Shown one piece after another: positions 1-41,214 of a DNA stretch of 41,214 nucleotides. Origin of the DNA: Armatimonadota bacterium (GTDB lineage: Bacteria > Armatimonadota > Hebobacteria > CAIYQO01); NCBI GenBank assembly GCA_029553475.1, contig JAKPKV010000108.1, forward strand, positions 1 through 41,214, read 5' to 3'. Under the pieces are notes generated by a model, which saw nothing but the letters and a program-made list of their open reading frames with translations, did no database searches and was not told where the DNA came from. Both the position numbers and the translations under genes were made by a program. Numbering within the stretch: the stretch's first letter is position 1; the number at the start of each line of letters is the position of its first letter.

Positions 1-69
1 GGCGGCCTGCTGGGGAACCAGCTGACGGTGGAGCATGCCGGGCAGACAGTGGCCACGTTCCAGCGATGA
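1..69 (+). CDS. 3' end of an unidentified protein
   Basis: Frame 1 is open from the first base for 22 codons and stops at TGA 67-69. The visible end, LTVEHAGQTVATFQR, looks like a beta-strand-rich C-terminus, but this is too little to name a family. The next gene on the same strand starts 125 nt later. Phase and coding status are inferred only from the absence of stops and plausible residue use. Confidence 0.4.
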   Translation, partial: GGLLGNQLTVEHAGQTVATFQR

Positions 70-193
70 AGACTGTCCAGCTTTGGAGTTACGAAAACGT
101 TCAGTCTTGGCTGTTACGTAACACCCGGCGCCGCGGCAGGACGGCGCGGGATGGCGGCGAATATACCGGCAACACCGGCAAAGGAGCCCTCTC
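70..193. promoter_or_regulatory. Intergenic region before the GH130 gene
   Basis: This gap holds an imperfect inverted pair AAGACTG (69-75) and CAGTCTT (102-108), then the perfect palindrome GTTACGTAAC (113-122). The 12-mer CGTTCAGTCTTG at 98-109 recurs in both arms of the fold-back element at 11687-11872. No convincing -35/-10 pair is visible. GGAG lies 7 nt before the ATG at 194. Confidence 0.4.
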
Positions 194-1384
194 ATGTCGC
201 AGAGCCTGTTTGACCAGCGCGTGCGGGCGCTGACCGCGCGCTACGAAGCGCTGCTGACCCGTCCGAACCCCGTGGACCCCGCCTGGGATAACGGGCTGTT
301 CGCGCGCTATACCTATCCGGTGATCACGGAGGCGCACGTGCCGCTCACCTGGCGGTATGACTTCGATCCGGCGACGAACCCCTTCTTCATGGAGCGGATG
401 GGGGTGAACGCGGCGTTCAACGCCGGCGCCATCGAGCTGGACGGGCGGATTCTCCTCGTCGTGCGGCTGGAGGGGTATGACCGCAAGTCCTTCTTCGCGG
501 TGGCGGAGAGCGCGAACGGCGTGGATCATTTCCGCTTCTGGGATTACCCCATCGTGATGCCGGAGACGGACGACCCGGATACGAATATCTACGACATGCG
601 CGTGGTGCGGCACGAGGACGGCTGGATATACGGCCTCTTCTGCACCGAGCGCCCGGACCCGGCCGCGCCCGCCGGCGATACCGCGCGCGCCACCGCCCAG
701 TGCGGCATCGCGCGCACGCGGGACCTGGTCGCCTGGGAGCGCCTGCCCGATGTGAAAACGCCGGCGCCGCAGCAGCGCAACGTGGTGCTGCACCCGGAGT
801 TCGTGGACGGCCACTACGCCTTCTATACTCGCCCCTCCGATGATTTTATGCGCGTGGGCTCGCAATCCGGCATCGGCTGGGCGCTCTCCGAGCGCATTGA
901 CGGCGCGGAGATCGGCGAGGAGATCCTCATGGACCCGCGGGTCTATCACACCATCAAAGAGGTGAAGAATGGGCTGGGGCCGGCGCCCTGCAAAACGGCG
1001 CGGGGCTGGCTGCATATCGCCCACGGCGTGCGCGACACCGCCGCCGGCATGCGCTACGTGCTCTACGCCTTCCTCACCGACCCGCGGGAACCCTGGCGCG
1101 TCACCCACCTCCCCGGCGGCCACCTGATGGCGCCCTTCGGCGAGGAGCGGGTGGGGGATGTCTCCAATGTCCTCTTCTGCAACGGCGCCGTCGTCAGAGA
1201 GAGCGGTGAAATGTTCATCTACTACGCCTCCTCCGATACCCGTCTGCATGTTGCGACAACCACGGTGGAGAAAATGCTGGATTATATCATCAATACGCCG
1301 GAAGACGGGCTGCGCAGCGCGGCCTGCGTGCGGCAGCGCGTGGCGCTCATCGAGCGCAATCTGCGCCTGCCGCGGGGAAGCTGA
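194..1384 (+). CDS. GH130 4-O-beta-D-mannosyl-D-glucose phosphorylase
   Basis: Likely a cytoplasmic phosphorylase that splits beta-1,4-mannosyl-glucose with phosphate to mannose-1-phosphate and glucose, the last step of beta-mannan use. The protein is 396 aa, the usual length for GH130 subfamily 1, and has no signal peptide. Family blocks are [19 protein letters not shown] (25-43), [19 protein letters not shown] (62-80), EGYDRKSFF and NIYDMR; Asp134 in NIYDMR matches the catalytic acid known in this family. GGAG sits 7 nt before the ATG. The phosphohexomutase gene 15 nt downstream would convert the sugar-1-phosphate product to the 6-phosphate. The family call is firm; the exact acceptor (glucose or mannose) is inferred from close resemblance to the mannosylglucose subgroup. 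Confidence 0.9.
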
Positions 1385-1399
1385 GCATAGGGAGGAGCG

Positions 1400-2842
1400 A
1401 TGAAGCCGATTGTCTTTGGCACCGACGGCTGGCGCGGCGTGATCGCCGACGACTTCACCTTCGAGCGCGTGGCGGTGGTGAGCCACGCGGCGGGACGGTA
1501 CTTTCACGAGGAAGGCACGGCCGCGCAGGGATTGGCCATCGGGTATGACAACCGCTTTGCCTCCGCCGAGTTCGCCGCGCTGGCGGCGACGATGCTCACG
1601 CGGCAGGGGATTGCCGTCAGCCTGTCCGCGTGCAGCATCCCCTCGCCGGTGCTCTCCTTCCACATCGTGCGCCACACGCTGGGCGGGGGGCTGATGATCA
1701 CCGCCAGCCATAACCCGGCACAATACAACGGCGTGAAGATCAAGCCCTGGTTCGGCGGCTCGGCCTCGCCGGAGGCGACGAAGGCCATCGAGCGCCTCGC
1801 CAACGCGCTGCTCGGCGACCCGATCATTGACGAGGCGCGCGCCAAAGGGGCGAACCCCACGCTGCTCGCGACCGACGACTTCGTCGCCGGCTACGTGCAG
1901 CATGTGCTGCGGTTCGTGGACCTGGACGCCATTCAGGGCGCGCAGTTGGGGATGATGGTGGATGCCCTCTATGGCTCCTCCATCGGCGTGCTGGACCGCG
2001 CGCTGGCGGAAGCGGGGGTGCGCGTGCGCCTGCTGCACGGCGAGCACAACCCCGGTTTTGGCGGGCTGCATCCGGAGCCGGTGCCCGACAACCTGCGGGC
2101 GCTGATGCGCGAAGTGACGGAGCACGGGCTGGCCGGCGCGGTGGCGTCCGACGGCGACGGCGACCGCCTCTCCGCCGTCACCGAGGCCGGCGACTACGTT
2201 TCGCCGCATCACGTCTTCGCCCTGCTGCTCATCCACTTGGTGGAAGGGCGGGGGATGACCGGCGGGGTGGTGAAGACCGTCTCCACCTCGACGATGATCA
2301 ATCAGCTTGCCGAGCGCTATGACCTGCCGCTGCACGAGACGCCGATCGGCTTCAAGTATATCGCCCAGTTGATGATGGAGGACGATATCCTCATCGGCGG
2401 CGAGGAGAGCGGCGGCATCGGCATCAAGGGGCATATCCCCGAGCGCGACGCCACGCTGGCCGCGCTGCTGCTGGCCGAGATGATGGCGATGCGCAAAACC
2501 ACCCTGGGCGGGCTGATGCGGCTCCTGCGCGAGCGCGTCGGCGAACATGCCTACGACCGCATAGACCTGAAGCTCACCGCCCCCGTCACCCCGGAACAGC
2601 GCGAGCGCCTCCGCGCGCTGGTGCCGGACGCCATGAACGGCGTGCCGCTCACCGACATGTCGGAGAGAGACGGCCTGAAACTCTGGTTCGCCAACGGTGA
2701 TTGGCTGCTCCTGCGCGCCTCCGGCACCGAACCGGTGCTGCGCGTCTACGCGGAATCCGACGCCATGGATAAGGTGCAGGCGCTGCTGAAAGCCGGCGTG
2801 GAGCTGGTGGAGCGGGCGAGCATCGAGCGGGCCGCCACTTAA
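1400..2842 (+). CDS. Phosphoglucomutase/phosphomannomutase (alpha-D-phosphohexomutase)
   Basis: This 480-aa enzyme interconverts hexose-1-phosphate and hexose-6-phosphate. All four family signatures are present: FGTDGWRG at the N-terminus, the phosphoserine loop TASHNP (101-106, Ser103), the magnesium loop DGDGDR (251-256), the sugar loop GEESGG (334-339), and the C-terminal phosphate loop RASGTEP. GGAGGAG directly precedes the ATG. It lies 15 nt after the GH130 phosphorylase, whose product mannose-1-phosphate is the natural substrate, so a phosphomannomutase role is likely although sequence alone cannot fix Glc versus Man preference. The unit ends at a convergent junction with the SIR2-TPR gene. 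Confidence 0.92.
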   Translation: MKPIVFGTDGWRGVIADDFTFERVAVVSHAAGRYFHEEGTAAQGLAIGYDNRFASAEFAALAATMLTRQGIAVSLSACSIPSPVLSFHIVRHTLGGGLMITASHNPAQYNGVKIKPWFGGSASPEATKAIERLANALLGDPIIDEARAKGANPTLLATDDFVAGYVQHVLRFVDLDAIQGAQLGMMVDALYGSSIGVLDRALAEAGVRVRLLHGEHNPGFGGLHPEPVPDNLRALMREVTEHGLAGAVASDGDGDRLSAVTEAGDYVSPHHVFALLLIHLVEGRGMTGGVVKTVSTSTMINQLAERYDLPLHETPIGFKYIAQLMMEDDILIGGEESGGIGIKGHIPERDATLAALLLAEMMAMRKTTLGGLMRLLRERVGEHAYDRIDLKLTAPVTPEQRERLRALVPDAMNGVPLTDMSERDGLKLWFANGDWLLLRASGTEPVLRVYAESDAMDKVQALLKAGVELVERASIERAAT

Positions 2843-2875
2843 TCAGTATCCGTTCGTTGGTAGTGCGCCACGCAA

Positions 2876-2898
2876 CGGAGCGGAGTGGCGCCGCTCCG
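2876..2898. terminator. Hairpin between convergent genes, possible bidirectional terminator
   Basis: CGGAGCGG (2876-2883) and CCGCTCCG (2891-2898) form a perfect 8-bp stem with a 7-nt loop, midway between the convergent stops at 2842 and 2931. There is no clear T-tract on either side, so intrinsic termination is only plausible. Confidence 0.35.
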
Positions 2899-2930
2899 GC
2901 TGTATTTACCTGTGCTGGCGTATTATTCCA

Positions 2931-5138
2931 TTATACGGAAGCAGCTTCTCGCTGCTCCTCCACTTTCGCGATGAATTGGCGGAACCAGTCTTTATCACGC
3001 ACGCTTTCCAGGTCTCTATCAGCCATCAAGTGTTCGACAGATGGTAATGTGTCATGCGCTAATGCGGTTTCGAGCCAGTGCAGGCATTCTTCATCTTTTC
3101 CCTGGAGGGCTTTCACGCATGCAAGGTTATAGACCTTTCTATTCTCCGACAGTTCTGCTGAACGAATGCAGATTTTTTCGGCTTCTCCTAAGAAATCGCA
3201 TATTTCCGCATGTATATGCAAATGAAAACGGGCAACCAGGGCGATGCCCCAGTTATTGAGCGCCTCGTGCATGTCCGGCTTGACGGCGATAGCGGCGGCA
3301 TAGCGCTCGCAGGCGTCGGCGAAGAGGGCCTCGGCGGCAGCCCCCTCCGTCAGCCCGGCGCGATCAGCCAGGGCACTGCCCCAGTTGTAGAGCGCCGCGT
3401 GCTTGTCCGGCTTGACGGCGACGGCGGCGGCGTAGCGCTCGCAGGCGTCGGCGAAGAGGGCATCGGCGGCAGCCCCTTCCGTCAGCCGGGCGCGAGCATC
3501 TAGGGCACTGCCCCAGTTGTTGAGCGCCTCGTGCGTGTCCGGCTTGACGGCGCCGGCGGCGGCGTAGCGCTCGCAGGCGTCGATCAAAAGGGCCTCGGCG
3601 GCAGCCCCTTCCGTCAGCCGGGCGCGAGCATCCAGGGCACTGCCCCAGTTATTGAGCGCCTCATGCATGTCCGGCTTGACGGCGACGGCGGCGGCGTAGC
3701 GCTCGCAGGCGTCGAGCAAGAGGGCCTCGGCGGCAGCCCCTTCCGTCAGCCCGGCGCGGGCAGTCAGGGCGATGCCCCAGTTGTAGAGCGCCTCGTGTTT
3801 GTCCGGCTTGACGGCGACGGCGGCGGCGTAGCGCTCGCAAGCGTCGGCGAAGAGGGCCTCGGCGGCAGCCCCCTCCGTCAGCCGGGCGCGGGCAGTCAGG
3901 GCATTGCCCCAGTTGTAGAGCGCCTCGTGTGTATCTGGACGTAGTTCGACAGAGAGCGCGTATTCATCACATGCCATTGAATAGAGCTTGTCCTTTTCCT
4001 CCAGGCACGCTTGCTCAGCTTGTATGTAATAATTGTTTCCTAAACCCCAGTGAGCTTGGGAGAGAATGCTGGTTAATTGAGGATCTTCACTATTAGTTTC
4101 GGTAATATAAGCAATAACTTCTGTATATTTTCCGGCCATCAGTAAGGATTGTGCTTGACGGATAATTGCTGAGCGCGTTTCTGTCGAATCTGATGGTCGG
4201 TCATCTGTCTCTTCAAAGAGTTCTATTGCTTGCTGGATTGTACTGCGGGCTTCGATGTCAATATTGGACGTTTGGCCAGGAGGGGAGTATGGCATTAGAG
4301 TATCGAGAAGAGTGCCAATATATGTAAACGGTTGTGTGATGAATTCTGGAGGAAAGCAATCAAGCTTTTGGGCTAATGTTACAAAGAAGTCATCGGCATC
4401 GTAGCCCTTAAGAAAATAGGCTTCCTTGCCTTCTTTTAGTAATTCATCAACTACATGTTTTTTAGGATCATCGTCCTTATAGCCAACCCAGAAAAGGCGG
4501 TAATCAAATTGTGGAACTCGGGCAAGATGCCCAAAGACGGGGTCACACTCGCCGCTATACCCAACAACAAGCCACATGCGACCTCGTCCGGCATCTTCGA
4601 AAACAGGAGCAAGACGTTCGGCGTGAGTGTTTACCGCTTCTCTTGTATTCATCAGCACAAAGCCTGTATGCTGTCCATGAAGATAAAAGATGGCTTGCTC
4701 AGGGATGAAAGCTGACTTGAATAATTGTGATGCCGCAAAATCATATGATGCAGGAAAAACACCCAACATGGCACAGGCGCGAGCTACAAGGGGATCAAAA
4801 TTCGTAGTTAATACACGCTCGATATACCCAGACTTCATTAATTGAGCAATTCCAACATGTGCCCAGTTGATTTTCGCTCCATTGACATATTGGGCAATAA
4901 GATCACGCTGCATAGCTGGTGAAAGCTGTGCCATGCAGCAGGGATATGACTCTTCTGAAGCACGGTTGTAAAAGTGTGGATGTTGTTTTTTGATGATATC
5001 TACAAATCCAGCGGCTGTTGGTATGCCGGCCTTTACTGAGCAGCCTGCCCCAATAAGAAGGGAACACCCACCTCTTCCTGTATCCTTCATCATATTCAGC
5101 GTGGCGATTACATCATCAATGGTCCGTTCCCAATCCAT
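2931..5138 (-). CDS. SIR2-like NADase fused to a TPR array (putative defence protein)
   Basis: 735 aa. An N-terminal SIR2-like Rossmann domain (about 20-260) shows GAGCS (30-34), TTNFD with Asn113 and Asp115, LHG with His154, and GYS (193-195), so the NAD-binding and catalytic positions look intact. After a linker, TPR-like helices run from about 340 to 650, with near-identical 44-residue units containing ACERYAAAVAVKPD and HEAL(Y/N)NWG; a more diverged TPR-like tail follows. SIR2-TPR and SIR2-STAND proteins are known antiphage NAD-depleting effectors; function here is inferred from architecture. The SIR2 half is visibly AT-richer than its neighbours, which suggests transfer. GAGG lies just upstream of the ATG at 5138. 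No partner gene lies beside it. Confidence 0.82.
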   Translation of the reverse strand: MDWERTIDDVIATLNMMKDTGRGGCSLLIGAGCSVKAGIPTAAGFVDIIKKQHPHFYNRASEESYPCCMAQLSPAMQRDLIAQYVNGAKINWAHVGIAQLMKSGYIERVLTTNFDPLVARACAMLGVFPASYDFAASQLFKSAFIPEQAIFYLHGQHTGFVLMNTREAVNTHAERLAPVFEDAGRGRMWLVVGYSGECDPVFGHLARVPQFDYRLFWVGYKDDDPKKHVVDELLKEGKEAYFLKGYDADDFFVTLAQKLDCFPPEFITQPFTYIGTLLDTLMPYSPPGQTSNIDIEARSTIQQAIELFEETDDRPSDSTETRSAIIRQAQSLLMAGKYTEVIAYITETNSEDPQLTSILSQAHWGLGNNYYIQAEQACLEEKDKLYSMACDEYALSVELRPDTHEALYNWGNALTARARLTEGAAAEALFADACERYAAAVAVKPDKHEALYNWGIALTARAGLTEGAAAEALLLDACERYAAAVAVKPDMHEALNNWGSALDARARLTEGAAAEALLIDACERYAAAGAVKPDTHEALNNWGSALDARARLTEGAAADALFADACERYAAAVAVKPDKHAALYNWGSALADRAGLTEGAAAEALFADACERYAAAIAVKPDMHEALNNWGIALVARFHLHIHAEICDFLGEAEKICIRSAELSENRKVYNLACVKALQGKDEECLHWLETALAHDTLPSVEHLMADRDLESVRDKDWFRQFIAKVEEQREAASV
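3261..3950 (-). repeat. Tandem 132-bp repeats encoding TPR units
   Basis: The plus-strand anchor CGCC(T/G)CGTG recurs at 3261, 3393, 3525, 3657, 3789 and 3921, always exactly 132 bp apart. Units differ at only a few bases. They encode 44-residue TPR-like units inside the SIR2-TPR gene. Near identity at DNA level suggests recent duplication or gene conversion, so copy number may vary between strains or be misassembled. Confidence 0.95.
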
Positions 5139-5240
5139 AAAGAACTCCTCGCGAAAAGGTTATATGGCAGGATAGACGCCAGTTCTGCTAAGTTATGTAT
5201 TCTATTGGTTTGAAAGGGTTCCTCCTTTGCCGTAAGTACA

Positions 5241-6977
5241 TTACCCCGGCACCTTCACCCGGAGCAGCTCCATTCCCGAGGCGGCGTAGAGGTAGCCGTC
5301 CACTACCGCTTTGCCGACCCACGGCCATTTTTCGCATTCGGCGAAGATGTCAATGTCCAGGGCGCCGTCGCGGTAGCGGAGGAAGGTGGCATAGGGGCCG
5401 CAGAGGGCGATCACGCGGCCGTCCTCCAGCGTGAGCATGCCGGCGCGGCGGACGTGGCTGAGCGGGGAGCGGCCGCGCGCCAGCACCCGCAGCGTCGCCG
5501 GGTCCGCCACGAAGAGCTGCTGCACGGCGGAGCCGTAGAGCAGGCCGTCGCCGCCGAGAGTGAGATTGCCGATCTCCACTTCGCCGGGGACGGGGACGGT
5601 CGGCTCCCCGATGACGGCGCGCGCGCGCGGGTCCCAGGTGAACAGGCGGGCGTCCGTCTTCGGCACGGCCACGCCGCCGCCGAGCAGCGCGCTGGCGACG
5701 ATGAGCGGGCCGTCGGGCAGCGGGCACAGCGCGGTGAGGCTCTCCTCGCCCAGCGGGTTGGGCACGAAATCAATGCCGTCCGTCTCCGGGTCGTACCAGG
5801 CGATGACCCCGCGCAGGAAGCCGTAGCCGGCGACGCTGGCGAGGTAAATCCGGCCGTCCGCGCCCAGCGCCATGTCGTACGGGCGCTGCTGGTTCGGCGC
5901 GATGCTCCCGTAGTTGGCGGGGTTGCAGCCGCGCTCGGCGTCCGGCGGCTCCGGGTCGCGCGCCGTGCCGGGATGGAAGGGCCGCGCGGGATCGTAAATT
6001 TGCAGCGTGGAGCCGGTATACGAGGCGATGAAGAGCTTGCCATACGCGTTGAGGAAGGAATACGCTTCCGCGCCGGGGATCAGCCCCAGGTTCGTGCAGG
6101 CGCCCGTCGCCGGGTCATACTGGAACAGGTATTCCGGCTGGATGGAGGTGGCGTAGATCTTGCCGTCCGGGCCGTCGCCCACGCGGTGCAGCACCATCGA
6201 GCTGCCCGGATAGCCGGGCGCCTCCACCGCGGGCGTGCCATCCGCCCAGGTGGTGCGCTCCATGGGCGGCGGCGCCCCCGGCACCGGCAGCAGCTCGCCA
6301 TCCGCGAGCAGGTACGCCGTCTCCCGGCAGATGCCGTAGACCTGGCCGTCGCAGCCGAGGAAGAGGCTCGGAAAACCTTCCGCGCGCAGCGCCGCCGGCA
6401 GCAGGTGACAGAGCGTCCCGGTGGCCGGGTGATAGGCGATGAGGTCCATGCGCCCGCAGCCGACGGAGCCGTAAATCCACCCATCCGGCCCGGCGACGAG
6501 GACGCGCAGGTAGCATTCCGCGTCGTCTACGCGGCCCAGGTCGGTGATATGATCGGTGACCGGATCAATACTGAACAGGTGCGCATTGATGGAGGTGCCG
6601 CCGTAGATGAGGCCGTCCGCGCCGACGGCGTACGACCAGACGAAGGTGTCGCCCGGCACCGCCTGCCCGAGGTCGGTCAGCACGCCGGCCTCCACGTCCA
6701 GCTTCAAGACGTGCCCCTGGTGAAAGGTGCCCAGGTAGAGGTTGCCCTGCGGGCTGACCGCCATCGCCCAGGCGCCGCCTTCGTCGCTCGTCCAGACGTC
6801 AAACGTCGTGCCGTCCGGGTGATAGGCCACCAGGTCGGTGCTCTGGTGATAGAAGTAGTTGACGTACAAGCGCTCGCTCCCGCCCGGCCCGGGGCCGACC
6901 AGCCGCGCCGGCGCTGAGCCGCGCCCGCTGAAGGTGCCGAGCACCTCGAACGATGTTACCTGGCGTTCGGTCGTCAT
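5241..6977 (-). CDS. Beta-propeller protein of unknown function
   Basis: About 578 aa, without a signal peptide. Repeating blade-like segments have the form (A/G)xDGxIYxG or PDGxIYG, for example ADGLIYGG, PDGWIYGS, PDGKIYATS, ADGRIYLAS and GDGLLYGSA, spaced about 50-70 residues apart, typical of a multi-bladed propeller (NHL/SMP-30/quinoprotein-like). No catalytic residues can be named. ATG 6977 is preferred over GTG 6980 because AAGGAGG lies 5 nt upstream. It is the last gene of the minus-strand operon running from 11576 and lies 10 nt after the nitrilase-family gene, so a role in the same carbohydrate pathway, such as a lyase or epimerase on a propeller scaffold, is possible but unproven. 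Confidence 0.7.
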   Translation of the reverse strand: MTTERQVTSFEVLGTFSGRGSAPARLVGPGPGGSERLYVNYFYHQSTDLVAYHPDGTTFDVWTSDEGGAWAMAVSPQGNLYLGTFHQGHVLKLDVEAGVLTDLGQAVPGDTFVWSYAVGADGLIYGGTSINAHLFSIDPVTDHITDLGRVDDAECYLRVLVAGPDGWIYGSVGCGRMDLIAYHPATGTLCHLLPAALRAEGFPSLFLGCDGQVYGICRETAYLLADGELLPVPGAPPPMERTTWADGTPAVEAPGYPGSSMVLHRVGDGPDGKIYATSIQPEYLFQYDPATGACTNLGLIPGAEAYSFLNAYGKLFIASYTGSTLQIYDPARPFHPGTARDPEPPDAERGCNPANYGSIAPNQQRPYDMALGADGRIYLASVAGYGFLRGVIAWYDPETDGIDFVPNPLGEESLTALCPLPDGPLIVASALLGGGVAVPKTDARLFTWDPRARAVIGEPTVPVPGEVEIGNLTLGGDGLLYGSAVQQLFVADPATLRVLARGRSPLSHVRRAGMLTLEDGRVIALCGPYATFLRYRDGALDIDIFAECEKWPWVGKAVVDGYLYAASGMELLRVKVPG

Positions 6978-6987
6978 CACGTCCTCC

Positions 6988-7950
6988 TTACGCGGGCGCG
7001 TCGTGTTGCGCCTGCAGCTCCGCCTCGACGGCCGCCGACTGGCGGAAATACGCGTTGCGCGTTTGCAGGCCGTATTCCGCGCAGAGCTCCGGCACCGTCA
7101 CCCCCTCCAGCGCGCCGAGGGCGAAGACGCTGGCGGGGTAGTTATGGTCCATCGTCACCTGGTGCGCGCGTTCGGCGAGCAGGCGATTGATGCCGCTCTG
7201 CGCGTGTGCCATATCGGCGATGTTATGATCCACGTGGAAGAGCCGCCGGTCGAAATTCAAGCGGGCGGTCAGCACGGGGTGCAGCTTCCACAGGCTGAAT
7301 TGCTCGTAGCGCCGGCCGATGCTCATCAGGTCAAGGCCGGTCATGTCAATGAGCCGGCTGTCCTCTTCGTAGGCGGAGATGAGGCAGGCGCCAGCCATCA
7401 GCGCCCAGTGATTGAGCAGTTGGCCGCCGGTGAACATGGAGTGGAAGCAGATCAGGTCCACCTCTTCCGCCTGCAGCGCCTCCGCCTGGTGCGGGAAGTT
7501 CAGATCGTAGCAGATGGCGTGGGCGATGCGGCCGAAATCCAGCGCGTGGACCACCGGCCCGGCGCCGGGGGTGATGCCGCGCTGCATCTCGCCGATGGTG
7601 GGATGCACCTTGTCATATTGGCCGACGATCTCGCCCGCGCGGTCGAGCGCCACCGCGCTGTTATAGCAGCGGCCGTCCACCACGGTGGGGATGGGGATGA
7701 CGAGGTTCACGCGGCACTCGCGCGCCAGCGCGCCGAAGTGCTTGGTGAGGGGATTCGGCAGCGTTCCGGCCTCGCGCCAGCGCTCGATGGGCAGATTGTG
7801 GTGCAGGAAGAGCTCCGGAAAGATGATGAGATCCGGGCGGGCGACGGCCGCCAGCCGCAGCAGCTCGGTGGCCCGCCGGAGCCCGTCCTCGAACGCCTGT
7901 CCGGGGGCGATGCTCCAGGCGATGGATGAGATGGTGACGTAGCGCGCCAT
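6988..7950 (-). CDS. Carbon-nitrogen hydrolase (nitrilase superfamily)
   Basis: 320 aa, cytoplasmic, hydrolysing a carbon-nitrogen bond in an amide, carbamoyl or nitrile substrate. The Glu-Lys-Cys triad is visible: Glu in FPELF (47 counting from the first of two Met codons), Lys in YDKVHP (115) and Cys in AICYDLNFP (148). The length is usual for the family. Two ATGs are adjacent; the second (7950) is better spaced from GGAGG. The gene sits between a Gfo/Idh/MocA oxidoreductase and a beta-propeller gene in an operon with heparinase-like genes. A role in removing an N-acyl or amide group from a sugar derivative is conceivable, but the substrate is unknown. Confidence 0.85.
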   Translation of the reverse strand: MARYVTISSIAWSIAPGQAFEDGLRRATELLRLAAVARPDLIIFPELFLHHNLPIERWREAGTLPNPLTKHFGALARECRVNLVIPIPTVVDGRCYNSAVALDRAGEIVGQYDKVHPTIGEMQRGITPGAGPVVHALDFGRIAHAICYDLNFPHQAEALQAEEVDLICFHSMFTGGQLLNHWALMAGACLISAYEEDSRLIDMTGLDLMSIGRRYEQFSLWKLHPVLTARLNFDRRLFHVDHNIADMAHAQSGINRLLAERAHQVTMDHNYPASVFALGALEGVTVPELCAEYGLQTRNAYFRQSAAVEAELQAQHDAPA

Positions 7951-7968
7951 CATGCCTCCTCACGTATC

Positions 7969-8136
7969 TCAGAAACTGTTTTCACCATCTGCGCCGCCGT
8001 CTCGCGGGTGCTGCTCGCGCATGGCCGCGTTGGATAGCCTGGCATGTACTCCCCAGTACACTCTCGGCCATCCGCCTTGCCAGCCCCGAGCATCCCGCCG
8101 CGATCCGACAACGCAAATGGTGAAAACAGTTTCTCA
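7969..8136. repeat. Fold-back element A (MITE/REP-like)
   Basis: Perfect 18-bp terminal arms AGAAACTGTTTTCACCAT (7971-7988) and their complement (8117-8134) bracket further nested arms: ATGGCCG (8021-8027) with CGGCCAT (8065-8071), and a central hairpin TGTACT-CCCC-AGTACA (8045-8060). The right tip overlaps the stop codon of the oxidoreductase gene at 8134. Its tip resembles that of element B at 22588. It holds no ORF of its own and could be a non-autonomous element or a large terminator or mRNA-stability structure. Confidence 0.75.
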
Positions 8137-9315
8137 CAAGGCGATGGGCAGGTATTCGTCCGGCCCGAACGGCAGCGGCATGCCCAGGCGGCACGATTCG
8201 TAGGCTTTCAGCACCAGCATGGTGGATTTCGCCGCCTCTTCGGCGTCGCAGGGGGACGGGCCGTCGCCGCGCACGCACGCCGCGAAGCGGTCCAGGTGCT
8301 GGTAATGGCCTTTGTCCGGCCCGCCGATGAAGAAGTCGTTGCGGCCCTCGCGCAGGCGCTCCTGAATGAGCTGCTGCGCGGAGTCGTAAAAGCCCTCGAT
8401 GCCGGGGCGCTGGGTGGCGGCGCGGGGGTCGGGGCTGGCATAGACGCGGCGGAACGGCTCGTCGGCGATGCCCGTCACGCGGATTTCCATGCAGTGGTCA
8501 ATGGCGATCATCGCCCCACCGCAGGTGATCTCGACGAGCTCTTTCGGGTAATCGAGGGTGCCGACCGCCGAATGGGGCAGGGTCGCCAGCGAGCCGTCTT
8601 CGTAGCGGATGATGATGGTGAAATTGAAGCGCGCCGAGCCCATGGTGTACACCTCGACCGGGCGCAGCTCACCCATGAAGAGGTTGGCCAGGTCAATGAA
8701 GTGGGTCATCTCGTTGATGATGGCGCCGTCCGCAAAGGCCCACGGCTTCCAGGTGAGCACGTCGTCGTTCACGCGGATCATGACGCAGGTCTGGTCTTCT
8801 TCGGGCAGGCGCGGGCGCAGGGTGGAGTTGCGGTCGAAGCGCCAGGGGGGAATCGCCGGATTCGCGCGCCAGCGCCGGAGGATGTCGGCCGCGTCCATAA
8901 TGGCGGGAGCCGAGCGGCGGTTGTGCCCGACGCAGAAGGGGATGCCCGTCTCGCGGACGACGGTGAGGATGCGCGCCACGTCCTGCGTGGAGCCGGCCAT
9001 CGGCTTCTCGACATAGACCGCCTTGCCGGCGCGGGCGGCGGCTTCGATGGCTTCCGCGCGCAGCGTGTGCGTGGTGGCGAGCACCACCAGGTCGAGCGCC
9101 GGGTCCTGCAGCAGGGCATGGTAATCGGCCGTGGTGTGCTCCACGCCGTAGCGCTCGGCCTGCTCGCGCAGCAGCGGCGCGTTGATGTCGCACAGCCAGC
9201 GCAGGTTCAGGCCGGGATTGGCGGCGGAATTCGGGATGTGCGTGGTGGACGCCAGCATCCCGCAGCCGATGACGCCCACGTTGAGCGTGCGGATGGATGC
9301 GTCAATCTGTGACAT
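8134..9315 (-). CDS. Gfo/Idh/MocA-family NAD(P)-dependent oxidoreductase
   Basis: 393 aa, cytoplasmic sugar or cyclitol dehydrogenase. The N-terminal Rossmann fold shows GVIGCG (residues 14-19), followed by the EKP motif in YVEKPMAG (about 101-108), the hallmark of this family, and VGHNRR, a common substrate-side motif. The length is typical. Substrates in this family range from inositol to uronic and amino sugars, so the exact reaction is open. A purine-rich GGAAGGGA stretch precedes the ATG. It lies 23 nt after the upstream heparinase-like gene and is co-oriented with it. Its TGA stop lies in the tip of fold-back element A. Confidence 0.88.
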   Translation of the reverse strand: MSQIDASIRTLNVGVIGCGMLASTTHIPNSAANPGLNLRWLCDINAPLLREQAERYGVEHTTADYHALLQDPALDLVVLATTHTLRAEAIEAAARAGKAVYVEKPMAGSTQDVARILTVVRETGIPFCVGHNRRSAPAIMDAADILRRWRANPAIPPWRFDRNSTLRPRLPEEDQTCVMIRVNDDVLTWKPWAFADGAIINEMTHFIDLANLFMGELRPVEVYTMGSARFNFTIIIRYEDGSLATLPHSAVGTLDYPKELVEITCGGAMIAIDHCMEIRVTGIADEPFRRVYASPDPRAATQRPGIEGFYDSAQQLIQERLREGRNDFFIGGPDKGHYQHLDRFAACVRGDGPSPCDAEEAAKSTMLVLKAYESCRLGMPLPFGPDEYLPIAL

Positions 9316-9338
9316 GATCCCTTCCCTTCCCGCTGGTG

Positions 9339-11576
9339 TTATTTCCAGGTCAGCATGAATTCCACCTGCGCGAACGCGGTGGCCTCTTCGCTCTCGTAGC
9401 GCACGTGATCGAAGGCCGTGAAACCGCTAGAGCTGGCATACGACCACACCACCGGCGTCTCCTCGATGCGGGCGGTGAGCGCCGGGACGCCGCGCGGGGA
9501 GATCGCCAGCGTCGGCGCGCCGCCGAAGATCGCGCGCCGGCCATCCAGCGCCACGCCAATCTCCCGCTTCCCCTGGAAGAGCCAGCTCCAGCGGTGCGGC
9601 GCCGCCGCCGCCACGGTATCCCGGCAGAGGATATGCGCGCCCGGATAGAGCAGCAGGTCGCGGGTATAGGAGAGCAGGCCGTCGTCCTCCGGATACGCGG
9701 GCGCGAGGTTCAGGCGAATCCAGCCGGCGTGCTCCGCGAGGTCCCAGCGCGCGAAAAGGATCTCTTCGCCGCGGTGGCGCCTGGCGGGGATGGACATCGG
9801 GTAGCCGATATCGCCGTATTGGCCGCGGCCGTCCACCAACAGGCAGGTGCGCAGCGCGGATTGCAGCTTGTAGCCGCCGTCGGGCGTCACCAGCCGCGGC
9901 GCGGCGCCCAGCGACACGGTGAAATGCCCGGCGCCGGGGGCCTGGCCCATGCGGTCGCACGGGCCCTGCGCGCGGCGGTAGGCATGATACCCCGCGAAGG
10001 GCGCGCAGCGGATGGTCAGGGTGACGTCGTCCACCGGGTCGCGATAGGTGGCCAGCCCGCCGTCCGCGAAGAACGACAGCGGCTCGGGAGTCGGCAGCGG
10101 CGCCGGCGGCACCGCCGGGCGGTAACTTTGCAGCCCCTGCAGCGCGCCGAGGTGGAAGCCATACGCCTGCGTCGTATGGTAAAACGGGCGCTCACCGGTG
10201 GTGAGGACCGCCTGCTGCAGCGCGGCGGCGCGGCCGTCGCCGTATTGCGCCGCGATGGCGTTGAGGAAGGCGTTGCCGCCGATGAGCGGGTCGGCGCTCT
10301 CCAGCAGCATCAGGTGGTCCCGCGGGCGCACCACGCGCAGCAGGTAGTCAATGATGGCGGGGAACTGCGGCTGTTCGAAAATATCCTCGCCGGTGAGCGC
10401 CAGCAGCGCGTCCCGATACCCGGTCACGTCATCGAGATACAGGTACAACTGGCAGTAGTTGCTGAGCGGGATGACGCCGTCGCGGGGCATGGCGTCGAGG
10501 CTGCGCCGCACGCGCGGCACGGCGTACGCCGCCCAGCGCTCCGCTTCCGGCAGCACGCCCAGCAGGTGGAGGACGCCGTCGGCGTAGGCGAAGAGCGCGC
10601 GCCAGCCGTGGTCCTGCAGCACCGAGCCGCCCCAGTAATCGCGGTTGAGCAGCGCGTTCGCCATGAAGCGGTCGCCCTGCAGCCGCAGCTTGTCGCGGAG
10701 GCGCTGCCGGCGGTCCGCGCCCAGCTCCGCGCCCAGCGCGTGATAGGCATGCGCCAGCGCGCGCAGCACGAAGGCGGCGCCCATGTCGCCGTCGTGGCCG
10801 TAGCCGTCCTCGCGCGGATTGCCCCAGTGCGGCCGGGCGATGGCGGCGTCCACCACCTCCAGCGCGGCGGCCAGCGCCGCCGCGTCGCCCTCCAGGCGGT
10901 GGCGGGCGATGAGGAAGGGCAGGTGAATCGGGGCGGGCGTTTTGTGCGCGTTCACCCAGGCAAAGGCGTCGCGCAGCGGCCCGGCATAGGCGGCATGGGT
11001 GGTCGCCAGCTTCGCGCGCAGGTCATCCCAATAGGCGGGATCGGCCTGCCGTGCCGCCGGCCCGTTGTGCGAGGAGACGGTGAAGGGCTCCAGCGTATCC
11101 TCAGGATCGGCTTCCAGCAGGACGGCGGTCCAGCGCAGCCGCATCGGGCGGTAGGGCTCCAGCGTGAGGGTGTGCGTGCCGTCCTCCGCCAGGAAGGCCA
11201 TGCGCCCGCGAAAACGCCGCGCGGCCATATCCTCCAGCGACACGCGCTGGAAGAACCACAGGCCGAGGCGCCGGCCATCCAGCGCGACCCAGTAGGCGGG
11301 CACCAGCGGCCGGTTCTGATCCTGCAGGTTGAAATCCCACGGCCCGGTGCGCTGGCTCACGTTGCCGAACTCGTTGAGGACGAGATACAGCGCATCCCAG
11401 TCGAAGTCGCCGGCATCGGCGATGACGGAGAGCTGGTAGAGGCCGGGTCCGGAGGCGAAGGTGTAGCTGATGGCGTCCCCGGTCATCTCCGCCGGGAGCA
11501 GGCCGGGAGCGCCGCCATCGGTACTACAGAAGGCGCAAGCCGTCGGGATGGTCGCCGGTGACGCCGGCTCTGCCAT
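9339..11576 (-). CDS. Large heparinase II/III-like (polysaccharide lyase-like) protein
   Basis: 745 aa. There is no clear signal peptide, so it probably acts in the cytoplasm. The N-terminal ~170 residues look like a beta-sandwich, the middle (about 180-480) is alpha-helical with GYGHDGDMGAAFVLRALAHA and an (alpha/alpha) toroid character, and the C-terminal part is beta-rich (GWIRLNL, WSWLFQGKREIG) as in the heparinase C-domain. The family assignment rests on fold pattern and neighbourhood and is less certain than for the heparinase gene at 11869. GAGGAG lies 6 nt before the ATG. First gene of the operon that continues through 8134, 6988 and 5241; a promoter and a LacI-type operator lie just upstream. 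Confidence 0.62.
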   Translation of the reverse strand: MAEPASPATIPTACAFCSTDGGAPGLLPAEMTGDAISYTFASGPGLYQLSVIADAGDFDWDALYLVLNEFGNVSQRTGPWDFNLQDQNRPLVPAYWVALDGRRLGLWFFQRVSLEDMAARRFRGRMAFLAEDGTHTLTLEPYRPMRLRWTAVLLEADPEDTLEPFTVSSHNGPAARQADPAYWDDLRAKLATTHAAYAGPLRDAFAWVNAHKTPAPIHLPFLIARHRLEGDAAALAAALEVVDAAIARPHWGNPREDGYGHDGDMGAAFVLRALAHAYHALGAELGADRRQRLRDKLRLQGDRFMANALLNRDYWGGSVLQDHGWRALFAYADGVLHLLGVLPEAERWAAYAVPRVRRSLDAMPRDGVIPLSNYCQLYLYLDDVTGYRDALLALTGEDIFEQPQFPAIIDYLLRVVRPRDHLMLLESADPLIGGNAFLNAIAAQYGDGRAAALQQAVLTTGERPFYHTTQAYGFHLGALQGLQSYRPAVPPAPLPTPEPLSFFADGGLATYRDPVDDVTLTIRCAPFAGYHAYRRAQGPCDRMGQAPGAGHFTVSLGAAPRLVTPDGGYKLQSALRTCLLVDGRGQYGDIGYPMSIPARRHRGEEILFARWDLAEHAGWIRLNLAPAYPEDDGLLSYTRDLLLYPGAHILCRDTVAAAAPHRWSWLFQGKREIGVALDGRRAIFGGAPTLAISPRGVPALTARIEETPVVWSYASSSGFTAFDHVRYESEEATAFAQVEFMLTWK

Positions 11577-11621
11577 GAATGCTCCTCGGTGGCGCAGCGG
11601 GGCCGTGGAATCGGCGGTGCC

Positions 11622-11633
11622 TCATGCGCATGA
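11622..11633. promoter_or_regulatory. LacI-type operator, site 1
   Basis: TCATGCGCATGA is a perfect 12-bp palindrome with a central CG-containing step, as in LacI-family operators. It sits just downstream of the -10 of the 11642-11671 promoter, overlapping the predicted start of transcription. Its 11-nt core TCATGCGCATG recurs at 18093-18103, at the same place in the promoter of the neighbouring operon. Binding by the LacI protein encoded at 18171 is inference. Confidence 0.65.
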
Positions 11634-11641
11634 ACGGCCCG

Positions 11642-11671
11642 ATAGTAGCGCGTTCCAGCCTCGCCTGTCAA
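11642..11671 (-). promoter_or_regulatory. Sigma70-type promoter of the 11576-5241 operon
   Basis: Read on the minus strand: TTGACA (11666-11671), an 18-nt spacer, then TACTAT (11642-11647). The -35 is a perfect consensus match and the -10 matches 4 of 6. The palindromic operator lies immediately downstream. The 5' leader to the ATG at 11576 would be about 60 nt. Confidence 0.6.
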
Positions 11672-11686
11672 GCGGCATCAGCGGTT

Positions 11687-11872
11687 GTAACCGTTCAGTC
11701 TTGTCAGCATGTCGCCGAGTGATGGCACACCTAACCCCCCACCCCCCTTCCCTGAGAGGGAAGGGGGAGTGATTGGTATGCAGATCCGGTGCTCCCTCCC
11801 CGCTCAGGGGAGGGGCGGGGGGAGAGGTGGGCGGACAGACGCCACAGCATGCGGACAAGACTGAACGGTTAC
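11687..11872. repeat. Fold-back element C
   Basis: Arms of 25 bp, starting GTAACCGTTCAGTCTTG (11687-11711) and their complement (11848-11872), match at 24 of 25 positions. The interior holds two G/C-rich palindromic tracts (CCCCTTCCCT/AGGGAAGGGG near 11750-11767 and CTCCCCGCTCAGGGGAG near 11798-11815). The right arm includes the TAA stop of the heparinase gene (11869-11871). The sequence CGTTCAGTCTTG in the arms is also found alone at 98-109. Confidence 0.75.
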
Positions 11873-13866
11873 CAGCGGTTGAGGCTCGACCAATATTCCC
11901 GGAATGCCGCCGGCAGCGCCGTGCCGCGATACGGCGCCAGCAGCACCCGCGCGCGGAAGGGCAGCGGGCGCGCGCGGGCGTAGAGCGCCAGCGCCGGCGC
12001 GGGCTCGAGCTGGTTCACGCGGTCGGCGTACCAGCCGGCGCGCGGCTCCTCCTGCCCGCATTCTACCCGCGCGTCATCCCAGGCCGTCGCGTCGAAGAAC
12101 AGCGCCAGGTTGGCATCGGGGAATGCCGTATGGGCGATGCCGTCCGCGACCGCCAGCGCGCCGGGGGCGAATTGGAAGCGCGATTCGATATCGTGCGCGC
12201 CGTCGCCGGCCAGGGTATCTTCCAGCAGCCAGTACCCCGGATCGGGCACGAAGCGGATGGTGCGATGGTGGCGCACGGGGATCTGCTCGGCGCCGTAGCC
12301 GAGCGCGTAGACGGCGCCGGCGATGATGACGCCGTCATCGCCGACCTCCCAGGTCAGCGGAAGCGGCCGCCGCGCCACCCAGTGCTCCGGGTGTGCGCGG
12401 CTGTGCTGGTCGCGGTTGTCCACGCGAATGGTCGAGTGCGCCTTTGTGCTCATCAGGTAGTGGTACGGCGAGCCGGGGGTGTGGTCATACCGGTAGCGGC
12501 CGGGGTCCACAATGAACGCGCGCCCGTAGGCCGACAGCCAGAAGGAGAGCGCGTCCTCGTGCTGGTGCGCGTTGCCGTAGGGGCCGCCGTCGAAGGCGAG
12601 ATACAGCTCATCGCGCCCGTGCCGGCTGCCCTGGCGCAGGAACATCACGCCGCCGTAGGGGTAGTACGTGCTGACGAGCTCCGCGGTGGCGTCTTCGCCG
12701 AGGAGCGCCCGCACGCGGGGGCGTTCCAGACCCGCCCGCGTCCACGCGCCCAGCCCGCCGTCGCCGTCGTTGAAGGCGAGCTGTTTTCCGTCAGGGGTGA
12801 GCGTCTGGCGGACGTAGCGCCACATGCCGCGCAGGACCTCCAGGCAGCGCGGCGGCGCCGTCAGCCCCAGGCAGTCGAGGGCTTCCAGCGTGTGCGCCAG
12901 CTCATGGCACACGCAGAAGTGGTAATGCGGCGTCAACTCGTGCTGCACGCCGTCGGGCAGCACCTGGATGTCCAGCGTGGCGGCGAGGCGATCGAGGGCG
13001 ACGGTGGCCAACGCGCGCGCGTCGCGCAGGCCGGGGAAATGCGCCAGCGCGCGCAGCTGGCACCCGGCGCCGGACGTCAGGCCGTTGCCGTGCCCGCCTT
13101 CGGGGATGATGATCTCCAGCCAGCGCAGTTGATCGTGGACGCTCTTGATGATGCGCAGCAGATCCACCGGCGCCAGCAGGTCGGGTATCCGCGGCAGCAG
13201 CGCCGCCAGCGCCTGTCCCCAGGCGACGAGATGGAAGCCGACCTCCAGGTGGCTGAGCCAGATGTGCGGCTTATGGACCGACAGCCGCCAGCTCGCCGGG
13301 TCGGGACCGGGGATGAAGGAGTCGGCGATGTCGGTATCCGCGATGAAGGCGAGGATGAGCTGCACCGCTTTTTCGGCATACGCGCGCTCGCCCGTCGCCG
13401 CGAAGGCGCCCAGCAGCGTGCGCAGAAAGCCGAAACGGTTGAATTCCCACGGCCAATGCGGGCAGTCGCCCGGATCGGCATTCCAGTCAATGCGGTCGGG
13501 AAGCTGATGCGTCACCCCGTTGAAGGTGAAACGGTGTTCCAGGATGGCGTCGGCCTCCGCCGGCGCGCCGGCATACGCCTCTACCGGCAGGCGCGCCGGC
13601 AAGTCGGCGTAATACGCGCGGTACGCGTCCCGTACCGCGTCCGGCGCGTCCGCGCCGGGAAGGTCGAGCAGCGCCAGCGTCCGTCGGATGCATTCCGCGG
13701 CCGGCAGTCCGACATGATCGAAGGAGTGCAGGACGGCGAAGACCTGCTGGCGATTGCGGCCGTCAATATCGCAGCGGGTGATGCCGTTGGGATCCACGCT
13801 GAGCACCTTGGCGAGGCGCGCGGCTTCAAAGGCGTTGCGGGGGGCGCGGCGGGCGGTCATGGTCAC
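11869..13866 (-). CDS. Heparinase II/III family protein
   Basis: 665 aa, no signal peptide. The N-terminal (alpha/alpha) toroid contains SFDHVGLP, HWPWEFNRFGF (137-147), IIPEGGHGNGLTSG and DGVQHELTPHYHF (305-317), matching the family motif around the catalytic Tyr/His. The C-terminal beta-sandwich contains GNAHQHEDALSFW (431-443) and VDPGRYRYD, the other conserved block with the metal/catalytic His. Such enzymes cleave uronate-containing polysaccharides or oligosaccharides by beta-elimination; the cytoplasmic location suggests an oligosaccharide substrate, such as alginate- or heparin-like fragments. It starts 9 nt after the upstream TIM-barrel hydrolase gene and is the last gene of that operon. 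Its stop codon is inside fold-back element C. The family is firm; the substrate is not. Confidence 0.85.
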   Translation of the reverse strand: MTMTARRAPRNAFEAARLAKVLSVDPNGITRCDIDGRNRQQVFAVLHSFDHVGLPAAECIRRTLALLDLPGADAPDAVRDAYRAYYADLPARLPVEAYAGAPAEADAILEHRFTFNGVTHQLPDRIDWNADPGDCPHWPWEFNRFGFLRTLLGAFAATGERAYAEKAVQLILAFIADTDIADSFIPGPDPASWRLSVHKPHIWLSHLEVGFHLVAWGQALAALLPRIPDLLAPVDLLRIIKSVHDQLRWLEIIIPEGGHGNGLTSGAGCQLRALAHFPGLRDARALATVALDRLAATLDIQVLPDGVQHELTPHYHFCVCHELAHTLEALDCLGLTAPPRCLEVLRGMWRYVRQTLTPDGKQLAFNDGDGGLGAWTRAGLERPRVRALLGEDATAELVSTYYPYGGVMFLRQGSRHGRDELYLAFDGGPYGNAHQHEDALSFWLSAYGRAFIVDPGRYRYDHTPGSPYHYLMSTKAHSTIRVDNRDQHSRAHPEHWVARRPLPLTWEVGDDGVIIAGAVYALGYGAEQIPVRHHRTIRFVPDPGYWLLEDTLAGDGAHDIESRFQFAPGALAVADGIAHTAFPDANLALFFDATAWDDARVECGQEEPRAGWYADRVNQLEPAPALALYARARPLPFRARVLLAPYRGTALPAAFREYWSSLNRW

Positions 13867-13875
13867 TCTCCCGGC

Positions 13876-16173
13876 TCACGGTACGCCGTTCGGGCCACGG
13901 TATTCCACCACCAGCACCGTCCAGAAGCGCGTTTCGGGCAGCGTCAGCGTGACGGCGGCGCCATTGGCCGTGAACGGCACCGCCTCCTGGCGCGCGTCCG
14001 GGATGGGGCTGAGCGCCCAGATGCCTTCCACGCGCGCGCCGGCGGGCAGGGTGAGGGTGGCGGGCACGTCGCGCAGCGGCGGATTCGTCTTTTGCGACAG
14101 ATCGTGCGCGGCGTCGCGCCCCGGCGGCACGATGAGGTGCAGCACCAGCCGATGCCGGTCGTCCCCCAGGTCCAGCCGCCGCGCCAGCCGCTCCCATTGC
14201 ATCAGCTCGACCGGCTTGCCGAAGCTGACCACCGCGTTCGGGTTCGCGAGCGGGCGCATGCTATTGTTCCAGAGGAACTCCGCATAGCGCAGGGCGAAGG
14301 TGGGATATTGCCCCACCTGATGCTCCATCCAGCCATAGTACGGGTGCGCGCCGGCCGCCAGCAGCAGCGTGCAGATATACAGCTCGTCGAGTTTCGTGCC
14401 GTAGACGTTGTTCGGGTGGTACGGCTCTAGCCCCGAATAGCCGGCGGGAGGATCGTAGCAGATGCCGTATTGCCCGCCGTACTGCCAGACGACATCGCGA
14501 TACGTCAGCGCTTTGTCCAGGTAGGTGGAGAAGCGGTAGTGGCGGTCGGCGATGTTGCGCGGCTCTTCGTGCATGAACATGCCGCCGTTGCTGAGCATGG
14601 TGGTGTAGGCCTCCGGGGTGACGTTGTCGGAGACTTCGGCGTTGTAGCCGAACTGGTAGGTCGGCACCGCTTTCTCCACCAGCGCGCGGATGCGCTTCGT
14701 CGCGTTGATGGTCCACGCGGAGGTGTTGCTATAGACATCGTAGCGGATGCCGTCCCACCCGAACATTGTATGCGCGTCCACGTTCTCTTGCGCGTGCGTG
14801 GCGACGATGCCGTCCGATTTGCCCCAGGCGATGGACGCATACGGCCACACGCTCATCGGCTTAATCTTCGACTCCTCCATCAACGGCCAGTGCTCGAACC
14901 AGTCGGAGAAGAATTCGCCGGCGGTGAACCAGTCCGGATGCTTGCGCATCAACTCGAACGCGGGCGGGCCGCTGCAGGCGGTGATGAGCGAGTAGAGGGT
15001 CGCCGCCATGCCGCGGCGGTGCGCGAACTCGATGTAATTTTGCATCGCGGAGATGGAGCCGGGATAGCAGAGGTGTCCGCCGAAGAAGAGCTCGGTGTCC
15101 GGGGTGAAGTCGCCGAAATCATCCGGCGCCCAGAAGCCGCTTTCAAAGCCGGTATAGCCTTTCGCGCGCAGCTCGTCAATGGTCTGTTCGGCCACCGCGC
15201 GGTCGCGGAAACGCACCGAATAGTTCGTGCCGGCAAAAATCGCCGTCTCCCAGATATTGTTCGCGACGCCGAAGACCGCGCGCCCGGCGGCCGGCGACGC
15301 CGGATCAATCGCCGCCGTCGCGCGTAGCTCCGCGCCCCAGTACAGCCCCGCGGTGGCGAAGGCGCCGGTCCAGCGCTGACTGCCGCCGGCGGGAATGTCG
15401 AGGGTGACGGCGGCGATCTGCCGCTGCGCCCGCACGCCGGAGAGCAGCTCAACGGTGAGCGCCGCGCGCGCCGGCGTGTGCGCCAGGTTCGTCACGATGA
15501 CGGCCGCCGCCCCGGTTTCGCCGGGCTTGTAGACGATCTTATCCACTTCGACCTGCACCGCGAGGGGGGAGAGCGGCTCGATATATGGTGTCAGCGCCGC
15601 CAGCCGGTAGGGGATCTTCGGCAGGTCGTTCAGCGCGATGGAGCCGTCTTCCGCCACCGCGGGCATGTTGAGAAGGTTGTCCAGCTCCTCTTCGCCATCC
15701 GCGTCGGGCCCAGCGGGCGCGGCCAGGGTGCGCTCGCGCAGCTTTTCCGCCAACGGCCCGGCGATGGCCCACTGCACCGTGTAGGCCGCGTGGCCGCCGG
15801 CGGCGGTGAAATCGAGCGTCAGATCGGTGAATTCGTCCGCCGCCGGGAATTCGATGATCTTCACCGCGCGCGTCGCCCGCTCGGCGGTGAGGATGACGGC
15901 GATCTCGCTGATGCGCAGGTCGGCCAGCGGCGCCAGCGCCAGCGGCACGTGCAGGCGGTACCGGCCCGGCGCCAACGGCGCGCGGCTGGAACCGTTCAGC
16001 AGCACCCCCTTCGTCGCGGTGTCTACGTCGGCGGCGACGCACCGGCCGCTCGCGCGCGCCTGCGCCACGTAGGCGGCGCCGGCCTCCTTCGCCAGCACCG
16101 GGGCGTCGAGCGTCGCCGCGCGCGCGGTGAAGGCCAGGAGGGAGATGGTCGCAAGCATCACGAGTATGCGCAT
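13876..16173 (-). CDS. Secreted TIM-barrel glycoside-hydrolase-like protein
   Basis: 765 aa. A signal peptide is clear (MRILVMLATISLLAFTARA, cleavage after ARA). Residues about 25-300 are beta-sandwich-like. The middle resembles a (beta/alpha)8 barrel: FRDRAVAEQTIDELRAKGYT, RRGMAATLYSLI, GWDGIRYDVYS (an Asp at the end of a barrel strand, as in retaining alpha-glycosidases) and FGYNAEVSD. The C-terminal ~100 residues form a beta-sandwich, as in GH13/GH66-like enzymes. The exact GH family cannot be assigned by eye. It lies 9 nt from both neighbours, between the GATase-like/HEAT gene and the heparinase gene, so it probably trims the same extracellular polysaccharide. Confidence 0.6.
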   Translation of the reverse strand: MRILVMLATISLLAFTARAATLDAPVLAKEAGAAYVAQARASGRCVAADVDTATKGVLLNGSSRAPLAPGRYRLHVPLALAPLADLRISEIAVILTAERATRAVKIIEFPAADEFTDLTLDFTAAGGHAAYTVQWAIAGPLAEKLRERTLAAPAGPDADGEEELDNLLNMPAVAEDGSIALNDLPKIPYRLAALTPYIEPLSPLAVQVEVDKIVYKPGETGAAAVIVTNLAHTPARAALTVELLSGVRAQRQIAAVTLDIPAGGSQRWTGAFATAGLYWGAELRATAAIDPASPAAGRAVFGVANNIWETAIFAGTNYSVRFRDRAVAEQTIDELRAKGYTGFESGFWAPDDFGDFTPDTELFFGGHLCYPGSISAMQNYIEFAHRRGMAATLYSLITACSGPPAFELMRKHPDWFTAGEFFSDWFEHWPLMEESKIKPMSVWPYASIAWGKSDGIVATHAQENVDAHTMFGWDGIRYDVYSNTSAWTINATKRIRALVEKAVPTYQFGYNAEVSDNVTPEAYTTMLSNGGMFMHEEPRNIADRHYRFSTYLDKALTYRDVVWQYGGQYGICYDPPAGYSGLEPYHPNNVYGTKLDELYICTLLLAAGAHPYYGWMEHQVGQYPTFALRYAEFLWNNSMRPLANPNAVVSFGKPVELMQWERLARRLDLGDDRHRLVLHLIVPPGRDAAHDLSQKTNPPLRDVPATLTLPAGARVEGIWALSPIPDARQEAVPFTANGAAVTLTLPETRFWTVLVVEYRGPNGVP

Positions 16174-16182
16174 GGGGCCTCC

Positions 16183-18057
16183 TCACTTCGTCCGCAGGCG
16201 CTGTGCCAGCTCGGCCAGCGCCGGCAGCTTCGCGCCGGCCAGCGCGTCCAGCGCCTCCGCGGGCGCGGTGAAGTCCTCGCCGCGGAAGGCGCGGCCGAAG
16301 GCGGCGAAGGCCGGCAGCGCCGCGCGGGGCGGCGTCTCCGCCGCCAGCCGTTTCGCCAGCGCCGGCAGTACGGCCGGCGGCACGGTGGCGAGCTGGCGGT
16401 ACAGCAGCGCGTCGCGCGAGCGCACCCGCGGGTAGGTCTTCCACAGTTTCGCGATCAACTGCTGCGCTTGGTAGCTCTTCCGCGCGTATTGCGGGAGGTC
16501 CACCACCGTCATGTTGCGCACCATCACGTAGTACAGCTCCATCAGCGCGTCCACGGCGGGCGCGGCGGCGGCGGCGTCGCCGCAGCGCACCAGCGCCAGC
16601 AGCGCCGCCAGGTTCAGCTCGTCCTCCTGGGTGGGCACGGTGGGGAAGTCGGCCGGATTGCTCACCGACCTGCTGATCTGCTGGCGATAGCGGCGGAGGT
16701 GCGGTATCGCCGCCGCGTCGCCCAGGTTGCCCAGCCCTTCCAGCGCGCCCAGCCGCACGGCGTAGGCCATGTAGGCGGGATCGGTGGTCATCTTCCCGCC
16801 GCCCAGTAGGTCGCCGCCGAGGCCGCCCAGCCCGCCATCGTCATCGTCGCCGCCCGGCGGCTCGCCGGTGCGCAGCGCGGTCAGCAGCGTTTCGCGGGCG
16901 GCCGGCGCGCACTGGCCGAGGACGCGCAGGCCGAGCGAGACTTTGTGCGGCAAGCCGCTCTCGATCAGGAGCCGCGCGGCGGCCAGCGCTTCGGCGCCGG
17001 CGTAGCGCCGGATGGCCTGGGCATAGGCATCCACCGCCTCCAGCGCCGGGTCGTCGTCCAGCGCATGGACCGCGCGCAGCAGCAGCGCGGCGCCCGCGTC
17101 GTCGCGGCAGCAGTCGGCCGCTTTCATCAGCCGCGGGGCGACGTCGGCGAATTTTTTCACGCCCGGACCCAGCAGCGCCTTCGTCAATTGCTGGGTCACG
17201 GCGGGGTCTACCGGCGCGGGGGCGCGCGTGGGGGCGGTGAGCCAGGTGATGGTCTCCGCCACGACGGCGGGCCAATCCGCCCATGCCCACAGCGGCGTCT
17301 GTCCGGCGGGGGGATCGCCCATCACGCTGCCGGCGAAGACCGCCACCCGGCCCTTGCCGAAGGCGCCGGTCACCAGCAGCGGCGTCTCGCCGGCAGTCAG
17401 CAGCACCTGCGCGCCCGGTTTCGGGGTGAGCGCGTGATACCAGTAGACGCGCGGCGTCGCCGCCCACCCCAGGCCGCGCAGGGCGGCGGGGGCGTCCTTG
17501 CCGGCGGTCATCGGTGCCCCGTCGGCGGTGTGGCGCAGCTCCGGCTTGGCCGGGAAGGCCACGGGGGTGATGTCGCCGAAGGCGGTGGCGCCGTACTGGC
17601 CGTCGTACGCATAGTTGCCGCCGAGGAACAGGAGCGCGCCGCCGCGCTCGACGTAATCTTTCAGCATCTTCCGCTGGATGGGCGGCATGGCGGCGGCGTT
17701 GATATTACACAGGATGATGAGGTGGTGGCGCATCAGGGCGTCATACGTGCCGGGGAAGTAGCGCAGGCCATTACTCACGCCGGTCTCCCAACTGTTGACG
17801 TGCCAACTGTCGGAGACCGCCGCGCCGCCTAGCCGCGCCAGCGCGCGGTCCACCCCGTAGTACTGGTACCACAGACCGCGTACCGCCAGCACCTGCAGCG
17901 GCGCCTGCGGGGGGATGAGCCAGTCGGCCGGGGGGACGACGCCTTTCGCGGCCGCGGCGGCGTCATCCGTCTCGGCGAGCAGCGGCACGCAGAGCAGCGC
18001 GAGCAGCAGCACAGCGTGCCATCGGCCCGCCTGTCGGCCAGACGAAACAGTCGGCAT
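16183..18057 (-). CDS. Exported GATase1-like protein with HEAT repeats
   Basis: About 624 aa from the preferred ATG 18057, which has GGGAGG 6 nt upstream and directly gives a signal peptide (RWHAVLLLALLCVPLLA); the frame is open further upstream to ATG 18102. The N-terminal third resembles glutamine-amidotransferase-like or ThuA-like flavodoxin-fold domains (LIILCNINAAAMPP, LKDYVERGGALLFLGG, GKGRVAVFAGS), probably non-catalytic. The remainder is helical with HEAT-like repeats (LGALEGLGNLGDAAAIPHL) and a Gly/Asp-rich linker (GGDDDDGGLGGLGG). A binding or scaffold role outside the cytoplasm is likely; the ligand is unknown. First gene of the operon 18057-11869, under a promoter with a LacI-type operator. 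Confidence 0.65.
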   Translation of the reverse strand: MPTVSSGRQAGRWHAVLLLALLCVPLLAETDDAAAAAKGVVPPADWLIPPQAPLQVLAVRGLWYQYYGVDRALARLGGAAVSDSWHVNSWETGVSNGLRYFPGTYDALMRHHLIILCNINAAAMPPIQRKMLKDYVERGGALLFLGGNYAYDGQYGATAFGDITPVAFPAKPELRHTADGAPMTAGKDAPAALRGLGWAATPRVYWYHALTPKPGAQVLLTAGETPLLVTGAFGKGRVAVFAGSVMGDPPAGQTPLWAWADWPAVVAETITWLTAPTRAPAPVDPAVTQQLTKALLGPGVKKFADVAPRLMKAADCCRDDAGAALLLRAVHALDDDPALEAVDAYAQAIRRYAGAEALAAARLLIESGLPHKVSLGLRVLGQCAPAARETLLTALRTGEPPGGDDDDGGLGGLGGDLLGGGKMTTDPAYMAYAVRLGALEGLGNLGDAAAIPHLRRYRQQISRSVSNPADFPTVPTQEDELNLAALLALVRCGDAAAAAPAVDALMELYYVMVRNMTVVDLPQYARKSYQAQQLIAKLWKTYPRVRSRDALLYRQLATVPPAVLPALAKRLAAETPPRAALPAFAAFGRAFRGEDFTAPAEALDALAGAKLPALAELAQRLRTK

Positions 18058-18081
18058 GGGCGCCCTCCCGTCCGCGGAGCC

Positions 18082-18105
18082 GCGCATGAGGTTCATGCGC
18101 ATGTA
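18082..18105. promoter_or_regulatory. LacI-type operator, site 2
   Basis: The perfect palindrome CATGCGCATG (18094-18103), extended as TTCATGCGCATGTA, lies beside an inverted half-site GCGCATGA (18082-18089). It shares the 11-mer TCATGCGCATG with site 1 at 11622. It lies shortly after the -10 of the 18118-18146 promoter, in the 5' leader of the operon, where repressor binding would block transcription. Confidence 0.65.
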
Positions 18106-18117
18106 CGCAACGCGTAT

Positions 18118-18146
18118 ACCTTACCGAACATCCCCGAGCCTGTCAA
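18118..18146 (-). promoter_or_regulatory. Sigma70-type promoter of the 18057-11869 operon
   Basis: On the minus strand: TTGACA (18141-18146), a 17-nt spacer, then TAAGGT (18118-18123). The -35 is perfect and the -10 matches 4 of 6; TATACG slightly downstream is an alternative -10. The predicted start of transcription is near 18111, just before the operator. Confidence 0.6.
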
Positions 18147-18170
18147 GGCGTCTGCCGGGCGCAGGGCGGC

Positions 18171-19358
18171 TCACGCGCGCGCCGGTCCGGTGGAGGCGCG
18201 GGGGATCAGCTCGGTCGGCAGGCATAGCTGCACGCGTTCCGCCGCGCCGCCGCTGACTTGTTCGATGATGAGGGCGGCCGCCTTGCGGCCAATCCGCATG
18301 AGCGGCAGATGGACCGAGGTGAGCTGGTTGTGCCCGTAATCGTCGAACATCGGGTCTACGTCGTCAAACCCGACGATGCTGTAGTCGTCCGGCACGCGCA
18401 GGCCGGCCAGGTTGAGGAGGTACCAGGCCTGAATGGCGCTGGAGTCGTTGAGCGCGAGGATGGCGGTGATCTCCGGATGCGCGCGCAGGAAGCGCATCAG
18501 CGGGTGGTTGGCCGCCTCCCGCGGCGGGTGGGGGGCGACCGGCGGGGTGCCCAAGGGGTTCCACAGCGGATCGAGCCACTCCTGCGCGACGTCGAAGAAG
18601 TGCAGGTGCGCCTCCGGGTCCAGGCGCGCTTCCCGCAGCGCCTGCCGGATGCCGTCCCATCGCCACTGCTGGATGCGCTGGTCCTGCTTAACCTGGCGCA
18701 GGGTGAACTGCAGCAGGTGACGGTGGCCGAGATCGAGGAGATGCTTCGCGGCCTGGTAGGCGCCCTGGCGGTCGTCCGCCATCACCGAGCTGTTCAGGTC
18801 GGAAGGCCACATCAGCGAGATCATCGGGCGCTGGCCGAAGCCGGGGGTCTCGCGCAGGTGCGCGTAGACGGGCCGGAAACGATTCTCGTCAATGGTGTAG
18901 AGGAGGCCGTCCACGTCGCCGCGGTGGAAGATGGTCGGCAGCGCCACCTCGGCGGGCGTGGCCGCCGTCTTCGGCAGATGCGACAGCACCACCGCGTAGC
19001 CTTTCGTCATCAGCACCTCGACCACGCTCTGGAAAATGGCGGCGTAGTAGTGCATGTGCAGGTAGGTCGGGTCCATGGAGACGGCGATGACGTGATTGAG
19101 CACTGCCTGCCCGTGGCGGTGCATCGCCAGCCGGCGCGCGGGCGTATGTACCGAGGGGTCGTACCCCATCTCTGCCGCCACCGCGAGAATTTCGTCCGTC
19201 GTCTCCGGCGAGATGCGCGGATCGCGCCGGAGCGCCAGTGACACGGTCGTCTGATGGATGCCGCAGCGCTCGGCGATGTCGCGCTGGGTGATCATGGCGT
19301 GTCGCCGGGACGGGGCAGCAGCCGAAGAATCAAGCTCCTGTTTGCGTTTGTGACTCAT
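18171..19358 (-). CDS. LacI-family transcriptional repressor
   Basis: About 395 aa. The helix-turn-helix begins at MITQRDIAERCGIHQTTVSLALRR in two overlapping parts (ITQRDIAERCGI, HQTTVSLALRRDPRIS), followed by the hinge region and a periplasmic-binding-protein-like sensor domain (VIAVSMDPTYLHMH, GDVDGLLYTI, NSSVMADDRQGAYQAAKHLL, ILALNDSSAIQAW, YSIVGFDDVDP). The short basic N-terminal extension before the HTH is unusual. ATG 19358 is chosen because AGAGGA lies 7 nt upstream; ATG 19376 is an alternative without a clear Shine-Dalgarno sequence. It has its own promoter (19427-19455). It probably represses the two minus-strand operons downstream through the shared TCATGCGCATG palindromes and is released by a sugar ligand; this is inferred from position. 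Confidence 0.92.
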   Translation of the reverse strand: MSHKRKQELDSSAAAPSRRHAMITQRDIAERCGIHQTTVSLALRRDPRISPETTDEILAVAAEMGYDPSVHTPARRLAMHRHGQAVLNHVIAVSMDPTYLHMHYYAAIFQSVVEVLMTKGYAVVLSHLPKTAATPAEVALPTIFHRGDVDGLLYTIDENRFRPVYAHLRETPGFGQRPMISLMWPSDLNSSVMADDRQGAYQAAKHLLDLGHRHLLQFTLRQVKQDQRIQQWRWDGIRQALREARLDPEAHLHFFDVAQEWLDPLWNPLGTPPVAPHPPREAANHPLMRFLRAHPEITAILALNDSSAIQAWYLLNLAGLRVPDDYSIVGFDDVDPMFDDYGHNQLTSVHLPLMRIGRKAAALIIEQVSGGAAERVQLCLPTELIPRASTGPARA

Positions 19359-19426
19359 CGCGGCATCCTCTGTCATGGCATGCGGAACGGCCGACCGGGG
19401 CGCGGGGAGCGCGTCGAACCAATAGC

Positions 19427-19455
19427 AGTGTAGAGCCAGGCGGCGGAACTGTCAA
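19427..19455 (-). promoter_or_regulatory. Sigma70-type promoter of the lacI-family gene
   Basis: On the minus strand: TTGACA (19450-19455), a 17-nt spacer, TACACT (19427-19432). The predicted transcription start is about 60 nt before the ATG. No copy of the TCATGCGCATG palindrome is seen here, so autoregulation by that site is not evident. Between this promoter and element D (19630) I see no further gene. Confidence 0.6.
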
Positions 19456-19629
19456 CAGGCGGCGTTCGCTGCCGCGCGCGGACGCCTGGGCTGTTGGCGG
19501 GCCTGGGGCGGGACACCGCTGCGGGGGGCTGCTGCCCGCGCGGCCTGGTAGCGCATGGGGGGAGGGGCAATTCCCGGCGAGCTTGGCACTCGCATTCACG
19601 CGGGAGGGCCGTGGTGCGCGGACGGTTCC

Positions 19630-19826
19630 GAAAATGACACATTTCCGGAAATTACTATACGGCTATGGGCCTCTTTTGTCAAGCATTTCGAGCATTTTCT
19701 CCCCAAAACGCCCCGGGTATCGCCACGGACAGCAGCCCTCGGGGGCAAAATGCCCCCCATGCAGGCGTCAGAGAGCGCCAGACGACACATTTTTCGCCCG
19801 CTGGCTTCCGAGAATGTGTCATTCCC
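19630..19826. repeat. Fold-back element D in the divergent lacI/prepilin intergenic region
   Basis: Arms 19630-19650 and 19806-19826 pair at 17 of 21 positions, with the 11-bp core AATGACACATT (19633-19643) and its exact complement AATGTGTCATT (19813-19823). The interior has smaller palindromes such as GGGGCAAAATGCCCC near 19742. It ends about 50 nt before the prepilin-like gene at 19874, so it may form part of its 5' control region. Confidence 0.6.
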
Positions 19827-19873
19827 AAAAACGTGGCGTCAGCCATGCATGATGTTGAAAGGAGCGCAGCGGT

Positions 19874-21229
19874 ATGTTTCACACGCCAAGCGAGGGAACC
19901 CGACGCGCGGGCTTCACCCTCATCGAACTCCTGGTGGTGATCGCGATCATCGCGATTTTGGCCGCCATCCTCTTCCCCGTCTTCGCCAAGGCGCGCGAGA
20001 AGGCGATGCAGAGCCAGTGCCTGAATAACGTGCGCCAGCAGGCGATTGCCCTCTCCATGTATGTCCAGGACAATAACGAGCGATTTCTCCCGGACCCCGG
20101 GGCATCGCCCTGGTCATCGCTGCTGGCCACATACAACGAGCCCAGCATCTACGATTGCCCCTCGAAAACCGGCGTCGCGAATCCCGGGAAACCGGAATAC
20201 GGCTTCAACTACTTTCTCTACGACGCAGCCCTTGGTGACGTGAAGAAACCTGAGATCACGATCCTGACCGGCGATTTGAAACGCCACCAAGACTCGCTGG
20301 CCAGTTACGCGATCGTGCGGGAGAAGGAAGATTTCGACCTCAGGCATGCGGAGGGCTTCCTCGTCTCGGCGTTGGACGGGCATACCGAATATGTTGATGC
20401 CAAATCCGGCGACGCGCAAGCGGCGATTACCGCGAAGGGGCTGGTGCTGAATCCCCCGGAACTGGGGAAAACCGGCCCGTTGCGCCCATGGGATGCCACA
20501 CTGTCTTCGTATAGCGCCATCAGCGCGCTGCCGTCGGAAAGCAAGGTTTATCCCTGTACGTCCAGCATCGCCCATCGCACCCTCGACCTGACCGGGTATG
20601 GCAAGGATGGGTACTGGTTCTGTAGAGGCGACAAATTCAACGCGATTCATGACGTCGCCAGGACCCATAATGCGGCGTTGACCTATCCATACGATCCCGC
20701 TGATGTCGTCGTCTCGCTTCCCGGCTATGTGTCGAACTTCTCGATCACCTTCACGCCGAATCGCTTCCTGACCGCGCCGGCGATCACCCTGACGAATGGG
20801 GTCGCCACCGCCAATGCCAACCTCGGGTACAGCAACAGCCACATGTATGGCGACCAGAAGAACCATGGCAACATCGGCGTCATCCTCGGCCCGGACGATC
20901 TGCAATCCGTTGCCGCGCTCTACATGATTAGCGCGGACAGCAATCAGATCGGACGGAGCTCCTCCATTGACGTCACCTTCACGCTGGCGGATAGCGGGCT
21001 GTACCTGGTGACCTGGGCTGCCCAGCTAGGCCGCTGGGCATACAGCCTGCAATACTCTGCCATTGACAGCACCGGCAAAGTGCGAAAAATGGTGGCGTTG
21101 ACGCCGGATCAGGTTCATGGCGTCGCGCTGGTCCAGTATTGCGTGCCCGGTCCCGGACAGGTGCGCATTCTCGGCGAGGGGAAAGATCACACCGCGATTG
21201 GCTGCCTGCTCTTCGACAAGGCGAATTAG
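19874..21229 (+). CDS. Prepilin-leader protein with H-x-DG domain (1)
   Basis: 451 aa. The N-terminus has a class III (type IV prepilin) leader: [17 protein letters not shown] with Gly before the Phe and Glu at +5, then [13 protein letters not shown]. It would be cut and methylated by a prepilin peptidase and held by its hydrophobic helix, either in the membrane or in a pseudopilus. A central H-x(n)-DG segment ([19 protein letters not shown]) places it with the PulG-like/DUF1559-type proteins. The C-terminal ~240 residues are beta-rich ([20 protein letters not shown]) with no recognised family. AAAGGAG lies 9 nt upstream of the ATG. The start of a tandem pair with the paralogue 29 nt downstream. 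Its function is unknown; surface display of a binding domain is a guess. Confidence 0.85.
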
Positions 21230-21258
21230 CCCGTGCATCTTCTTGACGGAGGTTTCCC

Positions 21259-22536
<1,278 letters not shown>

Positions 22537-22587
22537 CCCGGCGTCCGGCGTGCCGATATGCGACGCATGGCGTGGACCACTCTTCTG

Positions 22588-22754
22588 AGAAATTGTCCGA
22601 GCAGTCTCGGTGTGGGGCTGCTGCGGGGATGCCGGCCTGGATCAAGGCGGACGTCCGCGGCGCTATCGGGGGAGAGATAGGGTGAGGGCGGCCAACGCCG
22701 AGCCAGGCCGGAAGGCGCCAGCAGGCACGCGCCGAGACTGCTCGGACAGTTTCT
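22588..22754. repeat. Fold-back element B between convergent genes
   Basis: Arms of 23 bp, 22588-22610 (AGAAATTGTCCGAGCAG onward) and 22732-22754, are complementary except for one base. A second tier of arms, CCGGCCTGG (22632-22640) and CCAGGCCGG (22703-22711), lies inside. The tip AGAAAYTGT is shared with element A. It fills the gap between the prepilin-like gene ending at 22536 and the GH172 gene ending at 22769, where it could also stop transcription from both sides. Confidence 0.75.
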
Positions 22755-22768
22755 GACGGATACGCCCG

Positions 22769-24784
22769 TCACGGCGCCGGCGTCAACTGGATGGCGTCCA
22801 ATCCCAGCAGGATGCCGCGCTGAATGAGGCCGGCGTAGCCGGGATGCGAGGTGAAGGTGATGGTGTTCTCACCGGCGGTGAAGGGGAAGGTCCCGATTTT
22901 CAGCCAGCCGCCGGGGTACGCCAATGGCACGCCCGTCTCGGGAGTCTGGCTGTTGAAATGCGGAGGCTCTTTCGGGCCGGGGATGGGCGATCCGTTCACC
23001 GAGACATCCCATAATCCGCCGGACGGCCCGCAGAGGGGCCGGATGCGCAGCAGGTAGGCGCCGGCCGTCTCCACCGGCACGCGGAAGGTGATGCTCTCCC
23101 CATAGCCCAGCGGCGCGAAGCTGACGAAGGCGTTGCCGCTCGCCAGATAGCGCTCGTCGCGGTCCTCCACCAGCAGCAGGTCGCCGCCGGTGACCGTCGC
23201 CGTCGTCATCAGGGTTTCCGCTTCGTAGACGTTCGGCTCGCGCGGCGCCAGCAGCAGCGCTTCCCGCGTCACCGGCGGCAGGGCGTCGCGCGCCGCCAGG
23301 TCGCGATACCAGTAGACGACGCTGCTGTAATCCGTGCCCGCGAATTCATCTTTCGCGGCATCGAGCACTAACCGCGCGCCCTGCGTCCAGTCCGGTGCGT
23401 CGGTGAGGAAGTAGCGATAATCGCCGTAGGTGCCGCGCGCGGCGAAGTCCATGATGGGGATGGCGGAGAGCGGGCTGTCCCAGTGCGGCCCGCCGTACCA
23501 GCCGCCGTAGTAGTACTGCATCAGCGCGGCGTCGGCGATGCTCGCCTCCGCTTCGCCGTCGCGGTAGAGCAGCATGCGCGAGTGGCGCGCCGCGTACTTT
23601 TCCGCCAGCGGGCAGCCGCGGATATCCAGGCTGTAGCCCACCAGCTTCCCCGCGCCGGTGGTTTGCAGCAGGGTGTAGACCTTGTCCGCGCCGACCTGGC
23701 GGTCGCGTTTCCAGCGCGCGCAAAAACGCCCGGCGCCGTCCACCGGCGGGCCGGGGCGCACGGTGAGCGCATACTCCAGCTCGGGAAGCTGGTGGCCGCT
23801 GAGGTTCTCCAGCGTCACCCGCGCGCCGTCGGCGTAGGGCATCGGCAGGTAGCACCAGTACCAGCCGTCTTTAGCGCCGCCGCCCACCGGCAGCACCTGT
23901 CGCTGCCGGGCGCCGCCGATGCTGCCGCACAGCAGCCCGACGGGCGCTTCCACCGAGGGCCGCGTCTCGCCGTCCCAGTAGGCGCGCAGCACCAGCAGGC
24001 GGTCAATGGCCACGTGCCAGGGTTTCGCGCGCAGCCGCAGGCCCACCACCGTGCCCCCGCCGGGCGCGCTGAAAATCTCCGCCGTCTCCCGCGCGCCGAG
24101 CGCCAGCGCGCCCGCCTTCACCTGATCGGCGGGACGGCGATGCGGCATCTCGCCCATGTTGCGCCAGGCGGCGGCCGCCGCGCGGACCGGCGCTTCGTGC
24201 TGCTGCAGCGCGTCGAGCGCGAAGGTCGTCACCGGCGTGTTCGCCGGGTAGCGGCGGTAGAGGACGGTGTAATAGCCCCACGGCCGCGCGGGGTCGTGCT
24301 CCCACACCACTTTGACGCTGCGCGCGTAGGGGATGGGGAGGTAGCAGGCGTTTTTATGGCCCGGCGCCCGCAGCGCGAAGGGGATGAGGAAGGGGAAGGT
24401 CTGCGGGTAGTTGGCATCCAGGTTGGCGTTTTTTTCGGTGTTCCAGCGCTGCCAGTCCGGGTAGAGCTGCTCCAGCGGGATGTCGAGCTGCGGCGCGGCG
24501 GCGCCGTCGCAGTAGACCTTCAGCCGCCCCTGGATGCTGTTGATGGACAAACGCTCGATGCAGCCCGGCCCTTCCGACTCCAGCAGCACGCACTGTCCCG
24601 GCGCGGCATCCACCAGCTTGCCGGCGTGCGCGCCGCGCCAGTTGGACGCTTCGTGCAGGCGCCCGCCATCCAGCACCGGCAGGTCGGACCAATCCGCCAG
24701 CCGCCGCACGTCGCCGATGGGCGCCGCCAGCGACCCGACGCCCGCGCACAGCAGTCCGATCAGTACCAGAGACGGATATCGCAT
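22769..24784 (-). CDS. Secreted GH172 (DUF2961) glycosidase-like protein with C-terminal CBM-like domain
   Basis: 671 aa. A signal peptide (LVLIGLLCAGVGSLAA) is followed by two DUF2961-type jelly-roll halves: YCDGAAAPQLDIPL, CYLPIPYARSVKVVWEHD, YYTVLYRRY, then LPVGGGAKDGWYWCYLPMPYA and ARVTLENLSGH. GH172 members act on alpha-D-fructofuranosides or alpha-D-arabinofuranosides. A C-terminal module starting NVYEAETL with GESITFRVPVETAGAYLLRI resembles CBM6/35-like sugar-binding domains. GGAGG lies 7 nt before the ATG. The gene begins 24 nt after the upstream lyase-like gene, so they form one operon. The family call is good; the substrate is unknown. Confidence 0.75.
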   Translation of the reverse strand: MRYPSLVLIGLLCAGVGSLAAPIGDVRRLADWSDLPVLDGGRLHEASNWRGAHAGKLVDAAPGQCVLLESEGPGCIERLSINSIQGRLKVYCDGAAAPQLDIPLEQLYPDWQRWNTEKNANLDANYPQTFPFLIPFALRAPGHKNACYLPIPYARSVKVVWEHDPARPWGYYTVLYRRYPANTPVTTFALDALQQHEAPVRAAAAAWRNMGEMPHRRPADQVKAGALALGARETAEIFSAPGGGTVVGLRLRAKPWHVAIDRLLVLRAYWDGETRPSVEAPVGLLCGSIGGARQRQVLPVGGGAKDGWYWCYLPMPYADGARVTLENLSGHQLPELEYALTVRPGPPVDGAGRFCARWKRDRQVGADKVYTLLQTTGAGKLVGYSLDIRGCPLAEKYAARHSRMLLYRDGEAEASIADAALMQYYYGGWYGGPHWDSPLSAIPIMDFAARGTYGDYRYFLTDAPDWTQGARLVLDAAKDEFAGTDYSSVVYWYRDLAARDALPPVTREALLLAPREPNVYEAETLMTTATVTGGDLLLVEDRDERYLASGNAFVSFAPLGYGESITFRVPVETAGAYLLRIRPLCGPSGGLWDVSVNGSPIPGPKEPPHFNSQTPETGVPLAYPGGWLKIGTFPFTAGENTITFTSHPGYAGLIQRGILLGLDAIQLTPAP

Positions 24785-24808
24785 GGTCGTTCCTCCGGTC
24801 GGCGCGCG

Positions 24809-27800
24809 TTACTTCTCCCCGTTCGCCGGCGCCGGCGCGGTGAAGAGCGCGGCGTCGCCGACTTTCAGCGTGGTGCCCTGATACACCGACCAGTTCACCA
24901 CGGTATCCCCCTGCCAGACGACCATGGCCACCTTCGCGTCGGTGGAGATGCCGGCGCCGGTGAAGGGGACGCTGCTGAAGACCACCAGCACCTTTTCGCT
25001 GATGCGCTCGTTATCCCGCCGCGGCGCCTCATACATGATGGCGGTGGTCTGCGGCGTGTTCGCCACCTGGGTGATGGTCTTCGCCAGCGGGCCCGGGTCC
25101 GCCTGCTGATAGCGCACTTTGTGCGGGATGAGCAGGGTGTCGAAGGTGAGGGTCTCGCCGGCCTTCGCCAGCCCGCGCCAGGTCTGCCGCACGCGCAGCG
25201 GGGCGTTCATATACCGATTGCGGCTGGTCAGATCGGCCAGCGTCAGCTCCATGTCCGGTCGCGGCACGAAGTAGGTGAGCAGATCGTAGGTGGTGTTCTT
25301 CCAGCGATGCATGCCGCTGCCGGTGCCCAGGCCGGTGTAGGGCATGGCATCGAAGTAGGTGTTCGTCCACGTCTTCCCGTCGGTGGCGTTCAACTGGCGG
25401 GAGAGCCAGTTGGGGCCGATGCGCGCGAAGAAGGTGGAATGGAACGCCAGCTCGTCGCGCACCCACAGGAAACGGTCCTTGGCGAAGAAGTAGTGCCGGT
25501 TCAGCGTCACCGGCCAGCGCATGTAGTTGGTGACGTTGGCCACCGCGTAGGTCGCCACTGTGCCGTCCTGCAGCACCGGCACGGTGATATTCGCGGGCGG
25601 CTGCACGCCCTGCGTGCCCTCCAGGTCTTCGATCTGCACCATGTTGTGGTACTGCGCATCCTGCTCGTAATAGCCCTGGCTGGCCAGCAGCACGGCATCC
25701 TGCGCCATCAGGCAGTTCACCGAGGTGGGGCGCGCGGTGCAGTGGCCCGCTTCGTCGTTGAGCTCGATGAGCGCGAACATGCTGTTCACGTCGTGCGGGT
25801 CGCGGCTCATGCTGCCGCGCAGCACGATCTTGCCGGGCACGCGCTCGGGCAGCGTGCGCTGGTATTCCTTCGTCGCCAGCCGCTCCTCCGGGGTGAGCAC
25901 CAGCATCTTCGCGCGCATCGTCAGCACGCTTGTCGGCTCCACCGGCACGGGCTTGATAGCGGCATCATTATCCGGCACCTCGGCGAGGATGCGCGTGAGC
26001 CAGGTGATGGCGCCGTCGGTGACCAGGTGATACTGGTGCCAGTCCTCCACGTGCCGCACGGAGTAATTCCACATCAGCCGCGCCTGCGCCTTGAAGCGGC
26101 CGTCGCCGGTGATCTGCGCCACGCGCTCGAAGAGATACATATAGACCCACGGAGAATCATGCCAGCCATTGGTGGAGCCGTATTGCGGGCGCGCGCCGGA
26201 GGGGGAGACCTCCAGCATGTAGCGCTCGTACAGCGCGCGCAGCTGCGGGTCGGTGCGGATCAGCTCCGTCTTCCCCTTCATGTCCAGGTAATTCAGGATC
26301 ACCCACAGGTCCCACGGGGCGTAGTTGGTGGTGTTTTCGTCAATATCCTTGATGTTGGTCAGGAAATCGCCCCACACGTCCGCCTCGTGCGCGTCCCACT
26401 CCGCCCGGTTCGGGATCTGCTCGCCCAGCCAGTAGTGCAGCACCGCGCCGCGGATGGCGGAGGACAACCCCCAGTTGTTCATGCCGCGCCAGGTGGTGCC
26501 GTTCCAGGCGAAGGCGCGCGTCACCCAGTCCTTCACCATCGCGTCGTATTCCGGCTTCCAGGCGTCCACGGCCGTCAGGTACTGCTTGTAGTAATAGAGC
26601 AGCGGCACGTTGATCCAGCCGAGGCCGGCGTAGTTGTTCGCCTTGTAGGCGGCGTCCGCCATCTCGAACATCTCCTGCGCGCGCGTGATCCAGACGGGAT
26701 CGCCCGTCACCTTCGCGTAGGCGGCGTAGCGCAGGCCGTATTCCTGGAACCATCCCCCGCCGAGCGAGGTAGACTTGTGCGTCACGTGATAGGCGAAACG
26801 GGGCCATCCCGCTTCCACCTCCGGCTTGACGAAGGCCAGGTAATCGGCGAAGGTCATCACCTTGTGCGGGGTATGGATGCCGGGCAGGCCGGCGCGCAGC
26901 GGGTCGTCAATGAAGTATGTGTTCGGCAGCGCGGGGGCGGAGGAGTGCGCCAGCACGGCCGCCTGGTCCACAATCTGCACCGGCTGGCGCACGGTCTCCG
27001 TCTGCCGGCCGTTCGTCGCCTGGGCGAGCAGCGTGTAGACGCCGGGCTTGAGCGGCCGGGTGTCTACTTCACCGCTGAGCACGGCGCCGGTGCGCGGGTC
27101 AACCTTCGCCGCCCGCGTGGACAGCGTGAGCGGCGCGCCGTCGCCCACCAGCGCGACGGTGTTCACCTGCCAGCCTGGCTGCGTCGCGTCCGCCATCATC
27201 TTCCACCCCAGCGGCGACCCCTGCACGGCCAGCGGCGACGCGGTGAGGAACTCGCCGCCGAAGCCGTTGGCGCCCAGCAGGCGGGCTTCCGCCCAGCCGC
27301 GATACGACGGGCGCACGGAATCGTGCTGCATGTGCCAGATCAACTGCCGCAGCGGGGTGGTGTTCCCGTCAGGCGTCCTGTCGTAGTCCGCCAGGATCAT
27401 CGCGAAGAAGAGGCGGTCGCCGGCCTGCACCTGCCAGCCGATGGCCGACCACGGCACCGCCGCTTCCACGGTGTAGCCGTTTTTCGCGATGGTGCAAGCG
27501 TACCGGCTGCCGTCCGGCAACACGTCCGCGCCCCAGTTGTCGGTGCTCGGCGTGAGCTGCAGAATGGGCTCCGCCTGCCAGGGGCGGGTGGCCCGTGTCG
27601 CGTAGCGTCCGGAGGCGACGTTGCATGACGGCGTGTCCAGATAAAATCCCATGCCGTCCTGCTCCCAGAACTTGCCGGGCACGCCGGATTTTTTCGTCAG
27701 CGGCACTACCGCGTCATCCTGCACGGCGAGCGCCAGGTAGAGATAGGCGGCGTCGTAGGCGACGCGCACGCGCCCCCGGCAGTCCTGCTCGCCGGTGAAG

Positions 27801-28012
27801 GCGTCGCACCAGCCGCCGGCCAGGTTGCGCTGGTCCACGGTGATGGCGGTGCCGATCTTCGCCCACTCGTCCAGCGCGCCGTCAACGGTGATGGCGCCCT
27901 TCGCCACGGCGGGGAAGACGTAGCGCGGCGTTTCGGCGTAGACCAGCAGGCCGGAAACGAGCAGCAGAAACAGGCAGAGCGCGGTGCGCGGATGCGCGGG
28001 CAGCGTGATCAT
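24809..28012 (-). CDS. Large secreted protein: CBM9-like domain plus polysaccharide-lyase-like domains
   Basis: About 1067 aa from ATG 28012, chosen because GGAGG lies 5 nt upstream and it opens a signal peptide (RTALCLFLLLVSGLLVYA). The frame is open further upstream to 28165, but that extension would run through the promoter. Residues about 25-220 match a CBM9-like domain (ITVDGALDEWAKIG, RVAYDAAYLYLALAVQDD, VEAAVPWSAIGW). The middle is (alpha/alpha)-toroid-like (GGGWFQEYGLRYAAYAKVTG, WRGMNNWGLSSAIRGAVLHY), as in alginate or heparinase-type lyases. The last ~350 residues are beta-rich. It is probably an extracellular lyase or hydrolase on an acidic or complex glycan. It leads a two-gene operon with the GH172 gene under a strong promoter with an embedded operator. 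Confidence 0.68.
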   Translation of the reverse strand: MITLPAHPRTALCLFLLLVSGLLVYAETPRYVFPAVAKGAITVDGALDEWAKIGTAITVDQRNLAGGWCDAFTGEQDCRGRVRVAYDAAYLYLALAVQDDAVVPLTKKSGVPGKFWEQDGMGFYLDTPSCNVASGRYATRATRPWQAEPILQLTPSTDNWGADVLPDGSRYACTIAKNGYTVEAAVPWSAIGWQVQAGDRLFFAMILADYDRTPDGNTTPLRQLIWHMQHDSVRPSYRGWAEARLLGANGFGGEFLTASPLAVQGSPLGWKMMADATQPGWQVNTVALVGDGAPLTLSTRAAKVDPRTGAVLSGEVDTRPLKPGVYTLLAQATNGRQTETVRQPVQIVDQAAVLAHSSAPALPNTYFIDDPLRAGLPGIHTPHKVMTFADYLAFVKPEVEAGWPRFAYHVTHKSTSLGGGWFQEYGLRYAAYAKVTGDPVWITRAQEMFEMADAAYKANNYAGLGWINVPLLYYYKQYLTAVDAWKPEYDAMVKDWVTRAFAWNGTTWRGMNNWGLSSAIRGAVLHYWLGEQIPNRAEWDAHEADVWGDFLTNIKDIDENTTNYAPWDLWVILNYLDMKGKTELIRTDPQLRALYERYMLEVSPSGARPQYGSTNGWHDSPWVYMYLFERVAQITGDGRFKAQARLMWNYSVRHVEDWHQYHLVTDGAITWLTRILAEVPDNDAAIKPVPVEPTSVLTMRAKMLVLTPEERLATKEYQRTLPERVPGKIVLRGSMSRDPHDVNSMFALIELNDEAGHCTARPTSVNCLMAQDAVLLASQGYYEQDAQYHNMVQIEDLEGTQGVQPPANITVPVLQDGTVATYAVANVTNYMRWPVTLNRHYFFAKDRFLWVRDELAFHSTFFARIGPNWLSRQLNATDGKTWTNTYFDAMPYTGLGTGSGMHRWKNTTYDLLTYFVPRPDMELTLADLTSRNRYMNAPLRVRQTWRGLAKAGETLTFDTLLIPHKVRYQQADPGPLAKTITQVANTPQTTAIMYEAPRRDNERISEKVLVVFSSVPFTGAGISTDAKVAMVVWQGDTVVNWSVYQGTTLKVGDAALFTAPAPANGEK

Positions 28013-28127
28013 GGCGACCTCCAGCAATGGGAATGGGAGCGCGAGCTTCGCGAGCGTGGGTGGTGAGACACGGCGGAGGCTCTTTCGTCGTCGCGTGCGG
28101 TTATCCGCGGGAGACTCGCTGTCTTCC

Positions 28128-28156
28128 ATGATATGACAGCGCTGTCGAATTGTCAA
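28128..28156 (-). promoter_or_regulatory. Near-consensus sigma70 promoter with palindromic operator in its spacer
   Basis: On the minus strand: TTGACA (28151-28156), exactly 17 nt, TATCAT (28128-28133). The spacer contains the perfect 12-bp palindrome GACAGCGCTGTC (28135-28146), and a second half-site GACAGCG follows near 28117-28123. The start of transcription would be near 28121, about 110 nt before the ATG at 28012. Position implies repression by a dimeric regulator; which one is unknown, since the palindrome differs from the TCATGCGCATG sites. Confidence 0.7.
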
Positions 28157-28222
28157 TTGGTGCAACCGCGTCGCCCGCGCGGCGCGGAAGCGTGCGCCAT
28201 CGTCCCGGCGCGGCGGCTCTCC

Positions 28223-29173
28223 CTACTCCTTCGCCGGGATAGCGGTCCTGCCCAGGAACGAATAGAGGTTCAGCGCGCTGGCGCGCGTTTTCAGCATCTG
28301 GCGCCGATAGCGGGCGGGTGAGTAGTGATAGCACCGGCGGAAGCACCGGCAGAAGTTGGAGAGCTGCGGGATTCCGACCTGCTCGGCGATCTCCTGCAGG
28401 GAGAGCTCCGTTTGCCAGAGGAGCGTGGCGGCGCGGGTCATGCGCAGGGTACGCAGGCGGTCCATCACCGAGCCGTTCGTCTGCTGGCGTACCAGGCGCG
28501 TGAGGGTGCGCCGACTGATACACAGGTGTTGGGCGATCATGTCCAGGGTGAGCGGCTGCGCCAGGTGCGCCTGCAGGTACTCCTCCAGCGCGGCGAGATG
28601 CCGCAGCGTTGCCGCGCGCTCAGGGGCGTCACTGTCCGGCGCCTCGATCAGCGAGAGCACGCGGGAGAAGATCACCGCCAGGCGCAAGGCGAAGCGGTCA
28701 GACCAATTCGGCGACTGCTCTTCGATCTCGCCGAACAGCAGCTGCGTGTCGGTGAAGAAATCCGGCCAGACCGGCCAGCGCGCGGGGTGGCGCAGCGGCA
28801 CGGCCGGGCGGACGTCGAACTGCAGGTGGAGCACTTCGCAGCACTGCGTGCCGACGGCATGCCAGGCGTGCGGGCGATGGGGCGGGTGGTAGATCACGGT
28901 GCCCGGGCCGACCGGCTGGGCCGGCGCCGTGATGGTGTGGGCATGGCCTTTGAGGATAATATCCGCCTCGTAATGCTGGTGGCGATGGACAGCGCTCACC
29001 CAGCCGGGCTCGATGCGCACGTACTGCGTTTCAAATAGCATCACCGCATGCCCGTGGAAATTCAGCGCGGCGATGATATCGGCGGCGCGCGTGCCCTGCA
29101 TCCCCAGCGCGTCCGGCCAATACGAGGCGAGCTGCGGCCCATCACCCCTGCCGGGCGAGACATCGTCTTGCAT
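28223..29173 (-). CDS. AraC-family transcriptional regulator with cupin-like sensor domain
   Basis: About 316 aa from ATG 29173; the frame stays open to a GTG at 29269. The N-terminal half is cupin-like (HRHQHYEADIILKGHAHTI, GPGTVIYHPPHRPHAWHAVG, with several possible ligand-binding His). The C-terminal ~100 residues are a typical double HTH: LTLDMIAQHLCISRRTLTRL and LSLQEIAEQVGIPQLSNFCR, then YSPARYRRQ. It probably senses a sugar and controls adjacent carbohydrate genes. No Shine-Dalgarno sequence is seen before 29173, but a plausible promoter would start transcription at that ATG, giving a leaderless mRNA. It is divergent from the prepilin-discoidin gene at 29294. Confidence 0.88.
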   Translation of the reverse strand: MQDDVSPGRGDGPQLASYWPDALGMQGTRAADIIAALNFHGHAVMLFETQYVRIEPGWVSAVHRHQHYEADIILKGHAHTITAPAQPVGPGTVIYHPPHRPHAWHAVGTQCCEVLHLQFDVRPAVPLRHPARWPVWPDFFTDTQLLFGEIEEQSPNWSDRFALRLAVIFSRVLSLIEAPDSDAPERAATLRHLAALEEYLQAHLAQPLTLDMIAQHLCISRRTLTRLVRQQTNGSVMDRLRTLRMTRAATLLWQTELSLQEIAEQVGIPQLSNFCRCFRRCYHYSPARYRRQMLKTRASALNLYSFLGRTAIPAKE

Positions 29174-29179
29174 GGCCCG

Positions 29180-29231
29180 ATGATACCATTTATTGTCCCG
29201 CATGGGCAATGACGGATGGCCCGCGTCATTG
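29180..29231 (-). promoter_or_regulatory. Divergent control region: AraC-gene promoter and inverted repeat
   Basis: On the minus strand TTGCCC (29204-29209), an 18-nt spacer and TATCAT (29180-29185) form a fair promoter for the AraC gene. Overlapping its upstream edge, CAATGACG (29207-29214) and CGTCATTG (29224-29231) form a perfect 8-bp inverted repeat with a 9-nt gap, a likely regulator site in the gap between the two divergent genes. Confidence 0.45.
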
Positions 29232-29293
29232 TCATAATAAAACGATATTGGGGGCTCATCGCCCACCACGATACTTTCATGCGGAGGTGTGTT

Positions 29294-30358
29294 ATGCAGT
29301 GCAGACGGCGGTCACGCGCGGGAGCTCGAGGCTTCACGCTGATCGAATTGTTAGTGGTGATCGCGATCATCGCCATCCTGGCCGCGATCCTCTTTCCCGT
29401 GTTCGCCAAAGCGCGGGAAAAAGCCCGGACGGCGACCTGCCTGAACAATTTGCGGCAGCTCGCCACCGCCATGCTCATGTATGTGCAGGATCACGACGAG
29501 GCGTTCCCGCCGGCGGCGGCGTGGAACAGCGAATTGAGCGCGAATTACGGGATGACCGGCAAGGTCTGGGATTGTCCCACCTCCTCCAAGCGGGGCACGG
29601 CGGCGGCGCCGGACTACTTTTTCGTCGCCGGCTGCCTGCTCGCCGAGGTCGCGCTGGGCGACGTGCAAGATCCCGTGGATGCGCCGATGCTCGCCGACTT
29701 CACCGGCCGCGCGGACCCCACAAAAGCGTATGTGGTGCCGAAAGGGGGAACGGACACTGCTGACGCGGCCGCCTGCGTGGATGTCCGGCATAACACGGGC
29801 GCCAACCTGGTCTACGTGGACGGCCATGTCGGCTGGCTGCCGCAAGCGTCCATCGTCGCCAGCCTGTTCGACGCGTCGGCCGTCGGCCCGCCCACCTCAA
29901 CGGCGGAGACTCTCCTGACCGGATTGACGGCGACGGCGAAATCGTCGAACGCGGGCAATCCCCCGTCCTACGCGGTTGATGGCCTCATCGGGCAGGGCAC
30001 CGGTGGGCTGAACTGGTGCACCGCCGATAAAACGGCATGGCTGCGCATTGATCTGGGCGCCTCCCGCACCGTGACCGCGTTCACCATCATCAACGTGGGC
30101 ACCATCACCGGCTATTTCGATTATTCGCTGAAAACCGCGGACATCTACGTGCACGCCAGCGCCGATGACCGCGGCACGCCGGTCACACGGGTGACGGTGC
30201 CGCAAACCGCCTCGGATACCACCAATGGCACCACCGGCAAGGTGACCCTCACGTCGCCGGCCCCCGGCCGGTATCTGACGATCCAGCCGATCAGCGGTGC
30301 GGAAAATTACGGGGGACCGGAGCTGGCGGTGAATGAGGTGCAGGTATACGGCTATTGA
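29294..30358 (+). CDS. Prepilin-leader protein with C-terminal discoidin (F5/8 type C-like) domain
   Basis: 354 aa from ATG 29294, which has GGAGG 6 nt upstream. After a short basic segment comes the prepilin leader [17 protein letters not shown] and [13 protein letters not shown], then the H-x-DG segment [20 protein letters not shown]. The C-terminal ~150 residues look like an F5/8 type C (discoidin, CBM32-like) beta-sandwich: [40 protein letters not shown] and a final [11 protein letters not shown] strand. This fold commonly binds galactosides or other glycans. A protein anchored or exported through a prepilin leader and ending in a glycan-binding domain fits a surface sugar-capture role, but no experiment is known to me. 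Divergent from the AraC-family gene. Confidence 0.83.
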
Positions 30359-30420
30359 GCCGCCGCGCGTCTCCACGCCCCCGCCACCGGGGGCAGTCTC
30401 ATCCGCCGTGTACGGAACTA

Positions 30421-30488
30421 TTACGCCGGGAACGCCCGCCATGACGGGCGTTCCCGGCGTAAAACGGCTCGCGGGGACGCGTCCCCGC
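30421..30488. terminator. Two strong hairpins after the prepilin-discoidin gene
   Basis: TTACGCCGGGAACGCCCG (30421-30438) and its exact complement (30445-30462) form a perfect 18-bp stem with a 6-nt loop. Nine bases later lies the 18-bp perfect palindrome GCGGGGACGCGTCCCCGC (30471-30488). There is no T-tract, so these may be factor-dependent terminators or mRNA 3'-end stabilisers. The remaining gap to 30681 shows only a small CCCGAT/ATCGGG hairpin and no gene. Confidence 0.55.
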
Positions 30489-30680
30489 CCAGGCTGTCGG
30501 TTTCCCGCCCCTCGTCCGCAGGACAAAAGGAAGTGCCCGCTCGCCGCGGAATACTTGCCCAAGCATCCCGCGCGCCCCGATCTTATCGGGACGCCCGCGG
30601 CGTGATGAAATCGGCCACCGCATGACCCTTCGCCAAACAGCGCCGGTGACAGCCTGCGCGATGAAGAAAGGGGCTTTTTT

Positions 30681-33503
30681 ATGCGCGCGAGTCTTCTGTG
30701 CCTGCTGTGCGCACTGCTGGGCCTGGCCGCGCGCGCCGGCGCCGCGGAGGGCCTCTTTGCCGATGATTTCGTCGTCCCCGACGTGGCGAAGGTCTGGCGG
30801 CTGCAGCCGCCGGTGGATGCCCTCGGCCCCATCCCCGCCAACGCGGCGTGGTCGGCGGACGACGGCGCGCTGCTGGGGGTGGGCTCCGCCACACCCTGGT
30901 CGGTGATGGCCGCCGGCGACCCGGCGTGGACCGATTACCGCGTCTCCGCGACGATCACCATTCGCACGCCCGCGCCGAAGGCGGATTACCCCATCTTCCA
31001 CGGCGAATATGACCGTTACCTGCCGCGCGAGTGGTTTCCCCCACACTGCGATCATACCGGCGCCTACCGTTTCCGCTATTTCGCCGGCGAGTTTGATTGG
31101 GGGTCCGATGCCGCGCTGTACTTCCGCTATCAGGGCCGCGAGAATTGCTATCGCGTGCAACTCTCCACGGAATATCAGGAGCTGATCCTCTGGCACAGCG
31201 TGGGCGGCTACCTCCAGGTGGTGCCGTGCGCGCTACAGCCGGGGAAGCCGTATGCCGTGGACGTGCAGGCGCAGGGCGCGCATATCCAGGTGTCGCTGGA
31301 TGGCACACCGCTGATAGACTACTGGCACCAATGCCTGCCCACGCTCGCCGGCGGCATCGGCCTGGGCGTCTACAACAGCGGCGTGGCCTTCCAGCAGGTG
31401 CGGGTGCGCGCGCTGCCTCCCGCTCCCCCCATGCCCGCCCACGCGGCCCGTTTCCGTCATCGCGTCTGGCGCACTCAGCCGTGGATTTTCGACGGCAACG
31501 AGCCCATCTGTCTGCTGGAGACCGGCAAGACCGGCCTCTCACCGGATTACGGCGACGGGGTGATGATGTTCTACTTCGTCAAGCTGCGCCCCGGCTACCG
31601 GCCGCTGTACCAGACCTTCGTCAGCGTGCGCAAGAACGAGGCGAAGACGGCGCGGCTCACGGGCACGGAACACGACGTCGTCTTCACCGGGCAGGGCACG
31701 GACCGGCTGGTCTTCACCTATGATGGCGAAACCTCCGACAAGGTGCTGACCACGCGGCACACCGACGTGCTCACCTATGACGCGCTGCGCGGCACCTATA
31801 AACACCATATCACCGCCGACCTGACCTTCAACGCGGACGAGCGCATCTTCGCGCTGGAGTTCTGCGATCCGCTCACCTACAACAACAAGGAGCCGGGACG
31901 CCAGGTGACCCACCGCTGGCTGCCCGCCGGCCATCGCTGGGGGCTGATGCGCAGCGAGGATGGCCGTATCACCCGCCATCCCATCTCGCAGTCGCTGAAC
32001 CTCGACGGCCAGAATAGCTGGTATCTGCAGCCGGGCCACGGCCTCTGGGTGCTCTATCCCGACCGCGCCGTCTGCCCCGCCTGGGAGCACCTCACCCCGC
32101 ATGAGCGGACGTATGTGGGCGTGTGCCACTGGGGGTATGACTGGCACCAATATGTCCACTGGGGCGACAAGCCGCGCGAGATGAAGGCCGGCACGAAGAT
32201 GACGATAACCCACACGTTCGCCGGCTACACGCCGCTGGAAGCGGAGCGCCTGTATAACGCCTCGGTGCTGCATCCGCAGCAGGACAAGCCGGAAGCCGGC
32301 GACCGGCCGTTGAACGTCTTCAAAGTGCCCAGCCCGCTGGGATATGTCGTCTGCGATCCCTCCGGCACGACGTTCGATCACCTGGTGAGCACCCGCGAGC
32401 CGTATGTGGGCTGGCAGTTCTACGGAGATTATCAGGCGGACCGCGACGTGGGCCGCACTGACAGGTATTCCATGCGCCTGGATGGTCCCGCCAAAGCGGT
32501 GGGCATGATGTATCATCACATGCTGGAACCCGCCCAACGCTACCAGTGCACCCTCTGGCTGAAGACGAAGGGCGTGAAAGGGCCGCTCACCGTCACGCTG
32601 TATTATCCGTGGAATCCGACGCTGCCGCGGGAGGTGGTCGCAACCGGCTTGTATGGCGACAATGATTGGACGGAGGTGTCCTTTACCAGCACCATTCCCT
32701 GCATCACCGCGGAGCAGTATGACGCCTCGGAAATCTCCGTGGACGTGCAGGGCGACGGCACGGTGTGGGTGGATGACTTTGCGCTGCTTCCGCTGGCCGA
32801 CGGGCAGCCGGGGGTGGAGAAACGCCCGACCGCAACACCGGCGCCGGCCGTCACGCCTTCCGCCGATTACCTGATGTATCTGCCCGGCACCGAAGGCAGC
32901 GGCGCGGTGGTGCAGGACGCCAGTCAGCGCGGCAACGCCGCGAAGCTCTATCAGGTACAGTGGGCGATGGATGCCGGCCGCCCGGTGCTGCGCTTCACCG
33001 AGAAATACAGTGCCGCCTTCGCGATGATGCTCTCACCCGAGCTCCTCCCGGCGAAGGACGGCTATCCGCGCGACCTGACGCTGGACGCCTGGATCAAGCC
33101 GGCCGCCGGCAAGAGCGGCGATATCATGGGGTTTTTCACCTCGCCGCGCCTGTACCTCACTCCGGCCGGCGCCGAGACGCTGACCCTCAACCTGTCCATG
33201 CACTACGGTGGCAAGTGGGCAACCCTCACCTCGCCGCCGTTCCCCGCCGGCGCCTGGACGCACGTGGCCGGCACTATCGCCGGCGGCAAGGCGCGCCTCT
33301 ACGTGAATGGGGCATTGGTACAGGAGCACGCGCTGCCGGACGGCACGCTCACCTTCACGCATTACCACGCCGCCGTGAGCATCGGCACCTACGCCTGGTT
33401 CGGCAACACCTCCTTCACCGGCGACATGGCCGAGCTCCGCTGGTGGGCGCGTGCCGCCACGGACCAGGAGATCGCCGCGACCGCGGCGACGGGACGGCCG
33501 TAG
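30681..33503 (+). CDS. Large secreted LamG/DUF1080-like multidomain protein
   Basis: 940 aa with a signal peptide (MRASLLCLLCALLGLAARAGA). Residues about 22-245 form a concanavalin-like sandwich of the 3-keto-disaccharide hydrolase (DUF1080) or LamG type (LYFRYQGRENCYRVQLS, YAVDVQAQGAHIQVSLDGTPLIDY, GGIGLGVYNSGVAFQQVRV). The middle (250-700) is beta-rich and not assigned. The C-terminal ~200 residues are a LamG/concanavalin domain (LTLDAWIKPAAG, WTHVAGTIAGGKARLYVNGA, GDMAELRWWARA). It is probably an extracellular glycan-binding or glycan-processing protein. AAAGGGG lies 7 nt before the ATG. It is followed 42 nt later by a small exported protein gene on the same strand. Confidence 0.75.
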   Translation: MRASLLCLLCALLGLAARAGAAEGLFADDFVVPDVAKVWRLQPPVDALGPIPANAAWSADDGALLGVGSATPWSVMAAGDPAWTDYRVSATITIRTPAPKADYPIFHGEYDRYLPREWFPPHCDHTGAYRFRYFAGEFDWGSDAALYFRYQGRENCYRVQLSTEYQELILWHSVGGYLQVVPCALQPGKPYAVDVQAQGAHIQVSLDGTPLIDYWHQCLPTLAGGIGLGVYNSGVAFQQVRVRALPPAPPMPAHAARFRHRVWRTQPWIFDGNEPICLLETGKTGLSPDYGDGVMMFYFVKLRPGYRPLYQTFVSVRKNEAKTARLTGTEHDVVFTGQGTDRLVFTYDGETSDKVLTTRHTDVLTYDALRGTYKHHITADLTFNADERIFALEFCDPLTYNNKEPGRQVTHRWLPAGHRWGLMRSEDGRITRHPISQSLNLDGQNSWYLQPGHGLWVLYPDRAVCPAWEHLTPHERTYVGVCHWGYDWHQYVHWGDKPREMKAGTKMTITHTFAGYTPLEAERLYNASVLHPQQDKPEAGDRPLNVFKVPSPLGYVVCDPSGTTFDHLVSTREPYVGWQFYGDYQADRDVGRTDRYSMRLDGPAKAVGMMYHHMLEPAQRYQCTLWLKTKGVKGPLTVTLYYPWNPTLPREVVATGLYGDNDWTEVSFTSTIPCITAEQYDASEISVDVQGDGTVWVDDFALLPLADGQPGVEKRPTATPAPAVTPSADYLMYLPGTEGSGAVVQDASQRGNAAKLYQVQWAMDAGRPVLRFTEKYSAAFAMMLSPELLPAKDGYPRDLTLDAWIKPAAGKSGDIMGFFTSPRLYLTPAGAETLTLNLSMHYGGKWATLTSPPFPAGAWTHVAGTIAGGKARLYVNGALVQEHALPDGTLTFTHYHAAVSIGTYAWFGNTSFTGDMAELRWWARAATDQEIAATAATGRP

Positions 33504-33545
33504 GCTCGCGCAATCGCCGTCCGCGCGGCAGAGCAGAGGGAGCAG

Positions 33546-34364
33546 ATGATGAAGATGTGGTGGATGGTCTGGCTGTTCGCGTGCCTGTCGGCGCTGGCCA
33601 CGCCGCCGGCGGGCACGGCGCCGATCGTGGGCGGTGAACGGGCCTTTCTCTATGGCGGCGCCGCGAAAGGGAAGTGGCTGGATACCGCAACGGTGCAGCC
33701 GATGCTCACCGGCGGCGAGCGCTATCGCCTCTACAGCGCCGCGCGCTTCCTGGGCATCGGCACCGGCAGCGCGGCGCGGGAGGACGGCGGCACGTCACCG
33801 TGCATCGCGCTGACGCTGCCCGCCGGGGTGAAGGACGGCGAGGTGGTGGTGGGCGTCAGCGGCGCGTGGAACGCGCTGCCGCGCGTGCCGAAGGCGCAGG
33901 ACCTATCACAAAAAACCTATCAGGACGTCGTGCGCGAATTACTGGCACGCAAGGGCCTGCCCGGCGCGCCTGTCCGCCTGAAAAAACTCTGGCGCCTTGA
34001 TCTCGAGGGCGATGGCGTGGAAGAAGTCCTCATCGAAGCCGCCACCCCGCGCGCCGGTTTTGGGCGCGAAACGCCGTATAAACGCGGCGACTATTCGCTG
34101 GTGCTGCTCCGCAAAGTCGTCAACGGCACCGCGCGCACCATCCCTCTCGCGCTCAGTTATTACCTCCACGACGCCTCGCCGGACCTCCCCTACCACGCTC
34201 CGCCGATCATCCACACCCTCCAGGGCGCGTTCGACCTCAACGGCGATGGGAACATGGAAGTGGTCATCCGCAGCGACGCCACCGCCGAGCGATGGGATTC
34301 CGTCTTCGAAATCCACGGCGCCACGCCGAAGGCAACGGCGCTCTCCGGAGGAGACTGGATATAG
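33546..34364 (+). CDS. Exported protein with two Asp-rich (FG-GAP/EF-hand-like) loops
   Basis: 272 aa. An N-terminal hydrophobic signal (MMKMWWMVWLFACLSALA) precedes an unassigned domain. Two loops, DLEGDGVEEVLIEA and DLNGDGNMEVVIRS, have the D-x-(N/E)-G-D-G spacing of calcium-binding FG-GAP or dockerin-like motifs. GGGAG lies just upstream of two adjacent ATGs (33546, 33549). Probably co-transcribed with the LamG gene. Its function is unknown. Downstream to 34653 I see only an inverted-repeat structure and no supported gene. Confidence 0.65.
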   Translation: MMKMWWMVWLFACLSALATPPAGTAPIVGGERAFLYGGAAKGKWLDTATVQPMLTGGERYRLYSAARFLGIGTGSAAREDGGTSPCIALTLPAGVKDGEVVVGVSGAWNALPRVPKAQDLSQKTYQDVVRELLARKGLPGAPVRLKKLWRLDLEGDGVEEVLIEAATPRAGFGRETPYKRGDYSLVLLRKVVNGTARTIPLALSYYLHDASPDLPYHAPPIIHTLQGAFDLNGDGNMEVVIRSDATAERWDSVFEIHGATPKATALSGGDWI

Positions 34365-34515
34365 CGAACGCGAGACGCCGCGGAAGCCGCAGCCGCAAGG
34401 CGAGTGGGTCGCGAGCGTGCTGATGCCGGCGCGGCAGGGCGGATGCGCGGTCTGGTGCACGCCGCGAGTAGCACCGATCTGGCCGATGATGCATCCGGCA
34501 ACATAACGCGGAATT

Positions 34516-34598
34516 TTGGTCTGCGACCGTTGTGGAGGACAGAATCTGTCCCCTCGACGGTGGTATCGTTGGATCGTGAACCCATCATTGCTGACCAA
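34516..34598. other. Inverted-repeat region before the cas locus
   Basis: The palindrome GGACAGA-A-TCTGTCC (34537-34551) is enclosed by ACCGT/ACGGT (34527-34531 and 34557-34561), and outside these TTGGTC (34516-34521) pairs with GACCAA (34593-34598). This could be a terminator of the upstream unit or part of the cas operon control region. No -35/-10 pair stands out. Confidence 0.4.
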
Positions 34599-34653
34599 CC
34601 GGTTGGGAAAGCTGCTGTTGGCGGCGAAGATTCATGAGCGAGGGCGGATAACC

Positions 34654-34938
34654 ATGGACCTGCGGATGCTGCGGGGCAAGACTGTCGCGGACGGCGCGTA
34701 TCACCCGTTGCGCTGTCACCCGTTTGACGTGGCGGCCGTGTGTAGCGTGCTTCCAAGCCCAGCAGCATTGCTGGCTCCCTTGGCTGTTGCCTGTCTCCCC
34801 TTCCTCGCGGCCCTGCATGACATCGGCAAAGCCGATCCCCGTTTTCGACACAAAAAGCTGCGGTGCGCACAGCGTTTTGCCTGGTCGCGCCGCGCTACCA
34901 CAGATCGGAGGACGATGTGCTGTCATTTAACCTGGTGA
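34654..34938 (+). pseudogene. cas3: cas3 relic: truncated HD-nuclease N-terminus
   Basis: An ATG at 34654 opens MDLRMLRGKTVADGAYHPL, then CHPFDVAAV (His 22 and Asp 25 of the fragment) and, after a hydrophobic helix, FLAALHDIGKADPRFRHK. This matches the start of type I-E Cas3, whose HD domain has (Y/H)xxxCHxxDVAAV and LHDIGK with the metal-binding His-Asp pair (34816-34821 here). Recognisable similarity stops near 34854, and the frame then runs to a stop at 34938, overlapping the cas8e start. The rest of the HD domain and the whole helicase, about 800 codons, are absent from the window. Position directly before cas8e is the normal cas3 place. It might still give a ~94-aa peptide, but not an active nuclease-helicase. 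Confidence 0.82.
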
Positions 34939-36371
34939 CGGATCCCTGGATCCCTGTACTCTGGCAGGATGGTAAAGTCTCACGTATCGGTATCTTCGAA
35001 ACGTTGGTGCGCGCGAATCAAATCCGCACCATCGCCGCCAGTAACCCAATGGATCGAATGGCGGTCATGCGCTTCCTGCTTGCCGTACTGTATTGGTGCA
35101 AAGGCAACCCAACGGAATCACTACCAGCCAGCACAGCTTTTCCTGCCTCCTGGTTTGAGAAACTGAAGGCCTCCCATCGATCTTTTGAATTACTGGGTGG
35201 GGGAAGACGTTTCTATCAGTTCCTTCCTTCTGTGACGGAACGGATGCCAGAGAAACTATCTGCGAATTATCTCATACAAGAAGTGCCGACAGGTTCTAAT
35301 CATTGGCATTTCCGGCATTCGACTGATAAAGAGGACGGGCTATGTCTGGCATGCTGTGCCTTCGGATTGTTACGCTTACCCCTCTTTTCAACATCGGGTG
35401 GCCGAGGTAAACCGCCAGGCATCAATGCGAAACCGCCGATGTATGTACTACCTATCGGCGTGTCACTTGCTGAAACTCTCTTGCTGTCTTGGCAGCCGAC
35501 ACGTCAGCTTGGTTTACCCATCTGGGAGACACCAGCATTACTGATTCCGCAAGCGGGAGAGGTACCTTTGCTCACGGGATTCACCTGGGTACCACGGCGT
35601 GTATGGTTGGGTGACCCAACAAATTGCGAAGAGCGTTGTGTTGCATGTGGAGACACGAGGCAGCTGATCAAGCTATGCACCTTTGCGGGCATTGGAAGTA
35701 CAAAAACAGACGAAGATTCTCCCGAGCGCCTCTGGCGTGATCCACATGTGCTTTATACAGCTGAAGGATCACTACATGCGAGTGACGCCCTTGGCGCTAG
35801 CGATGCTGCGGCAGGCCAGTGGACTAAGACATTTATCAGTCTCTTACGCGATCAGAATTTCACGGATTCGCTTCGCCAAGTAATGCAGTCGCGGGGGATC
35901 AGTGAGACACACGTTCGAGTATGGGTTGTCGGGTTTGCTACAGTGCAAAACGATAAATATCTGGAAGCGTGGGAATCTACGCTACCTGTTCCAAGTGTAG
36001 CGCAGTCGAGAGACGGCGCCATGCGAGTTGAGCGGTGGCAGAAAGAAAGCGCAAGCATCGTCGAAAAGATCTGCCCATCGCACGCGAAAACCAACCGTGG
36101 GAAACGCCGTCGCGTCGAGATCCGCTCACTCATCAGCGCCATCCGACCCCATGTCGAACATGTTGTGTCCGCAAACGCGGGCCGCCTGCTTGCTGGCCGT
36201 GATGCCGACTGGGAGCAGGCGGCGAATGCATACGCGCCAATGATGGTGCTGCTTGCGCAGGCATTGGCTCCGGGGATGACCGCGACAGCTCTGCAGCGCC
36301 GGAAAGCACTTGCCGCGGTGAGGCCAACGCTCACGCCGCGCCCATCAAAAAAGAAAGGAGGTGCGCAATGA
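34917..36371 (+). CDS. cas8e: Cas8e (Cse1/CasA), large subunit of type I-E Cascade
   Basis: 484 aa from GTG 34917, preferred because GGAGG (34907-34911) lies 5 nt upstream and the protein then begins with the family start (M/V)LSFNLVTDPWIPVL. Further family blocks are CLACCAFGLLRLP, GGRGKPPGIN, TWVPRRVWLG and the CxxC-type segment CVACGD. It recognises the PAM and recruits the effector nuclease in standard I-E systems; here no Cas3 is available. The gene is visibly AT-richer than the carbohydrate genes, especially in its first two thirds. Its stop overlaps the cas11 start (ATGA), so translation is probably coupled. The family is certain; a changed Cas3-docking surface would be worth examining. 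Confidence 0.93.
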   Translation: MLSFNLVTDPWIPVLWQDGKVSRIGIFETLVRANQIRTIAASNPMDRMAVMRFLLAVLYWCKGNPTESLPASTAFPASWFEKLKASHRSFELLGGGRRFYQFLPSVTERMPEKLSANYLIQEVPTGSNHWHFRHSTDKEDGLCLACCAFGLLRLPLFSTSGGRGKPPGINAKPPMYVLPIGVSLAETLLLSWQPTRQLGLPIWETPALLIPQAGEVPLLTGFTWVPRRVWLGDPTNCEERCVACGDTRQLIKLCTFAGIGSTKTDEDSPERLWRDPHVLYTAEGSLHASDALGASDAAAGQWTKTFISLLRDQNFTDSLRQVMQSRGISETHVRVWVVGFATVQNDKYLEAWESTLPVPSVAQSRDGAMRVERWQKESASIVEKICPSHAKTNRGKRRRVEIRSLISAIRPHVEHVVSANAGRLLAGRDADWEQAANAYAPMMVLLAQALAPGMTATALQRRKALAAVRPTLTPRPSKKKGGAQ

Positions 36372-36847
36372 GTTCGACCCCACTGTTTATCGCCCGACTC
36401 AGCCAATTGAAGCCGGGCGAATTGGGCCTGCTGCGCACGCATGCGGCACAGCGTCTGGATGAATCCATCGAAGGATTCGACCTGTTCACCGGGCTCTGGT
36501 GGCCCTTGCGCCAGCAGCGCGCGGATGCTCCACGGCGCGAGGTTGCCTGGCTCATCGCCAAACTATATGCGGCGGTGCCGTTGCCTCACCAAGCCGGCAA
36601 GACGCTTGCGCGCCAGCTTGCCCGATGTCAGCCCAGTGATGCGAAGGCGCGCGCACGGTATCAGCAGCGATTTGATCGCCTGCTGCAACTACCGCTCAGC
36701 GATATTGAACCGGCCTTACGCTGGGCGCTCGGTCACATCGCTGCGATACACCCCGGTCTCGATTGGGTGCAACTGACTGATGATCTCTCGAGTTCGGAAC
36801 GCGACGCTATCCGCCATCGGTGGGCGGTACACTATCTCGAACCATAA
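36368..36847 (+). CDS. cas11: Cas11 (Cse2/CasB), small subunit of Cascade
   Basis: 159 aa and mostly helical, the expected size of Cse2. Typical elements are LSQLKPGELGLLRTHA near the start, WWPLRQQ, and the late segment FDRLLQLPLSDIEPALRWALGHI followed by LDWVQLTDDL. Two copies normally sit along the belly of Cascade and stabilise crRNA and non-target strand. It overlaps cas8e by four bases, and the cas7 gene follows after 15 nt. Confidence 0.92.
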   Translation: MSSTPLFIARLSQLKPGELGLLRTHAAQRLDESIEGFDLFTGLWWPLRQQRADAPRREVAWLIAKLYAAVPLPHQAGKTLARQLARCQPSDAKARARYQQRFDRLLQLPLSDIEPALRWALGHIAAIHPGLDWVQLTDDLSSSERDAIRHRWAVHYLEP

Positions 36848-36862
36848 CGAAAGGACACGACC

Positions 36863-38053
36863 ATGTTGATTGACATCCATGCGATTCAGAACCACAGCCC
36901 GGCCAATCTCAACCGGGATGACCTGGGCGCCCCGAAGACCTGCTATTTCGGCGGCGTGCTGCGCTCGCGCATCTCCAGCCAGTGCTTGAAGCGCAGCATC
37001 CGCAAAAGTCGCGAATTCCAACGACTGCTTGGCGGCGTGCGTACCCGCCAACTGGCCCGGCTCATCGCCGAGGAAGTCGGTGGTTCGTCCGCAGTATGCA
37101 AGCGTGCCGAGAAGATCCTTGATCTCTGCGGTCTGAAGCCCAAAAAAGAAAAGAAGGCGGCGGAAAGCGAAGATATCGGCGGCAGTGAAAAAAGTAAAAT
37201 GCTCGTTTATACGACATGCGAGGCTATCACCGCCATGGCGATGCTGCTGCGTGACGGCGACACGAAGAGCGACGACGAACTGGCGGTGGACTTGAGGGAT
37301 CTGATCGTGAAGCACGTCGCCGTACCGGACATGGCACTGTGCGGACGCATGCTCGAACCCGACAAAAGCGCGAAAAGTCTGTGGAAAGGCATTGACAGCA
37401 CCGTTGAGGCAGCCTTGCAGGTAATGCATGCCATCTCCACGCACGAAGCCCGTCCCGAGGTTGACTATTACGTCGCCGCCGATGACAAACGCTTTCCCGG
37501 TGACGACGCTGGCGCGGGCTACGTGGACGAAGCGATGTTCGCCTCCGCGTGCTTCTATAAATACTTCTCCATCCACTGGGAGACGCTGGTGGCGAATCTG
37601 CGGGGGAATACGGCGCTCGCCGCGCATACAGTCGGCGCGTTCCTGCGCGGGGCCGCGCTGGCAAACCCGACCGGTAAGCAGAACAGCTTTGCCGCACACA
37701 ATCTCCCCGATGGCATCCTCGTGGAACTCCGCGATTTCCCCATCAGTTACGCCAATGCCTTCGCCGATCCGGCCAGCCGTGGGGAACGGGGCCTGGTGGC
37801 CCAGAGCATCGCCATGCTGGCCCAGTACGTTTATGACCTTGATGCGGGCTATGGGGCACCGGCGCACCGCTTCTGGTTCTCACCGAACCAGCGCTACCCG
37901 TTGGCGGTCGTCACCGGCCAGCAGACGACGCCAGTAACCGCGCAGCCCGTGGCGGCACTGGAGGCGCTGGTACCGGCGGTCATCACGGCGATCGGGTATA
38001 CCTGGAGCGATGTGCAACGAGAGGTCGTGCGCGCGGTCGAGGTGACGTTATGA
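36863..38053 (+). CDS. cas7: Cas7e (Cse4/CasC), Cascade backbone subunit
   Basis: 396 aa. The N-terminus IDIHAIQNHSPANLNRDDLG and GGVLRSRISSQCLKRSIRKS is the conserved crRNA-binding start of Cas7e; later blocks are MLVYTTCEAITAMA, DMALCGRM, FASACFYKYFSIHWETL and NSFAAHNLPDGI. Six copies usually form the spiral on the crRNA. A short Lys/Glu-rich insert (KPKKEKKAAESED, about residues 93-105) makes it slightly longer than usual. The RBS GAAAGGA precedes the ATG, and the stop overlaps the cas5 start (ATGA). Confidence 0.94.
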   Translation: MLIDIHAIQNHSPANLNRDDLGAPKTCYFGGVLRSRISSQCLKRSIRKSREFQRLLGGVRTRQLARLIAEEVGGSSAVCKRAEKILDLCGLKPKKEKKAAESEDIGGSEKSKMLVYTTCEAITAMAMLLRDGDTKSDDELAVDLRDLIVKHVAVPDMALCGRMLEPDKSAKSLWKGIDSTVEAALQVMHAISTHEARPEVDYYVAADDKRFPGDDAGAGYVDEAMFASACFYKYFSIHWETLVANLRGNTALAAHTVGAFLRGAALANPTGKQNSFAAHNLPDGILVELRDFPISYANAFADPASRGERGLVAQSIAMLAQYVYDLDAGYGAPAHRFWFSPNQRYPLAVVTGQQTTPVTAQPVAALEALVPAVITAIGYTWSDVQREVVRAVEVTL

Positions 38054-39147
38054 GCGCCCCAACGCTCTTCCTGCGCCTGGAAGGGCCGCTGCAAGCGTGG
38101 GGCATCGCGGACTCCAAGTTCGTGATCCGGCGTACGGCGGGGGCACCGACGAAATCTGGCGTTATCGGGTTGCTGTGCGCGGCGCGGGGTGTGCCCCGTG
38201 CCGACGCCGGGTCTCTGCTCTCCACCCTGACCGCCTTGCGCATGGGCGTGCGCGTGGACCGGCCTGGCGTGCGCTGGTGGGACTACCACACCGTGGGCGC
38301 CAGGATGAAGATGCGCACCGCCGAAGGCGGCGCGAAAGACGGCGTGTTGCTCTCACGGCGCGAGTATTTGTGCGATGCCTCCTTCCTGGTAGCCTTGCAG
38401 GGCGAAGCACAGCTTATTGATCAACTGACGATCGCTCTGCGCGCGCCGTGTTGGCCACCGTACCTGGGTCGGAAAGCCTGCCCGCCGTCGCGTCCGTTGC
38501 TGGAACATCCAGGCGGCGTGTTCCCGGACGTGCTGACCGCGCTGAGAGCCGTCCCCTGGCGCAAACGCTTGCGTGCTGACACGCCTCCCGATGTCATTGA
38601 GTGTTTCGTGGACTGGGTGCCGACGTCCGATTGCCCGTTGGCGCCTGATGACGCCGAGGTCTGGTATGATGTGCCGACCTCCTTTGATCCCCCGGCGCAT
38701 CAACCACGCTTCGTTCTCCGGCATTCGCTCTGCGTGGGGCATGGCGGTGATCTGGCCATCGTGGAGGAGCCGATACAACGGCCGACACCGCGTCCGCCAC
38801 GTTCGCGAGCCAATTACCGCAATTCAGCGTACCGGCAAGCCCGCGCAGCGCGTTTGGACGCGGATCACCAACTCTGTGTCTTCTGCAAGAATCCCGCGAC
38901 TACCGTACAGCATATCACCTATCGGCGGGCAGGTGGTAACGAGACGCAGGACGATTTACGGTCGTTGTGCGGGTTGTGCCATGACGCTGTCACGATGCTT
39001 GAATATGGCATGGGCATGGGCATGGACCGTATCAATCCAGAAGAGCCCCGCTGGCGCACGGCCATCATTGAACAGCGGCAAGAGATTTTGCGCTTCCGGT
39101 CGCTCGAAACTCGGCGCCGTCGTCTGAATGCAGAGGAGGTAGAATAA
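38050..39147 (+). CDS. cas5: Cas5e with C-terminal HNH nuclease domain (Cas5-HNH)
   Basis: 365 aa against about 225-245 for ordinary Cas5e. Residues 1-240 are a normal Cas5e: LFLRLEGPLQAWG, TAGAPTKSGVIGLL, YLCDASFLVAL, PYLGRKACPPSRPL. After a Pro/Arg linker (PIQRPTPRPPRSR, 241-253) comes an HNH module: C276-x2-C279, TVQHITYRR with H288 as likely general base, GGNETQDDLRSL, then C307-x2-C310-H311, ending in a charged helix. The middle HNH Asn position appears to be Asp (D302), a tolerated variant. The frame is continuous with no stop between domains. HNH fusions to Cas5 (I-E) and Cas8 (I-F) have been reported as rare Cas3-less Cascades that cut DNA themselves; here the HNH probably supplies the missing target cleavage. 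Confidence 0.92.
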   Translation: MSAPTLFLRLEGPLQAWGIADSKFVIRRTAGAPTKSGVIGLLCAARGVPRADAGSLLSTLTALRMGVRVDRPGVRWWDYHTVGARMKMRTAEGGAKDGVLLSRREYLCDASFLVALQGEAQLIDQLTIALRAPCWPPYLGRKACPPSRPLLEHPGGVFPDVLTALRAVPWRKRLRADTPPDVIECFVDWVPTSDCPLAPDDAEVWYDVPTSFDPPAHQPRFVLRHSLCVGHGGDLAIVEEPIQRPTPRPPRSRANYRNSAYRQARAARLDADHQLCVFCKNPATTVQHITYRRAGGNETQDDLRSLCGLCHDAVTMLEYGMGMGMDRINPEEPRWRTAIIEQRQEILRFRSLETRRRRLNAEEVE

Positions 39148-39149
39148 CC

Positions 39150-39875
39150 ATGTACCGATCCGCCTTGCTGATTGATGTCGGCACCAATCCCGACCGCCCA
39201 CGACCCGGACGCACCTGGTTGCGCAATGCGTATCGCGTCCACCAGCGGCTCTGCATGGCGTTCCCGTCCAACGAACGGCGCGCGAATGATGTCGCCTTTC
39301 TCCAGCCTTATGCCCCCGAAGACTTCGCGCCAGCACAGGTGCACACCACACGTAGCGCCGAGGCCGGGCTCCTTTTTCGCGTGGATCCGCTGCCGAATGG
39401 CCGGGCGGCCATTATCGTCCAATCCGCCTATGCCCCGGATTGGAACTATGCGTTTCAGAATGTAGATTTCCTGGCGGCGCCGCCAGTTGTGAAGGTATAT
39501 GACCCACAACCTGCTATCGATCAGGCATGGCGCTTCCGCCTGCGCGCCAACCCGACTAAGCGTCTCACCGCGGGCCGGCCGGGCGAACGGGGGGATGGCG
39601 CGCGTGTCCAACTCTTCAGCGACGAGGCGCAGCGCGCGTGGCTTGCGCGGAAGGCGGCAGCCTCAGGCTTTGCATTGGTGGATTGCCGTGTCAGCAGTTC
39701 CGAGCGTCAGGTGAGCCGTAAAAGCCAGAGCGGGCCGGCGATGGTCCATCAGGCCGTCACCTTCGACGGCCTCCTCCGCGTCACCGCTCCCGTCGCCTTC
39801 CGCGCGGCGCTGGAGGCGGGTATCGGCTCGGCGAAGGGGTTCGGCTTTGGGCTGCTGTCGATTGCCAGGGGGTGA
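39150..39875 (+). CDS. cas6e: Cas6e (Cse3/CasE), crRNA-processing endoribonuclease
   Basis: 241 aa. The N-terminal ferredoxin-like fold contains LRNAYRVHQRL with His31 at the place of the catalytic His of Cas6e. FRLRANPTKRL is the conserved central strand, and GIGSAKGFGFGLLSIA is the C-terminal Gly-rich RNA-binding loop. It cuts the repeat hairpin to leave an 8-nt 5' handle, predicted here as GUGAACCG. It starts 2 nt after cas5. All key elements are intact, so crRNA production should work. Confidence 0.94.
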   Translation: MYRSALLIDVGTNPDRPRPGRTWLRNAYRVHQRLCMAFPSNERRANDVAFLQPYAPEDFAPAQVHTTRSAEAGLLFRVDPLPNGRAAIIVQSAYAPDWNYAFQNVDFLAAPPVVKVYDPQPAIDQAWRFRLRANPTKRLTAGRPGERGDGARVQLFSDEAQRAWLARKAAASGFALVDCRVSSSERQVSRKSQSGPAMVHQAVTFDGLLRVTAPVAFRAALEAGIGSAKGFGFGLLSIARG

Positions 39876-39878
39876 ACC

Positions 39879-40793
39879 ATGCCGCGGATGGATGATTTGC
39901 ATCTGCTGCCGAAGGTGCGCGATATGCTCTCGTTCATCTACGTGGAGCATGCGCGCATTGATCAGCATAACCGGGCCGTTGCGGCCTATGACGACGAGGG
40001 GGTGACGCCCATCCCCATCGCCGCCACTGCCGTGCTGCTGCTCGGGCCGGGCACGCGCGTGACCCACGCGGCGATGGCGGCGCTGGCCGACAACGACGCG
40101 CTGGCCGTCTGGGTGGGTGAAGCCGGCGTGCGCTGCTATGCCCATGGCATGAGGGGCAGGCGGAGCAGCGGGGCGCTCCTCCGCCAGGCGGCGCTGGCCT
40201 CCAACGAGGTTTCACGGCTGGAAGTGGTAAAAAGGATGTACCGGCTGCGCTTCCAGGAGGCACTGGAGGAGGGGCTGACGGTGGAACAACTCCGCGGCCT
40301 GGGGGGCGTGCGCGTGCGCGATACCTATGCCCGCATGAGCCGCGACACCGGTGTGCCGTGGACGGGGCGCCACTACGACCGGGGCAACTGGCAACAGGCC
40401 GATCCAGTGAACCGCGCGCTCTCCGCGGCGAACTCCTGTCTCTACGGCCTCTGTCAGGCGGCGATCCTGTCCATCGGCATGAGTCCGGCCATCGGCTTCA
40501 TTCATACGGGCAAGCAGCTTTCCTTCGTCTGCGACATCGCCGACCTGTACAAAACGGAGCTAACCCTTCGAAGTCGCCGCCGAGCAGCCGGACGGGCTGG
40601 AGCGCGCCTGCCGCCTGCGCTGCCGCGATCTCTTCAAGGAGCGGACGCTGCTTCAGCGCATCGTGCCGGACATTCGGGCGGTGCTGAATGAGCCGGATGA
40701 CGAGGAGGAGCCTTCACCCCGGATGAGGATCCGGCGCTGCCGACGGCCCTCTGGACACCCAGCACCGAGGGTGAGATGCTGACGGAGGGATGA
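39879..40793 (+). pseudogene. cas1: cas1 with lost catalytic Glu and two frame breaks
   Basis: Type I-E Cas1 integrase (LLGPGTRVTHAAM, AVWVGEAGVR, SAANSCLYGL, IGFIHTGKQLSFV) whose active site and C-terminus are damaged. In Escherichia coli Cas1 the metal ligands are E141, H208 and D221; here the aligned positions are Gly142 (GGG at 40302-40304 in LRGLGGVRVR), His209 and Asp222. After DLYKTELT the frame breaks at 40563-40567: the expected continuation FEVAAEQPDGLER is in the next frame, as if about 11 bp were lost. Near 40700-40710 the reading returns to the first frame (AFTPDEDPALPTALW), as if one G were lost, and runs to TGA 40791-40793, 3 nt before cas2. Unrepaired translation stops at 40691. 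Sequencing error could explain one shift, but hardly the Glu loss as well. Confidence 0.8.
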
Positions 40794-40796
40794 GCA

Positions 40797-41090
40797 ATGG
40801 TGGTGATGATCCTGGAACATGTGACGCCAGCAGCACGGGGGGAAGTCACCCGCTGGCTGCTGGAACCGCGTGCTGGCGTCTTCATCGGCACCGTCTCGGC
40901 GATGGTGCGCGAGAAACGATGGGCCTTCCTGGTGAAAAAACACCCGACATGCGCCATGACGATGTTCTACAGCGCGAAGACCGAGCAGGAGTTCGCCATC
41001 CGCACCCGCGGCGATACCACGCGAAAAGTCCGCGACTTCGACGGTCTCGCGCTGGTGACGCGCCGCGAGCAGCAACTCACACAGAAATAG
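40797..41090 (+). CDS. cas2: Cas2 (type I-E)
   Basis: 97 aa, normal size. It shows the I-E Cas2 pattern: MVVMILEHVTPAARGEVTRW, FIGTVSAMVREKRW, then YSAKTEQEFAIRTRGDTTRKV and DFDGLALVTRRE. Cas2 forms the structural core of the Cas1-Cas2 integrase; with Cas1 broken it would have no partner. GGAGGG lies upstream of the ATG, 3 nt after the presumed cas1 stop. It ends 17 nt before the first CRISPR repeat. Confidence 0.92.
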   Translation: MVVMILEHVTPAARGEVTRWLLEPRAGVFIGTVSAMVREKRWAFLVKKHPTCAMTMFYSAKTEQEFAIRTRGDTTRKVRDFDGLALVTRREQQLTQK

Positions 41091-41106
41091 CGAATAGAAT
41101 TTTGCG

Positions 41107-41214
41107 AGTGTCCCCACGCACGTGGGGGTGAACCGACGCGGTGGCGCTGGCGAACACGGCACTCCAAAGTGTCCCCACGCACGTGGGGGTGAACCGCGAA
41201 CGCCGACGGCGAGG
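41107..41214 (+). CRISPR. Start of a type I-E CRISPR array (two repeats visible, cut by window end)
   Basis: Two identical repeats, 41107-41135 and 41168-41196, are 29 nt if the preceding A is counted (28 without it), with one complete 32-nt spacer between them and a second spacer running off the window. The period is 61 bp, standard for I-E. The repeat has the stem CCCCACGCACGTGGGG and ends GTGAACCG, the future crRNA 5' handle, so transcription is left to right, as for the cas genes. Only about 17 nt separate it from cas2, so the usual AT-rich leader is missing or lies inside cas2. Confidence 0.95.

Follow-up and report, generated by a model that had tools for sequence, protein, structure and literature searches.

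The window, by which we mean the whole 41,214-nucleotide stretch of DNA that was analysed, contains a series of minus-strand features that run, in the order of transcription, from a LacI-family regulator gene through the candidate operator O2, three genes and the candidate operator O1 to a second gene run (Table 1). Three genes lie behind O2 and four behind O1, fewer than the ten or so that the sequence-only reading had tied to the two sites. The first gene behind O2, for which the start codon is a presumed one, was scanned against Pfam as a longer frame reaching 18102; the weak PDB matches of the second gene product are cycloisomaltooligosaccharide glucanotransferases; and the 745-aa protein at the head of operon 1 drew no match in searches of Pfam, NCBIfam and the PDB. 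Each operon had also been credited with a TTGACA promoter and a site directly after its -10 element. This holds for P1 (11671-11642), which passes a promoter consensus scan and of which the -10 element ends 8 nt ahead of O1; at the equivalent position the sister species, represented by one same-genus genome (G001, 78% complete), has TTGACA-17-TAATAT. P2, on the other hand, combines a perfect TTGACA (18146-18141) with a weak -10 element, TAAGGT (3/6), leaves a 13-nt gap to O2 and falls below the threshold of that scan.

Table 1. Features of the locus and its surroundings, numbered along the window
Feature	Position	Strand	Description	Basis or remark
Candidate operator O1	11622..11633	.	TCATGCGCATGA, perfect 12-bp palindrome, central CG	45 bp before ATG at 11576
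Candidate operator O2	18093..18104	.	TCATGCGCATGT	35 bp before probable ATG at 18057
Promoter P1	11642..11671	-	TTGACA-18-TACTAT	consensus scan, 10/12
Putative promoter P2	18118..18146	-	TTGACA-17-TAAGGT	read from sequence
LacI-family regulator	18171..19295	-	374 aa, recognition helix GIHQTTVSLALR	
LacI gene promoter	19427..19455	-	TTGACA-17-TACACT	
Operon 2, gene 1	16183..18057	-	GATase1-like/ThuA-like, 624 aa	Pfam GATase1_like, 48.2 bits
Operon 2, gene 2	13876..16173	-	weakly glycoside hydrolase family 66-like, 765 aa	Pfam Glyco_hydro_66, 24.7 bits
Operon 2, gene 3	11869..13860	-	heparinase II/III-family polysaccharide lyase	sister ortholog 81%
Operon 1, gene 1	9339..11576	-	745-aa protein, family unassigned	sister ortholog 84%
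Operon 1, gene 2	8134..9315	-	Gfo/Idh/MocA oxidoreductase	profile matches
Operon 1, probable gene 3	6988..7953	-	carbon-nitrogen hydrolase	preceded by 180-bp gap; presumably co-transcribed
Operon 1, probable gene 4	5241..6977	-	578 aa, weak DUF6923 match	presumably co-transcribed
Foldback element	11685-11874		about 190 bp, inverted ends AACCGTTCAGTCTTGTC	
Second palindrome	19641-19652		ATTTCCGGAAAT (or TTTCCGGAAA)	before prepilin-like genes
CRISPR-Cas-like genes	36863-41090		presumably type I-E	e.g. protein starting MLIDIHAIQNHSPANLNRDD

Two features of the surroundings may be recorded in their own right. The MITE-like foldback element is inserted between the heparinase gene and P1 and is missing at the sister-species promoter; near-full copies are found on C193 (93%) and twice on C13 (85%), with incomplete ones at further locations. 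The second palindrome recurs before prepilin-like genes at L144:7884 and L152:1340, and is perhaps a second shared operator.

Inspection of the sequence confirmed that both O1 and O2 are present where the sequence-only reading had located them, while its description of the shared core as an 11-base palindrome had to be amended: the common 11-mer TCATGCGCATG is itself non-palindromic, and the palindrome is the 12-mer TCATGCGCATGA or the 10-mer CATGCGCATG, the latter forming the core of O2 at 18094-18103. The half-sites of O1, TCATGC and GCATGA, form an even palindrome with a CG centre, as expected of a LacI-family operator. The strict palindrome measures 10-12 bp, and the outer bases are symmetric only in part.

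A scan of the genome to which the window belongs (5.27 Mb, 194 contigs) returned ten distinct copies of TCATGCGCATG, eight of which lie between genes (C4, C5, C13, C57, C77, C193 and two on C36), while the copies on C9 and C43 read as inside genes. Given that approximately 17.6% of the 486 kb fetched is non-coding, this bias is pronounced (binomial p = 3e-5); the gene calls come from a script of ours that is based on codon usage, was trained on eight genes of the window and may misplace starts. Promoter sites with TCATGCGCATGN are O1 and O2 in the window and those at C4, C5, C13, C57, C77 and C193. Read by eye, the site comes shortly after the -10 element at both window promoters, at C4 and probably at C13, lies between the -35 and -10 elements at C5 and C57 (with TATAGT or TATACT directly after), and lies over or near the -35 element at C77 and C193. 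Six of the eight promoter sites are 35-47 bp from the start codon and that of C13 is 24 bp from it, some of these starts being presumed ones; the C5 site is 15 bp ahead of the start chosen by the gene caller and 47 bp ahead of a likelier ATG. At C193 the operator stands 367 bp before the gene (L069:7929-8295), whereas the sister species has it at a distance of about 43 bp; in the own genome roughly 320 bp have been inserted between promoter and gene. Eight copies of the site thus exist away from the window, yet six of them occupy promoter gaps, for the most part those of catabolic genes; they add to the regulon and do not speak against it.

The sister genome contains nine copies, eight of them between genes, including one (C377) between convergent genes. 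Five orthologous promoters (window 11622/C350, C5/C532, C57/C266, C77/C654 and C193/C26, own genome first), whose first proteins are 82-88% identical, keep all 12 of 12 bases, the degenerate twelfth base included, although the whole aligned promoter regions are 56-75% identical; for O1 the conserved copy is at L076:1835. An orthologous promoter for O2 was not found in the sister assembly, where the first gene behind O2 has a best protein match of 48% identity and the contigs break in the corresponding region. The edges of the motif appear to be sharp, since CATGCGCATG without the outer T/A is rarely intergenic (3/22, i.e. 2/13 in the own and 1/9 in the sister genome) compared with 16 of 19 when the outer bases are present (Fisher p = 6e-6). 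We also tried widening the motif to one internal mismatch and dropped this version, as such 12-mers showed no intergenic enrichment in the own genome (9/34, p = 0.13). Individual one-mismatch sites at C21 and C35 may be weak sites. One-mismatch variants occupy promoter gaps at L071:9265, L071:12660, L071:7335 and L070:8931 (TCATGCGAATGA twice, TCATCCGCATGA and TCATACGCATGA), both copies of TCATGCGAATGA following the TTGACA of two prepilin-like genes; these are possibly weak sites or the sites of another regulator.

Those target genes of the own genome that match a family are mostly catabolic. In the window they encode heparinase II/III, GH66-like and GATase1/ThuA-like proteins; Gfo/Idh/MocA oxidoreductases recur in the window, at C57 and at C77; C57 adds a xylose-isomerase-like TIM barrel, Amidohydro_2, BNR-repeat and URO-D proteins, and C193 a SASA-type sialate O-acetylesterase. 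The sister species contributes a 3-keto-disaccharide-hydrolase/laminin-G protein and a weakly ThuA-like protein. The genes heading the operons at C4, C5, C13 and window 9339-11576 showed no family match, and several target proteins had none in a search of solved structures. Judged by these families, the regulon looks like one for the use of polysaccharide-derived sugars, perhaps via oxidised intermediates.

The LacI-family gene that had been noted beside the operon is indeed there, on the same strand and with its stop codon 66 bp from O2. Its product has the N-terminal helix-turn-helix (Pfam LacI, 36.0 bits; cut-off 27) and the C-terminal sugar-binding-protein-like domain (Peripla_BP_3, 91.2 bits; cut-off 26.5) of the family, the LacI scan having used a longer frame to 19376. 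The hinge helix of the family carries a leucine (AA-54) that enters the central CG; in the alignment the hinge of this protein contains ARRLA, shifted by two residues relative to some paralogues. In many LacI paralogues, this one and genes of L139-L166 included, the YDP turn and the hinge ARxLA are two residues further apart than in others. The ortholog in the sister species (C176, L166:6135-6686) is cut by the contig end, so that adjacency to a site is not visible there; it is 77% identical over the overlap with an identical recognition helix, and its neighbours are 85-89% identical to window 22769-28012. An initial view, from a strict E-value search, that the sister genome lacks this ortholog was wrong. 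Among wider relatives in named genomes, the nearest 11 loci share 36-42% identity with it and come from records of Armatimonadetes or candidate division WS1, a few being paralogues from G001 and from G002, a genome of the same family and another genus; CATGCGCATG occurs in none of these 11 loci and in 3 of 80 loci overall (L197, L229 and L247).

Which regulator reads the site is a matter of choosing among paralogues, of which the own genome has 20 and the sister genome ten; seven orthologous pairs, the window gene included, are common to the two. (G002 has 59, three times the number in the own genome.) Simple arithmetic gives a probability of about 0.005 that any of 20 LacI genes would lie within 80 bp of any of eight sites. 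According to the part of the published recognition code on which we draw, arginine at AA-20 pairs with G at NT-6 (PMC2978694). The window LacI has leucine at AA-20 and the site T at NT-6, in agreement with that code, and by eye the rule holds in 10 of the 11 other LacI-palindrome neighbours considered here: arginine goes with G in C119a, C83, G1_C38 (the ortholog of C83) and, in one half-site, L188; another residue goes with a base other than G in C13b, C186c, C90, G1_C149, L186 and L189; and G1_C77 is the exception. The underlying alignment was intended for 33 proteins, with C46b and G2_C344 left out and the helix of C46b read later, and the recognition triples were read from the printed sequences and not assigned automatically. 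Several paralogues adjoin other CG-centred palindromes (such as TTAAAGCGCTTTAA, TCGTAACCGGTTACGA, GGCAAGTGGACCGGTCCACTTGCC and, in both species, GGAAGCGCTTCC). An attempt to eliminate all other shared paralogues through palindromes of their own worked for the C83/C38 pair only.

We regard the adjacent LacI protein as most likely the regulator, and as the best candidate to bind the site, because its gene lies so close to O2 and is kept in both species, its recognition helix is identical in the two and the code fits. The assignment is less sure for two reasons, namely that paralogue elimination is incomplete and that no autoregulatory site was found within 260 bp upstream of the LacI gene, allowing up to three mismatches, in either species. 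Both leave room for the alternative that operator and regulon are real and are read by another protein, either a LacI paralogue (C159/C399, C2b/C91 or C5/C333) or, for example, an XRE-cupin regulator; we consider this unlikely, though it deserves to be taken seriously. Six other LacI orthologs are common to both species, five of them without an assigned operator, and the XRE-cupin gene, 3.9 kb away from the C193 site, keeps its locus in the sister species with 75% identity. None of the shared paralogues, however, carries the site upstream or lies near one, and the XRE-cupin gene has no adjoining copy, the sole copy in L069 being at 8296. An even, CG-centred palindrome is, moreover, a hallmark of the LacI family in the sections of the survey used here (PMC4052901). 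The code itself argues against C57, C119b and C83, which have arginine at AA-20 where the site has T at NT-6; C159, C2b and, less clearly, C5 are possible readers by the same standard.

The sequence-only reading had described a regulon confined to this locus. Its core fares well, in that position and conservation point to an operator and the neighbouring LacI protein is the likeliest reader; its confinement does not. A regulon limited to the two operons of the window would account for two sites and one LacI gene being together on one contig, and is very improbable in view of the six further promoters on other contigs and the orthologous promoters of the sister species, in which the sites of C5, C57, C77 and C193 are letter-identical. 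Beyond the genus the picture changes: in G002 three of 14 copies are intergenic, and 77 of 291 genomes of the phylum contain the 12-mer, one of them in seven copies, the maximum. Raw copy number was dropped as evidence, as counts of three and four recur in the phylum. In the five other genomes of the phylum that are richest in copies, 15 of 23 sites were readable and 12 of these are inside genes; the three intergenic exceptions all belong to G123, which is possibly ill-served by a gene caller that may miscall genes in genomes of other composition. As copies in other phylum genomes are mostly inside genes, promoter use of the site looks like a trait of this genus. Functionless chance matching, with which the spread of the 12-mer in the phylum and a non-significant window-only count (five matches with at most one mismatch against a shuffle mean of 2.0, with 9 of 100 shuffles reaching five) are compatible, is the least credible reading of all, given a strong promoter-gap bias in this genus only and a site kept letter for letter in five orthologous promoters.

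On the strength of promoter placement and conservation, we are fairly confident that TCATGCGCATGA serves as operator for a repressor of the LacI family, the most likely one being the product of 18171-19295, and that it would define a regulon dispersed over at least eight promoters of this genome. Bound as a dimer to the CG-centred palindrome within the core promoter, the repressor would sterically block RNA polymerase at about eight promoters, presumably repressing them, until released by a ligand that we expect to be a sugar or sugar derivative. A wider reading, which we offer tentatively as a possibility less probable than its negation, is that of a genus-level, near-global LacI regulon of an uncultured Armatimonadota lineage, in which one 12-bp operator would coordinate scattered operons for the oxidative breakdown of polysaccharide-derived sugars (Gfo/Idh/MocA, ThuA-like, isomerase-like and 3-keto-disaccharide-hydrolase-like), with proteins of 745, 716, 747 and 1079 aa, which belong to no known family, as core members. 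The operator offers a handle on function in a lineage that metagenome-derived records represent here, as it would place family-less catabolic genes under one response together with lyases and oxidoreductases. Furthermore, the pair of LacI and operator falls outside the well-studied TVSR group and could help to extend the recognition code. The mechanism is ordinary and unsurprising; the instance is new.

Compared with LacI regulons of sugar catabolism, as set out in the portions of Ravcheev et al. (2014; PMC4052901) available to this comparison, the system is alike in combining a helix-turn-helix with a periplasmic-binding-protein-like domain, in its even CG-centred palindrome and carbohydrate-type targets, and in distance: over 75% of the sites described there lie 30-140 bp ahead of the start codon, and those found here, of which six of eight conform, mostly lie 24-47 bp before starts. 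It differs in lacking an autoregulatory site, where 72% of the factors studied in that work are autoregulated, in its shorter strict palindrome, where most sites span 16-22 bp, and in its eight scattered promoters, where one or two operons are usual (PMC4052901). With at least eight promoters it departs from the few targets and single pathway of a local regulon. Judged by title, publications retrieved for the CATGCGCATG string contained no report of a LacI operator, and among the matches listed for Armatimonadetes and LacI none concerned such a regulon. PurR of E. coli is one of the nearest relatives of the window LacI with a solved full-length structure. PurR has threonine at AA-16 and reads CA at NT-5/NT-4, in which the window LacI is alike, and has histidine at AA-20 with G at NT-6, where leucine and T are found here. 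Global LacI regulons such as those of CcpA, FruR, PckR and GapR are defined in the sections of the survey consulted by more than 15 genes in at least seven operons and several pathways (PMC4052901); the eight operons found here reach the operon threshold, the gene number, about 20 by our own caller, and the pathway breadth being estimates. The targets here, in contrast to those global systems as that source portrays them, look to belong to the peripheral catabolism of polysaccharides and oxidised sugars and not to central metabolism.

Follow-up and report, generated by a model that had tools for sequence, protein, structure and literature searches.

A rare variant of the type I-E Cascade in which Cas5 carries an HNH domain has been named type I-E2 (PMC12669027). 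The Cas5-HNH Cascade of Candidatus Cloacimonetes cuts double-stranded DNA (dsDNA) precisely and without Cas3, in a manner that depends on the HNH residues (PMC10910872), and a structure summary of this homologue, together with its HNH-dependent cutting of target dsDNA, is available (PMC11822464). Shuffling of effector modules around a fixed adaptation module is a recognised trend (PMC6452270, PMC12669027).

Here, we analysed 41,214 nucleotides of an Armatimonadota bacterium (contig JAKPKV010000108.1 of assembly GCA_029553475.1), hereafter the window, in which the original prediction, made from the letters of the DNA, had placed a Cas5e-HNH fusion in a complete Cascade operon that had lost Cas3. 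Our results indicate that the operon is a member of the already published type I-E2. Moreover, we propose, with a probability of roughly 80%, that the window encodes an I-E2 nuclease Cascade that cuts without Cas3 and lies in a locus formed by cassette replacement.

The window operon is a member of type I-E2

All cas proteins of the window exceeded their Pfam cut-offs, and the five-gene Cascade cas8e-cas11-cas7-cas5-cas6 is complete (Table 1). No Rfam families were found within positions 34000-41214.

Table 1 Features of the CRISPR-Cas locus, with positions counted along the window
Feature	Position	Strand	Remarks
cas3 5' stub	34591..34935	+	covers ~65 N-terminal residues of the HD domain before it breaks off; directly 5' of cas8e
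cas8e (Cse1), I-E2 type	34917..36371	+	PF09481; conserved N-terminus points to a GTG start at 34917, with GGAGG ahead
cas11 (Cse2)	36368..36847	+	PF09485
cas7e (Cse4)	36863..38053	+	PF09344, TIGR01869
cas5e-HNH	38050..39147	+	single frame, ATG start, 365 aa, no internal stops; Cas5e ~1-230, Pro/Arg linker ~244-253, HNH core 276-314, C-terminal helical tail
cas6e (Cse3), I-E2 type	39150..39875	+	PF08798
cas1e	39879..40796	+	TIGR03638; frame-disrupted after ~residue 230
cas2e	40797..41090	+	PF09707
CRISPR array start	41107..41214	+	repeats of 29 nt, spacers of 32 nt; truncated where the contig ends (41214)

In profile searches, the N-terminal part of the uninterrupted fusion frame was recognised as Cas5e by TIGR01868 (158.7 bits against a cut-off of 68.95, residues 5-183) and the C-terminal part as HNH by PF01844 (22.8 bits, barely above the cut-off of 21.4, residues 276-314), the two parts being joined by the linker RPTPRPPRSR. 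The predicted combination of Cas5e and a C-terminal HNH domain in one protein, with a Pro/Arg linker between them, was thus confirmed. The frame contains neither a stop nor a frameshift between Cas5 and HNH, and the fusion is no assembly accident, because ~63 further loci from many phyla have the identical architecture. The closest solved structures, obtained by cryo-EM, are the Candidatus Cloacimonetes Cas5-HNH Cascades 8YB6, 8YHA, 8ZLU, 8ZP7 and 9JXS (~420 bits over both domains), and a structure-model search showed the fusion to be 54-57% identical to Cloacimonetes Cas5-HNH over the whole protein. An AlphaFold model of the fusion, which was of moderate quality (pLDDT 75.9, pTM 0.56), matches these solved I-E HNH Cascade structures and adds little beyond them.

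The HNH core contains C276, C279, H288, D302, C307, C310 and H311. When the 64 distinct I-E2 loci analysed (the window and ~63 further loci) were aligned, all 64 kept C276, H288, C310 and H311, whereas C279 and C307 were each present in 63. As is usual in the HNH family, the four Cys are probably zinc ligands, and H288, D302 and H311 are presumably the catalytic and metal residues. The six residues originally listed as a zinc ribbon (C276, C279, H288, C307, C310 and H311) are therefore present and conserved, but that list mixes zinc-ligand with catalytic and metal roles. The middle position of the HNH motif is Asp in 51 loci, Glu in 11, Ala in one and Thr in one, and Asp is also found in the solved Cloacimonetes protein. 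Asp instead of Asn at this position was thus read correctly from the sequence, but it is the rule of the family, and it was rejected as the mark of a sub-class.

A scan with an alignment of the HNH tail, covering one genome per species, gave 62 I-E2 loci distributed over many phyla, seven of which are from the same phylum as the window. One more I-E2 locus (L122) was found on a contig classed as viral (IMGVR_UViG_3300005916_000376 in IMG/VR), and this contig with its Cas5-HNH Cascade operon may represent a mobile carrier or else host DNA that was misclassified. Among plasmid records, no match covered at least 80% of the query, and the best matches listed were plain Cas5e. The window shares with the I-E2 loci a Cas5e and HNH in one polypeptide, a five-gene Cascade, conserved HNH residues, effector genes placed within the I-E2 clade, repeats of 29 nt separated by 32-nt spacers, and no functional cas3 at the locus, which is typical of I-E2 and not absolute. 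The distinctiveness claimed for it was not upheld: since most I-E2 loci are without cas3 and Asp is common to the family, the window is an ordinary I-E2 member.

A cas3 stub at the locus and a canonical I-E operon elsewhere in the genome

The frame directly upstream of cas8e matched PF18019 (Cas3_HD) with 42.7 bits against a cut-off of 23.1, over profile positions 2-85 of 207. On another contig of the same genome, C12, we found a canonical I-E operon with an intact 882-aa Cas3 and a Cas5e without HNH, whose repeats differ from those of the window by one base. The earlier picture of a complete Cascade with loss of Cas3 consequently held for the Cascade and for the truncation of cas3, but a 5' stub remains at the locus and an intact Cas3 is encoded on C12. 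The stub is similar to C12 cas3 at the DNA level over positions 34673-34854, and C12 is its best DNA match among the canonical loci (69.9% over 186 bp). Between the window and C12, Cas1 is 81% identical (over 230 aa), Cas2 74%, Cas6 48%, Cas7 47% and Cas8e 25%; between the window and other I-E2 loci, identity reaches 70% for Cas7 and 57% for Cas8e. The window thus has neither the intact cas3 nor the HNH-free Cas5e of a canonical I-E operon, while its cas1, cas2 and repeat are those of canonical I-E kin.

Compared with C12 Cas1, the window cas1 has a small deletion near 40556 and a stop at 40689, and returns to the C12-like frame near 40716; the gene is either broken or affected by an assembly error close to the contig end. 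Beside this disrupted cas1, C12 offers Cas1-Cas2 with a nearly identical repeat. In addition, the genome (G000) encodes Cas3-HD proteins of 800-811 aa on contigs C132 (L015) and C118 (L016) and a third Cas1 (326 bits, C132), so it carries type I systems beyond the two I-E ones. Far from the cas genes, window positions 3233-3892 hold a 132-nt unit in five tandem copies, 87-90% identical to the first.

Arrays with 29-nt repeats and 32-nt spacers were found on contigs C36 and C71. Positions 1-68 of C71 (L052) are the same as window positions 41068-41135 and comprise the last 40 nt of the leader and the first repeat; the first spacer that follows is a different one, and C71 has 12 identical repeats in total (the first and 11 more). 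The sampled population probably contains two array haplotypes, and the shared leader end followed by different first spacers suggests recent spacer turnover. When 12 pooled spacers were compared with phage records, a single partial match was obtained (78-80%, Gordonia phages), and three exact scans of viral contigs for spacer targets gave zero matches; no PAM was inferred, as no spacer target was found in either set.

Cas1 and the effector genes group differently

Trees were calculated from 53-64 I-E2 sequences and 23-31 canonical sequences. All I-E2 sequences formed one clade in the Cas6 tree (support 97). For Cas1, 10 label changes were needed, and a single I-E2 Cas1 clade was rejected (p-AU 1.8e-65), the window Cas1 being sister to C12 Cas1 with a support of 100. 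The Cas5 and Cas7 trees, whose sets include long rows, needed two label changes rather than one, and the nearest neighbours of the window Cas7 were I-E2 throughout. The canonical loci came almost exclusively from the phylum of the window, so that in other phyla swaps are not contradicted by the I-E2 Cas1 clades that seem to exist there.

Similar pairings were found elsewhere. The I-E2 locus L058 pairs with canonical L139 and L178 of the same genus (Cas1 99% and Cas6 43% identical between L058 and L178), L063 pairs with canonical L168 of the same genome (Cas1 98%, Cas6 40%), and L053 groups with L137 and L179 (Cas1 79%, Cas6 47%). Effector exchange, recognised by close cas1 genes together with distant effectors, was evident for L063/L168 and L058/L178. 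The threshold used for module exchange in PMC12669027 is 90%, and the window Cas1, at 81%, falls below it. As the Cas1 proteins of the window and C12 are only 81% identical, the swap in the window may be old or may predate arrival of the locus in this genome.

Junctions at the end of cas6 and stubs of the first gene

On the right side, DNA similarity between I-E2 loci and their canonical partners starts within the last 50-120 nt of cas6, continues into cas1, and extends through cas2 and the array where contigs reach. In the window, similarity to C12 starts at 39755, inside the 3' end of cas6 (76.7%), and the identity in cas1-cas2 is ~77%. A junction at the 3' end of cas6 was also found in L181/L168 (92.8%), L058/L178 and L053/L179, the similarity in L058/L178 being broken by ~450 bp between cas6 and cas1 in L178. 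The jump is sharp in L181/L168, which are two loci of one genome, and falls in the last ~50 nt of cas6, at the codons of the Gly-rich C-terminal motif; the junction is blurred in the other pairs because this Cas6 motif is functionally conserved. The upstream contig of the L058 operon (genome G030) was sought and not found, so that this pair was read on the right side only.

On the left side, cas3 stubs stand before the I-E2 cas8e in the window, L180, L165 and L166. Among the 49 I-E2 loci whose contigs extend 500 bp or more beyond the 5' end of cas8e, only 4 have such a stub, and the stub as an ancient fossil common to all I-E2 was rejected for this reason. I-E2-type cas8 stubs precede the I-E2 operons of L166 and L109; in L166 (positions 3334-4860; Nitrospirae), a cas8 stub of this type, a cas3 stub and an apparent nucleotidyltransferase-like frame follow one another ahead of the intact operon. 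The reverse arrangement was found in canonical L178, where an I-E2-type cas8 stub lies ahead of an intact cas3; among the matches listed for this stub, itself aside, all are I-E2, with the window as the best. In genome G015, a 290-aa 5' stub (L190:10066-10962, minus strand) lies ahead of a canonical operon and comes from another canonical cas3, so that exchanges between canonical cassettes seem to be marked by the same footprint.

Every stub counted scored above its Pfam cut-off, with a match that begins at position 1 or 2 of the profile. As a control, the 3 kb that precede the first intact gene were searched at 80 loci for fragments of cas11, cas7, cas5, cas6, cas1 and cas2, and none were found. 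On these grounds, chance was rejected as the source of the stubs. A 26-aa cas3 stub in L167 (E 7e-4) and an internal 26-aa piece in L087 were left out of the stub evidence.

Proposed replacement of a resident Cascade

Because the stub and cas1 of the window share the best partner, C12, while the Cascade genes match I-E2, these data support a swap at this locus. We suggest that an I-E2 cas8-cas11-cas7-cas5HNH-cas6 block recombined into a resident canonical I-E locus, with a left break within the resident cas3 that would have left approximately its first 65 codons and a right break at the 3' end of cas6, and that cas1, cas2, leader and array of the resident locus were retained. In such an exchange, the incoming cassette would enter just inside the outgoing first gene and recross near the end of cas6, and the promoter side of the resident locus would be kept. 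The swap may have occurred in this host lineage or in a relative whose swapped locus later came here. By the same route, L178 would have undergone a swap in the opposite direction, and L166 would have been swapped twice in succession. More generally, I-E2 probably travels as a self-sufficient effector cassette devoid of cas3, which overwrites resident canonical Cascades and can itself be overwritten, rather than arising by slow loss of cas3, and the stubs of cas3 or cas8e would then be a readable record of swaps in which cas1, cas2 and the array are kept.

Remnants of cas3 near I-E2 operons have been read as a progressive disappearance of the gene (PMC10910872). Under such decay, the I-E2 operon's own cas3 would have become dispensable after capture of the HNH domain and eroded in place, leaving the stub as its last trace, which agrees with the earlier reports of remnants and with the position of the stub, in the place of cas3 in canonical operons. 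However, a neutral fossil would not remain ~56% identical to a working Cas3 while the I-E2 effectors diverge to 50-65%, and the stubs are exclusively 5' ends. Moreover, erosion of cas3 does not account for the I-E2-type cas8 stub before the intact canonical cas3 of L178, nor for a Cas1 that tracks the canonical partner and not the I-E2 effector genes. We therefore consider decay in place unlikely, and under the cassette-swap account the published remnants are better read as truncation by replacement.

Probable cleavage of the target and the role of Cas3

The HNH domain on Cas5 is very likely a built-in target nuclease, because the homologous complex cuts dsDNA via its HNH (PMC10910872, PMC11822464) and the window protein retains every catalytic and zinc position. 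The original prediction is supported in this part, but it had missed the cas3 stub and the canonical-type adaptation module, which together tell more about the locus. By analogy with the Cloacimonetes homologue, in which this was seen, the complex would be guided by its crRNA to a target with a PAM and form an R-loop there. The Cas5 HNH, held between Cas6 and Cas11, would then cut the two strands close to the PAM-distal end, and Cas3 would not be needed.

Alternatively, the Cas3 of C12 might help or be needed in trans, with the HNH as an accessory. The genome does contain this intact I-E Cas3 together with nearly identical repeats, and complete canonical I-E operons also occur in some other I-E2 carriers (L167, L168 and L170), where Cas3 may likewise help in trans. 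However, Cas3_HD gave some match in 28 of 50 I-E2 carrier genomes and a match over the cut-off in 20, leaving 30 with none over the cut-off, and the Cloacimonetes complex cuts without Cas3. In addition, Cas8e, the subunit that recruits Cas3 in canonical I-E, is only 25% identical between the window and C12 operons. This alternative is thus distinctly improbable, and cleavage by the HNH of the I-E2 Cascade itself is preferred.

The remaining two explanations are very improbable. A misjoin of canonical and I-E2 contigs near cas1 and cas3 might be suspected in a contig from a 194-contig assembly with frameshifts in cas1, but the DNA identity between the window and C12 in cas1-cas2 is far too low for a repeat-driven misjoin and the arrangement was found again in independent genomes. 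That I-E2 systems keep the stub as a small, functional HD protein would agree with an open frame that has its own start codon and, in the window and L180, the HD motif, but truncation points vary from ~26 to 85 residues, the L165 stub is without the HD motif, most of the HD domain is missing, and most I-E2 loci have no stub.

Comparison with known systems

With ~63 further loci and the window, the class of precise CRISPR cutters relevant to editing is enlarged. The stub and tree evidence leads to an account of the absence of cas3 in I-E2 that differs from the published one, and supplies a concrete sequence footprint for locating effector-cassette swaps in type I loci. In the literature open to search, we found neither this stub-and-junction footprint nor its use on I-E2. 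Since one genome holds two Cascades whose repeats are almost identical, the question also arises whether crRNAs and adaptation proteins are shared.

The window resembles the Cloacimonetes I-E2 system in its Cas5e with a C-terminal HNH, its five-gene Cascade, the absence of a functional cas3, and the same zinc and catalytic residues including Asp, but differs from it in belonging to the phylum Armatimonadota, in the 5' stub of cas3, in canonical-type Cas1, Cas2 and repeats, and in the second, canonical operon. With canonical I-E systems (C12; the E. coli Cascade 4QYZ and 4U7U), it shares the gene order cas8-cas11-cas7-cas5-cas6-cas1-cas2, whereas its cas3 is truncated, its Cas5 is fused to HNH, and its Cascade genes are only 25-48% identical. 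The HNH core also has a weak sequence similarity (E ~0.005) to IscB (e.g. 7UTN, 7XHT), a single-protein RuvC/HNH nuclease. Like the window, I-F4 (Cas8-HNH) and IV-A2 (CasDinG-HNH) carry HNH on a class 1 effector subunit, but the carrier protein and the subtype are others; I-F4 is likewise typically without Cas3 (PMC12669027), and the HNH domains of I-F4 and IV-A2 have been described as separate acquisitions (PMC10910872). As in the module exchange described in the searchable text of PMC12669027, the adaptation module and array stay in place while the effector module is replaced; unlike the exchange described there, the one proposed here is resolved for I-E2, by 5' stubs of the first gene and junctions at the 3' end of cas6.
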